The position numbers were made by a program, and so were the translations under genes. The notes under the pieces were generated by a model. It worked only from the letters and a program-made list of their open reading frames with translations, was not told the DNA's origin and made no database searches. Of a stretch of DNA of 64,000 nt, positions 1 through 64,000 are shown piece by piece. Within the stretch, counting starts at the first letter, position 1. The number at the start of each line of letters is the position of its first letter. The DNA comes from Rhodocaloribacter litoris. GTDB lineage: Bacteria; Bacteroidota; Rhodothermia; Rhodothermales; ISCAR-4553. The stretch lies in assembly GCF_011682235.2 (NCBI RefSeq), contig NZ_CP076718.1:3081868-3145867 (forward strand), given 5' to 3'.

Positions 1-30
1 GACAGACGGCTCCAATAAAGGGTACGGTGC

Positions 31-69
31 CTTAAGCCATCCTGAAAGAAACCTTAAGGATATTTAAGG
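31..69. promoter_or_regulatory. Operator-like box 1 (11-bp-phased TTAA repeats)
   Basis: Four direct repeat units are seen: CTTAA at 31, CTGAA at 42, CTTAA at 53 and TTTAAGG at 63, so the unit starts are spaced 11, 11 and 10 bp. The same architecture recurs at 3529, 9176 and 13218. It lies downstream of the last leftward gene here, so it probably serves a gene beyond the left edge. Helical-phase direct repeats are typical targets of OmpR-family response regulators; that the regulator encoded at 13325 binds here is inference. Confidence 0.6.
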
Positions 70-136
70 TGGGGTGGGGCGCCCCGGGGGCCCCGGTTGT
101 CGGCCGGTGCCCCCGGTCTACTATAGAGAGGAGGGT

Positions 137-406
137 TCAGCTTGGCTCTGATTTCGCCCAGCGTCGATACAGGGCATTGTAGATGAGTGAAAAGACCAGC
201 CCGATATAGACGCCCCAGAGGAAACTCTCGAAAAGCCCCAGGATGAAGCTTCCGAAGGTGAGCCAGGTAAAGGCCGGCAGAACGGTTTCCAGGAACGTGT
301 GCATATGCACACTATCTGGGGTGATCAGGCCGTACAGGACGCAGAGGAGGTAGCTGAGGCTGGTAAAGAGGGCCAGCGCCCAGGTAACGAGTCGGGTGTT
401 CAACAT
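137..406 (-). CDS. DUF5676 family small membrane protein
   Basis: An 89-residue protein of unknown biochemical role. Two hydrophobic stretches (about residues 8-27 and 45-75) predict a small integral membrane protein, and the segment around TWLTFGSFILGL plus ESFLWG resembles the DUF5676 family, which I recall from metal-resistance neighbourhoods. It is the last gene of a leftward unit that begins with the universal stress protein gene and runs through a site-2 protease and a patatin, with a 99-bp gap to the gene before it. The ATG at 406 is the natural start. Family assignment is by pattern recognition; no function can be derived from the sequence alone. Confidence 0.7.
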   Translation of the reverse strand: MLNTRLVTWALALFTSLSYLLCVLYGLITPDSVHMHTFLETVLPAFTWLTFGSFILGLFESFLWGVYIGLVFSLIYNALYRRWAKSEPS

Positions 407-505
407 GGCATCCTCACGGGTTTGGTTCAGGAGACAACGAAAGTATGCGATGCAACGGGGGAGGGCAGCGTGCGGCCGGAGGCACCCGAGCCGGGCGCCC
501 GAGCG

Positions 506-625
506 CTACCCTTCCCGGTGCCTGCCGTGCCCGCCATGGCCGTGACCGTGCCCGAACAGGTGGAGGGCGATAAAGGCCAGCAACAGCAGGACGAAAAACC
601 AGTTTTCAGCGAGCCAGTCCATCAT
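506..625 (-). CDS. 39-residue membrane peptide with Gly-His tail (DUF2933-like)
   Basis: A very short protein: one transmembrane helix (about residues 9-24, FFVLLLLAFIALHLF) followed by a tail of alternating Gly and His ending in Arg-rich residues. This is the layout of DUF2933-type peptides seen in metal-resistance clusters. Two adjacent ATG codons (625 and 622) can start it; a longer open frame exists upstream but has no hydrophobic or family signal and overlaps the patatin gene. The His tail suggests metal binding at the membrane surface, which is inference. It lies 46 bp after the patatin gene and 99 bp before the DUF5676 gene in the same leftward unit. Confidence 0.6.
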   Translation of the reverse strand: MMDWLAENWFFVLLLLAFIALHLFGHGHGHGGHGRHREG

Positions 626-671
626 GTGTTTCGACCAGGATGATGGGTTCAGGGGGGTAGCAAAGGGGCTG

Positions 672-1598
672 TCAGTGGGCGGCGACGGAGGGGGGGGAGG
701 GGGTTGTCCCCGGCCGGGGAGGAGGGCCATGGGGGGCCTGTAGTAACCGGGCCAAGACCTGCCGGTGTTGCCGCACCACACGCCACCCGGCAGCCACACA
801 TTCGCGCCTGGCCTCGAAGTCGAAGGTGTCGATGGTGTGGCGGAAAGGAGGGCGCAACACGAGGTCGGCCAGGCCCAGGCGCGCGTCAGCATGACGCAGG
901 TGGCAGATCTCCATGGCCCGCAGCAGGGCCTGGTATCCGTTGTGGACCTCGGCCGGGGTCAGGGCCTGGCCGGGATCCACCGCGATGACCACGGGGTTGC
1001 CGAAGCCCCTCGCCACATCCACGGGGGCGATGTCGGCATAGGCTCCGTCGGCCAGCAGCCGGTTCCCGCGTCGCAACGGGGGGAGCACGCCGGCGAGGGC
1101 GCTGCTGGCGTAGAGGGCCTCCTCGGCCCGCCCGGAGTATATCACATACCGCTGGCCCGAACGCAGGTCGGTGGTCGATACGGCCACGGGCAGGCGGGTC
1201 TCTTCCAGGAGCCGCCCCTGCGTCAGCTCATGCAACAGATGGCGACCGGCCGAAAGGGCATACCGGCCGGGGCCCCAGTCCCGCACCATGTCATACACCA
1301 CCTGGGCCCGGGCGAACCACGCCCGTAGCTTGCGCCCGGTGGCCGCCGTATCAGCCGCGGGGAGCGGTTTGGGGAAGGTGCTGGTGTCCATGCTCAGAAG
1401 GGCCTGGTACCAGTCGGGGCGCAGGGCATAGGTAACCCCGACGACCGCCCCCATCGAAACGCCCACGAGGGCCGCGGGGCGATACCCCAGGGCCTCGAGG
1501 GCCCGCAAGACCCCGATGTGGGCGAACCCGCGGGCTCCCCCCCCGGCCAGGACCAGGGTGAAGGGGCGCAGGCGTTCTGAAGTTGAGGAGGAGGACAT
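672..1598 (-). CDS. Patatin-like phospholipase (RssA-type)
   Basis: A 308-residue lipid acyl hydrolase of the patatin family. The oxyanion-hole glycine motif GGGARG is at about residues 19-24, the nucleophile elbow GVSMG with Ser48 follows, and the catalytic Asp lies in ADGAY at about residue 184, so the Ser-Asp dyad is complete. No signal peptide is visible, which suggests a cytosolic or inner-face enzyme acting on membrane phospholipids. It sits between a site-2 protease gene (41 bp upstream) and the Gly-His peptide gene, in a unit preceded by operator box 2. A role in membrane repair under metal stress is inference from context. The C-terminal about 30 residues are Pro/His-rich and not conserved-looking. 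Confidence 0.85.
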   Translation of the reverse strand: MSSSSTSERLRPFTLVLAGGGARGFAHIGVLRALEALGYRPAALVGVSMGAVVGVTYALRPDWYQALLSMDTSTFPKPLPAADTAATGRKLRAWFARAQVVYDMVRDWGPGRYALSAGRHLLHELTQGRLLEETRLPVAVSTTDLRSGQRYVIYSGRAEEALYASSALAGVLPPLRRGNRLLADGAYADIAPVDVARGFGNPVVIAVDPGQALTPAEVHNGYQALLRAMEICHLRHADARLGLADLVLRPPFRHTIDTFDFEARRECVAAGWRVVRQHRQVLARLLQAPHGPPPRPGTTPSPPSVAAH

Positions 1599-1639
1599 CG
1601 CCGGGAACCGGTTTGTGCGTGCAGCGCGTGGTCGCTGGG

Positions 1640-2989
1640 TCAGGTGTACGGGCAGTGAATCCCCAGGGAGGCGTAAAGGGCATGGGGTACGGGCAGCAGG
1701 ATCAACAGCAACAGGACGAAGGCCGCAGCTCCCAGCACCATGCGCCCGTGGGGCACGCGGGTGAGGTCGTTGCGGGCCGGGGCATCTTCGGTGCCAGCCA
1801 GGAAAAAGATCAACAGGGCCCAGAACAGCAGGCCACTCCAGACAAACAGGCCCAACAGGACGAGGGCGACGAGCGAGACGACGCCAACCGTCCGGGCCGT
1901 CCGGTGCCCGAGCAGGGCATGGACCATATGGCCGCCGTCGAGCTGGCCCACCGGGATCAGGTTGAGCGCCGTGACGAGCAGGCCCAGCCAGCCCGCAAAA
2001 GCCACGGGGTGCAAGATCAAGCGGTGCCCTTCGAGGACGGCCTCACCCAGGGCGGCCTTTGCCAGGAAGGCCAGCAAGATCGAGGAGCCTACGTCGGCCC
2101 CGCCCATGAACATCGACGGGCCCGCCCCGTCGGGCACCAGGGTTGAATACCGGAGGCCGATGAGCAAGGCGGGGAGGGCGATGACCAGCCCTGCCAGCGG
2201 TCCGGCCACGGCTACATCGAACAGCGCACGACGGTGCGGTGCCAGCGACTTCATCTGGATAAAGGCGCCGAAGGTACCCAGGCCAAAGGGTACGGGGATG
2301 AAGTAGGGCAACGAAACGTGCATTCCGTAACGGCGGGCCGTGAGGTAATGCCCCATTTCGTGGGCCCCCAGGATGAACAGCAGGGCCAGGGCATAGGGGA
2401 GGCCGGCGCCCAGTTGCCCGGGATCCCTTATCAGGTTGATGCCTTGATGCGCTGCTCCGGCCCAGGTGGTGGTGGCCAGTGTGGCGAGGAACAGCAACCC
2501 GTTCAGCCAGGCGTGCTGCCTGCGTGGCGCCGGGGCCGGGAGGGCTTCGGAGGGAGCCAGCACCAGCACCGGCTGGCCGTTCTCGCTTTCCTGTAGCAAT
2601 GGGACCAGCGTACTGTCGGCGAAACGCCGCTGGAGCGCCTCATAAGCAGCCTCCGGCTTCAACGACAGGGGGCCCTCGAAAAAGTAGAAGCCGCCCTTCT
2701 GATAGCTCTTGCTGGGGTACAGGATGTCGATGACCTGGAGCATCAGCGCTTCCGGAACGTCCGCGGGGGGCTGCTCCGCCGGAGGAGCAGCCACGTCTTC
2801 CGCTACCCCTGGCTGGCGTGCCAGGACGTAATACATCCCGGCGAAGCACAGCAACAGGAGCAGCAACAGCAGCCACGGAGAAAGCACGAGGTGCCCGGTC
2901 AGGACGACCACCAGTAGCAGGATCGGCAGCAGGCAAAGGACGATGACCAGCAGCGTCTGCCTGAAGGTGTGGGTAGTAGGGGCGGACAT
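1640..2989 (-). CDS. Site-2 protease family (M50) membrane metalloprotease
   Basis: A 449-residue multi-pass zinc metalloprotease predicted to cut substrates within the membrane. The zinc motif HEMGH is at about residue 210 and the second metal-ligand motif GQLDGGH at about 347, which matches the S2P/EGY1-like branch. Two N-terminal helices are followed by a soluble segment of about 120 residues and then the helical protease core. The start chosen is the ATG at 2989; an in-frame TTG at 3013 is also possible. It lies 45 bp after the universal stress protein gene in the same unit. S2P enzymes often release regulators or trim envelope proteins, but no substrate is evident nearby. Confidence 0.85.
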   Translation of the reverse strand: MSAPTTHTFRQTLLVIVLCLLPILLLVVVLTGHLVLSPWLLLLLLLLCFAGMYYVLARQPGVAEDVAAPPAEQPPADVPEALMLQVIDILYPSKSYQKGGFYFFEGPLSLKPEAAYEALQRRFADSTLVPLLQESENGQPVLVLAPSEALPAPAPRRQHAWLNGLLFLATLATTTWAGAAHQGINLIRDPGQLGAGLPYALALLFILGAHEMGHYLTARRYGMHVSLPYFIPVPFGLGTFGAFIQMKSLAPHRRALFDVAVAGPLAGLVIALPALLIGLRYSTLVPDGAGPSMFMGGADVGSSILLAFLAKAALGEAVLEGHRLILHPVAFAGWLGLLVTALNLIPVGQLDGGHMVHALLGHRTARTVGVVSLVALVLLGLFVWSGLLFWALLIFFLAGTEDAPARNDLTRVPHGRMVLGAAAFVLLLLILLPVPHALYASLGIHCPYT

Positions 2990-3034
2990 CGTTCTCAAGA
3001 GGATGGGGGGCAAGGCAAGCCGAAACCACGTTGG

Positions 3035-3466
3035 TCAGGCACGGGCCTCCTCACGTACGATGGTGACCGGGCAAGGCGCCGTCCGTGCCAGCTGTTGGGA
3101 AAGACTGCGCCCCAGGAGGCGCCTCAGCGCGGAGTGATTACGGCTTCCCGTGACGATCAGGTCGACCTGTTGGTCGGTGGCGTAGCGGAGGAGCGCCTGC
3201 ACGGGGGACACCCCGCGCGAGACGGCAAATTGAATCTCCAGTTCCTCGGTGGAGACCGGGGTGCTGGCTCGCAGGGTCTCCAGGAACACCTCGTCTGGGA
3301 GCTCGGCTTCCGGGGGGACGTTATCCGGGTCACCCGGCTGAAGGGCCCCGTAGACGATGTGGATGCGGGCACCGTGCTGCCGGGCACAGGCGAGGGCGAA
3401 AGAGAGGGGGGCATCGGATGCGTCGGCGAGATCCCGCGCGACGAGGATGTTGCGGACCGGTACCAT
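3035..3466 (-). CDS. Universal stress protein (UspA family)
   Basis: A 143-residue single-domain Usp protein. It begins with the typical strand NILVARDLADAS and ends with the nucleotide-binding signature GSRNHS followed by GRS and the strand PCPVTIV, suggesting an ATP-binding Usp. It is the first gene of a leftward unit (Usp, site-2 protease, patatin, Gly-His peptide, DUF5676). The ATG at 3466 lies about 44 bp downstream of a TAGGTTGG promoter element and operator box 2, so it is probably under the control of the local response regulator. The exact physiological role is unknown. Confidence 0.88.
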   Translation of the reverse strand: MVPVRNILVARDLADASDAPLSFALACARQHGARIHIVYGALQPGDPDNVPPEAELPDEVFLETLRASTPVSTEELEIQFAVSRGVSPVQALLRYATDQQVDLIVTGSRNHSALRRLLGRSLSQQLARTAPCPVTIVREEARA

Positions 3467-3509
3467 GGCAGGGCCTCCAGGATTACGTGAAGAAAACTGC
3501 TATCGGTTG

Positions 3510-3567
3510 CCAACCTAGGGCTGGCTTCCTGAAAAGACCCTTAAAGCCCCCTTAAAACCTGTTAAGG
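3510..3567 (-). promoter_or_regulatory. Operator box 2 with Bacteroidetes-type -7 element
   Basis: On the plus strand the units are CTGAA at 3529, CTTAA at 3540, CTTAA at 3551 and GTTAAGG at 3561 (spacing 11, 11, 10). Reading leftward, the last unit forms TTTTCAGG; 10 nt further is TAGGTTGG (3517-3510), a 7-of-8 match to the Bacteroidetes -7 element TAnnTTTG. The gene start is at 3466, so the leader would be about 40 nt. The geometry suggests an activator bound just upstream of, or over, the -33 region. Confidence 0.6.
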
Positions 3568-3960
3568 CGGTATCGGCCGGGGGCTTATCGGGCCCCCTGG
3601 ATCTCTGCAAACCCGATCCCTTCGCGTGGCGCGTCGGAGCAGGCAGGCAAAAAGGAGCACTTCCGCGGGTACTTTCAGGGGGGAATGCAGGCCGGTGGTG
3701 AGGGGATCGCGGCGATCAACGAACCGGGTGCGGGGCAAGCCGGATTGCAGGATGGGGGAGGGATGTGCACGGCGCTACGATGGCACGCCAGGGGGCTTGC
3801 ACACGAGAGGCCTCACAGATGTGGCTTCTTGCCGCCAGGGAAGGCGGTACGGGGAGGTTTCACGAGGACCAACCGCCGGCACTCCCGGGGCTAAAGGCGG
3901 GTAAAGCAGCCTCTCCTTGGTCGATGGTTAGGTTGCCGGGAGGAGCTGATGGGGGTATGC
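3568..3960. other. Intergenic stretch without recognisable gene
   Basis: About 390 bp between operator box 2 and the stop of the FAD oxidoreductase gene. Open frames here overlap on both strands, lack hydrophobic or motif signals and match no family I recognise. I see no RNA gene or clear terminator. Confidence 0.4.
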
Positions 3961-5130
3961 TCAGGAGGCGCCCTTCGAGTGCCTTTCTACGCAGCGTTCC
4001 ATACCGCGGGTGTCGACCTGCCTGCCGTGGGTACACCACAGGCAGGCACAGGCCTCCTCCTGGCAGGCCTCTTCGCGCAGGCGAGGATGAATGTGTCGCC
4101 GGGCGAGGTCGTAGAGCCTGTGCTTGAGGGGAGAGGGCTGGTAATGCTCGTGCAATTTGGTAATCACATCCAGCCCCGTCAGACGCCGGAGGACCCACTC
4201 GTAGCCGTAATTGCCGAGCTGGTTATACAGCATGCGGTTGACGAGCGAAGTTTCGAGCCGGGGGAGCAGGTGCGTACGGCACAGGTCATTGTAATCCAGC
4301 TCCTGCACGATAGCACGGGCAGCCAGGGTGCCGGAGAGCAGAGCATAGCGTAGCCCGAAGCCCCAGAGGGCATCCTGGAAGCCGGCCCGCTCGCCTACCA
4401 GGTACATGCGGTGGTTCCGAACCCAGGGGGGGCTTATCCTGAAGTTGACATAACCGCCGAATGGTCGGGGATTTTTTACGTCGAGATCGACCACGTCCAG
4501 GATCGTTTGGAGGGTTTGGTCGAAGTAATGCGTGGCCTGCTCGAAGTGGTCGAAGAGACAGGTGGCCAGGGTAGCCCGGCCTGCATGGATGAGCAGGTAG
4601 GCGTATCCGCGCGGCGCCAGGTGGTCTCCCAGAAAACCAAAGCAGGCATCAGGATGTGAGGTTTCGAAGAGCAGGCCCCGGGCAATCGCATCCGGCGCAC
4701 GGGGGCCGGTAGCCACGATGACCTTGGCCGCGCGGGCCGTGTCAACCTTTTCTCCGAACCGGATCTCGGCGCCGGCCTGAAGGGCTTGCTCCTTGAGCCC
4801 CTGATCGAGCGATGCCGGTGCAGGACCCCGCTGCACGAGATAGAAGAGGGGGCGCCGCGTCCGTAGGGGATAAGCCTGGCCCGAGGGGGCGTAGAAAGTA
4901 CCCGACGAAAAGGGGACACACCTGAAGGTGGTTTCGATCCCCAGGGCCGCCAGGACGTCCCGCACATCCTCTTCCGTAGACCAGTTCTCTAGCCCCTGGA
5001 AGTCTCCGTGAAACCGAGACCCGACCTCTTGTGCCTGCTCGAAGACGACGGGGTGCCATCCTGCACGCGCCAGGTACAGCGCCGCTGCCAGCCCGGCGGG
5101 TCCTGCGCCGATGATATGAACCTCTTTCAT
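3961..5130 (-). CDS. FAD-dependent oxidoreductase (geranylgeranyl-reductase-like)
   Basis: A 389-residue flavoprotein. The dinucleotide-binding motif GAGPAG is at residues 8-13 with the acidic strand end FEQ following, and a second conserved stretch (YLVGERAGFQDALWG, about residues 243-257) corresponds to the GD-type FAD motif of geranylgeranyl-reductase and lycopene-cyclase-like enzymes. The C-terminus carries a Cys cluster (EEACQEEACACLWC) that could bind metal; this is unusual for the family. Its start overlaps the stop of the upstream 141-residue gene (ATGA), showing translational coupling. It is the last gene of the unit headed by the methyltransferase at 9088, so a role in metal or membrane-lipid redox chemistry is possible but unproven. 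Confidence 0.75.
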   Translation of the reverse strand: MKEVHIIGAGPAGLAAALYLARAGWHPVVFEQAQEVGSRFHGDFQGLENWSTEEDVRDVLAALGIETTFRCVPFSSGTFYAPSGQAYPLRTRRPLFYLVQRGPAPASLDQGLKEQALQAGAEIRFGEKVDTARAAKVIVATGPRAPDAIARGLLFETSHPDACFGFLGDHLAPRGYAYLLIHAGRATLATCLFDHFEQATHYFDQTLQTILDVVDLDVKNPRPFGGYVNFRISPPWVRNHRMYLVGERAGFQDALWGFGLRYALLSGTLAARAIVQELDYNDLCRTHLLPRLETSLVNRMLYNQLGNYGYEWVLRRLTGLDVITKLHEHYQPSPLKHRLYDLARRHIHPRLREEACQEEACACLWCTHGRQVDTRGMERCVERHSKGAS

Positions 5131-5552
5131 GCGCTTGGGGCTTGCTCAACGGCTGGCAGCGCAGGGGGGTGCGGGGGAGGTTGCTCGAGCCTCTCGGGAA
5201 AAGGGTCCCGAAGGCGCTCTACCTGCCGGATGATCGAAAGGAGTTGTTCTTGCAGGCCGTCGAGGCGTGCGTACACGTGCAGGAGCGTTCGCCAGGTGTC
5301 CTTCGGGGCGCCCTCCTGCCCGATCAGGGAGCGGCCCCGCCGGGCGACCTGCCGGGTGTGGTGATACAGCAGGAGGAGGTCGCGGTGCAGGGTGGCGTAG
5401 GGCCCGTTCACGCACTTCGGGGCGATGGCCTCCGCAAAAGCAGGCGCATGATCCCGTGGAGGAACGGGGGGGGCGGGATCCAGCCGGGGCGTTCCCCGGG
5501 CTCCGAGGAGGGAGTCGGACACGCACCAGGGGGCGTGGGCGGTACGATTCAT
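5127..5552 (-). CDS. Hypothetical protein, 141 residues
   Basis: Not recognised. The N-terminal 45 residues are Pro/Ala-rich and look disordered; the central part (about residues 45-115) is predicted helical and amphipathic with many Leu and Arg; the last 25 residues are again Pro-rich. No signal peptide, membrane helix or metal-binding cluster is apparent. It is translationally coupled to the FAD oxidoreductase (stop TGA overlaps its ATG) and lies 30 bp after copB, so it belongs to the copper unit. A helper or partner role for the oxidoreductase is only a guess. Confidence 0.55.
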   Translation of the reverse strand: MNRTAHAPWCVSDSLLGARGTPRLDPAPPVPPRDHAPAFAEAIAPKCVNGPYATLHRDLLLLYHHTRQVARRGRSLIGQEGAPKDTWRTLLHVYARLDGLQEQLLSIIRQVERLRDPFPERLEQPPPHPPALPAVEQAPSA

Positions 5553-5582
5553 GGCCGATACCTCAACAGGGAAAGGAGAGAC

Positions 5583-7718
5583 TCAGCGTTCGATCTTCAG
5601 GAACCGGGCATTGATCGAGACGATCACGGTGCTGGCCGACATGAAGACGGCGGCGACGGCCGGGCCCAGCAGCAGGCCGAGCTGGTACAGCACCCCGGCG
5701 GCCAGCGGGATGGCCACGATGTTGTAACCGGCCGCCCACCACAGATTCTGGATCATCTTCCGGTAGGTGGCACGCGAGAGCCTTAACACCGCCAGCACAT
5801 CCTTCGGATTGCTGCGAACCAGGATGATGTCGGCGGTCTCGATGGCCACGTCCGTACCGGCCCCCACGGCGATGCCCACGTCGGCCTGGGCCAGTGCGGG
5901 CGCATCGTTGACCCCGTCCCCGGTCATGGCGACGGTCAACCCACGGGCCTGCACTTCCTTGACCTTCTCGGCTTTCTGGTGGGGAAGCACCTCGGCGAAG
6001 TACTCATCCAGCCCGATCTGTTGGCTGACCCAGGCGGCCACCTTGCGGTTGTCGCCGGTGAGCATCATCGTCCGGATCCCCATGCGCTTGAGGGCGGCGA
6101 TGGCCTCGCGAGACTCGGGGCGGATGACGTCGGCCAGCGCGAGGGCGCCGACCAGCCGCCCGTCGATCAGGACGAAGACGACGGTCTTGCCCTGCTCCGA
6201 GAGTTCCTCATACCGCGGGTCGTCGAACGCGATGCCGTGTTCTTTCAGGTAGCCGGGGCTGACGATCTTGACCTCCCGCCCCTCGACGGTGCCTTCGGCT
6301 CCCTTGCCGGGGATGGCGTTGAAGTTTTCGACGGCCGGCGGGCGCTCGACCGCCGCCGCGATGGCCTGGGCGATGGGGTGCTCCGAATGGGCCTCTACCG
6401 CGGCGGCGTACCGGAGCAGTTCGTCTTCCGTCAGCGCCTGGTCGAAGAGGAGGGTGTCGGTGATGCCGAACCGGCCCTCGGTGAGTGTGCCGGTTTTGTC
6501 GAAGATGATCGCCTGCAGGTTCCGCGCTGCCTCGAAGGCGGAACGGTCGCGGATGAGGAGCCCGTTCTGTGCCGAGAGCGCCGTCGAGACGGCCACCACC
6601 AGCGGCACGGCCAGCCCGAGGGCGTGCGGACAGGCGATCACCATCACCGTCACCATGCGTTCGAGGGCGAAGTCGAAGGGCTGGTCCATCAGGACGATCC
6701 AGACGAAGAGCGTGAGGGCCCCGCCCCCGAGCGCGACGAACGTCAACCACCGGGCGGCTCGGTTGGCCAGGTCCTGCGTCTTCGACTTCGACTCCTGGGC
6801 CTGCCGTACCAGGTCGATCACCTGGGCGAGGAAGCTCTCCGACCCGGTCTTCTGTACCTCCAGGATAAGGGACCCTTCCCCGTTGATGGCCCCGCCGATC
6901 ACCACGTCGCCTTCCTTTTTGTTCACCGGCACCGATTCGCCCGTGAGCATGGCCTCATTCACGGCGCTCTGCCCCTGGACCACCACCCCGTCGGCCGGGA
7001 TCTTTTCGCCGGGCCGGACGAGGACCCGGTCCCCCGCCTGGAGCTGATCGAGGGGCACGTCCACCACGCTGCCGTCGGGTTGCACCCGGTGGGCCTCGCT
7101 GGGCATGAGGCGGGCCAGTTCATCCAGCGCCCGGGAAGCGCCCAGCACCGACTTCATCTCGATCCAGTGCCCCAGCAGCATCACGTCGATCAGCGTGGCC
7201 AGCTCCCAGAAGAAGATCTTGCCGGCCAGCCCGAAGACCACGGCGCTGCTGTAGACGTAGGCCGTGGTGATGGCGACAGAGATGAGGGTCATCATCCCCG
7301 GCTGGCGTTTTCGGAGTTCGGAGAAGAGCCCATTCAGGAACGGCCAGCCGCCGTAGAAGAAGACCACCGAGGAAAGCGCCCAGAGCACATAGCGGTCGCC
7401 CGGAAAGCGCAGCGCCTCTTCGATGCCCAGGAAACCCTGGATCATGGGCGAAAGGGCCAGGATGGGGAGCGTAAGCAGGAGCGAGATCCAGAACCGCTTA
7501 CGGAAGTCTTCCACCATCATGGCGTGATGGTCGTGTCCATGGGCACCGTGCCCGTGGGCGCCATCGTCGTGTCCATGGTCGCCGTGCCCGTGGGCGCCGT
7601 GGTTGTGTCTATGGGCGCCGTGTCCATGGTCGCCGTGCCCGTGGGCGCCGTGGTCGTGTTCGGGGGCCTTCGCAGGGGCATCATGGTCCCCGTCGTGGGA
7701 AGCGTGGGTAGGGTTCAT
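5583..7718 (-). CDS. copB: CopB-type copper/silver P-type ATPase
   Basis: A 711-residue P1B-type ATPase that should export Cu(I/II) or Ag(I) across the inner membrane. Seen in order: a His/Gly/Asp-rich N-terminus (about residues 1-60) in place of a CXXC heavy-metal domain, membrane helices, the actuator motif TGES (about 257), the transmembrane metal motif CPH (about 359), the phosphorylation site DKTGT (about 406) and the hinge GDGVNDAPA (about 598). CPH rather than CPC is diagnostic of the CopB subgroup. The ATG at 7718 gives the conventional N-terminus and overlaps the upstream gene's stop (ATGA); the open frame extends further upstream but only antisense-like sequence precedes it. It lies in the unit led by operator box 3. 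Confidence 0.95.
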
Positions 7719-8371
7719 GGCTGGTTCTCGTGTGCGTTCGAGGCGTTGGTGTTTTCGGTCGGGGTCTGAGGGTGGCGCAGGGCTTTCTGTAAGGTAACCA
7801 GGAAGCCGAACGCCGGGTCTTTGAACTGTGCGTGATGGAGCACGTCCCAGTATTGGTCGAGGTAGGCTTGCAGGAAATGGATGACGTGGCCCAGAGGGAG
7901 GACCCGTACCCCGGCCTGGGGGACGGCCTCGGGGCGGGAGGCAAAGACCAGGAGCCGCACCCGGTGTCCGTGTGGACCGGTAGCCGTGCCGTCTCGACGT
8001 ACCCGGCGCACCAGCGCGGGGGCTTCTTCGGGGGCACAACACCCGAAGCGCACCAGCGCCGTCTCCAGGACGGCCGGGTCGGTCGTGGCTTCATTGAGCC
8101 GGGCGCGTCCCTCCTTCACTTCGCCGATCAGCATGTCGGGCACGTCTGCCGGCACGTCGAGCCGTGGGTCCGGCTGGAAAGAGGCGGGAGCCGTCTCCGG
8201 GAGCCCGGCCACCAGGCGACCGGCGTTGGGGAACCGGAAGGCCAGGACGTCGAGGTCGGTCACGGCTCGGTACCCCCCATGCCGTGAGGCTTCCAGCACC
8301 GGGTACTCGCATACGGTGAAGTAGCCGTTGACATGTAGATAGGCACGGACCAGCGCAACGGCGTTATCCAT
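7715..8371 (-). CDS. Conserved hypothetical, possible PD-(D/E)XK-like fold
   Basis: A 218-residue soluble protein that I do not recognise as a named family. An acidic strand [10 protein letters not shown] (about residues 39-48) is followed about 40 residues later by GEVKEG (residues 87-92); the spacing D...ExK resembles a PD-(D/E)XK nuclease core, but the evidence is only this pattern. The second half has a strand RVRLLVFAS and a helical end, and the tail is Asn/Thr-rich. It is translationally coupled to copB (its TGA overlaps the copB ATG) and starts 3 bp after the upstream methyltransferase gene. It may be unrelated to nucleic acid; a structure prediction would decide. Confidence 0.6.
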
Positions 8372-8374
8372 GGC

Positions 8375-9088
8375 TCACCTCACGGGGTTCAAGTCGGTGC
8401 TGGAAAGTACGGGTTCTGCTGTGGTCTCGCCCGGGTTCTCATAACGCACGCCGCGGCGCGGGATGAAGCGGGGGATCTGGGCGGCGTAGGCGTCGTAGGC
8501 CGCCCCGAAGCGCGCGCGTACCTCGTGCTCCTCGATCCGTGCCAGGCGGGCATACATCCACACCAGTACGGGAAACATGGCCAGCGTCAGGAGGGTGGGC
8601 CACTGCACCAGGAAGCCCAGCAGCACCGCCACGAACCCGACGTACTGGGGGTGGCGCACGTGGGCATAGGGGCCGGTCGTGGCCAGGCGCTGCTCGCGGT
8701 GGGCCCGGTAGAGCACGCGCCAGGCGCTCATGATGAGGATGACTCCACCGGCGATGAGCAGGTTGCTCAGCACGTGTAACGCGTTGAAATGCGCCGCCAG
8801 CGAGTTGCCCTCCCCGATCCCGAAGAGGGTCTGCCAGAGGTGGCCGGTATCGTGGGCAAAGAGGTTCAGGTTCGGATACCGGCTGGTGAGCCACCCCGAG
8901 AGCAGGTAGATGGTCAGCGGGAAGCCGTACATCTCCGTGAAGAGCGCCACGATAAAGGCCGCAAAGGCCCCGAAGGTGCGCCAGTCCCGCCAGTGCTTCG
9001 GGCGCGTAAAGCTGAAGGCGAAGACGATGAAGACCAGCGACATCACGATCGCCATCGTCCAGTAGCCGTAGTCATAGGGACCGTTCAT
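8375..9088 (-). CDS. Isoprenylcysteine carboxyl methyltransferase-like membrane protein
   Basis: A 237-residue integral membrane protein with about five to six hydrophobic segments. The C-terminal signature HVRHPQYVGF (about residues 143-152) followed by an EEHE motif is the SAM-binding hallmark of the ICMT / phospholipid methyltransferase (PEMT) superfamily. Bacterial members methylate lipids or unknown small molecules; isoprenylcysteine itself is not a likely substrate. It is the first gene of a leftward unit with copB, and operator box 3 lies 88-126 bp upstream of its ATG. Homologues are common beside copper ATPases, which supports a role in metal tolerance, although its chemistry there is not established. 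Confidence 0.8.
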   Translation of the reverse strand: MNGPYDYGYWTMAIVMSLVFIVFAFSFTRPKHWRDWRTFGAFAAFIVALFTEMYGFPLTIYLLSGWLTSRYPNLNLFAHDTGHLWQTLFGIGEGNSLAAHFNALHVLSNLLIAGGVILIMSAWRVLYRAHREQRLATTGPYAHVRHPQYVGFVAVLLGFLVQWPTLLTLAMFPVLVWMYARLARIEEHEVRARFGAAYDAYAAQIPRFIPRRGVRYENPGETTAEPVLSSTDLNPVR

Positions 9089-9157
9089 GGTTCCGTTTGC
9101 CGGATCGGGGATTCAGGGCGTGGTACGGGGCCTTGGCAGCCCCTTGCGTATGGGGTA

Positions 9158-9214
9158 CAAGATGCGGGGAGCAACCTGAAACGAGCCTTAAGAGGGGCTT
9201 AACTCCTTTTAAGG
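9158..9214 (-). promoter_or_regulatory. Operator box 3 and promoter of the copB unit
   Basis: Plus-strand units are CTGAA at 9176, CTTAA at 9187, CTTAA at 9198 and TTTAAGG at 9208 (11, 11, 10). Reading leftward, the proximal unit is TTTCAGG and, exactly 10 nt later as in box 2, CATCTTGT (9165-9158) occupies the -7 position (weak match to TAnnTTTG). The first gene of the unit starts at 9088. Confidence 0.6.
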
Positions 9215-9279
9215 TTTTCGCGATGCGTCGTGAAGCGGATCCTGACTCCCCGGCAGGGCACAACGCCGAACCAGAACAC

Positions 9280-9311
9280 AGACGGCCCTGCCGAGAAACA
9301 GGGCCGTCTGG
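9280..9311. terminator. Perfect 12-bp inverted repeat
   Basis: Arms CAGACGGCCCTG (9280-9291) and its exact complement (9300-9311) enclose an 8-nt loop. The GC-rich stem is terminator-grade but neither flank has a clear T-run. It separates the lipoprotein end (9480) from operator box 3, so it may stop leftward transcription of the DUF2231/lipoprotein unit or insulate the copB promoter. Confidence 0.5.
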
Positions 9312-9425
9312 CGTACGCACCTGGTGGGGGAGGTAGAAACCCGGTGCGTCTTACGATGAGTGGGGGGGGCAACTCCTACGCAACCCACTCACGTATCAGT
9401 ATACCTGAAGCGGAGGAGAATCACA

Positions 9426-9442
9426 CCTTAAATTGTTTTCAG
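9426..9442 (-). promoter_or_regulatory. Half operator box
   Basis: On the minus strand a CTGAA and a TTTAAGG unit lie 10 bp apart, matching only two units of the four-unit boxes and in the opposite orientation to box 3. It sits just beyond the stop of the lipoprotein gene. It may be a remnant or a weak auxiliary site. Confidence 0.3.
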
Positions 9443-9479
9443 GATCAGGGCTACCTCCTGGGGCCGGTGGCCAAAGAGG

Positions 9480-9956
9480 TTATCTGCACCGGCGGCTGAG
9501 GTGAGAGTGGACGATCTTCCAGCCTCCCTCTTCGCGGGCCAGCACCGTCGTGAAGACCCCCTGGCTTTCTACCGGGCGGTCTTCATGGCGAGCCTTCAGG
9601 ACATATCGGCCCGTGGCGACGGCCAGGTCTTGGCCCGCACGGATCCGAACGTCTTCGTGACGGAAGTCGAGATCGTCGAGGGCTTCGAGCTCGGGGCCCA
9701 GATGATGATCCCGGTAGGCGGCCCAGGAGCTATCCACCCCGCCCTGTTCGAAGATATACACGGCTTCGCCGGAGGACCAGAGGGCGTCGAGGGTGGCCAG
9801 GTCGCCTTCACGGATGGCCTGTGCCTGTTGTTCGAGGAGGGCTTCGAGTTCGGCCGGGGAGGGGGCTTCCTGTGCCGGAGGTTCAGGCTGTGCGCAGGCC
9901 GACAACAACAGGAGAACCAGCACAGCGAGGGGAGCGCGTAAACGGAGTCGGGTCAT
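9480..9956 (-). CDS. Lipoprotein with SnoaL/DUF4440-like domain
   Basis: A 158-residue secreted lipoprotein: hydrophobic signal, lipobox LSAC with Cys at about residue 21, then a Glu-rich linker and a domain of about 110 residues of the NTF2-like (DUF4440/SnoaL) type, recognisable from the pattern IREGDLATLDALW near its start and GGWKIVHSHLS at the end. NTF2-like lipoproteins bind small hydrophobic ligands or act as periplasmic accessory proteins; no ligand is predictable. It is the last gene of the leftward unit behind operator box 4, 42 bp after the DUF2231 protein. Confidence 0.75.
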   Translation of the reverse strand: MTRLRLRAPLAVLVLLLLSACAQPEPPAQEAPSPAELEALLEQQAQAIREGDLATLDALWSSGEAVYIFEQGGVDSSWAAYRDHHLGPELEALDDLDFRHEDVRIRAGQDLAVATGRYVLKARHEDRPVESQGVFTTVLAREEGGWKIVHSHLSRRCR

Positions 9957-9998
9957 GATCGGATCGGGTTGGTGGGTGGGTAAAAGGGACTGGGAGCG

Positions 9999-11084
9999 TC
10001 AATGGGTCTGGGGGCGCAGGGCCTGCACGCCGAGACGGTGCAGCACCAGGGGGCCGGTGCCTTCGACGAAGAGCCCTACCGGCCCCGGGGCCGGCGTCGA
10101 GCCGTGTCCGTGGGTGGCCATCTCGTCCCGTGCGTAGCCCCGGAAGTGGGTGCCGTCGCTGACGACTTTCAGGACGAGTGGCCCGTCCGCCGGGGCCGGA
10201 GCAGCGTCGAACGTTTCGGCGGTCCCTTCCTGCATGCGTCCCTGGAGGAGGCGGCCGTCGGCGACCTCGAGGAAGTCGTAGTTGCGGGCATCCTGCAGGT
10301 GATGTACCAGGCGGAAACGGCCCTTGAAGGCGCGGAGGTCCAGCGAGGCTTCGGCCTGGAGGCTCCCCAGGGGGCGGTCCAGGACGAAGAGGACGGGACG
10401 GCCCGTGCCCTGCAGGACCAGGCCGCTGTCTGACACCACAGGGACGAGGTTGGCAGGGGATCCCAGCAGGAAGCGAAACGTCTCGGTGAGGACGCGGGGA
10501 GCCCCCGGGCCGGGTTGCCAGGTCCAGGAGCCGTCGGGCTGCACCTCCACACGGGCCACGGTGTCGGCGGGAGCAGCCGGAGCCGGTTCTTCTATGTTCT
10601 CCTCCGCCTGCTCCACGTCCGGTTGCACCCCGACGCCATAGGCATAAACGAGCCGGGCTCCATGATCACCGGTCTCCACCACCAGGTAATACCCGGCGGT
10701 GCCCGCCAGAAAGAGCAGGAGGGGGATCCAGCGGGGTACCCGGTACTTTCCTTTGACCTCGAACCACAGGGCGAGCAGGCGTACCCCTGCGTACAGGCCG
10801 AAGAACCACAGCGTACGCTCGGCCCAGTCGGCGTGGTCGGTGACGTGCGGGATGATCTGGGCGGGCAGATCCAGCCCATCGGCGGCTGCCCTGCCGGTGT
10901 AAAAGGCCACGGCCAGGGCCAGCGCACCCAGGGTGTAGAGGCTAACAGCGACCTTGCGAACGCCGGGACGCCCGGGAGGGACGAGCGAGAGCAGGTCGAA
11001 GAGGGCAGCCGTAGCCAACAGGGCTATAGGGAAATGGACGATGAGCGGGTGCACATTGGGCGCCCATTCGGGAAGAGAGAACAT
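9999..11084 (-). CDS. DUF2231 membrane protein with C-terminal DUF1080-like domain
   Basis: A 361-residue protein. The N-terminal half has four membrane helices and begins with the DUF2231 pattern (HPLIVHFPIALL at about residues 12-23); conserved His residues in such helices suggest haem or metal coordination. After a Pro/Glu/Ala linker (about 175-200) the C-terminal half is a beta-rich periplasmic domain resembling DUF1080/LamG-type concanavalin folds. The fusion is uncommon to my knowledge. The ATG at 11084 is preferred because the open frame upstream lacks any family signal. It lies 45 bp after the DUF411 gene. Function is unknown; association with copper loci suggests a redox or metal-handling role. 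Confidence 0.7.
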   Translation of the reverse strand: MFSLPEWAPNVHPLIVHFPIALLATAALFDLLSLVPPGRPGVRKVAVSLYTLGALALAVAFYTGRAAADGLDLPAQIIPHVTDHADWAERTLWFFGLYAGVRLLALWFEVKGKYRVPRWIPLLLFLAGTAGYYLVVETGDHGARLVYAYGVGVQPDVEQAEENIEEPAPAAPADTVARVEVQPDGSWTWQPGPGAPRVLTETFRFLLGSPANLVPVVSDSGLVLQGTGRPVLFVLDRPLGSLQAEASLDLRAFKGRFRLVHHLQDARNYDFLEVADGRLLQGRMQEGTAETFDAAPAPADGPLVLKVVSDGTHFRGYARDEMATHGHGSTPAPGPVGLFVEGTGPLVLHRLGVQALRPQTH

Positions 11085-11128
11085 CGTACGTTGCGGTGGT
11101 CTGGGGGAAAAATAGAGGAGGGTGCCCT

Positions 11129-11596
11129 TTACGGCGTGGCATAGACGTACCGGGTACCGCGCCGGTCGAAGGCGAGCACCTGGTAGGGCTGCGGGGGCCG
11201 GCCCGGCGTCTCCATGCCGGGGGAGCCGATGGGCATACCGGGCACAGCCAGGCCGGTGATGTCGGGTTGCTCGGCCAGCATCCGTTGCACCAGGCCGGCG
11301 GGTACATGGCCCTCCACCACGTATCCGTTCACCACGGCGGTGTGGCAGGAAGCCAGCGTGGCCGGCACACCGAGGCGTCTTTTCATGCCCGAGACGTCGG
11401 GCATGTCGGTGGTTCGCACCCGGAAACCACGGGCTTCGAGGTGACGGACCCAGGCCGTGCAACACCCGCACGTGGGGCTCTTATACACCGTGACGGTCGG
11501 GGTATCGCTCGGCTGGCATCCGGCCAGCAGCACGACAGCCAGTACGAGGAGCACGGCGGGGAAAAAGCGTAAACGAGAGGACATGGGGTTGTTCAT
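11129..11596 (-). CDS. DUF411 copper-binding lipoprotein (CopG-like)
   Basis: A 155-residue exported protein of the DUF411 family. A signal peptide with lipobox LAGC is followed by VYKSPTCGCC, the conserved CGCC thioredoxin-like start of the family, and later by SCHTAVV, the third conserved Cys and a His. The Met-rich stretch PGMPIGSPGMETPG near the C-terminus is also typical. DUF411/CopG proteins are periplasmic or membrane-anchored Cu(I)/Cu(II)-handling oxidoreductases. Either ATG at 11596 or ATG at 11584 can start it; the shorter version leaves a cleaner signal peptide. It lies between the SHOCT peptide genes and the DUF2231 gene. Confidence 0.9.
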   Translation of the reverse strand: MNNPMSSRLRFFPAVLLVLAVVLLAGCQPSDTPTVTVYKSPTCGCCTAWVRHLEARGFRVRTTDMPDVSGMKRRLGVPATLASCHTAVVNGYVVEGHVPAGLVQRMLAEQPDITGLAVPGMPIGSPGMETPGRPPQPYQVLAFDRRGTRYVYATP

Positions 11597-11619
11597 GGCG
11601 TTAGGGTACCGTGCCGCCT

Positions 11620-11850
11620 TCAGGAGAGGTCCCGTTCGAGGTGGGCTTTCCGCTCCGCATAGTCCTCGGAGCTGATTTCTCCGGTAGCATACCGGCGCCT
11701 GAGAATCTCCATCGGCGACGTCTCGCGTCGGCCCCGGGCCTCAGGGGAGGACCAGCGTGAGAAGAGATAGACCAGGATCAGGGTGCAGGCGATCAGGAAT
11801 ACCCACCACCCCCAGTGCATCCCGCCGATCCATTCGTGTGTGTCGTACAT
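11620..11850 (-). CDS. SHOCT-domain membrane peptide A
   Basis: A 76-residue protein with one N-terminal membrane helix (about residues 13-31) and a C-terminal SHOCT (short C-terminal oligomerisation) domain recognised by ILRRRYATGEISSEDYAERK. The N-terminus is His/Trp-rich (THEWIGGMHWGWW), which may contact metal. It is one of two SHOCT peptides in adjacent genes, probably a duplication. SHOCT domains mediate oligomerisation; these short forms are frequent in copper-resistance loci, though their biochemical role is not known. Confidence 0.8.
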   Translation of the reverse strand: MYDTHEWIGGMHWGWWVFLIACTLILVYLFSRWSSPEARGRRETSPMEILRRRYATGEISSEDYAERKAHLERDLS

Positions 11851-11891
11851 GGCCGGTACCCGGTACGTGGTTTAGGGAACGAAAAGGAGAC

Positions 11892-12086
11892 TCAAGGCTG
11901 CTTCAACTGTGCTTTGCGCTGTTCGTACTCCCGCGTGGAAATCTCACCGCGCGCATAGCGCCGTTGTAGTTCCTCCAGCGCCGACGGGCTCCGGGACCGG
12001 GTGGGAGGCTCCGGCCAGAGGCGGAGCAAGACCACCACGATAACGATCAGTAAGAGCGCCCAGAAAAGCATCATGCCACCCCACAT
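11892..12086 (-). CDS. SHOCT-domain membrane peptide B
   Basis: A 64-residue paralogue of the neighbouring SHOCT peptide. A single hydrophobic helix (about residues 6-21) is preceded by MWGGMM and followed by a Pro/Arg/Ser linker and the SHOCT motif LQRRYARGEISTREYEQRK. It lies 41 bp upstream of peptide A and 100 bp after the Met-rich Spy-like protein in the same leftward unit. The two could hetero-oligomerise in the inner membrane, which is inference. Confidence 0.8.
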   Translation of the reverse strand: MWGGMMLFWALLLIVIVVVLLRLWPEPPTRSRSPSALEELQRRYARGEISTREYEQRKAQLKQP

Positions 12087-12186
12087 GCCAGATTCCTCCG
12101 AGGACAGGGGCCCGCCCGCAACCCGGGTCGGCCCCCTCCTCCTTCATCGATGAGAATAAGCCCGCAGGTTCGCATGCGGTGCGAAG

Positions 12187-12957
12187 CTACGGCCGCTGGT
12201 TCTTTGGATGCTTGCCGCCCTGCATCATGCCGCCTTGCATCATGCCGCCCTGCATCATGCCGCCTTGCATCATGCCGCCCTGCATCATGCCGCCTTGCAT
12301 CATGCCACCGTGCATCATGCCACCGTGCATCATCTGCATCATCTGCATCATGGTGATATTTTCCATCATGTAACGATGCCACTGCATGGGGGAGATGGCG
12401 GCCAGTTTGGAACGCTGCTCATCCGTGAGCACTTTTTTCATCTGGAGGGCGGTTTCATACGCGAGGGCCTGTAGCCGGGCATGGTGCCGGGCGATGGCCT
12501 CCAGGCGGGCCTGCACCTGGTCCGGTGCGGCCTCTCCTTCCGAGATGACTTTCTGAAGTTGCTCTTGCGCCGCCTTCATCTGTTGCATGAGTTCCTGGCG
12601 TTTGGCCTGAAAGGCCTGGGCGTGTTGTTTAAGCTCCGCAACCTGGGCGTCGGTAAGGGCCAGCGGCTCCTGCAGGGTGGGCAGCAGATGTACCAGCAGG
12701 GCGGCACGTTGCAAGGGGTTGCTCATCATCTGCTGCATCCGCTGATGCATCATCTGCATCATACCGTTCTGCATCATACCGTTCTGCATCATGCCGCCCT
12801 GCATCATGCCACGGGTCGTATCGGTCTGGGCAGCCTGCCCATGTTGATGTTGGTGCTGGGCGATTGCCGGCAGCGCCGGGGCGAAGAGCATCAGGGTAAC
12901 GCCGAGCATCAGGCTCATGGTGAGGCCTGCAAGGGTTGTTTTGATCGTGTTCATCAT
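12187..12957 (-). CDS. Spy/CpxP-like periplasmic protein with Met-rich repeat tail
   Basis: A 256-residue secreted protein. An N-terminal signal peptide (about residues 1-33, ending near AIAQHQH) is followed by a Met/Asn/Gln/His segment, a helical core of about 110 residues of the LTxxQ type (LALTDAQVAELKQHAQ and VLTDEQRSKLAA), and a C-terminal run of two MMHGG and six MMQGG units. LTxxQ proteins such as Spy, CpxP and ZraP are periplasmic chaperones or metal sensors; Met and His repeats bind Cu(I)/Ag(I). The combination fits a periplasmic copper sponge. It is the second gene behind operator box 4. Confidence 0.85.
   Translation of the reverse strand: MMNTIKTTLAGLTMSLMLGVTLMLFAPALPAIAQHQHQHGQAAQTDTTRGMMQGGMMQNGMMQNGMMQMMHQRMQQMMSNPLQRAALLVHLLPTLQEPLALTDAQVAELKQHAQAFQAKRQELMQQMKAAQEQLQKVISEGEAAPDQVQARLEAIARHHARLQALAYETALQMKKVLTDEQRSKLAAISPMQWHRYMMENITMMQMMQMMHGGMMHGGMMQGGMMQGGMMQGGMMQGGMMQGGMMQGGKHPKNQRP
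12216..12332 (-). repeat. 15-bp tandem repeats encoding MMHGG/MMQGG
   Basis: About eight 15-bp units lie in phase with the reading frame. Successive units alternate between a CTG-type and a TTG-type junction, so a 30-bp higher-order unit is visible, which suggests expansion by duplication of a pair. Copy-number variation would keep the frame and change metal-binding capacity. Confidence 0.85.
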
Positions 12958-12982
12958 ATCACCTCAAAAGATTGATTACGGA

Positions 12983-13129
12983 CTACGAAAGGGATTGCTC
13001 GTGCGCGCCCCGGGACCTCATCCGCCGGCGGTATTCACGCGCCGGTGGCTCCAGGTGCCGGTCCAGCAGAACCCAGCAGACCAGGAGGAACAGGACCCAG
13101 AAGGTCATCACGAGCAAGAACCAGGACAT
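12983..13129 (-). CDS. 48-residue single-helix membrane peptide
   Basis: A short gene starting ATG at 13129 and ending TAG at 12983. The product begins MSWFLLVMTFWVLFLLVCW, one strong transmembrane helix, and continues with a charged Arg-rich tail of about 27 residues. No family is recognised. It is the first gene between operator box 4 and the Spy-like gene, 25 bp upstream of the latter, and has the same helix-plus-basic-tail layout as the other small peptides of the island, without a SHOCT domain. Confidence 0.55.
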   Translation of the reverse strand: MSWFLLVMTFWVLFLLVCWVLLDRHLEPPAREYRRRMRSRGAHEQSLS

Positions 13130-13217
13130 TGCGAGAGAAAGCGTATAGGGGGGTCTGGCCCGGCAACGGGCACGATCTAGCTTGCCGTTTGCTGGTCACC
13201 AAGGTCGGGTGGGTTAC

Positions 13218-13256
13218 CTTAAGACAGGCTGAAGGCGAGCTTAAACTTCTTTAAGG
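13218..13256. promoter_or_regulatory. Operator box 4 in the divergent intergenic region
   Basis: Units are CTTAA at 13218, CTGAA at 13229, CTTAA at 13240 and TTTAAGG at 13250, identical in order and spacing (11, 11, 10) to box 1. It lies between the leftward Met-rich/SHOCT/DUF411 unit (first start 13129) and the rightward response-regulator gene (13325), so one box could control both directions and give autoregulation. Confidence 0.65.
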
Positions 13257-13324
13257 TCCGAAACTTTGTTCGTTTACGGGGTTGACCTGTTCGGGAGTTG
13301 ACGCATGAACCCACCTCGAAGCCC

Positions 13325-14017
13325 ATGTGGATCTTGTTAGTAGAAGATGAAACCCGCCTGGCCCACTCGCTGAAGACAGGGTTGGAAGAGGAAGGATACC
13401 ACGTAGACCTGGCCGAAGACGGAATGGAAGGAGAAACCCTGGCGCTGGCCAACGCTTATGACCTGCTCATTGTGGACTGGCGCCTGCCCCGGCAGGATGG
13501 CAAGACGCTCGTGGAGCGGGTTCGAGCGGCCGGGCGTACGATGCCCATCCTGATGTTGACGGCCCTGGGGGACGTCGAACACCGGGTGGCCGGGCTGGAT
13601 GCGGGGGCCGATGATTATCTGCCCAAACCCTTCAAGTTCGAAGAATTGCTGGCCCGGCTGCGGGCCTTGCTCCGGCGCCCACCCCTGGCCACCCAGGAGC
13701 ACGTGCTGCGCCGGGGGCCGCTGGAAGTAGACACCCGGCGCCGGCAGGCCACGTTTCAGGGGACCCTCTTGAACCTCCGCCCCAAGGAATATGCGTTGCT
13801 GGAAGACTTCATGCGTCATCCCGACGAGGTGATCTCACGGACCGTCATGGCCGAGCGCGTCTGGGGAGATGCCTTTTATGTGACCGACAATGTGATCGAC
13901 GTGACCATCTCCGGGTTACGACAGAAGCTGGCCGAAGCCCAGCCGGACCTCCCCGAGACCCAGGCTGTCCGAATCGAGACCGTGCGCGGCGTCGGGTATC
14001 GCCTGGTGGTCGGCTGA
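13325..14017 (+). CDS. OmpR/CusR-family response regulator
   Basis: A 230-residue winged-helix response regulator. The receiver domain has the acidic pocket VEDE near the start, phosphoacceptor Asp51 in VDWRLP and Lys in LPKPF at about residue 100; the C-terminal OmpR DNA-binding domain ends with GVGYRL. ATG 13325 gives the conventional N-terminus MWILLVEDE; an in-frame TTG at 13298 would add nine residues. A kinase gene follows 80 bp downstream. Given the surrounding copper genes it is most likely a CusR/CopR-type metal-responsive regulator, and the phased TTAA boxes are its plausible targets; OmpR-family dimers bind direct repeats about 10-11 bp apart. Confidence 0.9.
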   Translation: MWILLVEDETRLAHSLKTGLEEEGYHVDLAEDGMEGETLALANAYDLLIVDWRLPRQDGKTLVERVRAAGRTMPILMLTALGDVEHRVAGLDAGADDYLPKPFKFEELLARLRALLRRPPLATQEHVLRRGPLEVDTRRRQATFQGTLLNLRPKEYALLEDFMRHPDEVISRTVMAERVWGDAFYVTDNVIDVTISGLRQKLAEAQPDLPETQAVRIETVRGVGYRLVVG

Positions 14018-14097
14018 TTGCACGGCCGGCGCGCGGAGGCCCCTCGGGGTCTTTCGCTCCGGCGGCGATCCCCTTTCAGAACCTGACGGTTGCCAAC

Positions 14098-15546
14098 ATG
14101 CTTGCCGGGCTGAACCTGCGTATCTCCACCCGCCTGACGCTGTGGTACGGGGTGACGATGCTCATCCTGCTGAGCCTCTTTGCGTTTTTCTGTTACCTCT
14201 ACTTCCACAACTCGCTGCACCGCGACTTCGACCGTCACCTCGACCACGAGAAGCGTGAGCTGTTGCCGTTCCTCCGGCTCGACGGGGAGCTTCCGGCTTT
14301 TGCCGCGCTGGACGAGCTTCGTTCGGTGGCCTACGAGACCGACGGGATCTACGGGACCTACGTGCGCCTCCTGGATCCGGCGGGGGAAGTGCTCTACCAG
14401 AGCCCAAATTTCGAGGGGCACAGCCCCCTGCCGGTGCAACTTCCGGCACGCCGGGAGGCGGATCCGTTGAGCCGGGTGTGGGCCGGCCGGCCGGCCCGGT
14501 CCTGTTATACGCCGCTCTTCGGAGACGACGGTCGGCTGAAAGGGTGGCTGGAGGTGACCGGGTTCGAATGGTCGTTGCACCAGGAGCTCTATCGCCTGCG
14601 TCTGGCCATGCTCATCGGGATTGTGCTGAGCGTGCTGCTGGCCATCGGAGGCGGTTACCTCCTCGCACGGCGTGCCCTCCGGCCGGTGGCCGCCCTGACC
14701 GAGGCCGCCAACGAGATCCGGGCCACGGACCTGAGTGCCCGTCTCCCCACCAGCTTTGGGGTGCGGGATGAGCTGACCGACCTGGCCGAGACGTTCAACC
14801 AGATGATCGAACGCCTGCAGGCCTCCTTCGATCGGGAGCGACGCTTCACCGATAACGCCGCACACGAACTGCTGACGCCCCTGACCACGACCCACAACAG
14901 CATTGAAATCACGCTTCGAAGGTCACGGGAGCCTGCTGCCTACGAGGAGACGCTCCGCCGCCTGCTGCTCGATGTGGAAGAGATGACCGAGACAGTGCAG
15001 GGACTGCTGCAACTGGCGCGTATCGACCGGCTACAAGAGCTGCCCCGCGAACCCGTTGTGTTGAGTGACGTGGTCCGGGAGCACGTGCGCCGCTTTACTG
15101 CCCGCGCCGAAGGGGCCGGCCTGTGCCTGTACCAGCGGATCACCCCGGGCCTCACGGTGCGGGCAGAGAAGCACCGGCTGGGAGAAGTGGTAGACAACCT
15201 GCTCGACAATGCGATCAAATACACGCCGGCCGGTGGGGAAATAACCGTGACGCTGGACGCCCGGGACGAGGAGGTGCTCCTGGCGGTGGAAGATACCGGC
15301 ATCGGCTTCGAGGCCGGGCAGGAGCCGCACCTGTTCGACCGGTTCTACCGGGCTGATATTCCGGAGGTGCAGGCCCGACATGGCAGCGGGCTGGGCCTGT
15401 CGATCGTCCGGGCCATCGTGACGCTCTACGGGGGGACGGTGACGGCCTGGAGTGCCGGGCCGGGGCGGGGGAGCCGCTTCGAGGTGCGCCTGCCTCGCCA
15501 TCTCGACGCCGCGTCACGGGGCCGAAGAGCCTCCGCGGCCGGATAG
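14098..15546 (+). CDS. CusS-like sensor histidine kinase
   Basis: A 482-residue membrane kinase. A first helix (about residues 18-40), a periplasmic sensor of about 130 residues, a second helix (about 165-187), a HAMP segment, the dimerisation/phosphoacceptor box AAHELLTPL with His at about 257, and an ATPase domain with N box DNLLDNAIKY, DTGIGF and GSGLGLSIV are all present. The periplasmic part contains no obvious Met or His cluster, so the ligand cannot be read from sequence. It pairs with the response regulator upstream. The match in layout to heavy-metal kinases (CusS/CopS) together with the neighbours suggests copper or silver sensing. Confidence 0.9.
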   Translation: MLAGLNLRISTRLTLWYGVTMLILLSLFAFFCYLYFHNSLHRDFDRHLDHEKRELLPFLRLDGELPAFAALDELRSVAYETDGIYGTYVRLLDPAGEVLYQSPNFEGHSPLPVQLPARREADPLSRVWAGRPARSCYTPLFGDDGRLKGWLEVTGFEWSLHQELYRLRLAMLIGIVLSVLLAIGGGYLLARRALRPVAALTEAANEIRATDLSARLPTSFGVRDELTDLAETFNQMIERLQASFDRERRFTDNAAHELLTPLTTTHNSIEITLRRSREPAAYEETLRRLLLDVEEMTETVQGLLQLARIDRLQELPREPVVLSDVVREHVRRFTARAEGAGLCLYQRITPGLTVRAEKHRLGEVVDNLLDNAIKYTPAGGEITVTLDARDEEVLLAVEDTGIGFEAGQEPHLFDRFYRADIPEVQARHGSGLGLSIVRAIVTLYGGTVTAWSAGPGRGSRFEVRLPRHLDAASRGRRASAAG

Positions 15547-15552
15547 GCCGGG

Positions 15553-16208
15553 TCAAGGCCGTTCGAGGGAAGCGGGCTTTCGGGCGATGAGGTGGCGCAC
15601 CAGCCCTCCCGGGGCGAGGTCGGTGACGCGCTCCAGCTCCCAGCCGGCCTGCCGCACATTCTCGACGGTACGGCGGGCGATGTGCACCCCGGTGAGGCGG
15701 TGAAGGGGGGGATCGAGCCGATCCATCCACCGGCCGACCCGGTCGGAGCGTACCCGCATATGTTCGAGCAGGTGGAGCCGCCCCCCGGCCGGCTCACGCG
15801 GAGGGCCTCACGAAGCCCCTGGACCGGGTCGGGTACGGAGCAGAAAACGAAGGTGGCCACCACCTCGTCGAACGTATGGTCGGGAAAAGCCAGCGCCTGG
15901 GCATCCATTTCCATAAGGACGATGGGACGATCCGGGTAGCGTGCGGCACGGCGCCGTGCGCGTTCCAGCATCCGGGGGGAAAGGTCGATGGCCGTGACCG
16001 TGATGCCCGGGGGGTAGTAGGGAATGTTTTTACCGGTGCCCACCCCCGGTTCGAGCACGTTGGGGCCCCGGACGTTGGCCCAGAGCCGGCGTCGCCATCG
16101 ACGGAAGACCAGCTGCTCCAGGGGCAGTTCCAGCAGGTCGTAGCATCGCGCCACACGATCGTAAGCCCGTCGCGTGTGTGTCGTGGCTGTGTCCGTCAGG
16201 CTTGTCAT
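15553..16208 (-). pseudogene. Class I SAM methyltransferase, frameshifted
   Basis: A UbiE/PEMT-like methyltransferase whose two halves are in different frames. The N-terminal half carries the SAM motif LEPGVGTGKN and an acidic AIDLSPRM; the C-terminal half, beginning RLHLLEHMRV, continues the same family to the stop at 15553. The break is at a run of six G (plus-strand C 15781-15786): one extra G would restore a single 218-residue protein. It could be a true mutation, an assembly error or slippage. It is convergent with the sensor kinase gene. Substrate may be phosphatidylethanolamine or a quinone, not resolvable here. Confidence 0.75.
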
Positions 16209-16268
16209 GGCCCCGTACCGCTCGTTTTACAGCTATGGGCCCGGGAGGAGGTCGGAGCGCTCGCGCCC

Positions 16269-16454
16269 TCAAAGATTGGGCTTCTTCCGGGGCACCTCTG
16301 GCCGGCCATTCTTGCCGTCGGTAGGTAAGACGACGGGGCGTGTGCTGGCGGGCCGTTTCCCCGAAGGAAAGGGGGGGCGCGGGCGTCTGCGCAACCAGGG
16401 CGAGGTGACCGCCCAGAGCCAGAAGCCGCTCAGCACCGTAATCACCCCCAGCAC
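16269..16454 (-). CDS. Possible small membrane peptide
   Basis: A 61-residue frame starting at GTG 16454 with one hydrophobic helix (LGVITVLSGFWLWAV) and a Pro/Arg-rich tail. No family is recognised and the start is not an ATG. It is the only coding signal in the 430 bp between mgs and the methyltransferase, and may be chance. Confidence 0.3.
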   Translation of the reverse strand: MLGVITVLSGFWLWAVTSPWLRRRPRPPFPSGKRPASTRPVVLPTDGKNGRPEVPRKKPNL

Positions 16455-16639
16455 GGACAGGGCCCGTAGCCCCCTTCGGGCAGGGCACGGCCTCCTAACG
16501 CCCCGGAGCCCGGACGGGTTCGTCCGGCCCGGTGATGGACGGTGCTATGCGTGCCCTGGCAAGGGGATCCGGAGAAAAGCGTTCCGTGCAGGTGTGCGAC
16601 GCTGCGAAGACATGCCGCGTGCTTGTTTTGGCCGCCGTC

Positions 16640-17881
16640 CTATCCTGGCTGTTTCTCCCCGCTGCCGGCTTTTTTGCTCCGGGTCTTTGGGGCGGCCTGT
16701 CCGGGCCGGGTGGTGCGGCGGGGCCGGTGCCAGGAGCCGTCCAGGCCGGCCTGCAGCCGGTAGCGGTGGATCATCGCATGCAGGTAGCGCTGCGAATAGT
16801 CGTAGCCGCGCAGGGCCACCGTGGTCGCGTAGTGCAGCACCCGGGCGATCCACAGCTTGAAGAGCAACTCTTCCCAGTCGTCGTCGCCGAAGACGAAGTG
16901 GTCCAGCAGCACCGCATAGGTGTCCATCCAGGTTGTCTCGTCCATGAAGGCGAAGCGCGGGTATTGCCGGTTCTTCACCATCTCCTGGCGTACGGGCCGG
17001 GGGAAGCGTTCCAGGAGCTCCTCCTGGCGGGGCGTCCAGTGTTCGCCGAGCAGGCCCAGCGTGCCCTCCAGGTCGAAGCCGAGCTTTTCGGTGATGCCGT
17101 TCGGGACGACGTCGGGGTGTTCGACCCGGTGCAGGGCTTCTTTCGTGATGGCCTCGCCCCGGAGGTTTTGCAGGGCGGCAAAGCATTCCACCAGCATCGT
17201 GCGCAGGTCGGTCAGCTTGCCGTAGAGCTTGTGTGCCTTGCCCTGCGGCATGTACGTTTCGTAGGTCCGGAAGCCGTGCTGGACGCACGAGAAGGTGTAG
17301 AGGGTGTCGATGCCCCAGTCGCTCTGGGCCTGGACGCGCTCGTCCTGTACGAGGGCCTCGGCCACTTCCCGCGTGAAGAGCAACTCGCCGCCGAGGGGCT
17401 GTTCGATCCAGGAGAGCCCGGTGTGAGGCCACAGCAGCGCAAAGCCGGTGCGGGTGATCATCCACGTGATCATGGCATCGGTGCGGGCGCGGGGGAAGTA
17501 GTGGCGCACCACGGAGAAGCCGAAGTCGGCTGCCTCTTCGGCCTTGGTGATCCAGTCCGCCCCGAAGCTGGTGATGTCGGCATCGTAGAAATGGATGCGC
17601 TCGTCCTCACACGCTTCGAGGAAGTAGCGCAGGGCGGTGTTCATCCCGTCGCCCTTGCCCGAACGCCTGTTGCCGATGCGGTCCTGCAAAAGCAGCTCGA
17701 CGCGCGTGCCGGTCTTCATGTGGACCTCCGGGGCCGCCGCCGCGACCGCCCGGTAGGTCGCCTCCTTCTCCACGCCGACGCACAGCACCTGCCGCACGCG
17801 GGGATGGGCCGCGGCCGTGTAGATGTTCCGGATGAGCACCTCGGGGTTTTCGACTTTGAAGGGGAAGCAAACCAGACTCAT
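16640..17881 (-). CDS. mgs: Mannosylglycerate synthase (GT78)
   Basis: A 413-residue retaining glycosyltransferase that joins GDP-mannose to D-glycerate in one step, giving the compatible solute mannosylglycerate. The sequence matches my memory of the Rhodothermus marinus enzyme closely: MSLV-FPFK start, GKGDGMNTALRYFLE, the metal-binding DAD at residues 100-102 in HFYDADITSFG, DAMITWMITRTGFALLWPHT, and DWGIDTLYTF. The C-terminal about 25 residues are Arg/Pro-rich and unlike the homologue. It stands alone with no phosphatase or two-step synthase nearby, as expected for the single-step route. Its presence points to adaptation to heat and salt. Next upstream is the PorU-like gene, 140 bp away. 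Confidence 0.95.
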   Translation of the reverse strand: MSLVCFPFKVENPEVLIRNIYTAAAHPRVRQVLCVGVEKEATYRAVAAAAPEVHMKTGTRVELLLQDRIGNRRSGKGDGMNTALRYFLEACEDERIHFYDADITSFGADWITKAEEAADFGFSVVRHYFPRARTDAMITWMITRTGFALLWPHTGLSWIEQPLGGELLFTREVAEALVQDERVQAQSDWGIDTLYTFSCVQHGFRTYETYMPQGKAHKLYGKLTDLRTMLVECFAALQNLRGEAITKEALHRVEHPDVVPNGITEKLGFDLEGTLGLLGEHWTPRQEELLERFPRPVRQEMVKNRQYPRFAFMDETTWMDTYAVLLDHFVFGDDDWEELLFKLWIARVLHYATTVALRGYDYSQRYLHAMIHRYRLQAGLDGSWHRPRRTTRPGQAAPKTRSKKAGSGEKQPG

Positions 17882-17966
17882 ATCGGCTTCTCGTCTTGAG
17901 ACTCACGACTTCGTGACGGAACGGGCTCCCGTGTTGCGATAAGTGTTTTCTGCACAATCGCTTGGG

Positions 17967-17987
17967 AAAAGGCCTCGTTTGCGGCCT
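17967..17987 (-). terminator. Weak hairpin after the PorU-like gene
   Basis: Reading leftward, AGGCC and GGCCT flank an 8-nt loop and are followed by TTT, about 35 bp beyond the stop of the PorU-like gene. The stem is only 5 bp, so the call is tentative. Confidence 0.35.
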
Positions 17988-18021
17988 CGCGCAAGAAGCA
18001 TGCCGCCGGGGGCAACGTCTT

Positions 18022-21000
18022 TCAACGAATCACGACGACCTTTTCGACCCGGGCGGCTTCGTTGAGCAGGTCGCCGCCGTCGCGGGTGCGGGCGAAGACG
18101 CGGTAGAGGTAGACGCCGGTCGCCACGGGGTCGCCGTCGGCGTCGGTGCCGTCCCACCGCACCTTGTTCCACCCGATGCGCAGGCTGCCGCCCTCGAGCA
18201 GGGCCGGGTTCTCGATCAGGTCGAACTCGCGGAGGAGCCGGCCGGTGATCGTGTAGAGGCGGAGGCGGAAGTCTTCGATGCGTGCGGCATCGGGCCCGAT
18301 GAGGCGAAAAGCGAAGACGGTGAAGTTGTTCATCGGGTTGGGGTACGGGTATACCGGTTCGATGCGCAGGTCGGTCGCCGTGCGGAAGTGCACCTGGTAG
18401 GGGCTGCCTTCGGCCTCGTTGCCCGAGCCGTCGCGGACGTGGACGACGAGCGTGTGGGTGGAGTCGCTGCCGCTGAAGTCGGGCTGGAAACGCAGGCGCA
18501 GCTCGTTGTCGTTGCGTTTGCCGGCGAGCCGGTCGAACGGGATGCGGCGGTCGTCGAGCGTCACGGTGACGACGGTGGTGTCGCCCTGAAGGGGGATGAA
18601 CGGGTTGTCGTCGCGGACGGTGATCTCGATGGTCGGGCGGGCGGGCACGAACGGGAGGGCCGGATCCTGCAGGTTGACGACGGGGTCGGGATCGTGGGGG
18701 TAGGCGATGCCGTCGATGAGCACGTCGAACGAGGGGGGGGTGGCGTCCCGGCGGACGACGAAGGGGGTGCGCAGGAGGTTGTTGAAGACGGCCTGTTCGG
18801 GGCGTTCGGGCTGCCGGAGTACGAGCTGGAGCCGGTGGGTTCCGACCCGGCCGCGTGTCGGCAGGGTGAAGGTGGAGGAGGCGGCCTCGACCAGGTTGCG
18901 CAGGGTGTCGGTATGGACGCGGGTGGTCTCGTTGGCAGGGTCGATGACGAGGTAGTCGAGCAGGGCCGTTTCGGCGGGGGTTGCGCTCAGGTTGCGGGCC
19001 GTCACGCCGATCTCCAGGGGGGCGCCTTCGAGCAGGGTGTCGGCCGAGAGGGTGAGCGTGGCCGGGTCGAGGGCGAGCTCGGGCACGGCGTCGTAGCCGA
19101 CGTACCAGCGGGTGAGCTGGGGGGTGGTCCGGGCGGTGGTGTCGGCCAGCGTGGCGCGCAGGCGGATGAAGGGATGGCGGCGGGCATCGAGGGCCGAAAG
19201 GTCCACCGTACCGGGGATCATCCGGTCGTCGATCAACACCTCGGCGCCGTCGGCCGAGAGCACGGCCACGCGGACCGTACCGCTCGTTCCGGTGTCGGCC
19301 GCCCAGCCGAGCGTGTGCCATGCCTGGGCCGGGCCGATGGGCGGGGAGAGGGTCGTACCCTCGCCGAACCGGAACGTGAGCTCGACGGCCTGCATGATCT
19401 CGTGCCGGCCGTCGTCCGGCGGGGCCACCCATTCGAGCGTGAAGGCCGGATCATCGACCCGGGAGATCATGATCCAGAGGTGCCGGTACGTGAGTGTGTC
19501 GATGGCCGTGCTGCCCAGGGCCCGGAAGACGGCTTTGACGCTGTCCGGGATGACGGTGACGCCGTCCCGGTTGCCCTTGTGTCGGGTGCGGGCGAGCACG
19601 TAGTCCCCCGGCCGGGCCAGGGCGGCCACGGCCTGGAGCTCGGCGAAGGCGGCGGCCGGGTCCTCGAAGTTGTTCGGATAGGTGGGCATCGAGCCGTGGC
19701 CCCGGACGGCGCCGGTGCCCCCGTCGAGCACGAGCAGGCCGAAGCCCAGCTGGTTGCGTTCGTAGAGCTCGCTGTTGACCACGAACTGCCCGTTGTACAC
19801 CTCGGGGCCGCCGTCCCGGGAGCTGGCGGCGCTGACCTCCATCGCGTAGGTTTTGAACCGCCAGGCCGTGCCGGTGTGTTCGAGGAAGGGGCTCTGGGTG
19901 TTTTCCCGGAAGAGGGGGCCTTGCTGGAGCCATCCCGTCTGGCCCAGCGCGGTGTCCACGGTGAGGATCCCCGTCTTCCAGTTTTCGGCCTGATCGGGCT
20001 GGTCGATGCGGGCTCGCCAGTAATAGGTGGTGCCGTCGGTGAGGCCGTCCGGCTGCCAGGTGGCCGCCAGGCGGGCCGGCGGGGTACGATGTACGCGCAG
20101 GGCGGGCGTGTCGAACGTGGGGGCGACGTCGAGCTGGAAGAGGACGGGTTGCGGCATCGGGTCGGCCAGGCTCACGCGCAGCGTCGGGGAGGGGGTGGGC
20201 ACCAGCCCGAAGGCACCCGGCTCGACGAGCGAGAGGCCGGTCGAGAACACCACCTGGGTGCGTTCGGCGACGTTGTTGGTTTCGTCTTCCTCGGCGTAGG
20301 CGTCCGGCGGGTCCAGCGTCGCGCGGAGGCGGTGCTCGCCGGGGCTGTCGGCATCGAGGGGGATCGTGAAGGCGGCGACGTGTTCGAGGCCGAAGGGGGG
20401 CAGCCGCTGCACGTGCCGGGTCGTGGCGCCGCCGGGCGCGGTGTGCAGCAGTTCGAGGTCCACGCTGTCGGCCGGGAGGAGGCCGTAGTTGCGGGCACGG
20501 ACGGTGACGGTCAGCGCCGAGTCGGCCGGGATGGGAGCCTCGGGCGTGACGAGCAGGGCGGCCGGGGTGAGGGTGAAGTCGGGGCGGGTGGGCAGGGACA
20601 GGCGCGTGGCCGGGTCGCCGATGAGGCCGTACTGCAGCACATGCTTGACGGCGAGCGGGTCCCGGCGGGTGAGGCTGTACCGGCGCTTGGCTTCCTGGAG
20701 GGCGAGGCCGAGCGTGCGGAGCGTGTCCACGAAGACGCTGCGGTGGATCTCGTCGCTGAGCTGGGCCGAGGCCAGGATGGTGCCGCTGGAGGAGGCGCCC
20801 CAGTGGGCGATGCTGCCGTTGCGCGTCTCGAGGACGAGTTGCTCGCTGAAGCTGAGCAGGTCGCTACCGGCACCGGTGCCGGTGGCGAAGTCACCGGTGA
20901 AGCATCCGAGCGAGAGGACCACCGGGAGGCGGTCGGCATTGTCGAAGGTGCGGGGCGGGGCGGTGACGATCTCCCAGGTCTGCGCCGCCGAGTGACCGAA

Positions 21001-22971
21001 GTACGTCACCCAGGAGGCGCCGTTGCGGAAGGCCACCTGGAGCGAGTCCCGGAACGTGGGGTCGAGCGGCTCGCTTGCGTTCTTGAAGAAGTGGAGCGTG
21101 TCCAGGGCGGCGGGGGTGTGGTGGACCGTCCGGCTCCATTCGAGGGCGAAACTCTGGAGGGTGCTCTGTTCGAGGGCGCTGGTGCCGCCGACGAGGAACA
21201 GGGCCCGTTTTTGCCAGGCCGCCAGGGGCCGGCTCTCGTAGTGGGCGAGCTTTTCGACGAACAGGAAGCCGGTGTCGTTGTCGCGCAGGGGCAGGCGGCC
21301 GACGGCCAGCCGTTCGGTGTAGTCGTCGAGGCCGTCCTGCTGCATGGCGAACCAGCCGTCCGAGGCGGCGTGGCCGAAGGAGGGCACTTCCCAGCCCGGT
21401 CGGGGGCGGGTGCGGTTCGGGTAAAGGGCGTCCCCCCAGAGGACGAGGAAGCGGGGGGGCGTGGCCCACGCCTGTGTGGTGCGGACGAAACGGCGCAGGG
21501 CCAGGGGAGTCGGCCGGCCGTAGTCGAACTGGTCGAAGACGTCCTGCACATCGACGATCACGACGGTGTGGTTGCCGCCCTCCGGCCCGCTGCGGTAGGC
21601 GGCCAGGGCTTCCGCCGAGGCCCACAGGACCGGGGTCGTGACGATCACGTAGTCGGCTTCGCTGGCGGGGTTGGCCCAGTCGCTGGGCGTGTCCGGGTGC
21701 AGCCGGGCCGGGGTTCGGAAGCCCGTCGCTCCCACGGCCCAGTAGCGGGCCGCCCCCGGCGGGGCATCCTCCACCGTGACGCTCCCCCCGGCCGCCGTGC
21801 GTGCGAAGGCGGCACCGTGCGCGGGGGCGAACACCCATACGGGCCCGTCCGAGAACCCCGACAGCGTGAAACGGTAAGTCCCCCCTTCCGGCACGGCAAA
21901 CGACAGGCGGTTCGCCGAAGCCGTCAGCGAGCGGGTGTAGACAACCTCGATCCAGTCCAGCAGCACCCGGTTGACGGGGGTGTTGTCGAAGTCGTTGGTG
22001 GAGGTGAGCCGGACGGCGAGGTTGCCGTCGGCGGGGAGGCGGTCCTGCGGGACGGACGCCGTGAGCGTGGCGAAGGCCGTTCCGCTCCAGGAGGCCGTGT
22101 CGACGGGGACGAACGTGGTCGTCGAGCCCTCACGCAGGCGCAGGCTGAGGATCACGCGGTGCGGTGTGCTGGTCTCGGCGTTGAGTTGCACGCGCACCCG
22201 GAGGGTGTCGGGGGTGCCGGGGGCGGGGGCGGTCAGGATGGCGTCGTACGTGCGGGTGATCGGGTTGCCCGAGGTGTGCGCGAACCGATCCCAGTAGTAG
22301 CCCTCGCCGCGGGTGTAGAGCGGGTTGCCCGTGGCAAAGGGGTCGCCGAAGAAGTAGAGCGCGTCTTCTTCGAGGTGCAGGGTGTCCCGGGCGGTGGTGC
22401 GTGCGAGCCCGCCCGTCGCCCCGGGTGTGGCGTAGCGCAGGCCGGGCGGTCCGTTCCAGGTCAGCCAGTAGTAGGTCGTGTCCGTGTAGAGGCTGAAGAA
22501 GGTGCTGCTCTGGAACGTGTCCTCGTAGTTGTAGGCCCATGCCTCGTCGTCGCCCCGGTTGCGGCGGCCCACGAAGGCCAGGAAGTCGCCGGGCTGCATG
22601 GTTCCGGCGGTGCCTTCGTAGTGGAGCGGCACCTCCCGGCCGTTCTCAAAGAGCCGAAACGTCGCCGGGTCGATGCCGGCCAGGGAAAGGCCTGCCGCTG
22701 CGAGGTCCTGTCCCGTCAACCGGTAGACCCCGTCTTCCACGACACCGACCTTGAGGTAGGGCCGGTCGGGATGGTACCAGGCGGGGTCGAAGGCGTCGGT
22801 CTGCGCCCGGGCGGCCGGGCCGGCGGCTGCCGCCAGCAACCAGAGCCCCGCATACCACAGGCCGCGTAGCACCGCACGGTGTGCGGTGCGGGCGGGTTCC
22901 CGATGGGCTGCGGGCCGGGGGAAGCGGCGGGCGCCCGCCGCGGGAGCATCCGGTGCGGGAGGCAGGATCAT
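18022..22971 (-). CDS. porU: PorU-like C25 cysteine protease of the type IX secretion system
   Basis: A 1649-residue secreted protein. A long N-terminal region with a signal helix (about residues 37-56, ending ARAQ) precedes a beta-rich domain and a gingipain-type C25 protease domain with the catalytic His in YFGHSA (about 658) and Cys in LSLGCFTGD (about 688). After it come two CARDB-like adhesion modules (ending near DETNNVAERT and FNNLLRTP), further beta domains, and a C-terminal FlgD/T9SS-type domain (PYPNPMNN, WDGTDADGDPVATGVYLYR). PorU cleaves the sorting domain of T9SS cargo and attaches cargo to anionic lipopolysaccharide. The extra CARDB modules make it longer than PorU of Porphyromonas (about 1150 residues), so it could be a related C25 substrate instead. 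It follows sugar-priming genes at 99 bp. Confidence 0.75.
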   Translation of the reverse strand: MILPPAPDAPAAGARRFPRPAAHREPARTAHRAVLRGLWYAGLWLLAAAAGPAARAQTDAFDPAWYHPDRPYLKVGVVEDGVYRLTGQDLAAAGLSLAGIDPATFRLFENGREVPLHYEGTAGTMQPGDFLAFVGRRNRGDDEAWAYNYEDTFQSSTFFSLYTDTTYYWLTWNGPPGLRYATPGATGGLARTTARDTLHLEEDALYFFGDPFATGNPLYTRGEGYYWDRFAHTSGNPITRTYDAILTAPAPGTPDTLRVRVQLNAETSTPHRVILSLRLREGSTTTFVPVDTASWSGTAFATLTASVPQDRLPADGNLAVRLTSTNDFDNTPVNRVLLDWIEVVYTRSLTASANRLSFAVPEGGTYRFTLSGFSDGPVWVFAPAHGAAFARTAAGGSVTVEDAPPGAARYWAVGATGFRTPARLHPDTPSDWANPASEADYVIVTTPVLWASAEALAAYRSGPEGGNHTVVIVDVQDVFDQFDYGRPTPLALRRFVRTTQAWATPPRFLVLWGDALYPNRTRPRPGWEVPSFGHAASDGWFAMQQDGLDDYTERLAVGRLPLRDNDTGFLFVEKLAHYESRPLAAWQKRALFLVGGTSALEQSTLQSFALEWSRTVHHTPAALDTLHFFKNASEPLDPTFRDSLQVAFRNGASWVTYFGHSAAQTWEIVTAPPRTFDNADRLPVVLSLGCFTGDFATGTGAGSDLLSFSEQLVLETRNGSIAHWGASSSGTILASAQLSDEIHRSVFVDTLRTLGLALQEAKRRYSLTRRDPLAVKHVLQYGLIGDPATRLSLPTRPDFTLTPAALLVTPEAPIPADSALTVTVRARNYGLLPADSVDLELLHTAPGGATTRHVQRLPPFGLEHVAAFTIPLDADSPGEHRLRATLDPPDAYAEEDETNNVAERTQVVFSTGLSLVEPGAFGLVPTPSPTLRVSLADPMPQPVLFQLDVAPTFDTPALRVHRTPPARLAATWQPDGLTDGTTYYWRARIDQPDQAENWKTGILTVDTALGQTGWLQQGPLFRENTQSPFLEHTGTAWRFKTYAMEVSAASSRDGGPEVYNGQFVVNSELYERNQLGFGLLVLDGGTGAVRGHGSMPTYPNNFEDPAAAFAELQAVAALARPGDYVLARTRHKGNRDGVTVIPDSVKAVFRALGSTAIDTLTYRHLWIMISRVDDPAFTLEWVAPPDDGRHEIMQAVELTFRFGEGTTLSPPIGPAQAWHTLGWAADTGTSGTVRVAVLSADGAEVLIDDRMIPGTVDLSALDARRHPFIRLRATLADTTARTTPQLTRWYVGYDAVPELALDPATLTLSADTLLEGAPLEIGVTARNLSATPAETALLDYLVIDPANETTRVHTDTLRNLVEAASSTFTLPTRGRVGTHRLQLVLRQPERPEQAVFNNLLRTPFVVRRDATPPSFDVLIDGIAYPHDPDPVVNLQDPALPFVPARPTIEITVRDDNPFIPLQGDTTVVTVTLDDRRIPFDRLAGKRNDNELRLRFQPDFSGSDSTHTLVVHVRDGSGNEAEGSPYQVHFRTATDLRIEPVYPYPNPMNNFTVFAFRLIGPDAARIEDFRLRLYTITGRLLREFDLIENPALLEGGSLRIGWNKVRWDGTDADGDPVATGVYLYRVFARTRDGGDLLNEAARVEKVVVIR

Positions 22972-23070
22972 GGCGCGGTGGTGAAAGCGACCGGGGTGCC
23001 CGGTGATGCAGAGGGTATCGTCCCCGGCGGGTGCCGGTCAACTCCCGAACGTATTTTTGCCCCTGTGGGT

Positions 23071-24591
23071 TCAGCGAAGCGGCTCGTCGTGGGCGACGGG
23101 TTGCAGCGAATCCTGAAAGAGGGCCTTGCGCAGGACCTCGGTCTGGTTCTCTTCGGCCAGGTGCTGGAGATAGGCGAAGTAGGTGTCGAGTTCCGGGCGG
23201 CTGAACGGGGCCGGGCTGCGCAGGCCGATGATGCGGGGGTGCGGCGTCGGGACGGGGACCTCGTCGTCGGCGAAGAGCTGCTCGTGAAGCTTTTCGCCGG
23301 GGCGGATCCCCGTGAAGACGATGTCGATGGGACGGCCGGGGTTCGGGTTGAGCTGCCGGATCATGCGGCGGGCCAGGTCGACGATGCGGATCGGCTCGCC
23401 CATCTGCAGGGCAAAGACGGGGGCCTCGTCGAGCAGGAGGGTTTGCAGGATCAGGCAGGCCGCCTCCCGGGCCGTCATGAAGTAGCGGTCCATGTCCGGG
23501 TGGGTGACGGTCACCGGCCCCCCGGCGGCGATCTGTTCGGCGAAGCGGGGGGCGACGCTGCCCTGGCTGCCGAGCACGTTGCCGAAACGCACCGTCTTGC
23601 AGGTCATCGGCTTCCGGACGGTGCGCACGTACCATTCGGCCAGGCGTTTCGTGGCCCCCAGCACGCTGGACGGGGCAACGGCCTTGTCGGTCGAGATGAA
23701 GACGAACTGTTCCGTGCGGTAGGTCTCGCACAGCTGCACCAGGGCCAGCGTGGCCAGGGTGTTGTTGCGAAAGGCCTCGACGGGATGGCGTTCCATGAGG
23801 GGCACGTGCTTGTAGGCGGCGGCATGGAAGACGACGTCCGGGCGGAGCGAGGCGAAGAGGGTGCGCATCATCGGTTCGTCCCGCACGTCGGCGATGCGGA
23901 AGAGCAGGTCGCCCTCGAAAGGCTGCCCGCGCAGCGCGTTCTCGAGCTGGAAGAGGTTGTACTCGCTCACGTCGACGAGAACCAGCCGGAAGGGGCGCAG
24001 GGTGATCAGCTGGCGTACCAGTTCCGAGCCCACCGAGCCGCCGGCCCCGGTCACGAGCACGGTGCGGCCGGCGAGGTAGTCGCTCAGCGCCGTGCGGTCG
24101 ATCTCGATTGACGGGCGGTCCAGCAGGGTCTCGTAGATCCGGGGGGGCGGGGCGGCCGGGTGGGGGGGGCGGGGGCGGTGGCCGCGCTCGGCGACGTAGC
24201 GCAGCACCGCCCGCAGGCCGAGCACGCCGATGATGGCGAACATGCAGTGGGCGGCCGTCACGCTGCGCGGCGGTATCTGGTCCGGATCGACGAGGTAGAT
24301 CAGCGTCAGCGATGCCGCCCAGCCGATGAACAGGCCCGCGGCGGTCTTCAGAAAGGTATCCAGGTGCATCGCCCGCAGGGGGACGCGGTACAGCCCGCTC
24401 AACCCGAGGGCCGTCAGGTAGACGGGCAGGGTCAGCAGCAGCGTGGTCCGCCACGGCGGGGCGAGGGGGAAAAGATACCAGTCGTTCAGCCGTAGCTTGA
24501 GTGCGCCCACGAAGGCCAGGTAAAGCAGGGCCGCATCGGCCAGGAGGAACGCCAGGATGCCGGCGAGGCGACGGGAAGACGAGAAGGCCAT
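23071..24591 (-). CDS. FlaA1/PglF/CapD-like nucleotide-sugar 4,6-dehydratase
   Basis: A 506-residue membrane-anchored SDR. Four N-terminal helices (about residues 8-120) lead to a Rossmann domain with TGAGGSVGSEL (about residues 184-194), the acidic VDVSEYN, the signature HAAAYKHVPLME and the catalytic stretch STDKAVAPSSVLGATK. This is the layout of UDP-GlcNAc 4,6-dehydratases such as PglF and WbpM. Together with the aminotransferase, acetyltransferase and phosphoglycosyl transferase encoded just upstream it would make and load a UDP-diacetamido-trideoxy sugar. ATG 24591 gives the typical N-terminus. Confidence 0.85.
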   Translation of the reverse strand: MAFSSSRRLAGILAFLLADAALLYLAFVGALKLRLNDWYLFPLAPPWRTTLLLTLPVYLTALGLSGLYRVPLRAMHLDTFLKTAAGLFIGWAASLTLIYLVDPDQIPPRSVTAAHCMFAIIGVLGLRAVLRYVAERGHRPRPPHPAAPPPRIYETLLDRPSIEIDRTALSDYLAGRTVLVTGAGGSVGSELVRQLITLRPFRLVLVDVSEYNLFQLENALRGQPFEGDLLFRIADVRDEPMMRTLFASLRPDVVFHAAAYKHVPLMERHPVEAFRNNTLATLALVQLCETYRTEQFVFISTDKAVAPSSVLGATKRLAEWYVRTVRKPMTCKTVRFGNVLGSQGSVAPRFAEQIAAGGPVTVTHPDMDRYFMTAREAACLILQTLLLDEAPVFALQMGEPIRIVDLARRMIRQLNPNPGRPIDIVFTGIRPGEKLHEQLFADDEVPVPTPHPRIIGLRSPAPFSRPELDTYFAYLQHLAEENQTEVLRKALFQDSLQPVAHDEPLR

Positions 24592-24712
24592 AGACCGATG
24601 GCGCGGTTTCGGGTTTCGACGGTTCCGGCGACCGGCGCTTTGCGGGACACCGGGGACACCGGCAAGGTACGCCTTTGCGCTCAACCGATCCGTGCGCACG
24701 TTGTACGTGGAG

Positions 24713-25951
24713 TCATGGTCCGTGTTCGGGCGATTCCGGCGCGCGGTACGGGGAAGTCTGGACGGTGTGCGCGAGGAGGGTTTCGAACTGCCGGGCGAGC
24801 GCCGTGCGGTCGAACAGGTTGCGGGCGACCGTGCGGCCCCGGCGGCCCGCCTCGGCCAGGGCGGCGGGGTCGGCCAGGGCCGTCTCGATCGTTCGGGCGA
24901 GCGCGGCGGGGTCCGAGGGCGGGGCGTACCACCCGCACCCGTGTTCCTCGACGAGGCGCTTCGTCCAGCCCGGGTTGGTGACGATGACCGGTGTGGCGGC
25001 GCCCAGGCTGTCGCAGAGCTTGGCCGGAGCGTTGGCCGCGAGCACGGGCCGGTCCAGGAAAGATACGACGGAGAGGTCGGCCAGTCGAAACCAGCCGAGC
25101 ATGCGGTGGCGGGGCTGGGGCGGCAGGTGGAGCAGGTGCCCGTGGCGCCGGGCGGCGGCCGCCACGTCGTCCGCGTGATAGCCGTGCCCGGTGAAGACGA
25201 AGCGCAGGTCGTCCCGGGGGGCGAGGCGGGCGGCGGCCTCCAGGAGTGCCGGCAGGTCGTTGGCCCGCCCGAAGGACCCGGCATAGAGGACCACGCGTCG
25301 TCCTTCGAGGCCGTGCGCGCGACGCAGCGCGGCAAGGTCTTCGTCCGTCCAGGCGTCGAGCAGGTCGAAGTCGGTGCCCTGGTGGATCGTGGTCACCCGG
25401 CCGGGCGGCACCCCGCAGGCGCGGACGTGCCCGGCCATGTCCGGGGAGAGGGTGACGACGTGGGCCGCCGCGTCGTACAGGCGGCGCTCCATCGCGTAGA
25501 GGCGTTGCCGCAGCCGGGGCGAGCGGATGGCCCCCATCTGCACGGGAAAGTCCGGCCAGAGGTCGCGTACCTCGAAGACCCAGGGGATGCCGCGCAGGCG
25601 GGCGACGGTAGCCGCCGCCCAGGCCGCCGTCAGCGGGGTCGAGGATCCCAGGATGACGTCGGGGCGCGGGATCGAGAGGCCCCGGACCACCGCCTTCGCC
25701 GCATACCGGGCGAAGGCGAGGGTGCGGCGCCCGGCCTCCATCGTGTTGTCGTAGGGCACGTCGAGCGCGTGCAGCACGACGCCCTCCGGCACCCAGTCGA
25801 ACCGGTGGGAGAGGCGCCGGTCCTGCCACAGGCGTGTGGTGATGAGGGTGATCGTATGCCGCTGCGCCCATTCCCGGATGAAGGCGTAGTGCCGCCCGCC
25901 GAGCGGGCAGTCCGGGTTGTGGTAATACTGGAAGAAGACGGCGAGGTGCAT
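24713..25951 (-). CDS. GT4 family glycosyltransferase (WbuB-like)
   Basis: A 412-residue GT-B fold enzyme. The N-terminus MHLAVFFQYYHNPDCPLGGR resembles WbuB-type transferases; RDLWPDFP (about residue 140), GRANDLPALLEAAARL and the donor-site region around LVEEHGCGWYAPPSDP are the usual conserved points. It likely adds the second sugar onto the lipid-linked diacetamido sugar made by the neighbouring genes. It starts at ATG 25951, 16 bp after the acetyltransferase stop; a longer upstream open frame overlaps that gene antisense-free but has no family signal. Confidence 0.85.
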   Translation of the reverse strand: MHLAVFFQYYHNPDCPLGGRHYAFIREWAQRHTITLITTRLWQDRRLSHRFDWVPEGVVLHALDVPYDNTMEAGRRTLAFARYAAKAVVRGLSIPRPDVILGSSTPLTAAWAAATVARLRGIPWVFEVRDLWPDFPVQMGAIRSPRLRQRLYAMERRLYDAAAHVVTLSPDMAGHVRACGVPPGRVTTIHQGTDFDLLDAWTDEDLAALRRAHGLEGRRVVLYAGSFGRANDLPALLEAAARLAPRDDLRFVFTGHGYHADDVAAAARRHGHLLHLPPQPRHRMLGWFRLADLSVVSFLDRPVLAANAPAKLCDSLGAATPVIVTNPGWTKRLVEEHGCGWYAPPSDPAALARTIETALADPAALAEAGRRGRTVARNLFDRTALARQFETLLAHTVQTSPYRAPESPEHGP

Positions 25952-25967
25952 GGGTGGCAGGCGCAGG

Positions 25968-26603
25968 TCAATGGGAGATCGGACGGGCCGGGACGCCGAC
26001 GGCCGTGATGTTTTCCGGCAGGTCGCGCACGACCACGGCACCGGCGCCAACGCGCGTCTCGTCGCCGACGTGCACACCCGGCAACAGGACACATCCCGTG
26101 CCGAGTTCGACGGCCGCACCCGTCCGCGCATGCCCGGAAACGTGGACGCCGGGGTGGACCGTGGTGTAGTCTCCCAGGATCGCATCATGCCCGACGGTGC
26201 TGTGCAGGTTGAGGAGGACGTGCGTGCCGATGCGTGCGTCGACCGTCACGGTCACGCCCCGGCAGATGATGCTGCCTGCTCCCAGGGACGAGGAAGGATG
26301 CACCGAAGCCTCCGGGTGGACCAGCCGGGCTGGCGAGAGGGGGGCTCCGGCCAGTCGTCGGGCGAGGCGGCGGCGGATCTGCGGGTTGCCGACGGCCAGC
26401 ACGTAGTGCAGGCCTTCCTGGCGGAGCAGCCAGTCCACGTCGCCGAGGAGGGGGTAGCCGAGGCGGGACTGGCCGGCCAGCGCCGGGTCGTCGTCCACGA
26501 ACCCCTGTAAGGTCCAGGCTGGTGTGTGCCGGTTGATGGCTTCCACGAGCGCGGCGGTCTCGCGCCCGAAACCGCCGGCTCCGACAATGACCAGAGGTTC
26601 CAT
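25968..26603 (-). CDS. NeuD/PglD-like sugar N-acetyltransferase
   Basis: A 211-residue left-handed beta-helix acyltransferase. The N-terminal Rossmann-like part starts VIVGAGGFGRETAALVE, binds the nucleotide sugar, and the hexapeptide repeats follow from about residue 95; the catalytic His lies in HSTVGHDAILGDY. This is the PglD architecture, which acetylates the C4 amino group of UDP-4-amino sugars using acetyl-CoA. Its ATG overlaps the stop of the phosphoglycosyl transferase (ATGA), so the two are translationally coupled, as expected for consecutive pathway steps. Confidence 0.85.
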   Translation of the reverse strand: MEPLVIVGAGGFGRETAALVEAINRHTPAWTLQGFVDDDPALAGQSRLGYPLLGDVDWLLRQEGLHYVLAVGNPQIRRRLARRLAGAPLSPARLVHPEASVHPSSSLGAGSIICRGVTVTVDARIGTHVLLNLHSTVGHDAILGDYTTVHPGVHVSGHARTGAAVELGTGCVLLPGVHVGDETRVGAGAVVVRDLPENITAVGVPARPISH

Positions 26604-27274
26604 CACAGCCGGTTCGGCGCTGTGGCGATGCCAGGGGCACCCGGAGGGGGCATGGCTTCGCAGGTAGAAGGAGGAAAATCCTCGTTCCGGCCGGCCGGTC
26701 CGTAGACGCCCCGGCCGGAGAGCAGGAGGCCGGGGGTGCGCAGGAGAATGCGCAGGTCGAGCCCGAGGTTCTGGTGGGTGACGTACCAGACGTCCAGGCG
26801 GATGCGCTCGGGCCAGGGCAGGGCGTTGCGCCCGTGGATCTGGGCCCAGCCGGTCAGGCCGGGGCGAACGGCCAGGCGCTGCCGCTCGAAGGGGCCGTAG
26901 CGGGCCACCTGCTCGGGCAGGGCCGGGCGGGGACCGACGAGGCTCATCTCGCCCCGGAGCACGTTCCAGAGCTGTGGAAGCTCGTCCACACCCCAGCGCC
27001 GGAGAAAACGCCCTACGTGCGTGACCACTTCGGCGGGACGGGTCGGGTCGTGCCGCTTCCGGCGCAGCGTGCGGAACTTGAGCAGCCGGAAAGGACGGCC
27101 GTGCCGCCCGATCCGCCGCTGCCGGAAAAGGACGGGGGAACCGTCTTCCAGAAAAATCAGCCACGCCACCACCACCAGTACCGGGGCGAGCAGCAGCAGC
27201 AGGAGCGCCGCGCCGAGCACGTCCAGCAGGCGCTTGACGAGCGTGTACGCGCGTGGAGGGCGGGCGGTGTTCAT
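26603..27274 (-). CDS. PglC-like phosphoglycosyl transferase (bacterial sugar transferase)
   Basis: A 223-residue monotopic enzyme that moves a sugar-1-phosphate from UDP to undecaprenyl phosphate. One re-entrant hydrophobic segment (about residues 15-40) is followed by the family signatures FRLLKFRTL, WGVDELPQLWNVLRGEMS and VGPRPALPEQ, with the catalytic Asp-Glu pair in VDELPQ. The short length without an N-terminal membrane domain matches PglC/PglB-type enzymes. It is coupled at both ends (ATGA overlaps with the aminotransferase before it and the acetyltransferase after it). The last about 30 residues are Pro-rich and variable. Confidence 0.9.
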   Translation of the reverse strand: MNTARPPRAYTLVKRLLDVLGAALLLLLLAPVLVVVAWLIFLEDGSPVLFRQRRIGRHGRPFRLLKFRTLRRKRHDPTRPAEVVTHVGRFLRRWGVDELPQLWNVLRGEMSLVGPRPALPEQVARYGPFERQRLAVRPGLTGWAQIHGRNALPWPERIRLDVWYVTHQNLGLDLRILLRTPGLLLSGRGVYGPAGRNEDFPPSTCEAMPPPGAPGIATAPNRL

Positions 27275-28434
27275 GAGGCGGGCAGGTTCGGGTGGACGGA
27301 TACCCGCCCGCGGGGCAGGCCGGACAGGCAGGCTTCGAGGGCGCCGGCCACGCGGGCGGGGGCCTCGTCCGGCAGGCGGGTGAAGAAAGGGAGGGCCAGG
27401 GTGCGGGCCGAGGCGGCCTCGCAGGCCGGAAAGGTGCCGGGACGGAAGCCGAAGCGCTCGCGGTAGTAGGGTTGCAGGTGGATGGCCGGAAAATACGGGG
27501 CGCATGCGATGCCGCGGGCCCGCAGCCGTGCCATGAGCAGATCCCGGGCCTCCGGGGCGAAGTGGTCGCGCAGGCGGACGACGTAGACGAACCAGCTCCG
27601 CACCGTGCCGGGCGGGTCGGCGGGCAGGATCAGGTCGTCGGTGAGGGGTGCCAGCGCCTCGGCATAGCACCGAGCCAGCGCGGCGCGACGTGCGAGCAGA
27701 TCCGGCAGGCGTTCGAGCTGGGCGCATCCGAGCGCGGCCGCCAGCTCGCTCATCCGGTAGTTGTAGCCGAGGCGCACGTGCGCCATCACCGCGTCGTCGT
27801 CTCGCCCGTGGTTGCGCATCGAGCGGCATCGGGCAGCCAGGACGTCGTCATCCGTGGTGATGCATCCGCCTTCTCCCGTCGTGATCTGTTTGTTTGGATA
27901 GAAACCGAACGCGGCGGCCGCGCCCCAGCTCCCTACCGGGCGGCCGCCCACCGAGGCGCCGAGGGCCTCACAGGCATCGTCGATCAGAAGCAGGTCGTGC
28001 CGCCCGGCCAGCCCGGTGAGGGCGGGCCAGTCCACCGGCAGGCCGAAGACGTCGACGGCCAGGATGGCCCGCGTGCGCGGGGTGATCGCGTCTTCGACGC
28101 GGCCCACGTCCAGGTTGAACGTCGCCGGGTCGATGTCGACGAAGACCGGCCGGATACCCTCGTAGAGCAGGGCGTTCGAGGAGGCGACGAAGCTGAAAGG
28201 GGTCGTAACGACCTCGTCGCCCGGTCCTAGACCCAGGCCCCGGACGATCAGGTGCAGCGCCGCCGTTCCGCTGCTGACGGCGACGGCGTGCCGCACGCCA
28301 CACAGCCGGGCCATGCGCTCCTCGAACTCGCGCAGGCACGGGCCCAGCGACAGCCGGCCGGAGGCCAGCACCGCCAGGAGACGCCGCCGCTCCTGCGGGC
28401 CAAGGTCGGGACGCGATAGCGGGAGACGACGCAA
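27271..28434 (-). CDS. DegT/DnrJ/EryC1 aminotransferase (PglE-like)
   Basis: A PLP enzyme of about 387 residues. VSSGTAALHL marks the cofactor phosphate site, IDDACEALGA the Asp that contacts the PLP nitrogen, and FGFYPNKQITTGEGG contains the Schiff-base Lys; the family position HVRLGYNYRMSELAAALG is also clear. It would transaminate the 4-keto sugar made by the dehydratase. The likely start is TTG 28434 (LRRLPLSRPDLG) because the open frame upstream is not family-like. It is the first gene of the leftward run that ends with the PorU-like protease; PorR of Porphyromonas, needed for the T9SS anchoring glycan, is of the same family. Confidence 0.88.
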   Translation of the reverse strand: MRRLPLSRPDLGPQERRRLLAVLASGRLSLGPCLREFEERMARLCGVRHAVAVSSGTAALHLIVRGLGLGPGDEVVTTPFSFVASSNALLYEGIRPVFVDIDPATFNLDVGRVEDAITPRTRAILAVDVFGLPVDWPALTGLAGRHDLLLIDDACEALGASVGGRPVGSWGAAAAFGFYPNKQITTGEGGCITTDDDVLAARCRSMRNHGRDDDAVMAHVRLGYNYRMSELAAALGCAQLERLPDLLARRAALARCYAEALAPLTDDLILPADPPGTVRSWFVYVVRLRDHFAPEARDLLMARLRARGIACAPYFPAIHLQPYYRERFGFRPGTFPACEAASARTLALPFFTRLPDEAPARVAGALEACLSGLPRGRVSVHPNLPAS

Positions 28435-28822
28435 GGCAAAAAGTCGGAAAGGTGGACCGGAGGGTGAAACAAAAACTCGCGGGACCCTGTTCGGTTGTCC
28501 GTGAAACGGAATATAGGATTCCGGACGGTGTCTTTCTTTCAGGGCCAGGGGGCAGCTTGTGCCGCCGGGCGGCAAACTGTGCCGGTTGTGTGGGGCGAAT
28601 CCGTTTTTTCCGTGACGGATGCCGGGTTCACGGGCCGGTGACGTATCTTTCCCCTGCTCGCCGCTACAGAAAGCGCCGCGTGTTTTCCGGGAAGGAATTT
28701 CATATTTTGCGCGGTGAATGTAGGGCGCGTGTCGTTTGCCTTTCGCCTGTATGAGCCACCGGCACGGTTTTTAAAAGGGCCTGTAGTGCTATCGTAGGAT
28801 CGAGGCCGTGACGTAAAAGGAC
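28435..28822. other. Divergent promoter region between the two polysaccharide operons
   Basis: About 390 bp with no coding signal on either strand. It must carry the promoters of the leftward sugar-priming/PorU run and of the rightward exopolysaccharide operon. A perfect 6-bp inverted repeat CGGAAT-N5-ATTCCG lies at 28507-28523 and could be an operator. TATCTTTC at about 28643 resembles a -7 element. No riboswitch is recognised. Confidence 0.4.
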
Positions 28823-31183
28823 ATGCTGGAGCACAGCGGTTATAGAGGGCATCGAGGCACCGGAGCCGTGCGCAACGGAACCAACGGCGCCCTCGCCCAC
28901 CCGCGCCCCGAGGCGTTCGAGGACGACGAGATCTCCCTGCAGGAGGTTTTCGAGATCCTCCTCAAGGGCAAGTGGATCATCCTGGCCTGCTTCCTTCTTT
29001 TCCTGACGCTTTCCGCCCTCTATACCTTTCTGACGCCGCGCGAGTATGAGGCGTCCAGCACCCTGTTCGTGAACACGCAGGGGTCGAACTCCCAGCTGAA
29101 CGAGTTGCTGGGGCTGAGCCTCGTCAACCGGAATATTCTCAACGAGATCGAGATCATCAAGTCCCGCATGATCGCCACGCGGGTGGCGGAGCATCTGATG
29201 CGGCAGCGGGTCAATCCGGAGACGGGGACCCTGTTGAGCATCCTCGAGGTGGATGAGGAGGAAGAGCCGCTGACGTTGCTGGAGGTGAGCCAGCGCCTGC
29301 GGGAGGATTACCTCTCCGTGAAGCCGGCCACGGACGAGGTGGATCTGGTCGTCATCACGGCCCGGAGTACGCAGCCCGAGGAGGCCGTGCTGATCGCCAA
29401 CCTGTATGCGGACGAGTACGTCGCCTACAACCAGACCTCCAGCCGGGCGCGGATGCGGGCCTCGGCGGACTTCCTGGCCGCGCAGGCCGCCCGCTTCGAC
29501 AGCCTGCTGGGCAGGGCCGAGCAGAACATCCTGCAGTACATCGAAGAGACGGGTGTCGTCGATCCGAGCATCGAGGGTGAGCAATTGCTTGAGCAGATCA
29601 TGCTCTGGAGTGCCGAGCGGGATCGCACGCGCTTTACCCTGCAGACGGCCCAGGCCGAACTGGAGGCCCTCGAGAACGAACTCAGCCGCATCAACCCCGA
29701 ACTGACGCGGCGCCTGGCCTCGAACGACGATGCCGCCATTGCCGCGCTGCAGCAGCGCATCACCGACCTCGAGATCCGGCTGGAAGAGAAGTATTCGAAG
29801 AACCCCCAGCTGCGCCGGGATCCCGCGGGTGACCCGGAGGTGCAGCTGTGGCTGACGCAGCTCGCGGACTGGAGGCAGAAGCTGTCCGAGCGGGTGGCGC
29901 GTTTCACCTCGGATGCCCTCGCCGGCACGTCCCTGCTCGGGGGCGGGGCGGAAGGCGTGTTCAAACAGGTCACCGAGTTGCAGCAGCAGATCCTGGAAAA
30001 GCGGGTCACCCTCACCGGTGCCCGGGCCCGCCTGTCCGTGCTGGAGCAGGTGCTCGCCGGCTACGAACGCCGGTTCAACGAGATTCCCAACAAGGCCCTC
30101 GTCCTTTCGCGGTTGCAGCGGGAGATGCAGAGCAGCATGCAGCTGGCAACCCACATCTTTGAAAAGCTCCAGGAGGCCAAGATCGCCGAGCAGTCCGAAC
30201 TGGGCTACGTGGAGGTGATCGACCACGCCGTGCCGCCGGAAGAGCCGGTAAGCCCGCGGGTGCCCCTGAACCTCATGCTGGGTGCGCTGCTGGGCCTGTT
30301 CGTGGGGGTCGGCGTGGCGTTCCTGCGCACCGCGCTCGACAACAAGGTGCGCAAGCCGGAAGACCTGCGCAAGCGCGGGCTCAGCGTCGTCGGCGTCGTG
30401 CCGGACCTGTCGCGCCTGATCAAGACGGATTTCAACGGGCGGGAGCGGATCACGGTCGAGGGGCGCACCTACAGCACCAGCCTGATCACGCTGCTGAACC
30501 CGCTCTCGCCGGCCTCGGAGGGCTACCGGCGCCTGCGCACCAACATCCAGTTCAGCCAGCCCGATGCCACGGTGCAGGTCGTCATGGTCACCAGTTCCGG
30601 CCCCGGCGACGGCAAGACCGTCACCTCGGTCAACCTGGCCGTCACCATGGCGCAGGCCGGGCGGCGCACCCTCTACCTGGACGCGGACATGCGCCGGCCT
30701 ACCGGCCACAAGGTGCTCGGCCTCGCCCGCGAACCCGGCCTCGTGGACCTGCTCTTCGAGCCGGCCGCCGCCGGGCTGGAACGCTTCGCCACCGGCGTCG
30801 ACGACCTCTATGCGATTCCCACGGGGCGTCCCGTGCCCAACCCCGCCGAAGTGCTCGGCTCCAAGAAGATGCGCGACCTCCTGGCCCGCCTCCGGCAGGA
30901 GTTCGACATGATCATCATCGACACGCCGCCGGTGCTGGCGGTGACCGACGCGCTGCTGCTCTCCAACCAGTGCGACGCCACGGTGGTGGTCGTCTCGGCC
31001 AACGAGACGCCCTGGCACGCCCTCGAACACAGCCTCGAGGCCCTGCAGGGGGTCGGGGCCCGGGTCACGGGCGTGGTGCTGAACCGGTTCGATGCCCGCG
31101 CCGCCTACGGATACGGCTATGGATACGGCTACGGCTACGGGTATCATTACGGCGAGACCGAACAGGCCGCCGCCCGCCTCTGA
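28823..31183 (+). CDS. Wzc-type polysaccharide co-polymerase and BY-kinase
   Basis: A 786-residue inner-membrane tyrosine autokinase controlling polysaccharide chain length and export. A first helix (about residues 52-70) and a second one (about 480-500, VPLNLMLGALLGLFVG) frame a long periplasmic coiled-coil region (Wzz/GNVR type). The cytoplasmic kinase has Walker A SSGPGDGKT (about 590), Walker A' DADMRRP (about 620) and Walker B IIIDTPP (about 697), then a Tyr-rich tail of alternating Gly and Tyr (about 764-776) that is the autophosphorylation cluster. It heads the rightward operon and is followed by the SLBB export gene after 50 bp. Confidence 0.92.
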   Translation: MLEHSGYRGHRGTGAVRNGTNGALAHPRPEAFEDDEISLQEVFEILLKGKWIILACFLLFLTLSALYTFLTPREYEASSTLFVNTQGSNSQLNELLGLSLVNRNILNEIEIIKSRMIATRVAEHLMRQRVNPETGTLLSILEVDEEEEPLTLLEVSQRLREDYLSVKPATDEVDLVVITARSTQPEEAVLIANLYADEYVAYNQTSSRARMRASADFLAAQAARFDSLLGRAEQNILQYIEETGVVDPSIEGEQLLEQIMLWSAERDRTRFTLQTAQAELEALENELSRINPELTRRLASNDDAAIAALQQRITDLEIRLEEKYSKNPQLRRDPAGDPEVQLWLTQLADWRQKLSERVARFTSDALAGTSLLGGGAEGVFKQVTELQQQILEKRVTLTGARARLSVLEQVLAGYERRFNEIPNKALVLSRLQREMQSSMQLATHIFEKLQEAKIAEQSELGYVEVIDHAVPPEEPVSPRVPLNLMLGALLGLFVGVGVAFLRTALDNKVRKPEDLRKRGLSVVGVVPDLSRLIKTDFNGRERITVEGRTYSTSLITLLNPLSPASEGYRRLRTNIQFSQPDATVQVVMVTSSGPGDGKTVTSVNLAVTMAQAGRRTLYLDADMRRPTGHKVLGLAREPGLVDLLFEPAAAGLERFATGVDDLYAIPTGRPVPNPAEVLGSKKMRDLLARLRQEFDMIIIDTPPVLAVTDALLLSNQCDATVVVVSANETPWHALEHSLEALQGVGARVTGVVLNRFDARAAYGYGYGYGYGYGYHYGETEQAAARL

Positions 31184-31233
31184 CCCCTGCAGATTGGTTG
31201 CCCTTTTCTCCCTCCCTCCTTACCGCATGCCCT

Positions 31234-31737
31234 ATGACACGTTTCGTCCTGTTTGCGCTCCTGCTGGCCTCCGGCAGCCTGTGGCCGGTGCAGGCCCAGC
31301 AGCTGACCGAGTTTGAACGCTCCCGCTTTTCTCCCGCAGCCTACTACAACTACGCCGAGCCGGGCGACGTGACCATGCTCGTCAACGTCTGGGGGTCCGT
31401 GCGCAATCCCGGCCTCTACGAGGTCCCCCGGAACACGCGGCTCAGTACCCTGATCTCGCTTGCCGGCGGGCCGGACCTCGCCACGAACGCCAGCCTGCAG
31501 GCCAACCGCACCATCACCATCCGGCTCATCCGCGACGCGGGGGGGACACGCAGCACCGTCTTTTCGACCTCGATGCGCAACGAAGTGCTGATCTTCGACG
31601 AGAACCCCGTCCTGCAGGAAGGGGACGTGCTGGTGATGGAGACCATCCTGAAACCGAAGATCATCTGGAAGGACGTCTTCCCCATCGTCGCCGCTCTTGG
31701 AACGGTGGCACTGGCGATCGAGCGGATTTCCCGCTAG
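31234..31737 (+). CDS. SLBB-domain polysaccharide export protein
   Basis: A 167-residue secreted protein. A signal peptide (about residues 1-21, ending VQAQQ) is followed by one SLBB/soluble-ligand-binding unit (VNVWGSVRNPGLYEVPRNTRLSTLI), as in Wza-family outer-membrane export channels, but the usual Poly_export N-terminal domain is reduced, and a hydrophobic helix near the C-terminus (IVAALGTVALAI) suggests membrane anchorage. It probably links the periplasm-facing co-polymerase with export. ATG 31234 is chosen because it gives the signal peptide; an upstream open frame has none. Confidence 0.75.
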   Translation: MTRFVLFALLLASGSLWPVQAQQLTEFERSRFSPAAYYNYAEPGDVTMLVNVWGSVRNPGLYEVPRNTRLSTLISLAGGPDLATNASLQANRTITIRLIRDAGGTRSTVFSTSMRNEVLIFDENPVLQEGDVLVMETILKPKIIWKDVFPIVAALGTVALAIERISR

Positions 31738-31937
31738 GGCCGGCACGACGGCGGGCAGGGCCCGGCGCCGGTGGTTCGCTGAAGGCCGCCGGCCCGCCCC
31801 GGATCGCAGGCCGGGCAAACCGGGCATGGAGTTGGCAAGCGCCTGCCTGGCTGTCCGGTAACCCGGAAAATGGAACCCCGGGCGTTCCGCTTCTTTAACG
31901 GGATCACTTTACTTTACCAACTGAGATTCAGATTGAG

Positions 31938-33308
31938 ATGAAAATTGCCATCATTGGAACCGGCTACGTGGGCCTGGTGACGGGTACGTGCTTCGCCGAA
32001 ATGGGGAACGAAGTGGTCTGTGTCGACATCGACGCGGCGAAGATCGAGCGCCTGCGCTCCGGCAAGCTGACCATCTTCGAGCCGGGCCTCGAACTCTTCT
32101 TCGAGCGAGGCCTGCGCGAGCGGCGCCTGCGTTTCACCACCGACCTGGCTGAGGCCGTCGCCACGAGCGAGGTGATCTTTCTGGCGCTGCCGACGCCGCC
32201 GGGCGAGGACGGGTCGGCGGACCTGTCCTACGTGCTCGGCGTGGCGGAGGACATCGGCCGGTTGCTGGCCGCCGAGGAGGCTTCCCGCTACCGCATCCTC
32301 GTCAACAAGAGCACGGTGCCGGTGGGCACGGCCGAGCGGGTGCGCGCCGTCCTGGAAGCGGCCGGCCTGAAAGCCGGGCAGCACTTCGACGTCGTCTCCA
32401 ACCCCGAATTCCTGCGCGAGGGGGTGGCCGTCGAGGACTTCATGAAGCCCGAACGGGTCATCATCGGCACCGGCAGCCGCCGTGCCGCCGAGATCATGAC
32501 GCAGCTCTACGAGCCGTTCGTCCGGCAGGGCAACCCGATCCTGGTCATGGACGAGCGCTCGGCGGAGATGACCAAGTACGCCGCCAACGCCTTCCTGGCC
32601 ACCAAGATCACGTTCATGAACGAGGTGGCCAACGTGTGCGACCGCGTCGGGGCCAACGTGGACAAGATCCGCATCGGCATCGGGCTCGACAGCCGCATCG
32701 GCAAGCACTTCCTCTACGCCGGCATCGGCTTCGGCGGCAGCTGTTTCCCCAAGGACGTGCAGGCCCTGGCCCGCACGGCCCAGGCATACGGCTACGATTT
32801 CGAGATCCTCGAGGCCGTCCTCCGCGTCAACGACCGGCAGCGCCGCCTGCTCGTCGACCGCGTCGTGGACTACTTCGGGGGCGACCTGACGGGCCGCCGG
32901 ATCGCCGTCTGGGGGCTGGCCTTCAAGCCGAACACGGACGACGTGCGCGAGGCGCCCTCGCACGTGGTCATCCGCGGCCTGCTCGAACACGGGGCCGAGG
33001 TCGTCGCCTTCGACCCCGAAGCCATCGAGACGACCCGCGCCGTGCTGGGCGACGTCGTCTCCTACGCCGAGGACGACTACGCCGCGCTGCAGGGCGCCGA
33101 TGCCCTCGTCATCTGTACCGAATGGAACGAGTTCCGCCGTCCCGATTTCGACCGGATGCGCCTTCTGCTCAAGCAACCGGTCATCTTCGACGGGCGGAAC
33201 CTCTATGACCCCGTGCGCATGGCCGAGGGCGGTTTCGACTACTACAGCATCGGCCGGCCCCACTACGCGCCGGTCGCCAACCCGGTCTCCATCAACGGAA
33301 AAGCCTGA
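31938..33308 (+). CDS. ugd: UDP-glucose 6-dehydrogenase
   Basis: A 456-residue cytosolic enzyme that oxidises UDP-glucose to UDP-glucuronate with two NAD. The NAD motif GTGYVG is at residues 7-12, and the catalytic Cys lies in [10 protein letters not shown] at about residue 269; the C-terminal UDP-binding domain contains [17 protein letters not shown]. Full length for the family. It lies 5 bp before the UDP-glucuronate decarboxylase gene, so the two should be co-translated and together give UDP-xylose. A TACTTTAC sequence about 25 bp upstream of the ATG could be a -7 element, allowing separate expression from the wzc operon. Confidence 0.95.
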
Positions 33309-33313
33309 ACCCC

Positions 33314-35680
33314 GTGCCGCGTACCCTCATCACCGGCGGAGCCGGCTTCATCGGATCCCATCTCTGTGATCGGTTCCTGGCAGAAGGCCACGAGGTCATC
33401 TGCATGGACAACTTCATCACCGGCTCGCCGGACAACATCGCCCACCTGATCGGCCACGAGCGGTTCCGCTTCGTGCAGCACGACGTGACGAACTACATCT
33501 ACGTCGAGGGACCGCTCGACTACGTGCTGCACTTTGCCAGCCCGGCTTCCCCCATCGACTACCTGAAGTACCCGATCCAGACGCTCAAGGTGGGGGCGCT
33601 CGGCACGCACAAGGCCCTCGGGCTCTCGAAGGCAAAGGGGGCGCGCTTCCTGCTGGCCTCCACGAGCGAGGTCTACGGCGACCCCCTCATCCATCCCCAG
33701 CCCGAAACCTACTGGGGCAACGTCAACCCGGTCGGCCTCCGGGGCGTCTACGACGAGGCCAAACGCTTCGCCGAGGCCATGACGATGGCCTACCACCGCT
33801 ACCACGGCGTCGAGACGCGCATCGTGCGCATTTTTAACAGCATCATGGCCGACGAGACGGTGGTGCTTTTCAACGATGAGGCGATGCACGTCGAAGCGGT
33901 GGAAGACTATGCAAAATCGGTTGAGCAGGAGCGTCTGGTTGTGCCACGTCGCATTTATGTCCCGGCTTTCAATCCACGCACCTATCGCATGGAGCTTCGG
34001 TTGGCCCGGGCTTTCATCAAGCACCCGTCGTGGAACAAGGATGCTTACTGCATCCGAACCCGATACGGACGGGCCATTCGCGTAACGGGCGACCACAGCG
34101 TATTCCGACGTGGCGCCGATGGCTTGCCCGAAGCCGTGCCCGTACGTGAGCTAAAGGTTGGAGATGATATTGCCATTCCGGCCAGGCTACCCGTCGTGGA
34201 ACAGGACCGGACTGCGATCAATCTGGCCGAATATCTGATTCGTACGCGAGCGGCATCGGAACGCTGGCGCTATGCCCTTCAGGCGCCCTCGCTGCGGACG
34301 GTGATTGCCCGTGAGCGTTCGTTTATTCTGGACGTGTTGCTGCGCAGCGGCCACTTTCAGGGTAGCCGCTCCGCCCGGAATACAGCCGGCTGTGCCTATC
34401 GTAGGTACCTGAAAGGTGCCTATCTGCCGCTCTATGTGGCGGCTGCGCTCCGGCATGCCGGAAAACTGACGTGGCCGGAAGATGGCCGTATCCGTCTGTA
34501 TACGGCGGGGCGTAGTACCGCGCTTCCCATCCACATCCCGATTACGGACGATTTGCTCTGGCTGCTGGGATTGTTTGTAGCGGAAGGGCATGCGTTTGCC
34601 CGGAAGGGCACCTATCGGATTATGATCAGCTCGGAGGAACGGCTGCTGGATCGGGCCGCGCACATTCTGGAGACGCACCTGGGGATTCGTCCGCGTCGGA
34701 TTGCAGCGCAATCGGGGCGGTCGCCTGCGCTGTACGCCGATGGGCGGCTGCTCTATGAGCTGTTCCACGAAGTTTTTCAGGTAGCAGCTCCTTCCAGAAG
34801 CCTGCGCCTGCCCGCCTGGATTCTTCAGCTTCCACTGAAACGGGTCAAGTACTTTCTGGAGGGCTATCGGGAAGGTGACGGAACCCACAGCCGTTATCCT
34901 GAAGTGCGGGAGCTGGCCTTCAATACGGCCAGTGAAGGGCTTGCAACCGATCTGACTTACCTGCTCCTGCGTTTTGGCATTGTAGCCTCGGTCGGGCAGT
35001 ACGAAAGCACAATCAAGAAACGACCGGGGCGACGGTATCCATTCTGGCGTGTTACGGTCTGTGAGCTTTCCAATTTCAACATCCTGGAGTGGGATCGAGG
35101 TGTTACGCAACGCCTGAACGCGACGCGTCTGGGAGATCTGGTCTGGGCCAGGGTGCTTTCCATTGAGCCCATCGAAGCAACGCCGTACGTATACGATTTC
35201 AGTGTAGAAGGCTATGAAAACTTTGTAGCCGGCAACGGGGTCTGTGCGCATAACACGTACGGCCCCCGCATGCGCCTCGACGACGGCCGCGCCCTGCCCA
35301 CGTTCATGGCGCAGGCCCTGCGCGGCGAGCCGATCACCGTCTTCGGCGACGGCAGCCAGACCCGCTCCTTCCAGTACATCGACGACCTCGTCGAGGGCAT
35401 CTACCGCCTGCTGATGAGCGACTGCGTCGAGCCGGTCAACATCGGCAACCCGGACGAGATCTCGATCCTCGACTTCGCCCGGGAGGTCGTCCGCCTGACC
35501 GGCAGCCGGAGCGAGATCGTCTTCAAACCGCTGCCCCAGGACGACCCCAAGGTGCGCCAGCCGGACATCAGCCGGGCGCGCGAGGTGCTCGGCTGGATGC
35601 CCCGCGTGGATCGCGCCGAGGGCCTGCGTCGCACGCTCCAGTACTTCCAGGAACGCATCGCGGCCACGTCGAACGTTTAA
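33314..35680 (+). CDS. uxs: UDP-glucuronate decarboxylase (UXS) interrupted by an intein
   Basis: A 788-residue precursor starting at GTG. The host enzyme makes UDP-xylose from UDP-glucuronate. The N-extein (residues 1-175) has the NAD motif [10 protein letters not shown] and the catalytic YxxxK in VYDEAKR (about 146-150) and ends at RIFN; the C-extein (648-788) begins [17 protein letters not shown]. Joining them gives 316 residues, the normal UXS length, with the conserved motif RIFN-TYGPRM restored. The inserted 472 residues are an intein (listed separately). Without splicing the active site would be split, so the enzyme's activity should depend on protein splicing. Exteins use the C-rich codons of the neighbours; the insert does not. 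Confidence 0.95.
33839..35254 (+). other. Intein with LAGLIDADG (DOD) homing endonuclease domain
   Basis: A 472-residue in-frame insertion. Block A starts with Ser1 ([11 protein letters not shown]); block B has TGDHSVF with the TxxH motif, followed by [11 protein letters not shown]; the DOD endonuclease motifs are [12 protein letters not shown] (block C) and [12 protein letters not shown] (block E); block F is [15 protein letters not shown] and block G ends VCAHN before the +1 Thr of the host. All residues for class 1 splicing (Ser1, block-B His, penultimate His, terminal Asn, +1 Thr) are present, and both endonuclease acidic positions (E, D) are kept. The DNA is visibly less GC-rich than the exteins, which points to recent acquisition. 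I know of no intein described at this UXS site. Confidence 0.95.
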
Positions 35681-35772
35681 CGTTCAACGTTCAACGTTCA
35701 ACCACCGTACGCCGCTGCCGGAGGGACGGGTAACCGGGTACGACGTTTAACGTTCAACGCGCAACGTGCAAC
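35672..35772. repeat. ACGTTCA-type short tandem repeats
   Basis: Two clusters of the 7-bp unit ACGTTCA (35672-35702 and 35742-35772), the first overlapping the stop codon of the UXS gene, are separated by about 40 bp of GC-rich sequence. Each cluster starts with the variant ACGTTTA. Such heptamer runs arise by slippage and may have no function. Confidence 0.8.
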
Positions 35773-35781
35773 GGTAAGGAA

Positions 35782-37557
35782 ATGGAAGCCCTTGGCTGGG
35801 AGGCCTGGTTCACGGTCGGCGTGCTGGTGGGCATGATGGGGCTGCTCGTCCGCGAGGTGGCGCGGCCGGACATCGTCCTGCTGGGCAGCCTGGGGCTGTT
35901 GTTGCTCGCGGGCATCCTCACGCCCGAGCAGGCCTTTGCCGGCTTCGCGAACCCGGCCGTGCTGACCGTGGCGGCGCTGTTCGTGGTGGCCGCCGGCGTG
36001 CAGGAGGCGAATGCCCTCGGTTTCATGGACCGGCTCGTCTTCTCGCCCCGGGGGCGGCTCCTCGGGGCGCTCGTCCGGCTGATGCTCTCCACCTCCTTCC
36101 TTTCGGCTTTTCTGAACAACACGCCCATCGTGGCCATGTTTGCGCCCCGGGTGAAGCAGTGGGCCCGGGAGGTGGGGCTGGCGCCCTCGAAGCTGCTCAT
36201 CCCGCTCTCGTTCGCCGCCATCGCCGGGGGGATGGTGACCCTCATCGGGACCTCGACCAACATCGTCGTCTCGGGGCTGATGGAGGCCGAAGGGTATCCG
36301 GGCCTGCGCATGTTCGACCTGACCTGGGTGGGGGTGCCCGTCGTCTTCGCCCTGCTCGTCTATTTCCTTCTGGTCGGTCACCGGCTCTTGCCCGAGCGGA
36401 AGGCCGAGGGGCCGGCCTACGGCAACGGGCTGGAGGACTGCCTGTTCGAGTTCCGCGTGGCGCCGCGCTCCTACATGATCGGCCAGACGGTGGAGGCGGC
36501 GGGGCTGCGGGCGCTCGGCGCGGCCTACCTGGCCCACATCCACCGGGGGGAACACCTGATCCCGGCCACCCCGGACGAGATCCTGCAGGCCGGCGACGTG
36601 CTCACCTTCGTGGGCAACGCCACCGCCCTCGACGGGTTGCTCGACCGGCCCGGCCTGGAGCGCGTCGTCTCGCCCATCGAGGCCCGTGAGGACCGGGCGC
36701 TGCCGCTCTACGAAGCCGTCGTCGCCGCCACTTCCTCGCTCGTCGACAGGACGCTCCGGGAGGCCAACTTCCGGGAGGAATACGGCGGGGTGGTGCTGGC
36801 CATCCAGCGCAAGGACGAGCAGCTGGCCGGCCCGCTCGGGCGCATCCCCCTGAAGGCGGGCGACCTGCTCATCATCGAGGCGAAACAGGGGTTCGACCAG
36901 CGCTGGAACGCCCGCCGCGACGAGTTCTACCTGGTGGCGCCCCGCCGGCCGGAGCTCAAGAAGCCCCAGCCCGGCAAGGCGCCCGTGGCCGTGGTGCTGC
37001 TGCTGGGCATGGTGGCCGCCAGCGCGGCCGGCTGGCTGCCCCTGGTGACGGCCGCCTTTGCCGCCGCCCTGGCCATGATCGTCACGCGGTGCCTCTCGCT
37101 GGCCGAGGCCCGCCGTTCGGTGGACGTCTCCGTGCTGATCGTCATCGCCGCGGCGCTCGGGCTGGGCAAGGCGGTGGAACTCACCGGCCTGGCCGGGGCC
37201 ATGGGGCATACCCTGGTGCAGGCCACCGCCGGCCTGGGGCCCGTGGGCGTGCTCGTGGCCCTCTACGTGACGACCAACATCCTCACCGAGCTGATCACCC
37301 ACAAGGCCGCCGCCGTGCTCATGCTGCCGGTGGCCCTGGCCGCCGGCGCCGAGGTGGGCGGCGACCCCACCGGCCTCGCCGTCGTCATCGCCGTCAGCGC
37401 CGCCGGCAGCTTCATGACCCCCATCGGCTACCAGACCAACCTCATGGTCATGGCCGCCGGCGGCTATCGCTACCGCGACTACCTCCGCGTCGGCCTGCCC
37501 GCGACGCTCCTCGTCATGGCCATCACCGTCTTCGTCGTACATCGAATATGGTTTTAA
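35782..37557 (+). CDS. SLC13/DASS family permease with RCK_C domains
   Basis: A 591-residue inner-membrane ion transporter. Helices occupy about residues 10-205 and 400-590; between them are two TrkA_C (RCK_C) regulatory units (ending near PATPDEILQAGDVLTFVG and RIPLKAGDLLIIEAKQG). The paired substrate motifs LNNTPIVAMFAP and TGTSTN-like IGTSTNIVVSG in the first half and NILTELITHKAAAVLMLP in the second are typical of the family. Members with this layout transport sulfate, and the next gene makes PAPS, so sodium- or proton-coupled sulfate import is the likely role. It overlaps nothing and lies 134 bp before sat-cysC. Confidence 0.85.
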   Translation: MEALGWEAWFTVGVLVGMMGLLVREVARPDIVLLGSLGLLLLAGILTPEQAFAGFANPAVLTVAALFVVAAGVQEANALGFMDRLVFSPRGRLLGALVRLMLSTSFLSAFLNNTPIVAMFAPRVKQWAREVGLAPSKLLIPLSFAAIAGGMVTLIGTSTNIVVSGLMEAEGYPGLRMFDLTWVGVPVVFALLVYFLLVGHRLLPERKAEGPAYGNGLEDCLFEFRVAPRSYMIGQTVEAAGLRALGAAYLAHIHRGEHLIPATPDEILQAGDVLTFVGNATALDGLLDRPGLERVVSPIEAREDRALPLYEAVVAATSSLVDRTLREANFREEYGGVVLAIQRKDEQLAGPLGRIPLKAGDLLIIEAKQGFDQRWNARRDEFYLVAPRRPELKKPQPGKAPVAVVLLLGMVAASAAGWLPLVTAAFAAALAMIVTRCLSLAEARRSVDVSVLIVIAAALGLGKAVELTGLAGAMGHTLVQATAGLGPVGVLVALYVTTNILTELITHKAAAVLMLPVALAAGAEVGGDPTGLAVVIAVSAAGSFMTPIGYQTNLMVMAAGGYRYRDYLRVGLPATLLVMAITVFVVHRIWF

Positions 37558-37690
37558 TTCTTGGAAACTTAATGGCTTCCGCCGGTGCCTGCACCCCGGC
37601 CTTCCGTCCCGGATCGTAACTTCGCTGCGCGGTGTGGCGGCAGGTCCCGGCGCGCACCTTATCAGCAACCCGTAACCAGCAAACCATAGC

Positions 37691-39424
37691 ATGAAAACCG
37701 TTTCCCTCATCGAGCCGCACGGCGGCGAACTCTGCGAACTGCTCCTGACCGGCGAAGCCCTCGACGCCGCCCGCGAAGCCGCACTGCATTATCCCTCGAT
37801 CACCCTCACGCCCCGCCAGATCTGCGACATCGAGCTGCTGCTCAACGGCGGCTTCTCCCCGCTGCGGGGCTTCCTGAACCGGGCCGACTACGACGGCGTC
37901 GTCGAGAACATGCGCCTGGCCGACGGCACCCTCTGGCCCATCCCCGTCACGCTCGACGTCCCCGAGGAGACCGCGAAAAAACTCGGCGAAGGCGACCGGG
38001 TGGCCCTGCGCGACCAGACCGGCCTGCTCCTGGCCGTCCTCACCGTCGGCGACGTCTGGCGGCCCGACAAGCAGCGTGAGGCCGAAAAGGTCTTCGGCAC
38101 CACGAGCACCGGCCACCCCGCCGTCGCCTACCTCTTCGACGAGGCCGGCGACTACTACGTCGGCGGCACGCTCGAGGGGATCCAGCTGCCCCGCCACTAC
38201 GACTTCCACGACCTGCGCCGCACGCCCCGCCAGATGCGGGCCCTCTTCGAGGAAAAGGGCTGGGACAGGGTCGTCGCCTTCCAGACGCGCAACCCGATGC
38301 ACCGGGCGCACAAGGAGCTGACCGACCGCGCCGCCGAGGAGATCGGCGGGCACCTGCTCATCCATCCCGTGGTGGGCATGACCAAGCCCGGCGACATCGA
38401 CTACTACACGCGGGTGCGCTGCTACAGGGAACTGCTCAAGTACTACCCCGAGGGCCGCGCCACGATCAGCCTCCTGCCGCTGGCCATGCGCATGGGCGGG
38501 CCGCGCGAGGCCGTCTGGCACGCCATCATCCGGAAGAACTACGGCTGCACCCACCTGATCGTCGGGCGCGACCACGCCGGCCCCGGCAAGGACCGCGACG
38601 GCACCCCCTTCTACGGCCCCTACGACGCGCAGGAGCTGATCCTGAAGCACAGCGAGGAGCTGGGTATCGGCGTGGTGGACTTCAAGCTGATGGTCTACGT
38701 CCCCTCGAAGGACACCTACATGCCCATCGACGAGGCCAAGGCGCAGGGGCTTGCGTTCGAGATGATCTCGGGCACGCAACTCCGCCGGATGCTCGCCGAC
38801 GGCGACGAGATCCCCGCCTGGTTCTCCTACCCCGAGGTGGTGGCCGAGCTGCGCAAGACGCACCCGCCCAAGCACCGGCAGGGCTTCACGGTCTTCTTCA
38901 CGGGGCTCTCGGGTTCGGGCAAGTCGACCATCGCCAACGCCCTGATGGTGAAGCTGCTCGAGCGCGGCGGCCGCCCGGTGACCCTGCTCGACGGCGACGT
39001 GGTCCGTACCCACCTCTCGAAGGGCCTCGGCTTCTCGAAGGAGGACCGGTCGACGAACGTGCAGCGCATCGGCTTCGTGGCCAGCGAGATCACCAAGCAC
39101 CGGGGCATCGCCCTCTGCGCGCCGATCGCACCGTACGAAGCCGACCGCCGCGCCAACCGGAACCTGATCGAGCAGTACGGCGGTTACATCGAGGTGTTCG
39201 TGGACACGCCGCTGGAGGAGTGCGAGAAGCGGGACGTGAAGGGCCTCTACGCCAAGGCCCGGGCCGGCATCATCAAGGGCTTCACCGGCATCGACGATCC
39301 CTACGAGGCCCCCACCGACGCCGAGATCGTGCTGGACACGGTGAACAACGACGCCGAAGCCTGCGCCGACCAGGTGCTGCACTACCTGATCGAAGCCGGC
39401 TACCTGAAGGACGGGGAGGCATAA
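37691..39424 (+). CDS. sat-cysC: Bifunctional ATP sulfurylase / APS kinase
   Basis: A 577-residue fusion that converts sulfate to APS and then to PAPS. The ATP sulfurylase part (about 1-390) has QTRNPMHRAH at about 198-207 and GRDHAGPG at about 295; the APS kinase part (about 398-577) has the P-loop GLSGSGKST at about 405-413 and LDGDVVR. Both catalytic modules look intact, unlike fusions where one domain is regulatory. Placement between a sulfate-type permease and the exopolysaccharide genes suggests that PAPS may feed a sulfotransferase, although none is recognised in the window; simple sulfur assimilation is the alternative. Confidence 0.95.
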   Translation: MKTVSLIEPHGGELCELLLTGEALDAAREAALHYPSITLTPRQICDIELLLNGGFSPLRGFLNRADYDGVVENMRLADGTLWPIPVTLDVPEETAKKLGEGDRVALRDQTGLLLAVLTVGDVWRPDKQREAEKVFGTTSTGHPAVAYLFDEAGDYYVGGTLEGIQLPRHYDFHDLRRTPRQMRALFEEKGWDRVVAFQTRNPMHRAHKELTDRAAEEIGGHLLIHPVVGMTKPGDIDYYTRVRCYRELLKYYPEGRATISLLPLAMRMGGPREAVWHAIIRKNYGCTHLIVGRDHAGPGKDRDGTPFYGPYDAQELILKHSEELGIGVVDFKLMVYVPSKDTYMPIDEAKAQGLAFEMISGTQLRRMLADGDEIPAWFSYPEVVAELRKTHPPKHRQGFTVFFTGLSGSGKSTIANALMVKLLERGGRPVTLLDGDVVRTHLSKGLGFSKEDRSTNVQRIGFVASEITKHRGIALCAPIAPYEADRRANRNLIEQYGGYIEVFVDTPLEECEKRDVKGLYAKARAGIIKGFTGIDDPYEAPTDAEIVLDTVNNDAEACADQVLHYLIEAGYLKDGEA

Positions 39425-39560
39425 CCCTGACGCCGGGTGCGTCTCCCCCGGTCGTTTCCGACAGAGGTAAGCGGTGGGAGACGGCGAAGTTGGTGGGGCT
39501 GTCCTTCCAACCGACCGTGTATCGAAGTGAACCGGCAGGTAGAAACGGACACGGGGCACG

Positions 39561-39712
39561 GCGAAGGAGGAGGTCCGGTGGATCGTTCTGCGCGGGCTCG
39601 AAGGCGAGTCGGCGCGGGTGTACCTGTTCGACTCGTCCGCAACGAGGCGTTCGAAGAGGGCACCGTGCCGTATGTGGTGGATCTTGCCGCCATCTCGTCG
39701 GCGTTCCGTAAA
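39561..39712 (+). pseudogene. Relic of an MNT-type nucleotidyltransferase (antitoxin)
   Basis: Two frames carry adjoining pieces of a minimal nucleotidyltransferase. Frame one (39561-39635) reads EEVRWIVLRGLEGESARVYL then FDS, matching the family start that ends in the GS catalytic motif; frame two (39638-39712) reads EEGTVPYVVDLAAISSAFRK, matching the family's C-terminal part. The segment with the DxD motif is missing and the frames are out of register, so an internal deletion and a frameshift have destroyed the gene. No start codon precedes it after the in-frame TAG. Recognition is by eye. Confidence 0.5.
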
Positions 39713-39734
39713 CCGATTGTGGGGGGAGCGTGCC

Positions 39735-39832
39735 GTGACGCGATTGAGGCAACAGGTCAGGGTGGCACGGCAGGCGCTACGCTGCACGAACTGCCGCTGG
39801 CAGTGGTCCCATTGGTGGAGCGTGATGCACCA
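39735..39832 (+). pseudogene. Relic of a HEPN (HI0074-like) toxin partner
   Basis: Directly after the nucleotidyltransferase relic a GTG starts MTRLRQQVRVARQAL, and after a shift of frame the sequence continues TLHELPLAVVPLVERDA. Together these resemble the N-terminus of HEPN substrate-binding proteins that pair with MNT nucleotidyltransferases. Later conserved parts, including the RX4-6H motif, are not found. The order antitoxin then toxin fits known MNT/HEPN modules, both here decayed. Confidence 0.4.
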
Positions 39833-39986
39833 TCCCAAGCGAATCTGGGTGTGTTCGTCGCACGTGTTGCGTTTCCTGTGTCTTGCTGGGTAGGTGAGGT
39901 GTACAACGTGTCTTTACATAGCGGAGGTCCTTATTTGGTTGGCCTAGCGGTCATTGGTAAGATGGGTAGCGATCCATACCAACCAC

Positions 39987-40053
39987 GTAGCCGCGGGCTT
40001 CAGCCCGGGCCCTCCGGCGGCCGGTGGGGCGAACCCCTGAAGGATGCGGCTAC
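39987..40053. repeat. REP-like 67-bp element with 8-bp terminal inverted repeats
   Basis: GTAGCCGC (39987-39994) and GCGGCTAC (40046-40053) bound the element, and an internal hairpin CGGGCT-TC-AGCCCG lies at 39994-40007. This structure resembles REP/MITE-like elements common in GC-rich genomes. It sits right at the left border of the AT-rich polysaccharide block. Confidence 0.55.
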
Positions 40054-40128
40054 TATCATGTTTCGGCTACTGTGCCTGGAAATGCTTTCTTTGGAGGGTG
40101 TGAAGTCAACTCCGCTGCGGTGTACATC

Positions 40129-41397
40129 TTGTGGAAGAAAGTAAAAAAATGGATGCCTGACCTGACTGCGAGTGCTCTTGATCAGGGCTTGTTGTCAGGT
40201 GCGAACCTTGCCTACAATATCCTGTTGGCTCGCTGGTTTGCTGCTTCCGCAGAAGGGGTGGGAGAATACGGTGCCTTTTCAATTGTCTACTCTATTTATT
40301 TATTTGCCTATGGTCTGCATGCTGCTCTTATTTTAGAACCGATGGCCGTTTTTGGAGCGGGGAAGTATCATGCACGCTATCAACAGTACTTGGAATCACT
40401 AATGACAGTGCAGGTTGCTTTCCTTGTTATTCCTTTTCTGGCAATTGGGGGTGTAATTTTTTTTAGTAAAAGTAATTTGAGTTTAAATACAATAGCTGGT
40501 GCCTGTTTGGTTGCACCTTTAATGATGATTTTTGGATTCGTAAGAAGGGCATGTTATACCTTGACTCGACCTGATTGGGCAGTAAGAGGAAGTCTTGTCC
40601 ATGCAGTGGCTTTAGGTATGGGAGCTTTGATTATGGTGAGGTTCGATCTTATCAGTGGTTTTTTTGCATTTCTAACGCTCGGAGTGGCCTCGATAGCTGG
40701 GATACTTGTTGTTGCACCTGTCGTTGGTATTCGATCCCGCTTACGATTAACTAGATGGGATGGACTCATTCTGTGGAGACACTGGCGATTCGGGAAATGG
40801 TTGCTTGCCTCTTCCATTTTGTATTGGGCTAGCGATTCAATCTATCTTCCGCTTATCGGATACTGGGCTGGACTGGAAGAGGCCGGTATTTTTAAGGCAC
40901 TACGGAATATCATTTTCCCATTGAATCAGGTGGTTTCAGCGTTTTCCTTATTATTTCTTCCTATTGCAGCTGGTATCTGGCATCAAGATGGTATAATAGC
41001 ACTGACGAAATGGATAAAGAGGATAATTTCCATGTTTGTTTTTATGACAATTATATATATTTTATTTGTTTTATTTTATGGAGATTTTTTGATTACTATT
41101 TTATATTCTAATGATGTTTATAAAAATTATGATTGGATCTTGGTTTTTTTGGGTGCTGCCGCCATTTTAGAATCTTTGAAACAGGGAACGAGTATATCCC
41201 TGACGGCTATGGAGCAGACACGACTAATCTTTAGGACGCGCATTGCAGGTGTCATCGTGACCCTCGTTATAGGAATAGCTTTGCTGTATTGGATGGGACT
41301 GCGTGGCGCGGTGTGGGGATATGTTGTTAGCGTTTTTACTGTAACGTTAATGTCTGTTCTTTATGCAAAACGAACGATGAATAATGTGGCACCTTGA
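40129..41397 (+). CDS. Wzx-type polysaccharide flippase
   Basis: A protein of about 422 residues with 12 or so hydrophobic helices, of the oligosaccharide flippase (MOP) superfamily. The N-terminus SALDQGLLSGANLAYNILLAR is typical for this branch and argues for a start shortly before it; TTG 40129 (LWKKVKKWMPDLT) or ATG 40153 are the candidates. It should flip lipid-linked repeat units to the periplasm. Base composition drops sharply here relative to sat-cysC, marking the acquired block. Its end overlaps the next gene by 14 bp. Confidence 0.85.
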   Translation: MWKKVKKWMPDLTASALDQGLLSGANLAYNILLARWFAASAEGVGEYGAFSIVYSIYLFAYGLHAALILEPMAVFGAGKYHARYQQYLESLMTVQVAFLVIPFLAIGGVIFFSKSNLSLNTIAGACLVAPLMMIFGFVRRACYTLTRPDWAVRGSLVHAVALGMGALIMVRFDLISGFFAFLTLGVASIAGILVVAPVVGIRSRLRLTRWDGLILWRHWRFGKWLLASSILYWASDSIYLPLIGYWAGLEEAGIFKALRNIIFPLNQVVSAFSLLFLPIAAGIWHQDGIIALTKWIKRIISMFVFMTIIYILFVLFYGDFLITILYSNDVYKNYDWILVFLGAAAILESLKQGTSISLTAMEQTRLIFRTRIAGVIVTLVIGIALLYWMGLRGAVWGYVVSVFTVTLMSVLYAKRTMNNVAP

Positions 41398-42160
41398 ATG
41401 GGAACAAGGGTTAATCCGGTCAATAAAGTACCGGAATCATCTCGTGGGGACACGATGGGGGGTAGAAACGGCCGATCGCGGCTCTTTTTTTTCGCTGGAT
41501 GGAGGACATGGCTGGGTTGCTAAGAGGCGTATAGATCATACATCGTCTGGAATTTATCGTCATGAGTTAGAAGTTCGAATGGCAGAAGGCCATTGGGTGC
41601 TTCATACCGAGGTTTATCCTGAAGGCGATGTGTTGGTCCGGCATCAACGGCTTGTTTGCTTAAGTAGGACCTGGTTCCAGGATTTTGTGTGTCGGTTCCG
41701 TTTCTGTAAATCCCTTTTTCAGACCGCTCAGATTGCTGGCAGACATTTTGCTCATCGAGGAACTAATCGGTGGTATCAGTATCCTGTTCGGATTGCTACA
41801 TTGCACGGAGAGAGGCTATCGCTGAAGGTAAAGGTGAGCGACTGGTACGGAGCTGGTAAGTTCAATCAGGAGATGTATGTGCGAGACGAACCGGGGGATG
41901 CATGGATCGTTCATGCCCGGCTGATGCCTAGCATGCATGATGCCTACTGGATTCGCTGGGATACACGTTTGGGACGTATATTAAATGTTCCTGACAGGGT
42001 GGCCCGACCGCTACTGAAGGTGCCGATCATTAAGAAAAACCTCTGGTATCGGGCGGAACGGACGGGAGGAAGGCCGAATCTACAAGGACAGTCGCTGGTT
42101 TGTCTGGAACAGGGAGACGAACTGGTGATGGAGTGCAGGGTTTATGTCAGCCAAGACTGA
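41384..42160 (+). CDS. Unrecognised beta-rich protein of the polysaccharide block
   Basis: A 258-residue protein without signal peptide or membrane helix. It is rich in Trp, Arg, His and Tyr with alternating strand-like patterns (ELEVRMAEGHWVLHTEVYPEGDV is one region), suggesting a beta sandwich such as those that bind or cut carbohydrate, but no family is recognised. It overlaps the flippase by 14 bp and the next gene by 17 bp, so the three are tightly coupled. The next protein has a similar beta-sandwich-like C-terminal half; the pair may act together. Confidence 0.6.
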   Translation: MWHLEWEQGLIRSIKYRNHLVGTRWGVETADRGSFFSLDGGHGWVAKRRIDHTSSGIYRHELEVRMAEGHWVLHTEVYPEGDVLVRHQRLVCLSRTWFQDFVCRFRFCKSLFQTAQIAGRHFAHRGTNRWYQYPVRIATLHGERLSLKVKVSDWYGAGKFNQEMYVRDEPGDAWIVHARLMPSMHDAYWIRWDTRLGRILNVPDRVARPLLKVPIIKKNLWYRAERTGGRPNLQGQSLVCLEQGDELVMECRVYVSQD

Positions 42161-43781
42161 AGGAGATACCGTCCCGACATGTACGGTGGTTGAGTTGCTA
42201 CACGAAACATCTGCCGGTGTGGCAACTTACCTTGCCAAAGTATTTGATCCTGCACGGAAAGGTTTTCCGGGGAGGGAGTTCTATGGCCTCGCATTTGCAA
42301 TTTGGTTGTGGAGTTACTGGCCGGCGCAGTATCGCAAGGAGATAGATGCAGCTGCCAATCTGCTTGAACCGCAACGCCTTCAGGATGAAGCAACTAAGTA
42401 CCACTGGGAATTTGTTCGCTTTGCGCTAAGCTACGCATTTAGGAATGTGTCGCTTATTGGCGAGAAGTCACGAGTTCGCGATCTGCTTGGAGATGAGCGG
42501 TTTGCTTATACTCGGGTTGCGAACTGGACTTTATTGCGCAGTACAGTTAGGACATTGACGTTGTCTAAATTTCAAAAGTTTATATCATTCTTTGAGTGTA
42601 TTTTTTGTCTTATTTATTATCAAAAAAGATGTGGATTTATAGAAGATGAGAAGGGCAAACCAAGTCTGCAATATCATGCTTTTTCCACGGCTCTGCTTGG
42701 TCTTCAGATTGTAGATGGAAAAGTGAAAGATGCTTTTATTAGGCGTCGTTTTAGACGAGCATTAGAAGTATTAAATATATTGTGTTTACCAGGTGGAGAA
42801 GTAAATTATATAGGGCGAGGTCAGTATCAAAGCTTTGGATATGCGTCGGCTATTCTGGCATTCTCGGTGGGGGCTTATATATTTAATGATCATGTATATG
42901 TTCAAAAGGCTAGGGATGTTTTGGCTCGTCTTGCAAATTTTCGGCGTTCAGATGGATCTTTGCCTCTCGTACTTGGATCCTGTGAGATGGAAAATCCAAT
43001 ATTGCCAGATCTTCTTGATCCAATATATGTTGGATGGTATTCTTATAATAATTATTATGATTACCTGCCATTTACAGGCGCGTTATTGAGAAAGGCGGCT
43101 GACATCTTGGGCCAGTATGCAAGGACTAAGCAGTCAAATGTTGAAGATAGCTCCACCCGCTCTGAGTTAATTGTATGTGGGGGATTTAGGGTGATAACCA
43201 AGCCAAAGTATGTGGCAGTACTGCAGGCACCAGCTCGAGCCTGGGCTTCCTGGCAGCCACTGCCATACTTATGGGTAAGCGGAGAGTATCCTTTGCCGTG
43301 CTATGGTGGTGAGCAAGACGCTCCTTCTCTGTATTCGCCCGAAGGAATACCGCTTCCCGTGTTAATCGATGAAGCGGGAAGGAAAATCAGTCTCGTTAAA
43401 GGCGCCTCATTCCACTGGACCTCCCCTTTTACTCTGGTTGGCAAGCAAGCGGGCGTGAGCTTCCATCGGACTTTCTCTTTTGAAACGAGGCGGATAAGCG
43501 TGATTGATCGTATCGCTCTGTTTGGTAAGATGCGTTTCTGGACTCTGCATAGTCCTCGCCTGTTATTAGCCTCAGAAAATGTAACTCAGGTTACCCCCTG
43601 TTTGATAAGGGTTGGTCGGCATCGCGTGCGTTCATCAGTGTCCCTTTATTGTGAGGATAGACCATATTTCAATGCTTCGGGGGTTCTGCAGGGTTACTAT
43701 GGCATACCGAAGGCATGTGTTGTGCGTGACAGTGGACGTGTTGAATATGAAACACGGCTTACCTTTGAGCTAGACCTGTGA
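42144..43781 (+). CDS. Unrecognised protein, possible alpha-toroid plus beta-sandwich
   Basis: A 545-residue protein. The first about 330 residues are helical with repeated Trp/Tyr/Phe and a glycine-rich stretch (PGGEVNYIGRGQYQSFGYAS), reminiscent of the (alpha/alpha) toroid of heparinase II/III or chondroitin-AC-type lyases; the rest (from about residue 345) is strand-rich with ASFHWTSPF and ISVIDRIALFG patterns like their C-terminal sandwich. The GRGQYQ segment could hold a catalytic Tyr/Arg, but this is inference. No signal peptide is visible, which is odd for a lyase. It is coupled to both neighbours (17-bp and 4-bp overlaps). Confidence 0.6.
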   Translation: MSAKTEGDTVPTCTVVELLHETSAGVATYLAKVFDPARKGFPGREFYGLAFAIWLWSYWPAQYRKEIDAAANLLEPQRLQDEATKYHWEFVRFALSYAFRNVSLIGEKSRVRDLLGDERFAYTRVANWTLLRSTVRTLTLSKFQKFISFFECIFCLIYYQKRCGFIEDEKGKPSLQYHAFSTALLGLQIVDGKVKDAFIRRRFRRALEVLNILCLPGGEVNYIGRGQYQSFGYASAILAFSVGAYIFNDHVYVQKARDVLARLANFRRSDGSLPLVLGSCEMENPILPDLLDPIYVGWYSYNNYYDYLPFTGALLRKAADILGQYARTKQSNVEDSSTRSELIVCGGFRVITKPKYVAVLQAPARAWASWQPLPYLWVSGEYPLPCYGGEQDAPSLYSPEGIPLPVLIDEAGRKISLVKGASFHWTSPFTLVGKQAGVSFHRTFSFETRRISVIDRIALFGKMRFWTLHSPRLLLASENVTQVTPCLIRVGRHRVRSSVSLYCEDRPYFNASGVLQGYYGIPKACVVRDSGRVEYETRLTFELDL

Positions 43782-44617
43782 GTACAATGAAGCACCATAC
43801 GGACCTGCAACCGCTTGTGAGTGCAATCATGCCTGCGTACAATGAACAGGCACATATCGGTGATGCTATACGGAGTATTTTGAGTCAGACGCTTCAGAAT
43901 TGGGAGCTTATCATCGTCAATGACGGCTCTACAGACAATACAGAGCGAATCGTTCTCAGCTTTGATGATGCTCGCATAAAGTATGTCTATCAAGAAAACA
44001 AGGGGCGCGGGGCAGCGAGAAATAAGGCCCTGTCTCTAGCAAAGGGGAAATATGTTGCTGTGACAGATGCCGACGATATCAGTTTACCAGAAAGGTTCGA
44101 AACGGAGGTGCGTTTTCTGGAAGAACATCCGGAGATAGCCGTCGTATCGGGGCAGTTGATGGTGTTTGGCGACTCTTATACTCCCCGTCTGTTATACAGG
44201 TATCCAACTGACCTGGAAGAGATTAGAGCATATTTTGGACGAGGAGTAATGGGCGTGCCGCATCCTGCCAGCATGATTCGCCGATCCGTGTTTGATGAAA
44301 TCGGTGGGTATTGTGAAGAATGCCTGCGTGCGCAGGATTTGGAATTATTCCTGCGGATCAACCAGCGGTATACACTAGCCTGTCTGGACGAATGCATGAT
44401 CCATTATCGGGCATTGCCCTCTGAAATGACTGCCTCGTTCTGGTTTCGTCTGATGAAATACCAGGAGTATGCATACTATAGAAGTCGCTGCATCGCACTG
44501 GGACGAGAACCGGATTCTTTTACTATGTGGGAGCATGGACATTTGAATCGTCTCCGATTTTATGTATGGCATGGATTGAGGTATGTGAAATATAAGATTA
44601 GGTTTTTTATTAAATGA
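43778..44617 (+). CDS. GT2 family glycosyltransferase
   Basis: A 279-residue GT-A transferase starting at GTG 43778, overlapping the previous stop (GTGA). VSAIMPAYNEQAHIGDAI at the start, NDGSTDNT for the nucleotide site, and VTDADDIS with the metal-binding acidic motif are typical; an ED-like acid in RAQDLELFLR (about 187-196) is the probable base. It should add one sugar of the repeat unit on the cytoplasmic face, using a nucleotide-diphospho sugar donor; donor and acceptor cannot be read. Confidence 0.9.
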   Translation: MSTMKHHTDLQPLVSAIMPAYNEQAHIGDAIRSILSQTLQNWELIIVNDGSTDNTERIVLSFDDARIKYVYQENKGRGAARNKALSLAKGKYVAVTDADDISLPERFETEVRFLEEHPEIAVVSGQLMVFGDSYTPRLLYRYPTDLEEIRAYFGRGVMGVPHPASMIRRSVFDEIGGYCEECLRAQDLELFLRINQRYTLACLDECMIHYRALPSEMTASFWFRLMKYQEYAYYRSRCIALGREPDSFTMWEHGHLNRLRFYVWHGLRYVKYKIRFFIK

Positions 44618-44640
44618 ATTAGTTGTGAGGCAAAGATAAA

Positions 44641-45894
44641 ATGTGGACAACAGCTTATCATATAACCCATTCAGTAGGTTTGTTCAAAAATCGTGGAGTG
44701 GCTATTGTCCTCGCGGGAATTTTGTTGCTAAGTGCGTTCGGGCCAATTTTTAGCGAGCTCAAGCTGGGGCCTGTGTCTGTTTGGGCTGCTATTACGATTA
44801 TTTATGTTGTATTTTTGTGGGGTGAATGGTTATTTCTTTTGCGTCCTGTCAGCAGAACATTGCTCCTGCGGCTTTTGCCATTGTTGCTTTTTATGGCATG
44901 GGCATGGTGCAGCCTTGTTTGGTACAAGGTTACATTGGCGGGTTTGCAGAATCTCATTCTGATGACAGCATTTCTCGGTAGCATAATGCAGGCAGCGCAC
45001 CTTGCTCGCCGGGCGCCCGAACGAGTACGCTGGGTGGTTGGAGGTCTCGAGTGGGGCATCTGGATTGCCCTGGCCATCTACGGCATTGGGTTGTGGAAGG
45101 AAGGAGTTGGCGCAAAGGAGTTGCTACATTCTCGGTCCTTCGCCATGTTTGCCTTGACGGGGTTGGCCTGGCAACTTGCACAGGTCAGAGGTGGCCGACG
45201 TGTTAGCTACTGGCAGATGGGGTTTATTTTGGGTGCAATCATTGTAAGTCTCTCCCGGGCTGTGATGGGTGCAGCACTCATCATGGTTTTACTGGCGTAC
45301 TTTCGACCTACAGGTAAAGGGATAATACAGTTTATGGTGATAGCAAGCCTCGCTGTTGCAAGCACGGTAATGCTGTTCCGGCATTTTGAGCCGCTTAAGG
45401 AACGTTTCACTCAGGGAGATCTTAGGAGCGTAGAAGTGCTTGCAGTCGGTAAAGTGGCAGTAAATATGTCAGGTCGAAATATGCTCTGGGAAATCACGCT
45501 ACGGTCCGCACAAGGGCATTGGTGGTTTGGTAAGGGAGCAGGGGCTGTGCAAGAGGAAATATCGAGTGTGTTCAATGGGAAACTGGAGCATCCTCATAAT
45601 GAATATCTTCGTCTTTTTCATGATTATGGTGTAATTGGTTTATTGTTGTTTTTAATTTCATATTTTTCTTTGGCATGGAGGTCGTGGAAAGCTTATCAGC
45701 AAGAGTACATACAAGCATATTCTGGCACTATTCACCTGGCTTCAACGTTGGCATTGGTCGGTCAAGCTATTGTGATGATAACGGATAATTCATTGGTTTA
45801 CTTGTTTGCGATTGTGCCTGTTGGAATAATGTGTGGTCTGTCATTGGGTAAGATGAATAGGGTAAGAAGAAAACAAAAAACTTTTCCTGCATGA
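44641..45894 (+). CDS. Wzy-type O-antigen/exopolysaccharide polymerase
   Basis: A 417-residue protein with about 11 membrane helices and the O-antigen ligase/polymerase domain (Wzy_C): the periplasmic loop carries SGRNMLWEITLRSAQGHWW and FGKGAGAVQ, then LEHPHNEYLRLFHDYGVIG, with the conserved Arg/His residues expected for polymerisation. It should join lipid-linked repeat units after flipping. It starts at ATG 44641, 23 bp after the GT2 gene, in the AT-rich block. Confidence 0.85.
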   Translation: MWTTAYHITHSVGLFKNRGVAIVLAGILLLSAFGPIFSELKLGPVSVWAAITIIYVVFLWGEWLFLLRPVSRTLLLRLLPLLLFMAWAWCSLVWYKVTLAGLQNLILMTAFLGSIMQAAHLARRAPERVRWVVGGLEWGIWIALAIYGIGLWKEGVGAKELLHSRSFAMFALTGLAWQLAQVRGGRRVSYWQMGFILGAIIVSLSRAVMGAALIMVLLAYFRPTGKGIIQFMVIASLAVASTVMLFRHFEPLKERFTQGDLRSVEVLAVGKVAVNMSGRNMLWEITLRSAQGHWWFGKGAGAVQEEISSVFNGKLEHPHNEYLRLFHDYGVIGLLLFLISYFSLAWRSWKAYQQEYIQAYSGTIHLASTLALVGQAIVMITDNSLVYLFAIVPVGIMCGLSLGKMNRVRRKQKTFPA

Positions 45895-45897
45895 AGT

Positions 45898-47025
45898 ATG
45901 TGTCGTGTGGCTTTTCTTACGAACTTTATCCCTCCATACCGGTTGCCGGTGTTACAGGCTCTTCATGAACGCCTGGAGGCGTTTTGCGTTATCGCTTCCG
46001 TCAGTATGGAGGAGAATAGAAATTGGGAGCACATAAACGTCGGTAGTTTGGATGTTCGATATCAGCGGTGTGTTACGGTTGCCCGCACGTGGCGACACCC
46101 TGCAAATTTTGAAGAGACTACCTATCTGCATATACCCTATGATACGCTTTCTCAACTGGCGGCTTTCAATCCTGACGTTATAATCTCCGCCGAATTGGGT
46201 GCTCGAACGAGTCAAGCTGTACTCTACCGTAAGCTTCATCCTGGTACCCGCCTGGTCGTCTATGCGGACCTTTCGGAACGGACTGAGCAGGGAAGAGAGG
46301 GGTGGAGAGGGCTTCTCCGACGCTGGATTCTTCGTCATGCCGATGCGATCATCACTAACGGTACGAGCGGCGAGAGGTACATTCAGAAACTTGGATTCTC
46401 TCCCGAATACATCTATAAAATTCCTTATACAACTGATTTGTCTCTTTTTGCAGAAAGCCCAGTCATCTGTAAGGAAAATGGGCAGCTAGAATTGATCTAT
46501 GTGGGGAGTTTATCTCAAAGAAAAGGTCTTGTTATATTTTGTGAACATCTGGATGCCTGTGTGCGCGAATCCAAACGTGATGTCAGGTTAACGCTCGTTG
46601 GAAATGGACCTATGCAGGAAGAAATCGCGCGCATGAAACATCGACTGGCTTTTAAATTGAATCTAGTAGGTGACGTGGCGTACGAGCAATTGCCAGACTA
46701 CTATGCGGCGGCCGACGCATTCGTTTTTCCTACATTGGCCGATACTTGGGGGCTGGTTGTCAACGAGGCGATGGCAGCCGGGTTACCAATCATTGGAAGT
46801 CGGTATAGCCAAGCTGTTGAGGAACTGGTGGTAGACGGCGTTCACGGATGGACCTTTTACCCCGATCAGCCTGAGACGGTATATAAGGCCCTGCATCAGC
46901 TTTTTGCCATGTCAGCAGAGGAGCGTAAAGAAATGGGCGAAACTGCACGTAAGGCAGCGTTAGAGTGGTCTCCGGAGCTCGTTGCCAGCCGTTTTCTAGC
47001 AGTTGTAGAGGCTGTTCAGAGTTGA
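45898..47025 (+). CDS. GT4 family glycosyltransferase
   Basis: A 375-residue GT-B enzyme. The C-terminal nucleotide-binding half has YVGSLSQRKGL (about 201-211), LVGNGPMQEEI, and the EX7E region FPTLADTWGLVVNEAMAAGL with both glutamates. The N-terminal half begins VAFLTNFIPPYRLPVL, typical of capsule glycosyltransferases. It starts 3 bp after the polymerase stop and is followed by a second GT4 gene. Sugar specificity is not predictable. Confidence 0.9.
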   Translation: MCRVAFLTNFIPPYRLPVLQALHERLEAFCVIASVSMEENRNWEHINVGSLDVRYQRCVTVARTWRHPANFEETTYLHIPYDTLSQLAAFNPDVIISAELGARTSQAVLYRKLHPGTRLVVYADLSERTEQGREGWRGLLRRWILRHADAIITNGTSGERYIQKLGFSPEYIYKIPYTTDLSLFAESPVICKENGQLELIYVGSLSQRKGLVIFCEHLDACVRESKRDVRLTLVGNGPMQEEIARMKHRLAFKLNLVGDVAYEQLPDYYAAADAFVFPTLADTWGLVVNEAMAAGLPIIGSRYSQAVEELVVDGVHGWTFYPDQPETVYKALHQLFAMSAEERKEMGETARKAALEWSPELVASRFLAVVEAVQS

Positions 47026-47048
47026 GGTTCAAACCAGGTGTATTTGAG

Positions 47049-48239
47049 ATGAAAATATTAATTGTGCATAATTATTATAGTGGTGGTTTGGGTGGTGAAG
47101 ATGTGGTGTTTAATGTGGAGAAAAATGTATTGTTAAAATATGGTAATATCGTATTATCGTACGAACGTCACAACGACGAAATCGAGGCTTTAACTATCTG
47201 GGAACGGACAGCTTTGGTGCCAGGCACGCTATGGATGTCACGGGGTTATCGTGAGGTGCACCAGTTGATCAGGCGTGAACGCCCCGACGTCGCTCATTTC
47301 CACAACACCTTCCCACTTATTTCTCCGTCAGCCTATTATGCCTGTCGAGCGGAAGGTGTACCCGTTGTGCAGACGCTTCACAATTATCGATTGCTTTGCC
47401 CGAACGCCCTTTTTCTTCGTGATGCCCGACCCTGTGAAGCCTGTCTGGGCCGGTTCTTTCCCTGGCCGGGCATACGATATGCCTGCTATCGCGACAGCCG
47501 GCCGGTAACAGCTACCGTCGCGGTCATGCTCGCGACTCATCGGGCTATGGGTACGTATGCAAAGGCTGTCGATCGGTATATCGCGCTCTCCGAGTTTGCA
47601 AGGAATAAGTTCATCGAGGGTGGCTTGCCTGCGGAGAAGATTTCCATCAAGCCTAACTTTCTGGCACACGACCCGGGTTACTGTGAGGGCAGGGGGACAT
47701 ATGCCTTGTTCGTAGGACGGTTATCGGAGGAAAAGGGCGTGCGACCTCTGTTGAACGCCTGGTCGTCCCTGAACCATCCCCTTCTTCGGATCGTCGGGGA
47801 TGGACCGTTGGCAGGCGAGGTGCAAGCAGCCGCCGCATCGTTTCCTGATCGGATCGTGTGGGAGGGGAGCCAACCACGCGAGCGGGTCTATCACTTGATG
47901 CAGCAGGCGATGTTTCTGGTGCTGCCTTCGATCTGTTATGAAAACTTTCCGATGACAGTTGTCGAAGCGTTTGCCTGCGGAACACCCATTCTGGCGAGTA
48001 AGATCGGGAGCCTGGCGGAGATCGTTTGCGATCGCCGCACCGGCCTTCATTTCCGCCCCGGCGATCCCGAGGACTTGGCGGCCAAGGTGGAGTGGCTTCT
48101 GGCCCATTCGGACGAACTGGCTCGTATGCGCCGGGCGGCCCGTGCCGAGTACGAGGCGAAGTACACCGCGGAGCGCAATTACGAGATGCTGATGGCGATC
48201 TACGAGCAGGCGATTGCGCAGAAGGCAGAAACGTCATGA
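47049..48239 (+). CDS. GT4 family glycosyltransferase
   Basis: A 396-residue GT-B enzyme starting ATG 47049 (MKILIVHNYYSGGLGGEDVV). It has QTLHNYRLLCPNA in the acceptor half, a Cys-rich stretch (ACLGRFFPWPGIRYACYR), and the donor half with FVGRLSEEKGV, RIVGDGPL and the EX7E region ENFPMTVVEAFACGTP. Base composition rises through the gene: the 5' part is AT-rich, the 3' part GC-rich, so the boundary of the acquired block may lie here or the gene is a mosaic. Confidence 0.9.
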   Translation: MKILIVHNYYSGGLGGEDVVFNVEKNVLLKYGNIVLSYERHNDEIEALTIWERTALVPGTLWMSRGYREVHQLIRRERPDVAHFHNTFPLISPSAYYACRAEGVPVVQTLHNYRLLCPNALFLRDARPCEACLGRFFPWPGIRYACYRDSRPVTATVAVMLATHRAMGTYAKAVDRYIALSEFARNKFIEGGLPAEKISIKPNFLAHDPGYCEGRGTYALFVGRLSEEKGVRPLLNAWSSLNHPLLRIVGDGPLAGEVQAAAASFPDRIVWEGSQPRERVYHLMQQAMFLVLPSICYENFPMTVVEAFACGTPILASKIGSLAEIVCDRRTGLHFRPGDPEDLAAKVEWLLAHSDELARMRRAARAEYEAKYTAERNYEMLMAIYEQAIAQKAETS

Positions 48240-48268
48240 AGGTCATTATCTTAATCAGACCTTCATGA
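48234..48268 (+). terminator. Strong hairpin overlapping a stop codon
   Basis: Perfect 11-bp arms (TCATGAAGGTC at 48234-48244 and its complement at 48258-48268) enclose a 13-nt AT-rich loop. The left arm includes the stop codon of the GT4 gene. No T-run follows, so it may act as an mRNA-stabilising or attenuating hairpin rather than a terminator. Confidence 0.5.
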
Positions 48269-48308
48269 CAGGCTTTCCTTTCAAAGTTAACCCTATCGAC
48301 AGGTAAAT

Positions 48309-48944
48309 ATGAACATACATGCCATTTACAGAGCTGTAGGAAAGCGTTTTCGCCGCAAGAGAATGGGCGATTTTGTTCGGGCGTTCGGGATTACTGCCCA
48401 AACGCGCATTCTCGACATCGGAGGTACGCTTTACAACTGGTCGTTGATCGACGTTCCACCGCAACTTACCATCGTCAATTTATCTCCTCCGCCGGCACAT
48501 CTTCCGGACAACGTAAGCTGGATCGTCGCGGATGCATGCGAGTTGCCATTTTCTGATAACTCTTTTGACGTTGTCTATTCAAATTCGGTAATCGAACATC
48601 TCTTCACCCGTGAGGCCCAGCAGCGGATGGCCCGGGAAGTCCAGCGGCTTGCGCCCAAGTACTACGTGCAAACGCCGAACAGTCGTTTTCCGATGGAGCC
48701 GCATTACCTCACCCCGTTCATACACTGGTTTCCGGTGCCCTTGCGGAAGCGGATGATACGGAATTTTACGCTCTGGGGGTGGATCACCCGCCCTTCTCGG
48801 GAAGCGTGTGCGCGGCGGGTGGAAGAGATTCAGCTCCTGAATGAACAGGAACTGCGGAATCTGTTCCCAGATGCCACGATCCTCCGTGAACGGTTTGCAG
48901 GGATGACAAAGTCGCTCATCGTCGTGAAAGGGGCTTCGGGTTGA
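48309..48944 (+). CDS. SAM-dependent methyltransferase (type 11)
   Basis: A 211-residue class I methyltransferase. Motif I is ILDIGGTLYNW (less canonical than GxGxG), followed by the acidic VADACELPF and the family hallmark NSFDVVYSNSVIEHLF. The C-terminal part is basic with a YYVQTPN strand. It may methylate a sugar in the polysaccharide or be a regulator of chain ending. It lies 40 bp beyond the 48234 hairpin and 36 bp before the WecG-type gene; base composition is intermediate. Confidence 0.85.
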   Translation: MNIHAIYRAVGKRFRRKRMGDFVRAFGITAQTRILDIGGTLYNWSLIDVPPQLTIVNLSPPPAHLPDNVSWIVADACELPFSDNSFDVVYSNSVIEHLFTREAQQRMAREVQRLAPKYYVQTPNSRFPMEPHYLTPFIHWFPVPLRKRMIRNFTLWGWITRPSREACARRVEEIQLLNEQELRNLFPDATILRERFAGMTKSLIVVKGASG

Positions 48945-48980
48945 CGTGTTCAGAGATGCGTCTCGAAACCTTACGCTCGT

Positions 48981-49766
48981 ATGATAAAGGTGGAAGTCCT
49001 CGGCCTGCCCCTTTTCGCGCGGGACATCCCGGCGGCGGTTGCGCTCGTCGTGCAGGGGTGCCTGGAGGCGGAAGGGGCGTCGCCCCGGTGCATCAGCGCC
49101 ACCGGGGCACACGGGCTGGTGTTCGCCCACGCAAACCCGGACTTCCACGCTCTGCTCCGCCGTTTCTACCTGAACCTGCCCGACGGCATGCCTGCCGTGT
49201 GGGTCGGCCGGTGGAAGGGGGCCCGGGCCATGCAACGCTGCTACGGCCCGGACTTCTTCGCGGCCGTGATGGAGGCCACGGCCGCGCTGCCCGTTCGACA
49301 CTTTTTCTGCGGGGGGAAAGAGGGGGTGGCGGATCGGCTCCGGGAAGCCGTGGCGGAGAAGTTCGGCAACCGGAACGTGGTGGGGACGCACTGCCCGCCG
49401 TTTCGCCCGCTCACGGACGACGAGTTCGCCGCCCTCGGGGCCGAGATCGACGCCACCGGCGCGCACGTCGTCTGGATCGGCATCAGCACCCCGAAGCAGG
49501 AACGCTTTGCCGCCGCGCTGGCACGACATACCCGGGCGCGGTTCATCGCCACCGTGGGCGCGGCGTTCGATTTTCATATCGGCGCGGTGCCGCAGGCGCC
49601 GGCCTGGGTGCAACGGGCCGGGATGGAATGGTTTTTTCGGGTCCTCATGGAGCCGCGGCGGCTCTGGCGCCGGTACGCCGGAATTGTCCCGGCCTTCATC
49701 TACCTCAACCTGAAGGAACGTATTTTCCACCCCGACCGGTGGAGGGTGAACCGTTCATCAAGCTGA
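48981..49766 (+). CDS. WecG/TagA/CpsF family glycosyltransferase (GT26)
   Basis: A 261-residue enzyme. Family marks are NLPDGMPAVWVGRW at about residues 57-70 with the key Asp, FFCGGKEGVADRL, GTHCPPFRPLTDDE, and VWIGISTPKQERFAA. GT26 enzymes add a sugar to lipid-linked intermediates (ManNAc or ManNAcA in known cases). High-GC codon use returns here, so this gene belongs to the native locus rather than the AT-rich block. It is followed 14 bp later by the GDP-mannose epimerase gene. Confidence 0.9.
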   Translation: MIKVEVLGLPLFARDIPAAVALVVQGCLEAEGASPRCISATGAHGLVFAHANPDFHALLRRFYLNLPDGMPAVWVGRWKGARAMQRCYGPDFFAAVMEATAALPVRHFFCGGKEGVADRLREAVAEKFGNRNVVGTHCPPFRPLTDDEFAALGAEIDATGAHVVWIGISTPKQERFAAALARHTRARFIATVGAAFDFHIGAVPQAPAWVQRAGMEWFFRVLMEPRRLWRRYAGIVPAFIYLNLKERIFHPDRWRVNRSSS

Positions 49767-49780
49767 AAGAAGGAGAGATC

Positions 49781-50767
49781 ATGGCACGGAAAACGGCGAT
49801 CGTATGCGGGGCCGGCGGCTTCATCGGCGGCCACCTGGTCAACCGGCTCAAGGAAGAAGGCTACTGGGTGCGCGGCGTCGACCTGAAAGAGAACGAGTTC
49901 GGCAACATGAACGCGGACGACTTCGTCCTGGGCGACCTGCGCGACCCGCGCGTCTGCGCCGCTCTCTTCGACCGCCAGATCGACGAGGTCTACCAGCTCG
50001 CCGCCGACATGGGCGGGGCCGGCTACATCTTCACCGGCGACCACGACGCCGCCGTCATGCACAACTCGGCCCTGATCAACCTGAACATGGTCGAGGAAGC
50101 CCGCAAGCACGGCGTCGGCAAGGTCTTCTACTCGTCCTCGGCCTGCATGTACCCCGAGTACAACCAGCTCGACCCGGACAACCCGAAGTGCTCGGAGGAC
50201 TCGGCCTACCCGGCCGCGCCCGACAGCGAGTACGGCTGGGAAAAGCTCTTCAGCGAGCGGCTCTACCTGGCCTACGCCCGCAACTACGGGATGAACGTGC
50301 GCATCGCCCGCTTCCACAACATCTTCGGCCCCCAGGGCACGTGGACCGGCGGGCGTGAGAAGGCGCCGGCCGCCATCTGCCGCAAGGTCGCCATGGCCGA
50401 GGACGGCGGCGAGATCGAGATCTGGGGCGACGGCAAGCAGACCCGCTCCTTCCTCTACATCGACGAGTGCATCGAGGCCGTCCGCCGCCTGATGGAATCC
50501 GACTTCCCGGGGCCGGTCAACGTGGGGTCGGAGGAGATGGTCTCGATCAACCAGCTCGTCGATTATGTCTGCGAGATCGCCGGGAAGACGCTCCGCAGGC
50601 GCCACGACCTGACGAAGCCGCAGGGCGTGCGCGGGCGCAATTCGGACAACCGCCTCATCCGCGAAAAGCTGGGATGGGAACCGTCCATGCCGCTCAAGGA
50701 AGGGCTGCGGCGCACGTATGAATGGATCGCCGAGCAGGTGCGCCGGCACGAGGCGGCCTCGGTCTGA
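49781..50767 (+). CDS. GDP-mannose 3,5-epimerase-like protein
   Basis: A 328-residue extended SDR. CGAGGFIGGHL binds NAD, the middle contains YQLAADMGGAGYIF, SSSACMYPEYNQ and the catalytic YxxxK in EYGWEKLFSE, and RFHNIFGPQGTWTGGREKAPAA is the diagnostic stretch of GDP-mannose 3,5-epimerases. The product would be GDP-L-galactose or GDP-L-gulose, best known from plant ascorbate synthesis but also used for bacterial glycans. A good AAGGAG ribosome site precedes ATG 49781, unusual among the genes here. GDP-mannose is also the donor for the mannosylglycerate synthase encoded elsewhere in the window. Confidence 0.88.
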   Translation: MARKTAIVCGAGGFIGGHLVNRLKEEGYWVRGVDLKENEFGNMNADDFVLGDLRDPRVCAALFDRQIDEVYQLAADMGGAGYIFTGDHDAAVMHNSALINLNMVEEARKHGVGKVFYSSSACMYPEYNQLDPDNPKCSEDSAYPAAPDSEYGWEKLFSERLYLAYARNYGMNVRIARFHNIFGPQGTWTGGREKAPAAICRKVAMAEDGGEIEIWGDGKQTRSFLYIDECIEAVRRLMESDFPGPVNVGSEEMVSINQLVDYVCEIAGKTLRRRHDLTKPQGVRGRNSDNRLIREKLGWEPSMPLKEGLRRTYEWIAEQVRRHEAASV

Positions 50768-50834
50768 GCGGGGAAGGTTTTTCTGCAGGGCGGTGAAAAA
50801 ACTGCCGCCGTGGTCCTGTACCCGAGGACGTACG

Positions 50835-50990
50835 CGGTTTCTACCCCTCCGTCGCTTCGCGACACCTCCCCTTGCGAAGGGGAGGGCCTTTAAAGGCCGA
50901 AAAAACGCCCTACGAGCCCTTCCCCCGGCCGCGCCCGGCGGCCCTGCAGGGGGAAGTCTCCCGGAGGGAGATGGGGGTGAACCCATAGGG
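50835..50990. repeat. Cluster of intergenic inverted repeats
   Basis: Several nested palindromes follow the epimerase gene: CCTCCCCTT-GCG-AAGGGGAGG (50865-50885), GGCCTTTAAAGGCC (50885-50898, followed by an A-run), and paired CTTCCCCC...GGGGGAAG and CTCCCGGAGGGAG further on. This resembles the dispersed REP-type intergenic repeats of many bacteria, and the 50885 palindrome with the A-run can act as a terminator for leftward RNA. Confidence 0.6.
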
Positions 50991-51234
50991 TTCTATCGCC
51001 AACTGTGTAACTCCTAATACCAGGGCAATTTCACCGGCAGGAGAACGCCGCGCTGCCCGGCCTCCGTGGTGCGGAGCCGTCGCGAAAGGCGATGGCACAT
51101 CGCCTGAAGCCGGATCCGGCGTCAAATGTCACGGACCTGCGTTATTTCTGCTGCACCGGGATCCCCCACGGATTTTCTGGAGGTCGTTCCCTAAGTTTGC
51201 CGGCAAAGCAATGCGCATCGGGTTTGAGGTGTCT

Positions 51235-51400
51235 TGATTCTTGACACTCCCACGGCTCTGGGCACGTGGGATTCTTGCTTCATCGACAGTTGCCTTCGCT
51301 AACCAGAGCTAGCGCCGGTCTTACACCGTCTCCACAAGCTGACACGGTATGTCCTACCGCCAGAATATTCTGTGCCGCGTTTATATCGCGGTCATGTTCC
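51235..51400 (-). ncRNA. Predicted omega RNA of TnpB
   Basis: TnpB nucleases use an RNA derived from the 3' end of tnpB and the right end. By analogy the RNA would cover the last about 100 nt of the gene, the 51248-51271 hairpin and then a guide copied from the flank just left of about 51235. Location is inferred from the family; exact ends are unknown. Confidence 0.4.
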
Positions 51401-52446
51401 TCCCCGCAGCGAGGGCATACCCATGCCCGCACATCGAGAGGAAGGGTTTCCATTGTATAGTTGCAGCGCGAACACGTCTTGCTGCTCGGATACCAGCGGT
51501 CGATCTGCACAAAGCGTTTGCAGTACAACGTCGCCTTGTACGAGAGCATCCCGACGAACGCGCTCCAACCGGCATCGCTGATGGCCCGGGCAAGGCTGTG
51601 GTTCTTGACCATGCCCCTGACGCAGAGCGATTCGGCGTAGATCACGTCGTACCGCCGCACGAGCCGCGTCGAAAGCTGGTGCAAGAAGTCGGTGCGTTGG
51701 TTCCGCACCTTCGCGTGCAGCTTCGCCACCTTCCGGCGTTGCTTGTGCCAGTTGGCGGACCCCTTCTGCTTGCGGGCGAGCTTTCGCTGCTCGCGGGCAA
51801 GACGATCCAGAGCGCGTTTGAGATGCTTTGGATTACCGCTACGCCAGCCGTCGGAGGTTACCACCACATCCTTCACGCCGAGATCGATGCCCACCTCTCT
51901 CCTGGTTCTCGGGAGAGGCTTGTGCTCCACCTCAACGACGAAGCTGATGTAGTACGTCCCGTCCGGCTCCTGAACCACCGTCAGCGAAGACGGAGCGGAC
52001 GGCAGCGGGCGGCTCCACCGAATCTTGAGCGGGGTGCTCATCCTGGCGAGCTTCACGACAGGCTGCCCCCGCACACCGCTGTCTCTGAGCGAAAAGCCGC
52101 GCCGGGTGTACGTGGCGCTCTGCCGGTGCTTCTTCGCCTTGAAGCGAGGAAACCGGGCGGTGCTCCGGAAGAAGGCGGTGTACGCTTTGTCGAGATGTCG
52201 AAGGGCCTGCTGAAGCGGAACGCTGGAGACGTCGCGAAGCCACGCATGATTGGGATCGCGTTTGAGTTCGGTCAGACGGCGATCCGTCTCGGCGTAGCCG
52301 ATCTTCTCGCCTCGCTCGCGGAAAGCATCCCGCTTGAGTGCCAGCGCCCAGTTGTAGACGTACCGAACGCACCCGAACTGCCGGGCGAGCATCTGTCGCT
52401 GCTTGGCGTTGGGATAGAAACGGTATCGGTAACGTACGGTGGGCAT
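51280..52446 (-). CDS. tnpB: TnpB RNA-guided nuclease
   Basis: A 388-residue IS605-type TnpB, ancestral to Cas12. The N-terminal wedge/REC part has CVRYVYNWAL and SSVPLQQALRHLDKAY. The RuvC nuclease residues are all present: Asp188 in GIDLGVKD, Glu272 in YAESLCVRGM and Asp354 in HDRDINAAQNI. The zinc finger has CSRC (325-328) and CPRC (344-347). Length and motifs indicate a functional enzyme. It interrupts the space between the GDP-mannose epimerase and the WbaP-like gene, reading against the polysaccharide operon. Confidence 0.95.
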   Translation of the reverse strand: MPTVRYRYRFYPNAKQRQMLARQFGCVRYVYNWALALKRDAFRERGEKIGYAETDRRLTELKRDPNHAWLRDVSSVPLQQALRHLDKAYTAFFRSTARFPRFKAKKHRQSATYTRRGFSLRDSGVRGQPVVKLARMSTPLKIRWSRPLPSAPSSLTVVQEPDGTYYISFVVEVEHKPLPRTRREVGIDLGVKDVVVTSDGWRSGNPKHLKRALDRLAREQRKLARKQKGSANWHKQRRKVAKLHAKVRNQRTDFLHQLSTRLVRRYDVIYAESLCVRGMVKNHSLARAISDAGWSAFVGMLSYKATLYCKRFVQIDRWYPSSKTCSRCNYTMETLPLDVRAWVCPRCGEEHDRDINAAQNILAVGHTVSACGDGVRPALALVSEGNCR

Positions 52447-52556
52447 AATGGTACCGGGGCCTCACAAGTTATTATGTGTCGCCTGCGGAAGTTCCTGGCT
52501 GGGCTGGATTTGCTCGTGCCCGAACGCGGCTTTCTCCCACATGGGCTATCTCATGG

Positions 52557-52604
52557 GGCCGCGTTACACGGCCAACATAGCCCTGAAGTCCGTGGGCTTC
52601 CGCC
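52557..52604 (-). repeat. Possible truncated right end of another IS605-type element
   Basis: Read leftward, 52604-52583 is GGCGGAAGCCCACGGACTTCAG, in short the left arm of an IS605-type right-end hairpin, but the complementary arm is missing and is replaced by GGCTATG. Next to it is a stem GGCCG-N7-CGGCC (52557-52573). This suggests that the tnpB element landed beside, or within, an older relic. Confidence 0.35.
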
Positions 52605-52719
52605 GCTCTCAACCCTGACCCTTTTATCGTGAAGGCTTGAAGAACGGATGGCGGCATGCGCGGCTGGCACAATGTGTGCTCGAAGCCGGTTGACCGCTGT
52701 CATATCCCATCTCGACGAC

Positions 52720-54186
52720 ATGGGAATCTCGGAACCGCTCGCTGTCGGCCCGGACGTACTGCATGGGCACGTAGCAGGGAGGAGACGCCGGCGCCGTTTT
52801 CTCTATCACCGAAGCTGGCTGATCAACACCCTCATGCTGGGTGCGGGGGACGGGCTGGCCCTGACGGTCGCCATCCTGCTGGCCGGGGCCGTGCGTTTCC
52901 TGTTCCGGGAGGGGCACATGTTGCAGGAGTGGTTCGCGCTGCTTCCGCTGGCCTGGTGGGTCGGGGCCGGCGTGGCCCGGCTGCTGCCCGGCTGGGGTCT
53001 CGGGGCCGTCGAGGGGTTGCGCCGCATCGTCATCGTGCTGGGCCTGGTCTTCGGGGGGGCCCTCGTGACCCTGTTTCTCCTGAAGCAGTCCGGCTCGGCC
53101 AGCCGCCTGACGTTGTCGATCGCGTTCGTGAACAGCCTCGTGCTGGTGCCGTTCACCCGCAGCCTGATCAAACAGTGGCTTATCCGGCACGACAGCTGGG
53201 GGGTGCCGACGGTGATCTACGGGGCCGGGCAGACCGGCCGGCGGGTCATCCGGGCCCTGCGGGAAGAGGCCGGGCTGGGGTACCTGCCGGTGGCGGTCTA
53301 CGACGACGACCCCGAGACGTGGGGGGAGCGCGTGGAGGGGCTGCCCGTCCTGGGGGGGATCGGCGGGGGAGGCGGCGTGGCGCCCGTGGCCGTCGTGGCG
53401 CTGCCGGGCCTGCCCCGGCAGCGGCTGGCCGAGCTGATCGACGGCCCGTTGCAGCACCACCGGCAGGTGATCATCATCCCGGACCTCTTCGAGATCCCGT
53501 CGCTCTGGGTCCAGTCCCGCAGCCTGGGCGGCGTGCTGGGGCTGGAGATCACGCAGACCCTCGCCGACCCGCTGGTGCAGGCGGCGAAGCGGGCGCTGGA
53601 ACTGGTGGTGGTGGTGCTCACGCTGCCCCTGTGGGCTCCCCTCTGCCTGCTCGTCGCGGCGGCCATCTGGCTCGAGGACCGGCACGCCCCCTTCTTCTAC
53701 CAGGAACGGGTCGGGCGGCGCGGGCGCCGGTTCCGGGTGTGTAAGTTTCGCACGATGGTGCCGGATGCCGAAAGGGTGCTGGAGGAGCACCTGGCGCGTG
53801 ATCCCGCGCTGCGCCGGGAGTGGGAAACGACGTTCAAGCTCCGGCAGGATCCCCGCCTCACCCGGGTCGGCCGGTGGCTGCGCCGGTACTCGCTGGACGA
53901 GCTGCCGCAGCTGTTCAACGTGCTTCGGGGCGAGATGTCGCTCGTGGGGCCGCGCCCGCTGCCCGCCTATCACCACGCGGAGCTGCCGGTACGCATCCGG
54001 CAACTGCGTACCGGTGTGCGGCCGGGCATGACGGGGCTCTGGCAGGTCTCGGGCCGGAGCGACATCGGCAACGAGGGGATGATCCGCTGGGATGCCTTCT
54101 ACGTGCGGAACTGGTCCATCTGGCTGGATGTCGTCATCCTGGTGCGCACGCTGCGGGTGGTCCTCCGGGGTGCCGGGGCGTATTGA
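52720..54186 (+). CDS. WbaP-like polyprenyl glycosylphosphotransferase
   Basis: A 488-residue initiating enzyme for polysaccharide synthesis. Four N-terminal helices, a Rossmann-like central domain starting VIYGAGQTGRRVIRAL, one further helix and the C-terminal catalytic domain with FRVCKFRTMV, SLDELPQLFNVLRGEMS, VGPRPLPAYH and WQVSGRSDI. The layout matches WbaP (galactose-1-phosphate) rather than WcaJ. It loads the first sugar on undecaprenyl phosphate. It is a second priming enzyme beside the PglC-like one. Start ATG 52720 is preferred; the frame is open to 52648. Confidence 0.9.
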   Translation: MGISEPLAVGPDVLHGHVAGRRRRRRFLYHRSWLINTLMLGAGDGLALTVAILLAGAVRFLFREGHMLQEWFALLPLAWWVGAGVARLLPGWGLGAVEGLRRIVIVLGLVFGGALVTLFLLKQSGSASRLTLSIAFVNSLVLVPFTRSLIKQWLIRHDSWGVPTVIYGAGQTGRRVIRALREEAGLGYLPVAVYDDDPETWGERVEGLPVLGGIGGGGGVAPVAVVALPGLPRQRLAELIDGPLQHHRQVIIIPDLFEIPSLWVQSRSLGGVLGLEITQTLADPLVQAAKRALELVVVVLTLPLWAPLCLLVAAAIWLEDRHAPFFYQERVGRRGRRFRVCKFRTMVPDAERVLEEHLARDPALRREWETTFKLRQDPRLTRVGRWLRRYSLDELPQLFNVLRGEMSLVGPRPLPAYHHAELPVRIRQLRTGVRPGMTGLWQVSGRSDIGNEGMIRWDAFYVRNWSIWLDVVILVRTLRVVLRGAGAY

Positions 54187-54204
54187 GGCCGGCGCCGGCG
54201 GGGG

Positions 54205-55032
54205 CTAACGGTGTCCCCGGGCCCCGTCACCCGGCCTGAACGTGTCCATCGACCGGCTGATGCCGAAGACGTCGAGCAGGGCGTCGAACGGGGCGGGCGG
54301 GAGCAGGCGCAGCGGGAAGACGGCATACACGAACCGGGGCAGGATGAGGCGCCGCCGCCGCTTCCGCACGGCCCGGACCACCTGCCGGGCCACGTATTCG
54401 GGGTGGAGGATCGGAAGCAGGCGGGGGAAGCGCGTCCGCACACCGGCAAACATCCCTGTGTCGATGTAGAAGGGGCAGACGACCGTGGTGGTGATCGGGT
54501 AGCCGAGGCGCCGGGCTTCGAGGCGGAGGGCCTCGTCGAACCCGACGGCGGCGAACTTCGAGGCGCAATAGTCGGTCATGCGGGCCGTGCCGACGAGCCC
54601 GCCGGCCGAGGCGATGGTGACCACATGCCCCCGCCCGTGTTCGATCATGGCCGGAAGGAAGGCTTTCGTCGTCCAGTAGAGCGCCAGCGTGTTCACGGCG
54701 AAGGTGCGTTCGATGGCCTCGTCGGGGGTTTCGAGCAGGGGTTGCCCGGAGACGACCCCGGCGTTGTGGACGAGCACGTCGATCCGCCCGTGGGCGTCGA
54801 GGACGGCGCGGGCCGTTGCGTAGACCGCCGCGCGGTCGGTCAGGTCCACCGCGTGGACGGTATGGGGGGCCGGGAATGCCGAGAGTTCGTCCTGGAGGGC
54901 CTGGAGGCCGATGTGGTCCACGTCCCAGGCGATGAGGCGGGCGCCCTCGCGGGCGAAGTGCAGGGCCAGCCGGCGGCCGAGGCCGCCGGCGGCGCCGGTA
55001 ATCAGGACACGCTGGTCGTCGAAAGCAGCCAC
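54205..55032 (-). CDS. Short-chain dehydrogenase/reductase
   Basis: A 275-residue classical SDR starting at GTG 55032. TGAAGGLGRR is the cofactor motif, followed by WDVD (NAD preference suggested by the acidic residue), NAGVV, catalytic Ser in IASAGG and YCASK with Tyr and Lys. The extra C-terminal tail with a basic stretch (RKRRRRLILPR) and hydrophobic end suggests membrane association, as in retinol/fatty-alcohol type SDRs. It is 20 bp downstream of an aldehyde dehydrogenase gene; the two could interconvert a long-chain alcohol, aldehyde and acid. Confidence 0.88.
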   Translation of the reverse strand: MAAFDDQRVLITGAAGGLGRRLALHFAREGARLIAWDVDHIGLQALQDELSAFPAPHTVHAVDLTDRAAVYATARAVLDAHGRIDVLVHNAGVVSGQPLLETPDEAIERTFAVNTLALYWTTKAFLPAMIEHGRGHVVTIASAGGLVGTARMTDYCASKFAAVGFDEALRLEARRLGYPITTTVVCPFYIDTGMFAGVRTRFPRLLPILHPEYVARQVVRAVRKRRRRLILPRFVYAVFPLRLLPPAPFDALLDVFGISRSMDTFRPGDGARGHR

Positions 55033-55052
55033 GGGGAAGGGGCGGTCAGGGT

Positions 55053-56522
55053 TCAGGCACCGAGCAGTTTCAGCAGCGCCGCGATCAGGCGGCGCGTGGT
55101 CCGGGTGTAGGGCGGGTAGAACCGTTTCAGCGGGGTGCGCCGGAGCCGCTGCCGGAGTACGGCCCGCTCGTTCGAGAAGGCCAGGAACGTCCGGTACCCG
55201 TGTGCCCGTCCGATGCCGCTCGGCCCGGCGCCGCCGAAGGGCAGCTCCGGATGGATGAAGGGAAGCAGGGTGTCGTTGACGCAGGTGCTGCCGGCCGTCG
55301 TCCGGTCCAGGACGTAGGCGACGTTGTCCCGTTTCCGGCTGAAGACGTACAGCGTCAGCGGCCGGCCGCCCTCGTTGATGCGCCGGACGGCCTCGTCCAG
55401 GTGCCGGAACGGGATCACGGGCAGCAGCGGGCCGAAGATCTCCTCCCGCATCAGGCGCACGTCCGGTGGGACACCGGTCAGCACCACCGGGTCGATGAAG
55501 CGATCGCCGGCGCGGTGCGCGGCTCCGGGGAAGGGGGTGGCGCCCGCCGCGAGCGCTTCGTCGTAGCAGGCCCGCAGCCGCGCGAAGTGGTGGTCGTTGA
55601 CGATGCGGGCATAGCCGGGCGAGGCGGCACGGGCGCCGGCGTCCGCACCGTAGAACGCCCGGATCTGCGCCGTGAGGGCCTGCACGAAGGCGTCGTGCCG
55701 GCTTTCGTGAACGAACACGTGGTCCGGGGCGATGCACGTCTGGCCCGCGTTCGAAAACTTGCCGAAGGCGATCTTTTCGGCGGCGTCCTCGACGTCGGCC
55801 GTCTCGTCGACGATGACCGGCGACTTGCCGCCCAGCTCGAGCGTGACGGAGGCCAGGTGCTCGGCCGCCGCCTGCATGACGAGCCGGCCCACGGCAGTGC
55901 CGCCCGTGAAGTAGATGTGGTCGAACGGCCGGCGGAGCAGCGCCTGCGCCACGCGCCGGTCCCCTTCGATCACGGCCACCTCGCTTTCGGGAAAGACCGT
56001 CGCCAGCAGCTCCTTGAGCAGGCGGCCGGTGTGCGGGCAATGCTCGGAGGGTTTGAGGATCACCGGGCAGCCGGCGGCCACGGCCCCCACGAGCGGCCCG
56101 AGCGTCAGGTTGACCGGATAGTTCCACGGAGCGAGGATCAGCCCGCGTCCCTTTGGTTCGTAACGCACCTCGGCCGACGTGCCGATCAGGTAGAACGGGG
56201 TGCGCACCTTCTTCGGCCGCATCCACGCGGGCAGGTGGGCGATGGCGTGCCTGAGCTCGATGAGCACCGGGCCGATCTCGGTCAGGTCCACCTCCTCGGG
56301 CGGCTTGCGGAAGTCGGCGTGGAGGGCGGCGTGCAGGGCGGGGCGGTGGGCCATGAGGGCCGCGCGGAGCCGCCGGAGCTTGCGGATGCGCTGCGCGGCC
56401 GTCGTCCGTCGAAGCGGCTCCGCCTGCCGGCCCTGGAGGGTGAACAGGCGTTCGATCTCGGCGGTCAGGTTCGGCGGCAGGATCTCCGCGGGCGGCGGAT
56501 CGGCTTCACGGGTCGAGGGCAT
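55053..56522 (-). CDS. Aldehyde dehydrogenase (class 3 / fatty-aldehyde type)
   Basis: A 489-residue NAD(P)-dependent enzyme. ILAPWNYPVNL, FTGGTAVGR, LELGGKSP with the general-base Glu (about 229) and AGQTCIAPD with the catalytic Cys (about 262) are present. The C-terminal hydrophobic/basic tail and the absence of typical class 1 insertions fit ALDH3-like enzymes that oxidise fatty aldehydes. It is the first gene of a two-gene leftward unit with the SDR. The promoter should lie in the 275 bp before the receiver gene, shared divergently. Confidence 0.92.
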   Translation of the reverse strand: MPSTREADPPPAEILPPNLTAEIERLFTLQGRQAEPLRRTTAAQRIRKLRRLRAALMAHRPALHAALHADFRKPPEEVDLTEIGPVLIELRHAIAHLPAWMRPKKVRTPFYLIGTSAEVRYEPKGRGLILAPWNYPVNLTLGPLVGAVAAGCPVILKPSEHCPHTGRLLKELLATVFPESEVAVIEGDRRVAQALLRRPFDHIYFTGGTAVGRLVMQAAAEHLASVTLELGGKSPVIVDETADVEDAAEKIAFGKFSNAGQTCIAPDHVFVHESRHDAFVQALTAQIRAFYGADAGARAASPGYARIVNDHHFARLRACYDEALAAGATPFPGAAHRAGDRFIDPVVLTGVPPDVRLMREEIFGPLLPVIPFRHLDEAVRRINEGGRPLTLYVFSRKRDNVAYVLDRTTAGSTCVNDTLLPFIHPELPFGGAGPSGIGRAHGYRTFLAFSNERAVLRQRLRRTPLKRFYPPYTRTTRRLIAALLKLLGA

Positions 56523-56797
56523 GGCAGGGCGGTTCGGCGACGAAAACGGTTTTTTCTACGTTTGCCTTGCCGGCAGGCTCCGGCGCCGGCCTGTGTTGGG
56601 CATCGCACTTGAAAAGTCGCAAAGAAGGTCGATACGGGATAAGGTATACCGTCTCTGCGAATGCACCGTGCATGCTTCTGAACGTAAGTAGCGTCCGTGC
56701 ACAGGCGTTTCGTGGAGCAGGTAGTAGATCGCCATGCGGAGGCCGGAAGGGAGGGGGCGATCCGACCGGGGAAAAAGCCTGTGTTGGAGACAAGGGG

Positions 56798-57196
56798 ATG
56801 CATACCACCCTGAAACGTATTCTGATGGTCGAGGATGATCCGGACATCCAGGACCTGGTGCGCCTCGTCCTGGAAGTTTTCGGAGGGTTCTGTGTGGAAG
56901 CATGCAGCAACGGGCTGGAGGCCCTGCGCAAGGGACCGCGCTTCCGGCCGGATCTGATCCTGCTGGACGTCATGATGCCACAGATGGATGGCCCGGCGAC
57001 GCTGGCGGCCCTGCGCGAGCTGGCCGGTCTGGAGGCCGTTCCGGTCGTCTTCCTGACCGCCCGGGCGCAGCCGCACGAAGTGAACTGGTACGAGGGCCTG
57101 GGGGTCGCCGGGGTGATCGCCAAACCCTTCGATCCGCTGTCGCTGGTGCCGGGTTTGATTCGGATATGGGAGCGGTGCCATGGAGACATCGCATAA
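56798..57196 (+). CDS. Single-domain response regulator
   Basis: A 132-residue stand-alone receiver. MVEDDPDIQ gives the acidic pocket, LLDVMMPQMDG the phosphoacceptor Asp (about 57), LTA the Thr switch and KPFDP the Lys. No output domain is present, so it must act through protein contacts or as a phosphate relay. It overlaps the Hpt-REC-REC gene by 17 bp, which indicates a phosphorelay pair without a kinase in the neighbourhood. ATG 56798 gives the natural start. Confidence 0.9.
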   Translation: MHTTLKRILMVEDDPDIQDLVRLVLEVFGGFCVEACSNGLEALRKGPRFRPDLILLDVMMPQMDGPATLAALRELAGLEAVPVVFLTARAQPHEVNWYEGLGVAGVIAKPFDPLSLVPGLIRIWERCHGDIA

Positions 57197-58349
57197 GAAA
57201 CAGAAAATACTCGCCGCATTGCACCGGCAGTTCCTGGACCGGCTGCCCGGCCAGGTGGAGCAGATCGCGGCGGACTGGGAGGCGCTCTGTTCCGGGGTGG
57301 CGACGGCGGACACCCTGGGCCGGTTGCACCATCTCGTGCACCGGCTGCACGGTACCAGCGGCACCTACGGGTTGCACGAGATCAGCGAACTGACACGCGA
57401 TTTCGACGCATACCTGCACGACCTCGTCACCTCCGGCCGGGCACCGACGCCGGAGGAACAGACGCGCTTCGCAACCCTCATCGAGGCGCTGGCCGAACGG
57501 GCCGGGGCCGTGCAGGACGCCCCCCCGCCGGAGATGCCGTCCGCCCCGGCCGAAAAAAAACCGGACTTTGCCCGGCCGTTTCGTGTTTTGCTGGCAGAGG
57601 ATGCATCCCTCTTTCGGCGTCACGTGGCGGTCGTGCTGGAAGGAGCCGGGCTCGTGGTCGATGAGGCGGAAAACGGGCATATCGCCCTGGCGAAGGCCCG
57701 AAAGCAGCCGCCGGATCTGGTGGTGCTCGACGTTATGATGCCGGGGCTGAGCGGCCTGGACGTGCTGCGCCACATGCGGGAAGACGAGGCATTGCAGGCC
57801 GTGCCGGTGATCGTGATGACGGCCCACAGCACCGTCGAAGATGTGAAAGAGGCCCTCCGGCTGGGGGCCGACGATTTCCTGACCAAGCCCGTCGATCCGG
57901 GCCAGCTCTTGCAGCGCATCGAAGCATTGCTGGCCGGTACCGCCCGGGAAGAACCCCCCCCGCATGCGATCACGATCCTGCTGGTGGAAGACTCGGCCAT
58001 TATCCGCAAGCTCTTCGGGCACGTGCTGCAGGAGGCCGGGTACATGGTCGAAGAGGCCGAAAACGGGGCGGCGGCGCTTGAAAGCATGGCGCGGAGCCGT
58101 CCGGATCTGGTGTTGATGGACGTGATGATGCCGGTCATGGACGGCCTGGAGACGCTGCGCCGCATGCGGCAGGACGAGACGCTGCGCGACATACCGGTCG
58201 TCATCTTGACGGCCAAAGGCACCCTGGGAGACGTCCGAGAGGCCATGGGCCTCGACATCGCGGATTACATCGTCAAGCCGATCCGGCCGGAGGCTTTCCT
58301 GGAGCGCATGCAGGCGAACATCCGGCGGCTCGCCCTGGCCCACTCCTGA
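57180..58349 (+). CDS. Hpt-REC-REC phosphorelay protein
   Basis: A 389-residue cytosolic protein. The Hpt domain (about 1-110) carries the phosphorylatable His in LVHRLHGTSGTYGL; two receiver domains follow at about 135-255 and 260-380, each with DVMMPGLSG or DVMMPVMDG and a KP loop. No kinase or output domain is found. Such proteins integrate signals from orphan kinases; with the receiver encoded just upstream it may control chemotaxis-like or developmental output, which cannot be decided here. The last ten residues are basic and short. Confidence 0.9.
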   Translation: METSHKKQKILAALHRQFLDRLPGQVEQIAADWEALCSGVATADTLGRLHHLVHRLHGTSGTYGLHEISELTRDFDAYLHDLVTSGRAPTPEEQTRFATLIEALAERAGAVQDAPPPEMPSAPAEKKPDFARPFRVLLAEDASLFRRHVAVVLEGAGLVVDEAENGHIALAKARKQPPDLVVLDVMMPGLSGLDVLRHMREDEALQAVPVIVMTAHSTVEDVKEALRLGADDFLTKPVDPGQLLQRIEALLAGTAREEPPPHAITILLVEDSAIIRKLFGHVLQEAGYMVEEAENGAAALESMARSRPDLVLMDVMMPVMDGLETLRRMRQDETLRDIPVVILTAKGTLGDVREAMGLDIADYIVKPIRPEAFLERMQANIRRLALAHS

Positions 58350-58441
58350 AACGGGCAGATCACATACGGTGCCCCTGAAAGACCGGGATTCGCCTTCCCC
58401 CCGGCACCTCCCCTGACTCACCGCCGCCCTCCCCGACCGTC

Positions 58442-60490
<2,049 letters not shown>

Positions 60491-60499
60491 GGGGGGCGT

Positions 60500-62542
60500 T
60501 CAAAAGCGCCAGAGCACGCTCACGGCGAGGTTGGGGATCAGGGTGCGGGTGCCGCGCCGGCCGGCCCGGCGGATGCGGTCGGCTGCGCCTTCGGGGAGGT
60601 CGCCGTAGAGGCGCCGGCGCACGTGCTGTACGGTGAGCCAGCCGTCGAGGCGGAGGGCCGAGCCGCCCCGCATGGGCCAGAGGAGCGCGCACGTGGGGCC
60701 GACCTGCTCGATGCGCTCGCGGCCGGGGCGGGTGATGGTGGTCGTGAGGATCTGCCCGTTCTCGTCGCGGAGCACCTGGCCGTTCTCGTCCACCCGCTCA
60801 TAGCGCACGGTGGTGGCCCGGTCGAAGTCGCTCCGGATGAAGAAGCGCAGGCCGATCTCGGCGGTGATGCGCTGCCCGGCCTGCAGGCGCAGCCATCCGC
60901 TGTAGGTCCGCAGCGTGTCGAACGGGATCTCGGCGAAGCGGTCGGCCAGGAAGCGGCCGAGGTGCAGGTCGCTGAGGCCGCCCCGGGCGAGCACCCGGAG
61001 GCCCCGGCCGAAGTCCTGCGTCACGTCCAGTTCATAGCGCATTTCCCGGGCGGACTGGTCGGAGGGGCGGCGCCCGGCCAGGACGAAGTCGTCCACGGTG
61101 TAGGTGGCGCGTACCTCGGAGGTGAGGCGTACCTGCGTGCGGGGTGCGGGGGTCCACCGGACCGACGGGCGCAGCCGGAGCGAGCGCTGCACGTTGTTCT
61201 CGGCCGAGCGCTCGGCCCGGAGGTAGACCGTGTGGAAGTAGGAGCCGAAGAGCTGGATGTCGATCTGGAGGTAACGGCTGGGCTGGAGCAGAAGACCGGC
61301 CGTGCCGTTGTAGAGGATTTCGTCGCGGTCGTCCGGGTTGATCTCGGGCGTGTCGTGGCGGAGGGCGCTGGCCGTGCCGTCGAGGTGGAGGGCGAGGAAG
61401 GGGGTCAGCGTGGCCCGCAGGCGGGCGAGCAGGGTGACGTGCCCGCGGTCGTAGTCGGCCTGCCGGAGCAGCCTCCGGTTCGGCCCGGCCAGGGCGGGCG
61501 GCAGGTCGCCGGCGTTGGCCAGGTCGCGTCGTTCGACTTCGGCCCCGCCCTGAAAGCCGAGCCGGAGGGCCAGGTCCGGGGTGTCGTACGTGAGGCCGAG
61601 GTCGAGGTCGAAGGCGCGGCGGTTGAAGTCGGAATCGAAGAAGAGGACGTCGTCGGGGGCCCGGAGGGTGCGGACGAACCGGTTGTTGAGGGCTACGTCG
61701 AGGCGGCTCCGGAGGTTGAGGCGGCCCCGGATCGGGGTTTCCAGTTCGACGAAGGCGAAGAGGGTGTCGCTGGTGGTGGCCTCGACGGTTTCGGAGAGGC
61801 GGTCGGTCGGTACGTTGCGGTTGAGGAACGAGTTGGCCTGGTAGGCGTCGCGGCGGAAGGAGGCGAGCCGCACTTCCGTCGTCAGGCGGGTGGCTTCGAA
61901 GGTGCGCTCGGCGCGCCCGTGCAGGCGGAGCATCCGCCCGCGCCGGGGCGTGATGAACTGCCATGTCCCCTCGCCTTCGAGCCGGAGGTGGTAGGCGTCG
62001 ACGGGTGGGGGCGTCAGGGCCAGGCGCACGCCGGCGGCCGGGCCGGCGTCGGTGCGCAGGGGGGGCGGGGTGCCGGCCTCGGTCAGCGCGCCGGGCCGCT
62101 GGTCCAGCGCCAGCCCCACCACCGGCTCGACCCACGCATACGGGCGCGGCCGGTAGCGCATCCCGCCGTAGAGCTCCTGGCTGAAGACCCGGCTGAGGCT
62201 GAACCAGGCCGCCCGGCCCTCCAGGCGGGGTTCGAGCATCGCGGTGCCTGCCCGCGACGCCCGCCAGGCCAGGCGGTTCTCGTCCCGGAAGCTGAGGCGG
62301 TCTTCGAAGAGGATGAAGGCGTCCGAGGCGAAGCGGTTGGTGAGGTCGAACGTCCACGCGCCCACGGGCTGGCTGACCTGCAGCGCGGCCGTCCAGCGGT
62401 AGCGGTTGACGTCCCGCTCGAAACCGGCTTCGAACTGCCGGACCGGCTGGGCCCGCACGACCGGCACCGCGATCAGCACCGCCAGCACCAGGGCCGTCCG
62501 GCGGTACCGCCGTCGCCTCCCTGTTCCCTCGCTTCCGCTCAT
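60500..62542 (-). CDS. Probable outer-membrane beta-barrel protein
   Basis: A 680-residue exported protein of no recognised family. A basic N-terminus and hydrophobic signal (about residues 14-31, ending VRAQP) are followed by long alternating patterns of polar and aromatic residues with many RY, LRL and TxRF strands, and the last residue is Phe (SVLWRF), as in outer-membrane barrels. A duplicated ENGQVLRDENGQILTTT stretch forms a probable loop. No TonB plug is present. It may be a porin-like or surface-structure protein; function unknown. Confidence 0.6.
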   Translation of the reverse strand: MSGSEGTGRRRRYRRTALVLAVLIAVPVVRAQPVRQFEAGFERDVNRYRWTAALQVSQPVGAWTFDLTNRFASDAFILFEDRLSFRDENRLAWRASRAGTAMLEPRLEGRAAWFSLSRVFSQELYGGMRYRPRPYAWVEPVVGLALDQRPGALTEAGTPPPLRTDAGPAAGVRLALTPPPVDAYHLRLEGEGTWQFITPRRGRMLRLHGRAERTFEATRLTTEVRLASFRRDAYQANSFLNRNVPTDRLSETVEATTSDTLFAFVELETPIRGRLNLRSRLDVALNNRFVRTLRAPDDVLFFDSDFNRRAFDLDLGLTYDTPDLALRLGFQGGAEVERRDLANAGDLPPALAGPNRRLLRQADYDRGHVTLLARLRATLTPFLALHLDGTASALRHDTPEINPDDRDEILYNGTAGLLLQPSRYLQIDIQLFGSYFHTVYLRAERSAENNVQRSLRLRPSVRWTPAPRTQVRLTSEVRATYTVDDFVLAGRRPSDQSAREMRYELDVTQDFGRGLRVLARGGLSDLHLGRFLADRFAEIPFDTLRTYSGWLRLQAGQRITAEIGLRFFIRSDFDRATTVRYERVDENGQVLRDENGQILTTTITRPGRERIEQVGPTCALLWPMRGGSALRLDGWLTVQHVRRRLYGDLPEGAADRIRRAGRRGTRTLIPNLAVSVLWRF

Positions 62543-62648
62543 GGCATGGATCCTGTCCCGGAGGTCGGAGGCCTGGCCGCCCGGATCGTGTCCGGTCGTA
62601 TCCGTCTTCGGGAGGGCCCGCGTTCGGATCGACCCGCAGGGCGGTCGC

Positions 62649-62996
62649 TCAGCCCGGTGGCCAGCGCAGCCGCCGCCCTCCGATCAGGTGCAGGTGCAGG
62701 TGGGGTACGGTCTGCAGGGCGTCCGGGCCGTTGTTGAAGACGGTCCGGTAACCTCCGCTGAGCCCTTCCTGCGCGGCCACGCGTTGGGCGACCACGAACA
62801 GGTGGCCCACCAGCGGGGCGTCCTCCTCGGTCAGGGCGTCGAGGCTGGGAATGGGCTTGCGCGGGATCACCAGCAGGTGCACCGGCGCCTGCGGGTTGAT
62901 GTCCCGGATCACCAGGCAGTGTTCGTCTTCGTAGACGATGTCCGCCGGAATCTCCCGGTCGGCGATCTTCTGGAAAAGCGTCTTGTTCTCGGCCAT
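62649..62996 (-). CDS. HIT family hydrolase (HINT-like)
   Basis: A 115-residue nucleotide phosphoramidase or hydrolase. The family signature is VPHLHLHLIGGR near the C-terminus with the catalytic His triad, and CLVIRDINPQAPVHLLVIPRK in the first half is characteristic of HINT proteins. It cleaves P-N or P-O bonds on AMP-linked small molecules. The C-terminus ends in RWPPG, close to the typical HINT length. It lies between the barrel protein and, divergently, the PTPS gene. Confidence 0.92.
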   Translation of the reverse strand: MAENKTLFQKIADREIPADIVYEDEHCLVIRDINPQAPVHLLVIPRKPIPSLDALTEEDAPLVGHLFVVAQRVAAQEGLSGGYRTVFNNGPDALQTVPHLHLHLIGGRRLRWPPG

Positions 62997-63251
62997 GGCC
63001 TCACGCTGCTCATGAACCTTTCGGGCTCGCCAATATACCCCAATCCGTCGTCCGACAAAAGGGTAGAACCATCGACCGGCTCGCCCGTCTCAAGAAGGCT
63101 TCCCGCCTCGTTGCTCGTTGGAACATGTAATCGCCGTGACGGTCTCTCTGTAGCGCGCCGCCCTGATCCTTCCACCCTCCGCAATCCGAAACACGACCCG
63201 CTCGCCGGACCCCGCTACCACCCCGGCCGGTTCAATCGTTCTCCTGCCGCC

Positions 63252-63665
63252 ATGCCCACGGTCTACGTCACCCGGAAGGTTCGCTTCAACGCCGCCCACC
63301 GCCTGCACAACCCGGCCCGATCCGACGCGTGGAACCGGGAGACGTTCGGCAAATGCAACAACCCGAACTGGCACGGGCACAACTACACGCTGGAGGTGAC
63401 CGTCGCCGGCGAGCCGGATCCGGAGACCGGCTATGTGATCGACCTCGGCGTGCTCAAGCGTATCCTCGAGGAAAAGGTGGTGGCCAAATGCGACCACGCC
63501 AACCTGAACCTCGACGTGGATTTCATGCAGGGTGTTCTGCCTTCGACCGAAAACTTCGCCGTGGCGATCTGGCACCAGCTCGTCGATGCCCTGCCTTCGG
63601 GACGGCTGGTGTCGGTGCGGCTGTATGAGACCGAGCACAACATGGCCGAATACCGCGGCGAGTGA
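63252..63665 (+). CDS. 6-pyruvoyl-tetrahydropterin synthase / QueD family
   Basis: A 137-residue pterin enzyme. Zinc ligands are His16 (FNAAHRLH) and His41/His43 (NWHGHNY); the catalytic Cys lies in FGKCNNPN (35), and CDHANLNLD and YETEHNMAEY complete the family. The FGKCNNPNWHGHNY form is closer to PTPS-type proteins than to classic E. coli QueD, so the product may be 6-pyruvoyl- or 6-carboxy-tetrahydropterin. It is followed 57 bp later by folE, which makes its substrate dihydroneopterin triphosphate. Confidence 0.9.
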   Translation: MPTVYVTRKVRFNAAHRLHNPARSDAWNRETFGKCNNPNWHGHNYTLEVTVAGEPDPETGYVIDLGVLKRILEEKVVAKCDHANLNLDVDFMQGVLPSTENFAVAIWHQLVDALPSGRLVSVRLYETEHNMAEYRGE

Positions 63666-63722
63666 CGGCCGTGTTACACGGCCCGATCGCCACCTTTTTT
63701 GTCTCAGCCTGGATAGAACGAC

Positions 63723-64000
63723 ATGAAACCGCAGGAGCGGGGCGTGCAGCGTTTTCCCCTGCACCTCGACGACGACGAAGCAACGATGGAGCCGGCGGCG
63801 GCCGTCGCCTATGACGAAGCGGTGACGGCGGCCCTCAGCGGCCACGTCTATGACATGCTCGCCCGGCTCGGGGAGGACCCGGACCGGGAGGGCCTCCTGA
63901 AAACCCCCGAGCGCGTGGCGAAAGCCCTGCAGTTCCTCACCCAGGGCTACACGCAGGACCCGCGCGCCATCCTCGAAAGTGCCCTGTTCGAGGAAGACTA
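63723..64000 (+). CDS. folE: GTP cyclohydrolase I (partial, runs off the window)
   Basis: The first 92 residues of FolE are visible. After a nonconserved N-terminus of about 40 residues, [28 protein letters not shown] marks the family start. FolE converts GTP to dihydroneopterin triphosphate for folate, pterin and queuosine synthesis. The catalytic Zn ligands lie beyond the window. Confidence 0.92.

Follow-up and report, generated by a model that had tools for sequence, protein, structure and literature searches.

A PorU2-type C25 peptidase encoded beside amino-sugar synthesis and priming genes in Rhodothermales: a possible second route of surface protein attachment

Linking sugars and sortases in described systems

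PorU of P. gingivalis, the sortase of its type IX secretion system (T9SS), is thought to resolve a thioester with an amine on a glycan linker (PMC8545088). The linking sugar is 2-N-seryl, 3-N-acetylglucuronamide in this species (PMC7468200) and an N-alanyl deoxyhexose in Prevotella intermedia (PMC11969387), and in the papers that we found T9SS linking sugars are defined in three species only and differ among them. The authors of the P. intermedia work anticipate several as yet unknown ways of making such sugars (PMC11969387). Here we describe an operon-like gene set in Rhodocaloribacter litoris, which lies in a window of 64,000 nucleotides (G000:C1:3081868-3145867) of a complete 4.5 Mb genome. 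An earlier note had read these genes as a PglE-C-D-A-F set for a diacetamido sugar followed by a PorU-like protease, which together would provide the anchor glycan of secreted proteins.

The gene set resembles the Wbp/Vim pathway of P. gingivalis and T. forsythia in that it may be an amino-sugar route dedicated to T9SS anchoring, but WbpA/B/E/D and VimA/E make 2,3-diamino uronic acids (PMC7468200), whereas the window set would make a 2,4-diamino-6-deoxy sugar. With the P. intermedia linker (PMC11969387) it would share the use of a deoxy amino sugar for T9SS linking and a synthesis that does without key Wbp/Vim enzymes, although that linker comes from a distant lineage and is used with a canonical PorU. 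The Campylobacter Pgl pathway for diNAcBac has a PglF-like dehydratase, a PLP aminotransferase, a PglD-type acetyltransferase and a short PglC-like phosphoglycosyl transferase (PGT), all of which have counterparts here; unlike in Campylobacter, the last gene of the window set encodes PorU2, and the dehydratase and aminotransferase differ in the details given below. As for the protease itself, PorU (NF033707; P. gingivalis structure 6za2) and the window PorU2 have in common the C25 fold, the His/Cys pair and the PorU-type C-terminal domain, but the window protein is longer (about 1650 aa versus about 1320), carries an extra CARDB/ILEI/Ig-like region and is not encoded beside PorV.

The gene set and its PorU2-type peptidase

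Profile matches and coordinates place all six genes where the earlier note had put them, on the minus strand from about 28434 down to 18022:

27271 to about 28434, minus strand: DegT-family nucleotide-sugar aminotransferase (DegT 380 bits; PLP lysine motif GFYPNKQITTGEGG)
26603-27274, minus strand: short, PglC-like PGT (Bac_transf 202 bits)
25968-26603, minus strand: PglD/NeuD/VioB-family sugar acyltransferase (NeuD/PglB/VioB family, above the curated cut-off)
24713-25951, minus strand: GT4 glycosyltransferase, WcaI-like
23071-24591, minus strand: PglF/WbpM-type membrane nucleotide-sugar 4,6-dehydratase (Polysacc_synt_2 309 bits; N-terminal membrane part)
18022-22971, minus strand: PorU2-type C25 cysteine peptidase, putative second T9SS sortase, 1649 aa (C25 197 bits)
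PorU2 residues 441-791: C25 domain with catalytic H660 and C690
PorU2 residues 808-903: CARDB-like domain
PorU2 residues 1076-1172: ILEI-like domain (under the Pfam cut-off here, over it in the relative L041)
PorU2 residues about 1514-1649: PorU-type C-terminal domain

The starts of the aminotransferase, whose reading frame is open to 28575, and of the protease, for which an alternative start near 22872 is possible, are uncertain. Since the aminotransferase frame overlaps that of the PGT, and the PGT frame that of the acetyltransferase, one transcript is likely; the gap between dehydratase and protease is 99 bases.

The best PDB match of the dehydratase was WlaL/PglF (226 bits, with other families at 124 bits or less), and its motif SSVLGATK has Leu at the position of PglF Met405, a feature of 8/8 PorU2-linked copies that were checked, this one included. 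PglC was the top PDB match of the short PGT (134 bits), which is the expected primer of the glycan on polyprenyl phosphate. The acetyltransferase came closest to VioB, a pilin-glycosylation enzyme and perosamine N-acetyltransferase, and is most likely an N-acetyltransferase of the C4 amine, while the nearest solved structures of the aminotransferase in the PDB ranking were perosamine synthetase and ArnB. Taken together, these structural relatives indicate a C4-amino, 6-deoxy sugar as the predicted product, which need not be diNAcBac. The enzymes of the Pgl diNAcBac set are thus present together, and this part of the PglE-C-D-A-F assignment was borne out. The GT4 enzyme has no special similarity to PglA; we rejected it as a PglA ortholog, because its best curated matches were of the WcaI type and its PDB match was weak.

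The C25 peptidase scored 434.2 bits with the PorU2 model (NF052324, 'putative type IX secretion system sortase') against a cut-off of 450, matching nearly the whole of this N-terminal model (positions 11-879 of 879), and the relatives scored in the order reached about 360 to 437 bits. With the PorU model NF033707 it scored 213.6 bits, below the 420-bit cut-off. The pair H660/C690 was invariant in 62/62 aligned sequences. When the C25 domain and the one after it were modelled with AlphaFold (pLDDT 92.9), a fold search with this model found the gingipains and P. gingivalis PorU. The 'PorU-like' protease is best assigned to the PorU2 group. It is not the PorU of this genome: a canonical PorU (NF033707, 994.6 bits) is encoded at G000:C1:474282, 2.6 Mb from the window protease and directly followed by PorV. 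The organism has a T9SS, as SprA/Sov, PorU, PorV and cargo C-terminal domains (CTDs) were found. A PorV2-like gene at G000:C1:508464 (292 bits against a cut-off of 325) was considered as a PorU2-specific partner and rejected for this order, since such genes are near-universal in the order (94/114 species) regardless of the presence of PorU2.

It could be argued that PorU2 is an ordinary gingipain-like T9SS cargo protease, secreted, trimmed and anchored by the canonical PorU. Its C25 fold is indeed closest to the gingipains RgpB and Kgp in the model-based search, and it carries a T9SS-type C-terminal domain. However, the search of the genome with the cargo model Por_Secre_tail (PF18962) gave 69 matches, among which were neither the PorU2 tail nor that of PorU, so type A cargo is not supported; the tail instead matches that of PorU (39%, E 2.5e-14), it is conserved within the order to the same degree as the catalytic domain, and the best family model is PorU2. 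We consider the cargo explanation very improbable. Because the tail is conserved, matches PorU and is absent from the cargo CTD matches, PorU2 looks like a component of the T9SS machine. The ILEI-like domain recurs among PorU2 proteins, and a weak match to the stem domain of POMGnT1 suggests, and only suggests, a relation to glycan binding. Fold search with the model of the C-terminal region was uninformative beyond PorU, as a series of Ig-like domains has counterparts in many proteins. Our literature searches found no paper naming PorU2 and nothing relevant on C25 proteins in polysaccharide clusters.

Polysaccharide genes adjoin the set on the opposite strand:

28823-31183, plus strand: Wzc-like tyrosine autokinase/chain-length determinant (divergent; same position in several relatives)
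31234-31737, plus strand: SLBB (Wza-like) polysaccharide export protein
31938-33308, plus strand: UDP-glucose/GDP-mannose dehydrogenase family (UGD; conserved neighbour)

In the Wzc-like kinase, Gly and Tyr alternate along the C-terminal tail, which is encoded at 31100-31183 on the plus strand (GYGYGYGYGYHYGE). At 33314-35680 (plus strand), a UDP-glucuronate-decarboxylase-like SDR gene is split by a LAGLIDADG intein (PF14890, PF14528); its orthologs in L034, L040, L044, L045 and L102 are uninterrupted. From about 39500 to 48500 the GC content is 0.44-0.55, compared with about 0.65-0.70 around, and this stretch, with flippase-like, heparinase-like, GT2, Wzy and GT4 genes, is likely an acquired polysaccharide core. 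Further on are a TnpB-like gene (51280-52446, minus strand) and a long WcaJ-type PGT (52834-54186, plus strand), so that the region has two priming enzymes. The gene that follows PorU2 immediately downstream, in the same orientation, encodes mannosylglycerate synthase (16640-17881, minus strand; PF21969/PF21967), a compatible-solute enzyme, and was not seen again beside PorU2 in the relatives checked. No amino-acid-transferring (VimA-like) gene was identified within the window.

Gene order and co-occurrence in the order and phylum

Among 114 Rhodothermales species, PorU2 was found in 38 and the aminotransferase ortholog in 29, with both in 28. Orthologs of the aminotransferase were recognised by scores above 460 bits, cleanly separated from other DegT genes, which stayed below 272. 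Of the 76 genomes without PorU2, 75 also had no aminotransferase ortholog, and the sole exception is 72% complete. Fisher's exact test gave p = 3.5e-17 for this co-occurrence, a value that is descriptive only, as the genomes are related and phylogeny is not corrected for. Where both genes were on the same contig (19 genomes), they always lay within 23 kb of each other (19/19). PorU2 occurred without the aminotransferase in 10 genomes, three of them from one genus of family f4 and the others partly incomplete; PorU2 can thus exist without the sugar set, and a 4-amino sugar is not obligatory for it. The linkage held in four families (f1, f2, f8 and f13) and the co-occurrence in six, at PorU2 identities of 42-68%, the closest named locus being that of a Rhodothermales MAG (68%).

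The complete order aminotransferase-PGT-acetyltransferase-GT4-dehydratase-PorU2 is also present in Longimonas halophila (L102) and in L040. It is near-complete in L033, whose contig ends ahead of the aminotransferase, L035 and L045, and the L034 and L037 neighbourhoods have aminotransferase-dehydratase-PorU2; overall, L033-L037 and L045 carry partial gene sets. Within genus g14, G013 is without PorU2, aminotransferase and dehydratase, while G023, G033, G047 and G054 have all three. The comparison of gene order in relatives, which the earlier note had proposed, therefore shows a neighbourhood conserved far beyond chance. PorU2 has its stable partners in the aminotransferase and the dehydratase. 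Conservation is lowest for the acetyltransferase, which is absent from the L034, L035, L037 and L045 neighbourhoods and has a GNAT gene in its place in L036. Although an acetyltransferase is present in the window locus, di-N-acetylation is thus not necessary; 'diacetamido' is the least secure element of the earlier reading, and we rejected a strict requirement for it as a general rule. At the acetyltransferase position of G008 (L036:825-2691), the GNAT gene is accompanied by a frame-broken ORF pair that is FemAB/VimA-like by eye, with no Pfam match; these genes are a possible aminoacyl-transferring replacement.

In a wider survey of 296 genomes of the phylum, the PorU2-model matches had two kinds of neighbourhood that are split by score relative to the cut-off. 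PorU2 genes that exceed it frequently follow a conserved gene of about 380 aa directly upstream (PorV-like in several) and have glycosyltransferases nearby in 3/12 loci, whereas those with window-like scores outside the order have glycosyltransferases within five genes in 11/13 loci, often with a WecG/TagA-family gene immediately upstream. In the tree, the order's PorU2 is placed next to the over-cut-off group and not inside it. Together with the glycosyltransferase-rich loci beyond the order, this makes the association of PorU2 with glycan genes look old and general, with sugar genes that vary by lineage. Tandem duplicate PorU2 genes were seen in several Bacteroidota genomes (L064, L067 and L076).

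A possible second attachment pathway and its alternatives

PorU2 and the genes that make and prime an amino sugar occur jointly across the order and probably act together. In the reading that we favour tentatively, and to which we give a little under an even chance, the locus is a second surface attachment pathway with PorU2 as second sortase and the amino-sugar glycan as acceptor. The product of dehydratase and aminotransferase would be a UDP-4-amino-4,6-dideoxy-HexNAc, whose C4 amine would be capped in those loci that have the acyltransferase, and the short PGT would put the sugar onto polyprenyl phosphate, after which GT4 and the adjoining Wzc/Wza/Wzy cluster would lengthen and export the glycan. 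PorU2 would reach the surface through the T9SS and stay there by means of its uncleaved PorU-type C-terminal domain, and as a C25 transpeptidase it would cut a client protein and resolve the thioester with an amine on the glycan. Here we infer the covalent attachment, as well as the sugar product, the export of PorU2, the transpeptidation, the clients and the role of the glycan as acceptor. Since a linker amine is the proposed nucleophile for PorU (PMC8545088) and P. intermedia has an N-alanyl deoxyhexose linker (PMC11969387), an amino-deoxy sugar could plausibly serve as acceptor, and the co-inherited dehydratase and aminotransferase would be a sensible source of an amine-bearing deoxy sugar. 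The earlier reading of the locus as an anchor-glycan set is thus partly supported: the joining of cargo to glycan by PorU2 is putative, and the T9SS linkers described so far contain other sugars (PMC7468200, PMC11969387).

Against a second sortase it can be said that acetylation at C4 would leave the sugar without a free amine, that canonical PorU is already in the genome, and that the adjacent exopolysaccharide cluster would need a primer anyway. The last point leads to the main rival, a serious one even though we consider it unlikely: the five sugar genes may prime an ordinary Wzx/Wzy exopolysaccharide or O-antigen and supply its first sugar, with PorU2 acting at the surface as a protease or scaffold by which proteins associated with this polysaccharide are processed or organised without being joined covalently. 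The Wzc, Wza-like SLBB, UGD, Wzy, flippase-like and GT genes that adjoin the set fit this, as does the persistence of Wzc or UGD beside PorU2 in several families, and in f4 PorU2 is still beside GT4 and Wzc without the aminotransferase and dehydratase orthologs. However, the aminotransferase tracks PorU2 almost one-to-one, more closely than expected from a general polysaccharide role, and PorU, the characterised outer-membrane C25 protein with such a tail, is a transpeptidase. It may also be that the genes are linked without a shared function, with PorU2 in a hotspot of polysaccharide genes and inherited or transferred jointly with them. Polysaccharide loci are variable regions, the low-GC stretch lies adjacent, and the co-occurrence statistic ignores phylogeny; nevertheless, linkage and co-occurrence over so many families at such PorU2 divergence, the joint absence of the three genes in G013, and the PorU2 genes in glycosyltransferase loci outside the order all speak against mere linkage, which we regard as quite unlikely.

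If PorU2 is indeed a second sortase, Rhodothermales may have two T9SS attachment systems, PorU/PorV and a PorU2 with its own co-inherited linking-sugar pathway, in which a PglC-like-primed 4-amino-4,6-dideoxy sugar would couple distinct proteins to exopolysaccharide or O-antigen, and the glycan-locus PorU2 of other Bacteroidota may be matched to different local glycans. We put this broader proposal forward as speculation that is somewhat unlikely to hold in full. The locus is a concrete candidate for a linking-sugar route that is genetically tied to a second putative sortase family, and it occurs in cultured bacteria such as Longimonas halophila; it would make the question of how sortases and glycans are matched in the T9SS directly testable.

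What the first reader, a model, noticed from the sequence alone, without database searches (positions are those of the whole stretch)
51229..52446. Intact solo TnpB nuclease with canonical right-end hairpin
All RuvC residues and the zinc finger are kept and the right end is a textbook IS605 hairpin, so the RNA-guided nuclease is probably active. The guide would come from the flank at about 51150-51235, the intergenic space after the epimerase gene. Thermophilic TnpB proteins are of practical interest as compact nucleases.
Basis: partly seen in the sequence, partly recalled or inferred. Interest (0 to 1): 0.55.

Follow-up and report, generated by a model that had tools for sequence, protein, structure and literature searches.

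The report
Solo TnpB element invaded by micro-palindromes
The window holds an ordinary but intact stand-alone TnpB element (a small RNA-guided DNA cutter), and comparing its sister copies shows something odder: tiny 18-letter mirror-image DNA inserts that nest inside one another and sit in frame inside genes.

Summary
The TnpB observation is right with corrected edges. The element is 1,388 bp, window 51241-52628 (- strand), next to TTCAC (52629-52633). The ORF (51280-52446, 388 aa) keeps D188/E272/D354 and four zinc-finger cysteines. The right-end hairpin is 51248-51271; the predicted guide starts at 51240. Sister copies, one with joined flanks restoring a peroxidase-family gene, fix the ends. 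Purifying selection (dN/dS 0.13-0.20, ten pairs) supports a working nuclease. No Y1 TnpA was found in the genome, so the family looks immobile now. As a TnpB it is ordinary.

The copies reveal something less ordinary. 19 of 30 indels of 9 bp or more, among sister tnpB elements and one stretch of shared DNA, are 18, 36 or 54 bp long and palindromic. They nest (17, 35, 53, 71 bp), interrupt tnpB in frame, and lie in other genes. One family (GGNCGYGTNACRCGNCC) has 57 exact places here, 6 in one relative and at most one in each of 392 other genomes of the phylum. The window element carries one unit in its left-end hairpin (52557-52573). I found no description of uniform 18-bp units in the papers I could search. 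The enzyme behind them is unknown.

The parts
51241..52628 (-). tnpA-less IS200/IS605-type element (1,388 bp), clade A of this genome
   Evidence: ends defined by alignment of 8 copies
52629..52633 (-). TTCAC target site / predicted TAM just outside the left end
   Evidence: YTCAC on the left flank of 8 of 8 aligned copies
51280..52446 (-). tnpB, 388 aa, RuvC D188/E272/D354, zinc finger C325 C328 C344 C347
51248..51271 (-). right-end stem-loop TCCCACG-T-GC-loop-GC-CGTGGGA
51241..51390 (-). predicted omega RNA (reRNA) scaffold: 3' part of tnpB plus right end; 5' edge approximate
   Evidence: fold z -3.15; consensus structure with 3 pairs changed on both sides; about 150 nt in ISDra2 including the guide (PMC8612924, passages)
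51221..51240 (-). predicted natural guide GAATCAAGACACCTCAAACC (flanking DNA)
   Evidence: position immediately 3' of the right end; first 16 nt unique in the genome with <=2 mismatches
52535..52599 (-). left-end hairpin AAGCCCACG..ATGTGGGA
   Evidence: bare loop of 10 nt in sister copy L004
52543..52583 (.). first inserted palindrome GGGCTAT..ATAGCCC in the left-end loop, uninterrupted in L017 and L021
52557..52573 (.). 17-bp micro-palindrome GGCCGCGTTACACGGCC nested in the previous one

Best explanation
The locus is an IS200/IS605-type element that has lost, or never carried, its TnpA. It holds an intact TnpB and a right-end omega RNA. By analogy with ISDra2, TnpB is expected to use an RNA whose last 16-20 nt come from window 51240 downward, and to cut DNA bearing YTCAC followed by that sequence. 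That target is the element's own site when it lacks the element (shown: anatomy, ends, unique guide, selection; inferred: transcription, processing, cleavage). With no Y1 TnpA in the genome, excision is not expected now. The remaining use would be to cut element-free alleles that arrive by recombination and so keep the element in place (inferred). Independently, the DNA of this element family, and of other genes in this genome, has been invaded by 18-bp palindromic units that insert without visible target duplication, often in frame and often in the centre of an earlier unit (shown by paralogue and two-genome comparison). I think they are copied in by an unknown trans-acting activity (inferred).
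For: TnpB identity: Pfam and NCBIfam, ISDra2 TnpB 8bf8 E 4.8e-73, Foldseek top hits 8h1j, 8exa (model only pLDDT 73.9, pTM 0.46). Ends: YTCAC in 8 of 8 left flanks and GTGTCAA in 8 of 8 right ends. In L003 the joined flanks give an open 'peroxidase-related enzyme' protein (TIGR01926, E 2.6e-50, residues 2-178 across the junction). Selection: dN/dS 0.128-0.199 in 10 of 10 pairs. The non-coding left end diverges by 0.246 per site against 0.084 for the last 140 nt. No Y1: (positive controls ring). Palindromic units: 19 of 30 indels >=9 bp are multiples of 18 (14 of 18 bp, 4 of 36, 1 of 54), all 19 with a stem >=6 and 18 of 19 >=7, against 5.7% of 900 background 34-mers with stem >=7. Ladder 17/35/53/71 bp. 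57 places in this genome, 6 in G008, 1 in each of five others, 0 in 387, of 394 genomes.
Against: No RNA data and no cleavage assay. The consensus RNA structure has little covariation (covariation term +1.02, 3 of 55 pairs changed on both sides, 7 sequences). No Rfam match. In the window copy the right-end GTGTC can pair with GACAC inside the guide, which might weaken it. One of six clade-A copies is frameshifted. Selection may have acted before TnpA was lost. For the units, 11 of the 30 indels are not multiples of 18. Some are alignment splits of nested left ends, one is a 24-nt tandem repeat (48 bp), but 20-, 21-, 23- and 39-bp cases are real exceptions or carry extra changes. The indel count left out gaps within 30 columns of an alignment end.
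Confidence: 0.82

Rival explanations
1. Ordinary active IS605 mobility in trans: a TnpA of another, undetected kind still moves these solo elements, and TnpB keeps donor sites filled.
For: Copies of several TnpB clades share left ends. Exact insertion at TCAC/TTAC-type sites with a TCAA right end is typical of TnpA work (IS608 TTAC and ISDra2 TTGAT in PMC8612924 passages).
Against: 0 PF01797 matches in the genome even at E<=1 although the model finds TnpA in other genomes of the same call. Copies differ by 12-15%, so no recent burst.
Confidence: 0.1
2. Domesticated TnpB: the element has been recruited for a host function (for instance regulation) rather than self-maintenance.
For: Strong purifying selection on several copies without TnpA.
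Against: RuvC residues intact, unlike the nuclease-dead TnpB-like regulators I recall from the literature. Flanks and guides differ between copies, and one copy disrupts a gene. No conserved neighbourhood could be tested because no relative holds a close copy.
Confidence: 0.08
3. For the palindromic units: not mobile, but produced locally by polymerase template switching at hairpins, with frame-keeping selection giving multiples of three.
For: Units nest at centres of earlier palindromes, where hairpins form; arm sequences vary (GGCCGY, GGACGY, GCGGCG, GGCGAT, GCCGAACG).
Against: The same unit sequences occur at many unrelated places (57, 8 and 10 places for three arm types). The 18-bp step is also kept in non-coding left ends, so frame selection cannot set it. 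The flanks do not supply the template.
Confidence: 0.2
4. For the palindromic units: presence/absence differences are gene conversion between copies that already carried them, not new insertion.
For: The same unit sits at the same codon (N|PKHL) in clade A (L002, L005, L006) and in clade B copy L036.
Against: Units also differ in presence at other genes: the L118 gene has an extra 7 residues against 7 of 7 relatives. Clean 18-bp differences also exist between G000 and G008 in shared prophage-like DNA.
Confidence: 0.12

Closest known systems
ISDra2 TnpB / IS200/IS605 elements (PMC8612924, passages)
   Same: domain order, RuvC and zinc finger, left and right hairpins, insertion next to a short fixed site without duplication, guide expected from the right flank
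   Different: no tnpA in element or genome; target site YTCAC here against TTGAT; left-end loop filled with nested palindromes; about 34% identity in the Foldseek match
Rickettsia palindromic elements, RPE (PMC10969869, passages)
   Same: palindromic repeats found in frame inside unrelated protein genes
   Different: RPE are about 150 bp; the units here are 18 bp, self-nesting and also in non-coding ends
Palindromic GC clusters of yeast mitochondrial DNA, GC42 (PMC4478555, passages)
   Same: GC-rich palindromes that spread, merge and shuffle; mechanism of movement unsettled
   Different: 42 nt, mitochondrial, putative AG target duplication; here bacterial, 18-bp steps, in frame in genes, no visible duplication
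REP sequences (PMC3733652 and PMC12306157, abstracts in search listings)
   Same: short bacterial palindromes in many copies
   Different: REPs are 20-40 bp and extragenic. The link of REPs to Y1 RAYT transposases is recalled; no Y1 is present here

Membership tests
IS200/IS605 TnpB element | TnpB domains with RuvC D-E-D and CxxC..CxxC | tested here: met
IS200/IS605 TnpB element | insertion 3' to a short fixed target without duplication | tested here: met
   YTCAC 8 of 8; L003 flanks rejoin to an open gene without extra bases
IS200/IS605 TnpB element | subterminal hairpins at both ends | tested here: met
IS200/IS605 TnpB element | Y1 TnpA (in the element or in trans) | tested here: not met
   0 PF01797 matches in the genome; so filed as a tnpA-less derivative, not as an autonomous IS605
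IS200/IS605 TnpB element | right-end RNA with guide from the flank | tested here: inconclusive
   fold z -3.15 but weak covariation and no RNA data
IS200/IS605 TnpB element | RNA-guided cleavage | not testable with these tools
   needs an assay
NCBIfam NF038281 IS200_TnpB (exception level) | score at or above 425 bits | tested here: not met
   398.1 bits; it does pass NF040570 guided_TnpB (368.1 against 100)
Rickettsia palindromic elements (for the 18-bp units) | in-frame palindromic insertion in genes | tested here: met
Rickettsia palindromic elements (for the 18-bp units) | length about 150 bp | tested here: not met
   18-bp steps
REP / REPIN (for the 18-bp units) | extragenic location | tested here: not met
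   units inside tnpB, RecQ-like, integrase-like and other coding frames
REP / REPIN (for the 18-bp units) | RAYT (Y1) transposase in the genome (recalled criterion) | tested here: not met

The most novel reading that the evidence does not exclude
A so far unnamed activity in this bacterial lineage writes 18-bp palindromes into DNA. Length is fixed, arm sequence belongs to a handful of types, and no target duplication is seen. It prefers mobile-element ends and the centres of earlier palindromes, and it yields six-residue in-frame insertions in proteins and nested 35-, 53- and 71-bp structures. This would be the smallest family of self-nesting mobile palindromes that I know of in bacteria, with TnpB elements as its main reservoir.
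Probability: 0.45. Interest if true: 0.8.

Novelty: new variant of a known kind. Interest (0 to 1): 0.55.

Why it matters
The TnpB itself adds a compact nuclease with a predicted YTCAC target, beside two further TnpB clades with TTAT- and TTAC-type sites in one genome. The palindromic units matter more. If real insertions, they are a way to add six residues to proteins and new hairpins to guide RNAs. They also give a clean natural experiment (same kind of site with 0, 1, 2, 3 or 4 nested units) for asking how such small palindromes move, a question still open for the GC clusters of yeast mitochondria.

Tried and rejected
Rfam search of the element: no match. PF01797 in own genome: none; reported as a result. 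A loose HUH regex for TnpA in fetched loci found nothing and was not relied on. A search with a TnpA read from L138 found TnpA beside TnpB only in L092 (directly upstream) and about 3.2 kb away in L061; none in the other related-loci loci at E<=0.001. One search was the same step with the wrong ORF. Close copies of the element in plasmids: 21 records, none covering 80% of it (pieces mostly 66-81% identity, mostly in the 3' half of tnpB), so it does not separate RNA from protein conservation; phages: none. Perfect palindromes (arms >=7) are not in excess in the window as a whole: 32 against 22-37 in five first-order shuffles; the units are specific, not a general palindrome excess. A first indel count used a gap model that made many false gaps and had L035 reversed; replaced. 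The structure model was too weak at the active site to place the inserts. I considered terminators for the units and rejected them because they lie inside coding frames and differ between copies. Literature searches for an 18-bp palindromic insertion or nested palindromes in bacteria; nothing of this size seen in the listings. One paper search is unused.

Full report
What is there. The window lies in a 4.50-Mb single-contig genome. On the - strand, 52446 to 51280, is an open 388-codon tnpB with the three expected Pfam domains and NCBIfam guided_TnpB. The catalytic residues D188, E272, D354 and the four zinc-finger cysteines are present and invariant in 19 aligned TnpBs and in 16. The closest solved natural protein is ISDra2 TnpB (E 4.8e-73). 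A structure model of moderate quality (pLDDT 73.9, pTM 0.46) finds TnpB structures first.

Ends. DNA search of the same genome found five further near-complete copies at 85-88% identity, shorter end fragments, and more distant TnpBs. Aligning six full copies with two internally deleted ones (401 and 62 bp) shows where similarity stops: after YTCAC on the left in 8 of 8 and after GTGTCAA on the right in 8 of 8. In the window this gives 51241-52628, with TTCAC at 52629-52633. The L003 copy tests this: joining its flanks gives an open frame that matches 'peroxidase-related enzyme' over residues 2-178 across the junction (E 2.6e-50). Clade B (about 50% TnpB identity) starts after TTAT and clade C (34%) after TTAC in the copies inspected, and their right ends end in TCAA (L035's clade-B right end is altered).

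RNA and guide. The right-end RNA folds better than all 200 shuffles (z -3.15). Seven sequences give a consensus fold, but only 3 of 55 pairs change on both sides, so the structure is plausible rather than proven. Over six copies the left end (positions 1-187) differs by 0.246 per site, the coding part by 0.116 and the last 140 nt by 0.084. The natural guide would start at 51240. Its first 16 nt occur once in the genome with up to 2 mismatches. In ISDra2 the guide is about 16 nt and the RNA about 150 nt (PMC8612924, passages). In the window copy GTGTC before the guide can pair with GACAC within it.

Activity and mobility. Among five intact clade-A genes dN/dS is 0.128-0.199 in 10 of 10 pairs at dS 0.22-0.50; the sixth is frameshifted. 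No Y1 TnpA was found at E<=0.001 or E<=1, while the same model found TnpA in other genomes. Serine recombinases of the IS607 kind were not searched. Of 60 genomes searched (own included), 16 have any TnpB match, and outside this genome none is above 53% identity, so the site could not be compared with an empty relative. I conclude that this is an intact, probably functional, currently immobile solo TnpB: a new member of a known kind.

The unexpected part. The left-end hairpin of the window copy is not simple. In L004 its loop is 10 nt. In L017 and L021 it is 31 nt and holds a palindrome GGGCTAT..ATAGCCC. In the window that palindrome is split by GGCCGCGTTACACGGCC (52557-52573). In L003 the inner palindrome is itself split (35 bp), and in L014, L016, L018 and L022 split again (53 bp); a 71-bp form occurs in L021 and twice in L117. 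Each step in the series 17, 35, 53, 71 is 18 bp. At the clade-C right end, L039 has a 17-bp palindrome where L021 has the 71-bp form.

Indel count. I aligned the six clade-A elements, six clade-B, three clade-C, and one stretch of DNA shared by this genome (L106) and G008 (L153), and listed every gap of 9 bp or more not within 30 columns of an alignment end: 30 gaps. 19 are multiples of 18 (14 of 18 bp, 4 of 36, 1 of 54). All 19 form a stem of at least 6 bp and 18 of 19 at least 7; of 900 random 34-mers from the same elements 5.7% reach 7. (The 36- and 54-bp cases are longer than 34, so the comparison flatters them.) By my reading of the coordinates, all 11 gaps that fall inside tnpB coding sequence are 18 or 36 bp. 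The 11 gaps that are not multiples of 18 are 10, 12, 17, 20, 20, 21, 23, 39, 48, 57 and 58 bp. Several are pieces of nested left ends; the 48 is a coding tandem repeat.

Inside proteins. The protein alignment shows inserts of 6 or 12 residues: KGRVTR between N and PKHL in L005 and L006 and at the same place in clade-B L036; AACTRR in L034; a 12-residue insert in L039 and L040; AARTRR in L040; AERSFG near the C-terminus of L003, L004 and L005 (last residues of the match vary), split again in L006. L036 also has one directly after the catalytic DRD, and L035 one that brings stop codons, so some of these probably do harm. The window tnpB has none. Units also lie in other genes: a RecQ-like helicase, an integrase-like gene (named by eye), and a gene whose seven best matches in seven genomes all lack the extra 7 residues. 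In the helicase, the PDB alignment shows a longer query segment around the unit but does not size the insert exactly. The L115 gene has 7 extra residues against its one close relative.

Distribution. GGNCGYGTNACRCGNCC has 57 exact places in this genome and none in G001, G003, G013, G023, G040. In 394 genomes of the phylum: 57 here, 6 in G008, 1 in each of five genomes, 0 in 387; the reversed control pattern gives 0-2. Two other arm types: GCCGAACGATCGTTCGGC, 8 places with <=1 mismatch and none in five relatives, and GCGGCGYGTACRCGCCGC, 10 here, 1 in G044, 0 in 58 of 60 genomes of the order. Of the 57 places, 21 are in the tnpB loci I fetched, which I estimate at 0.6% of the genome, so about 0.35 expected (rough element sizes). 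GGCCGTGTNACACGGCC was found in one viral contig stretch only.

Two genomes. G008, of another family, shares about 4.2 kb of prophage-like DNA with this genome at 93.5% identity (3886 of 4158 aligned bases). There the units differ: G008 has clean extra copies of 18 bp and nested copies of 36 and 54 bp, and this genome has an 18-bp copy that G008 lacks. So units have come or gone since the two lineages parted. Two genomes agreeing on unit size makes assembly error unlikely.

How the units may move. The size of 18 is kept in non-coding left ends, so it is not set by frame selection. Unit sequences recur at unrelated places, so they are copied rather than made from the flank. No target duplication is visible in the clean cases, and palindromes often borrow one or two bases of the target. 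I favour copying by an unknown trans-acting activity, perhaps through a single-stranded hairpin, at about even odds. Template switching and gene conversion are live rivals; the same-codon unit in clades A and B points to some conversion. No enzyme candidate was found or sought genome-wide.

Known relatives of the units. Rickettsia palindromic elements are in frame in genes but about 150 bp (PMC10969869, passages). Yeast mitochondrial GC42 clusters spread, merge and shuffle (PMC4478555, passages). REPs are 20-40 bp and extragenic (PMC3733652, abstract in listing). Searches listed no paper on 18-bp self-nesting palindromes in bacteria; that library lacks most subscription journals and preprints.

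Noticed in passing
window 63667-63683: A second exact unit, GGCCGTGTTACACGGCC, lies just after the TGA stop of an upstream frame and before a T run.
   Followed up: partly
L106 (G000 549500-557000) and L153 (G008 2334000-2343000): About 4.2 kb of prophage-like DNA is shared at 93.5% identity between genomes of different families, with different palindromic unit content.
   Followed up: yes
L017 with L042 (G000 about 413875-415060): A clade-A-type left end (TTCAC then GATAAAAGGG) lies next to a TnpB only 29% identical to the window's, which hints at exchange of ends between TnpB clades.
   Followed up: partly
L020 1894-1956: A 62-bp remnant in which the left-end hairpin arm is fused to the right-end hairpin arm: ends without any gene.
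   Followed up: no
L036 (G000 1568729-1569904): Clade-B TnpB with a unit directly after the catalytic DRD, giving an open but probably dead protein.
   Followed up: no
L022 against L016/L018 left ends: The compound palindrome is in opposite orientation in L022, as if inverted through a cruciform.
   Followed up: no
window 51221-51248: The window copy's right-end GTGTC pairs with GACAC in its own guide, which may hamper this guide.
   Followed up: no
G013:C1:836475-837941 (L092, L151): A complete tnpA-tnpB pair exists in another genome of the order.
   Followed up: no
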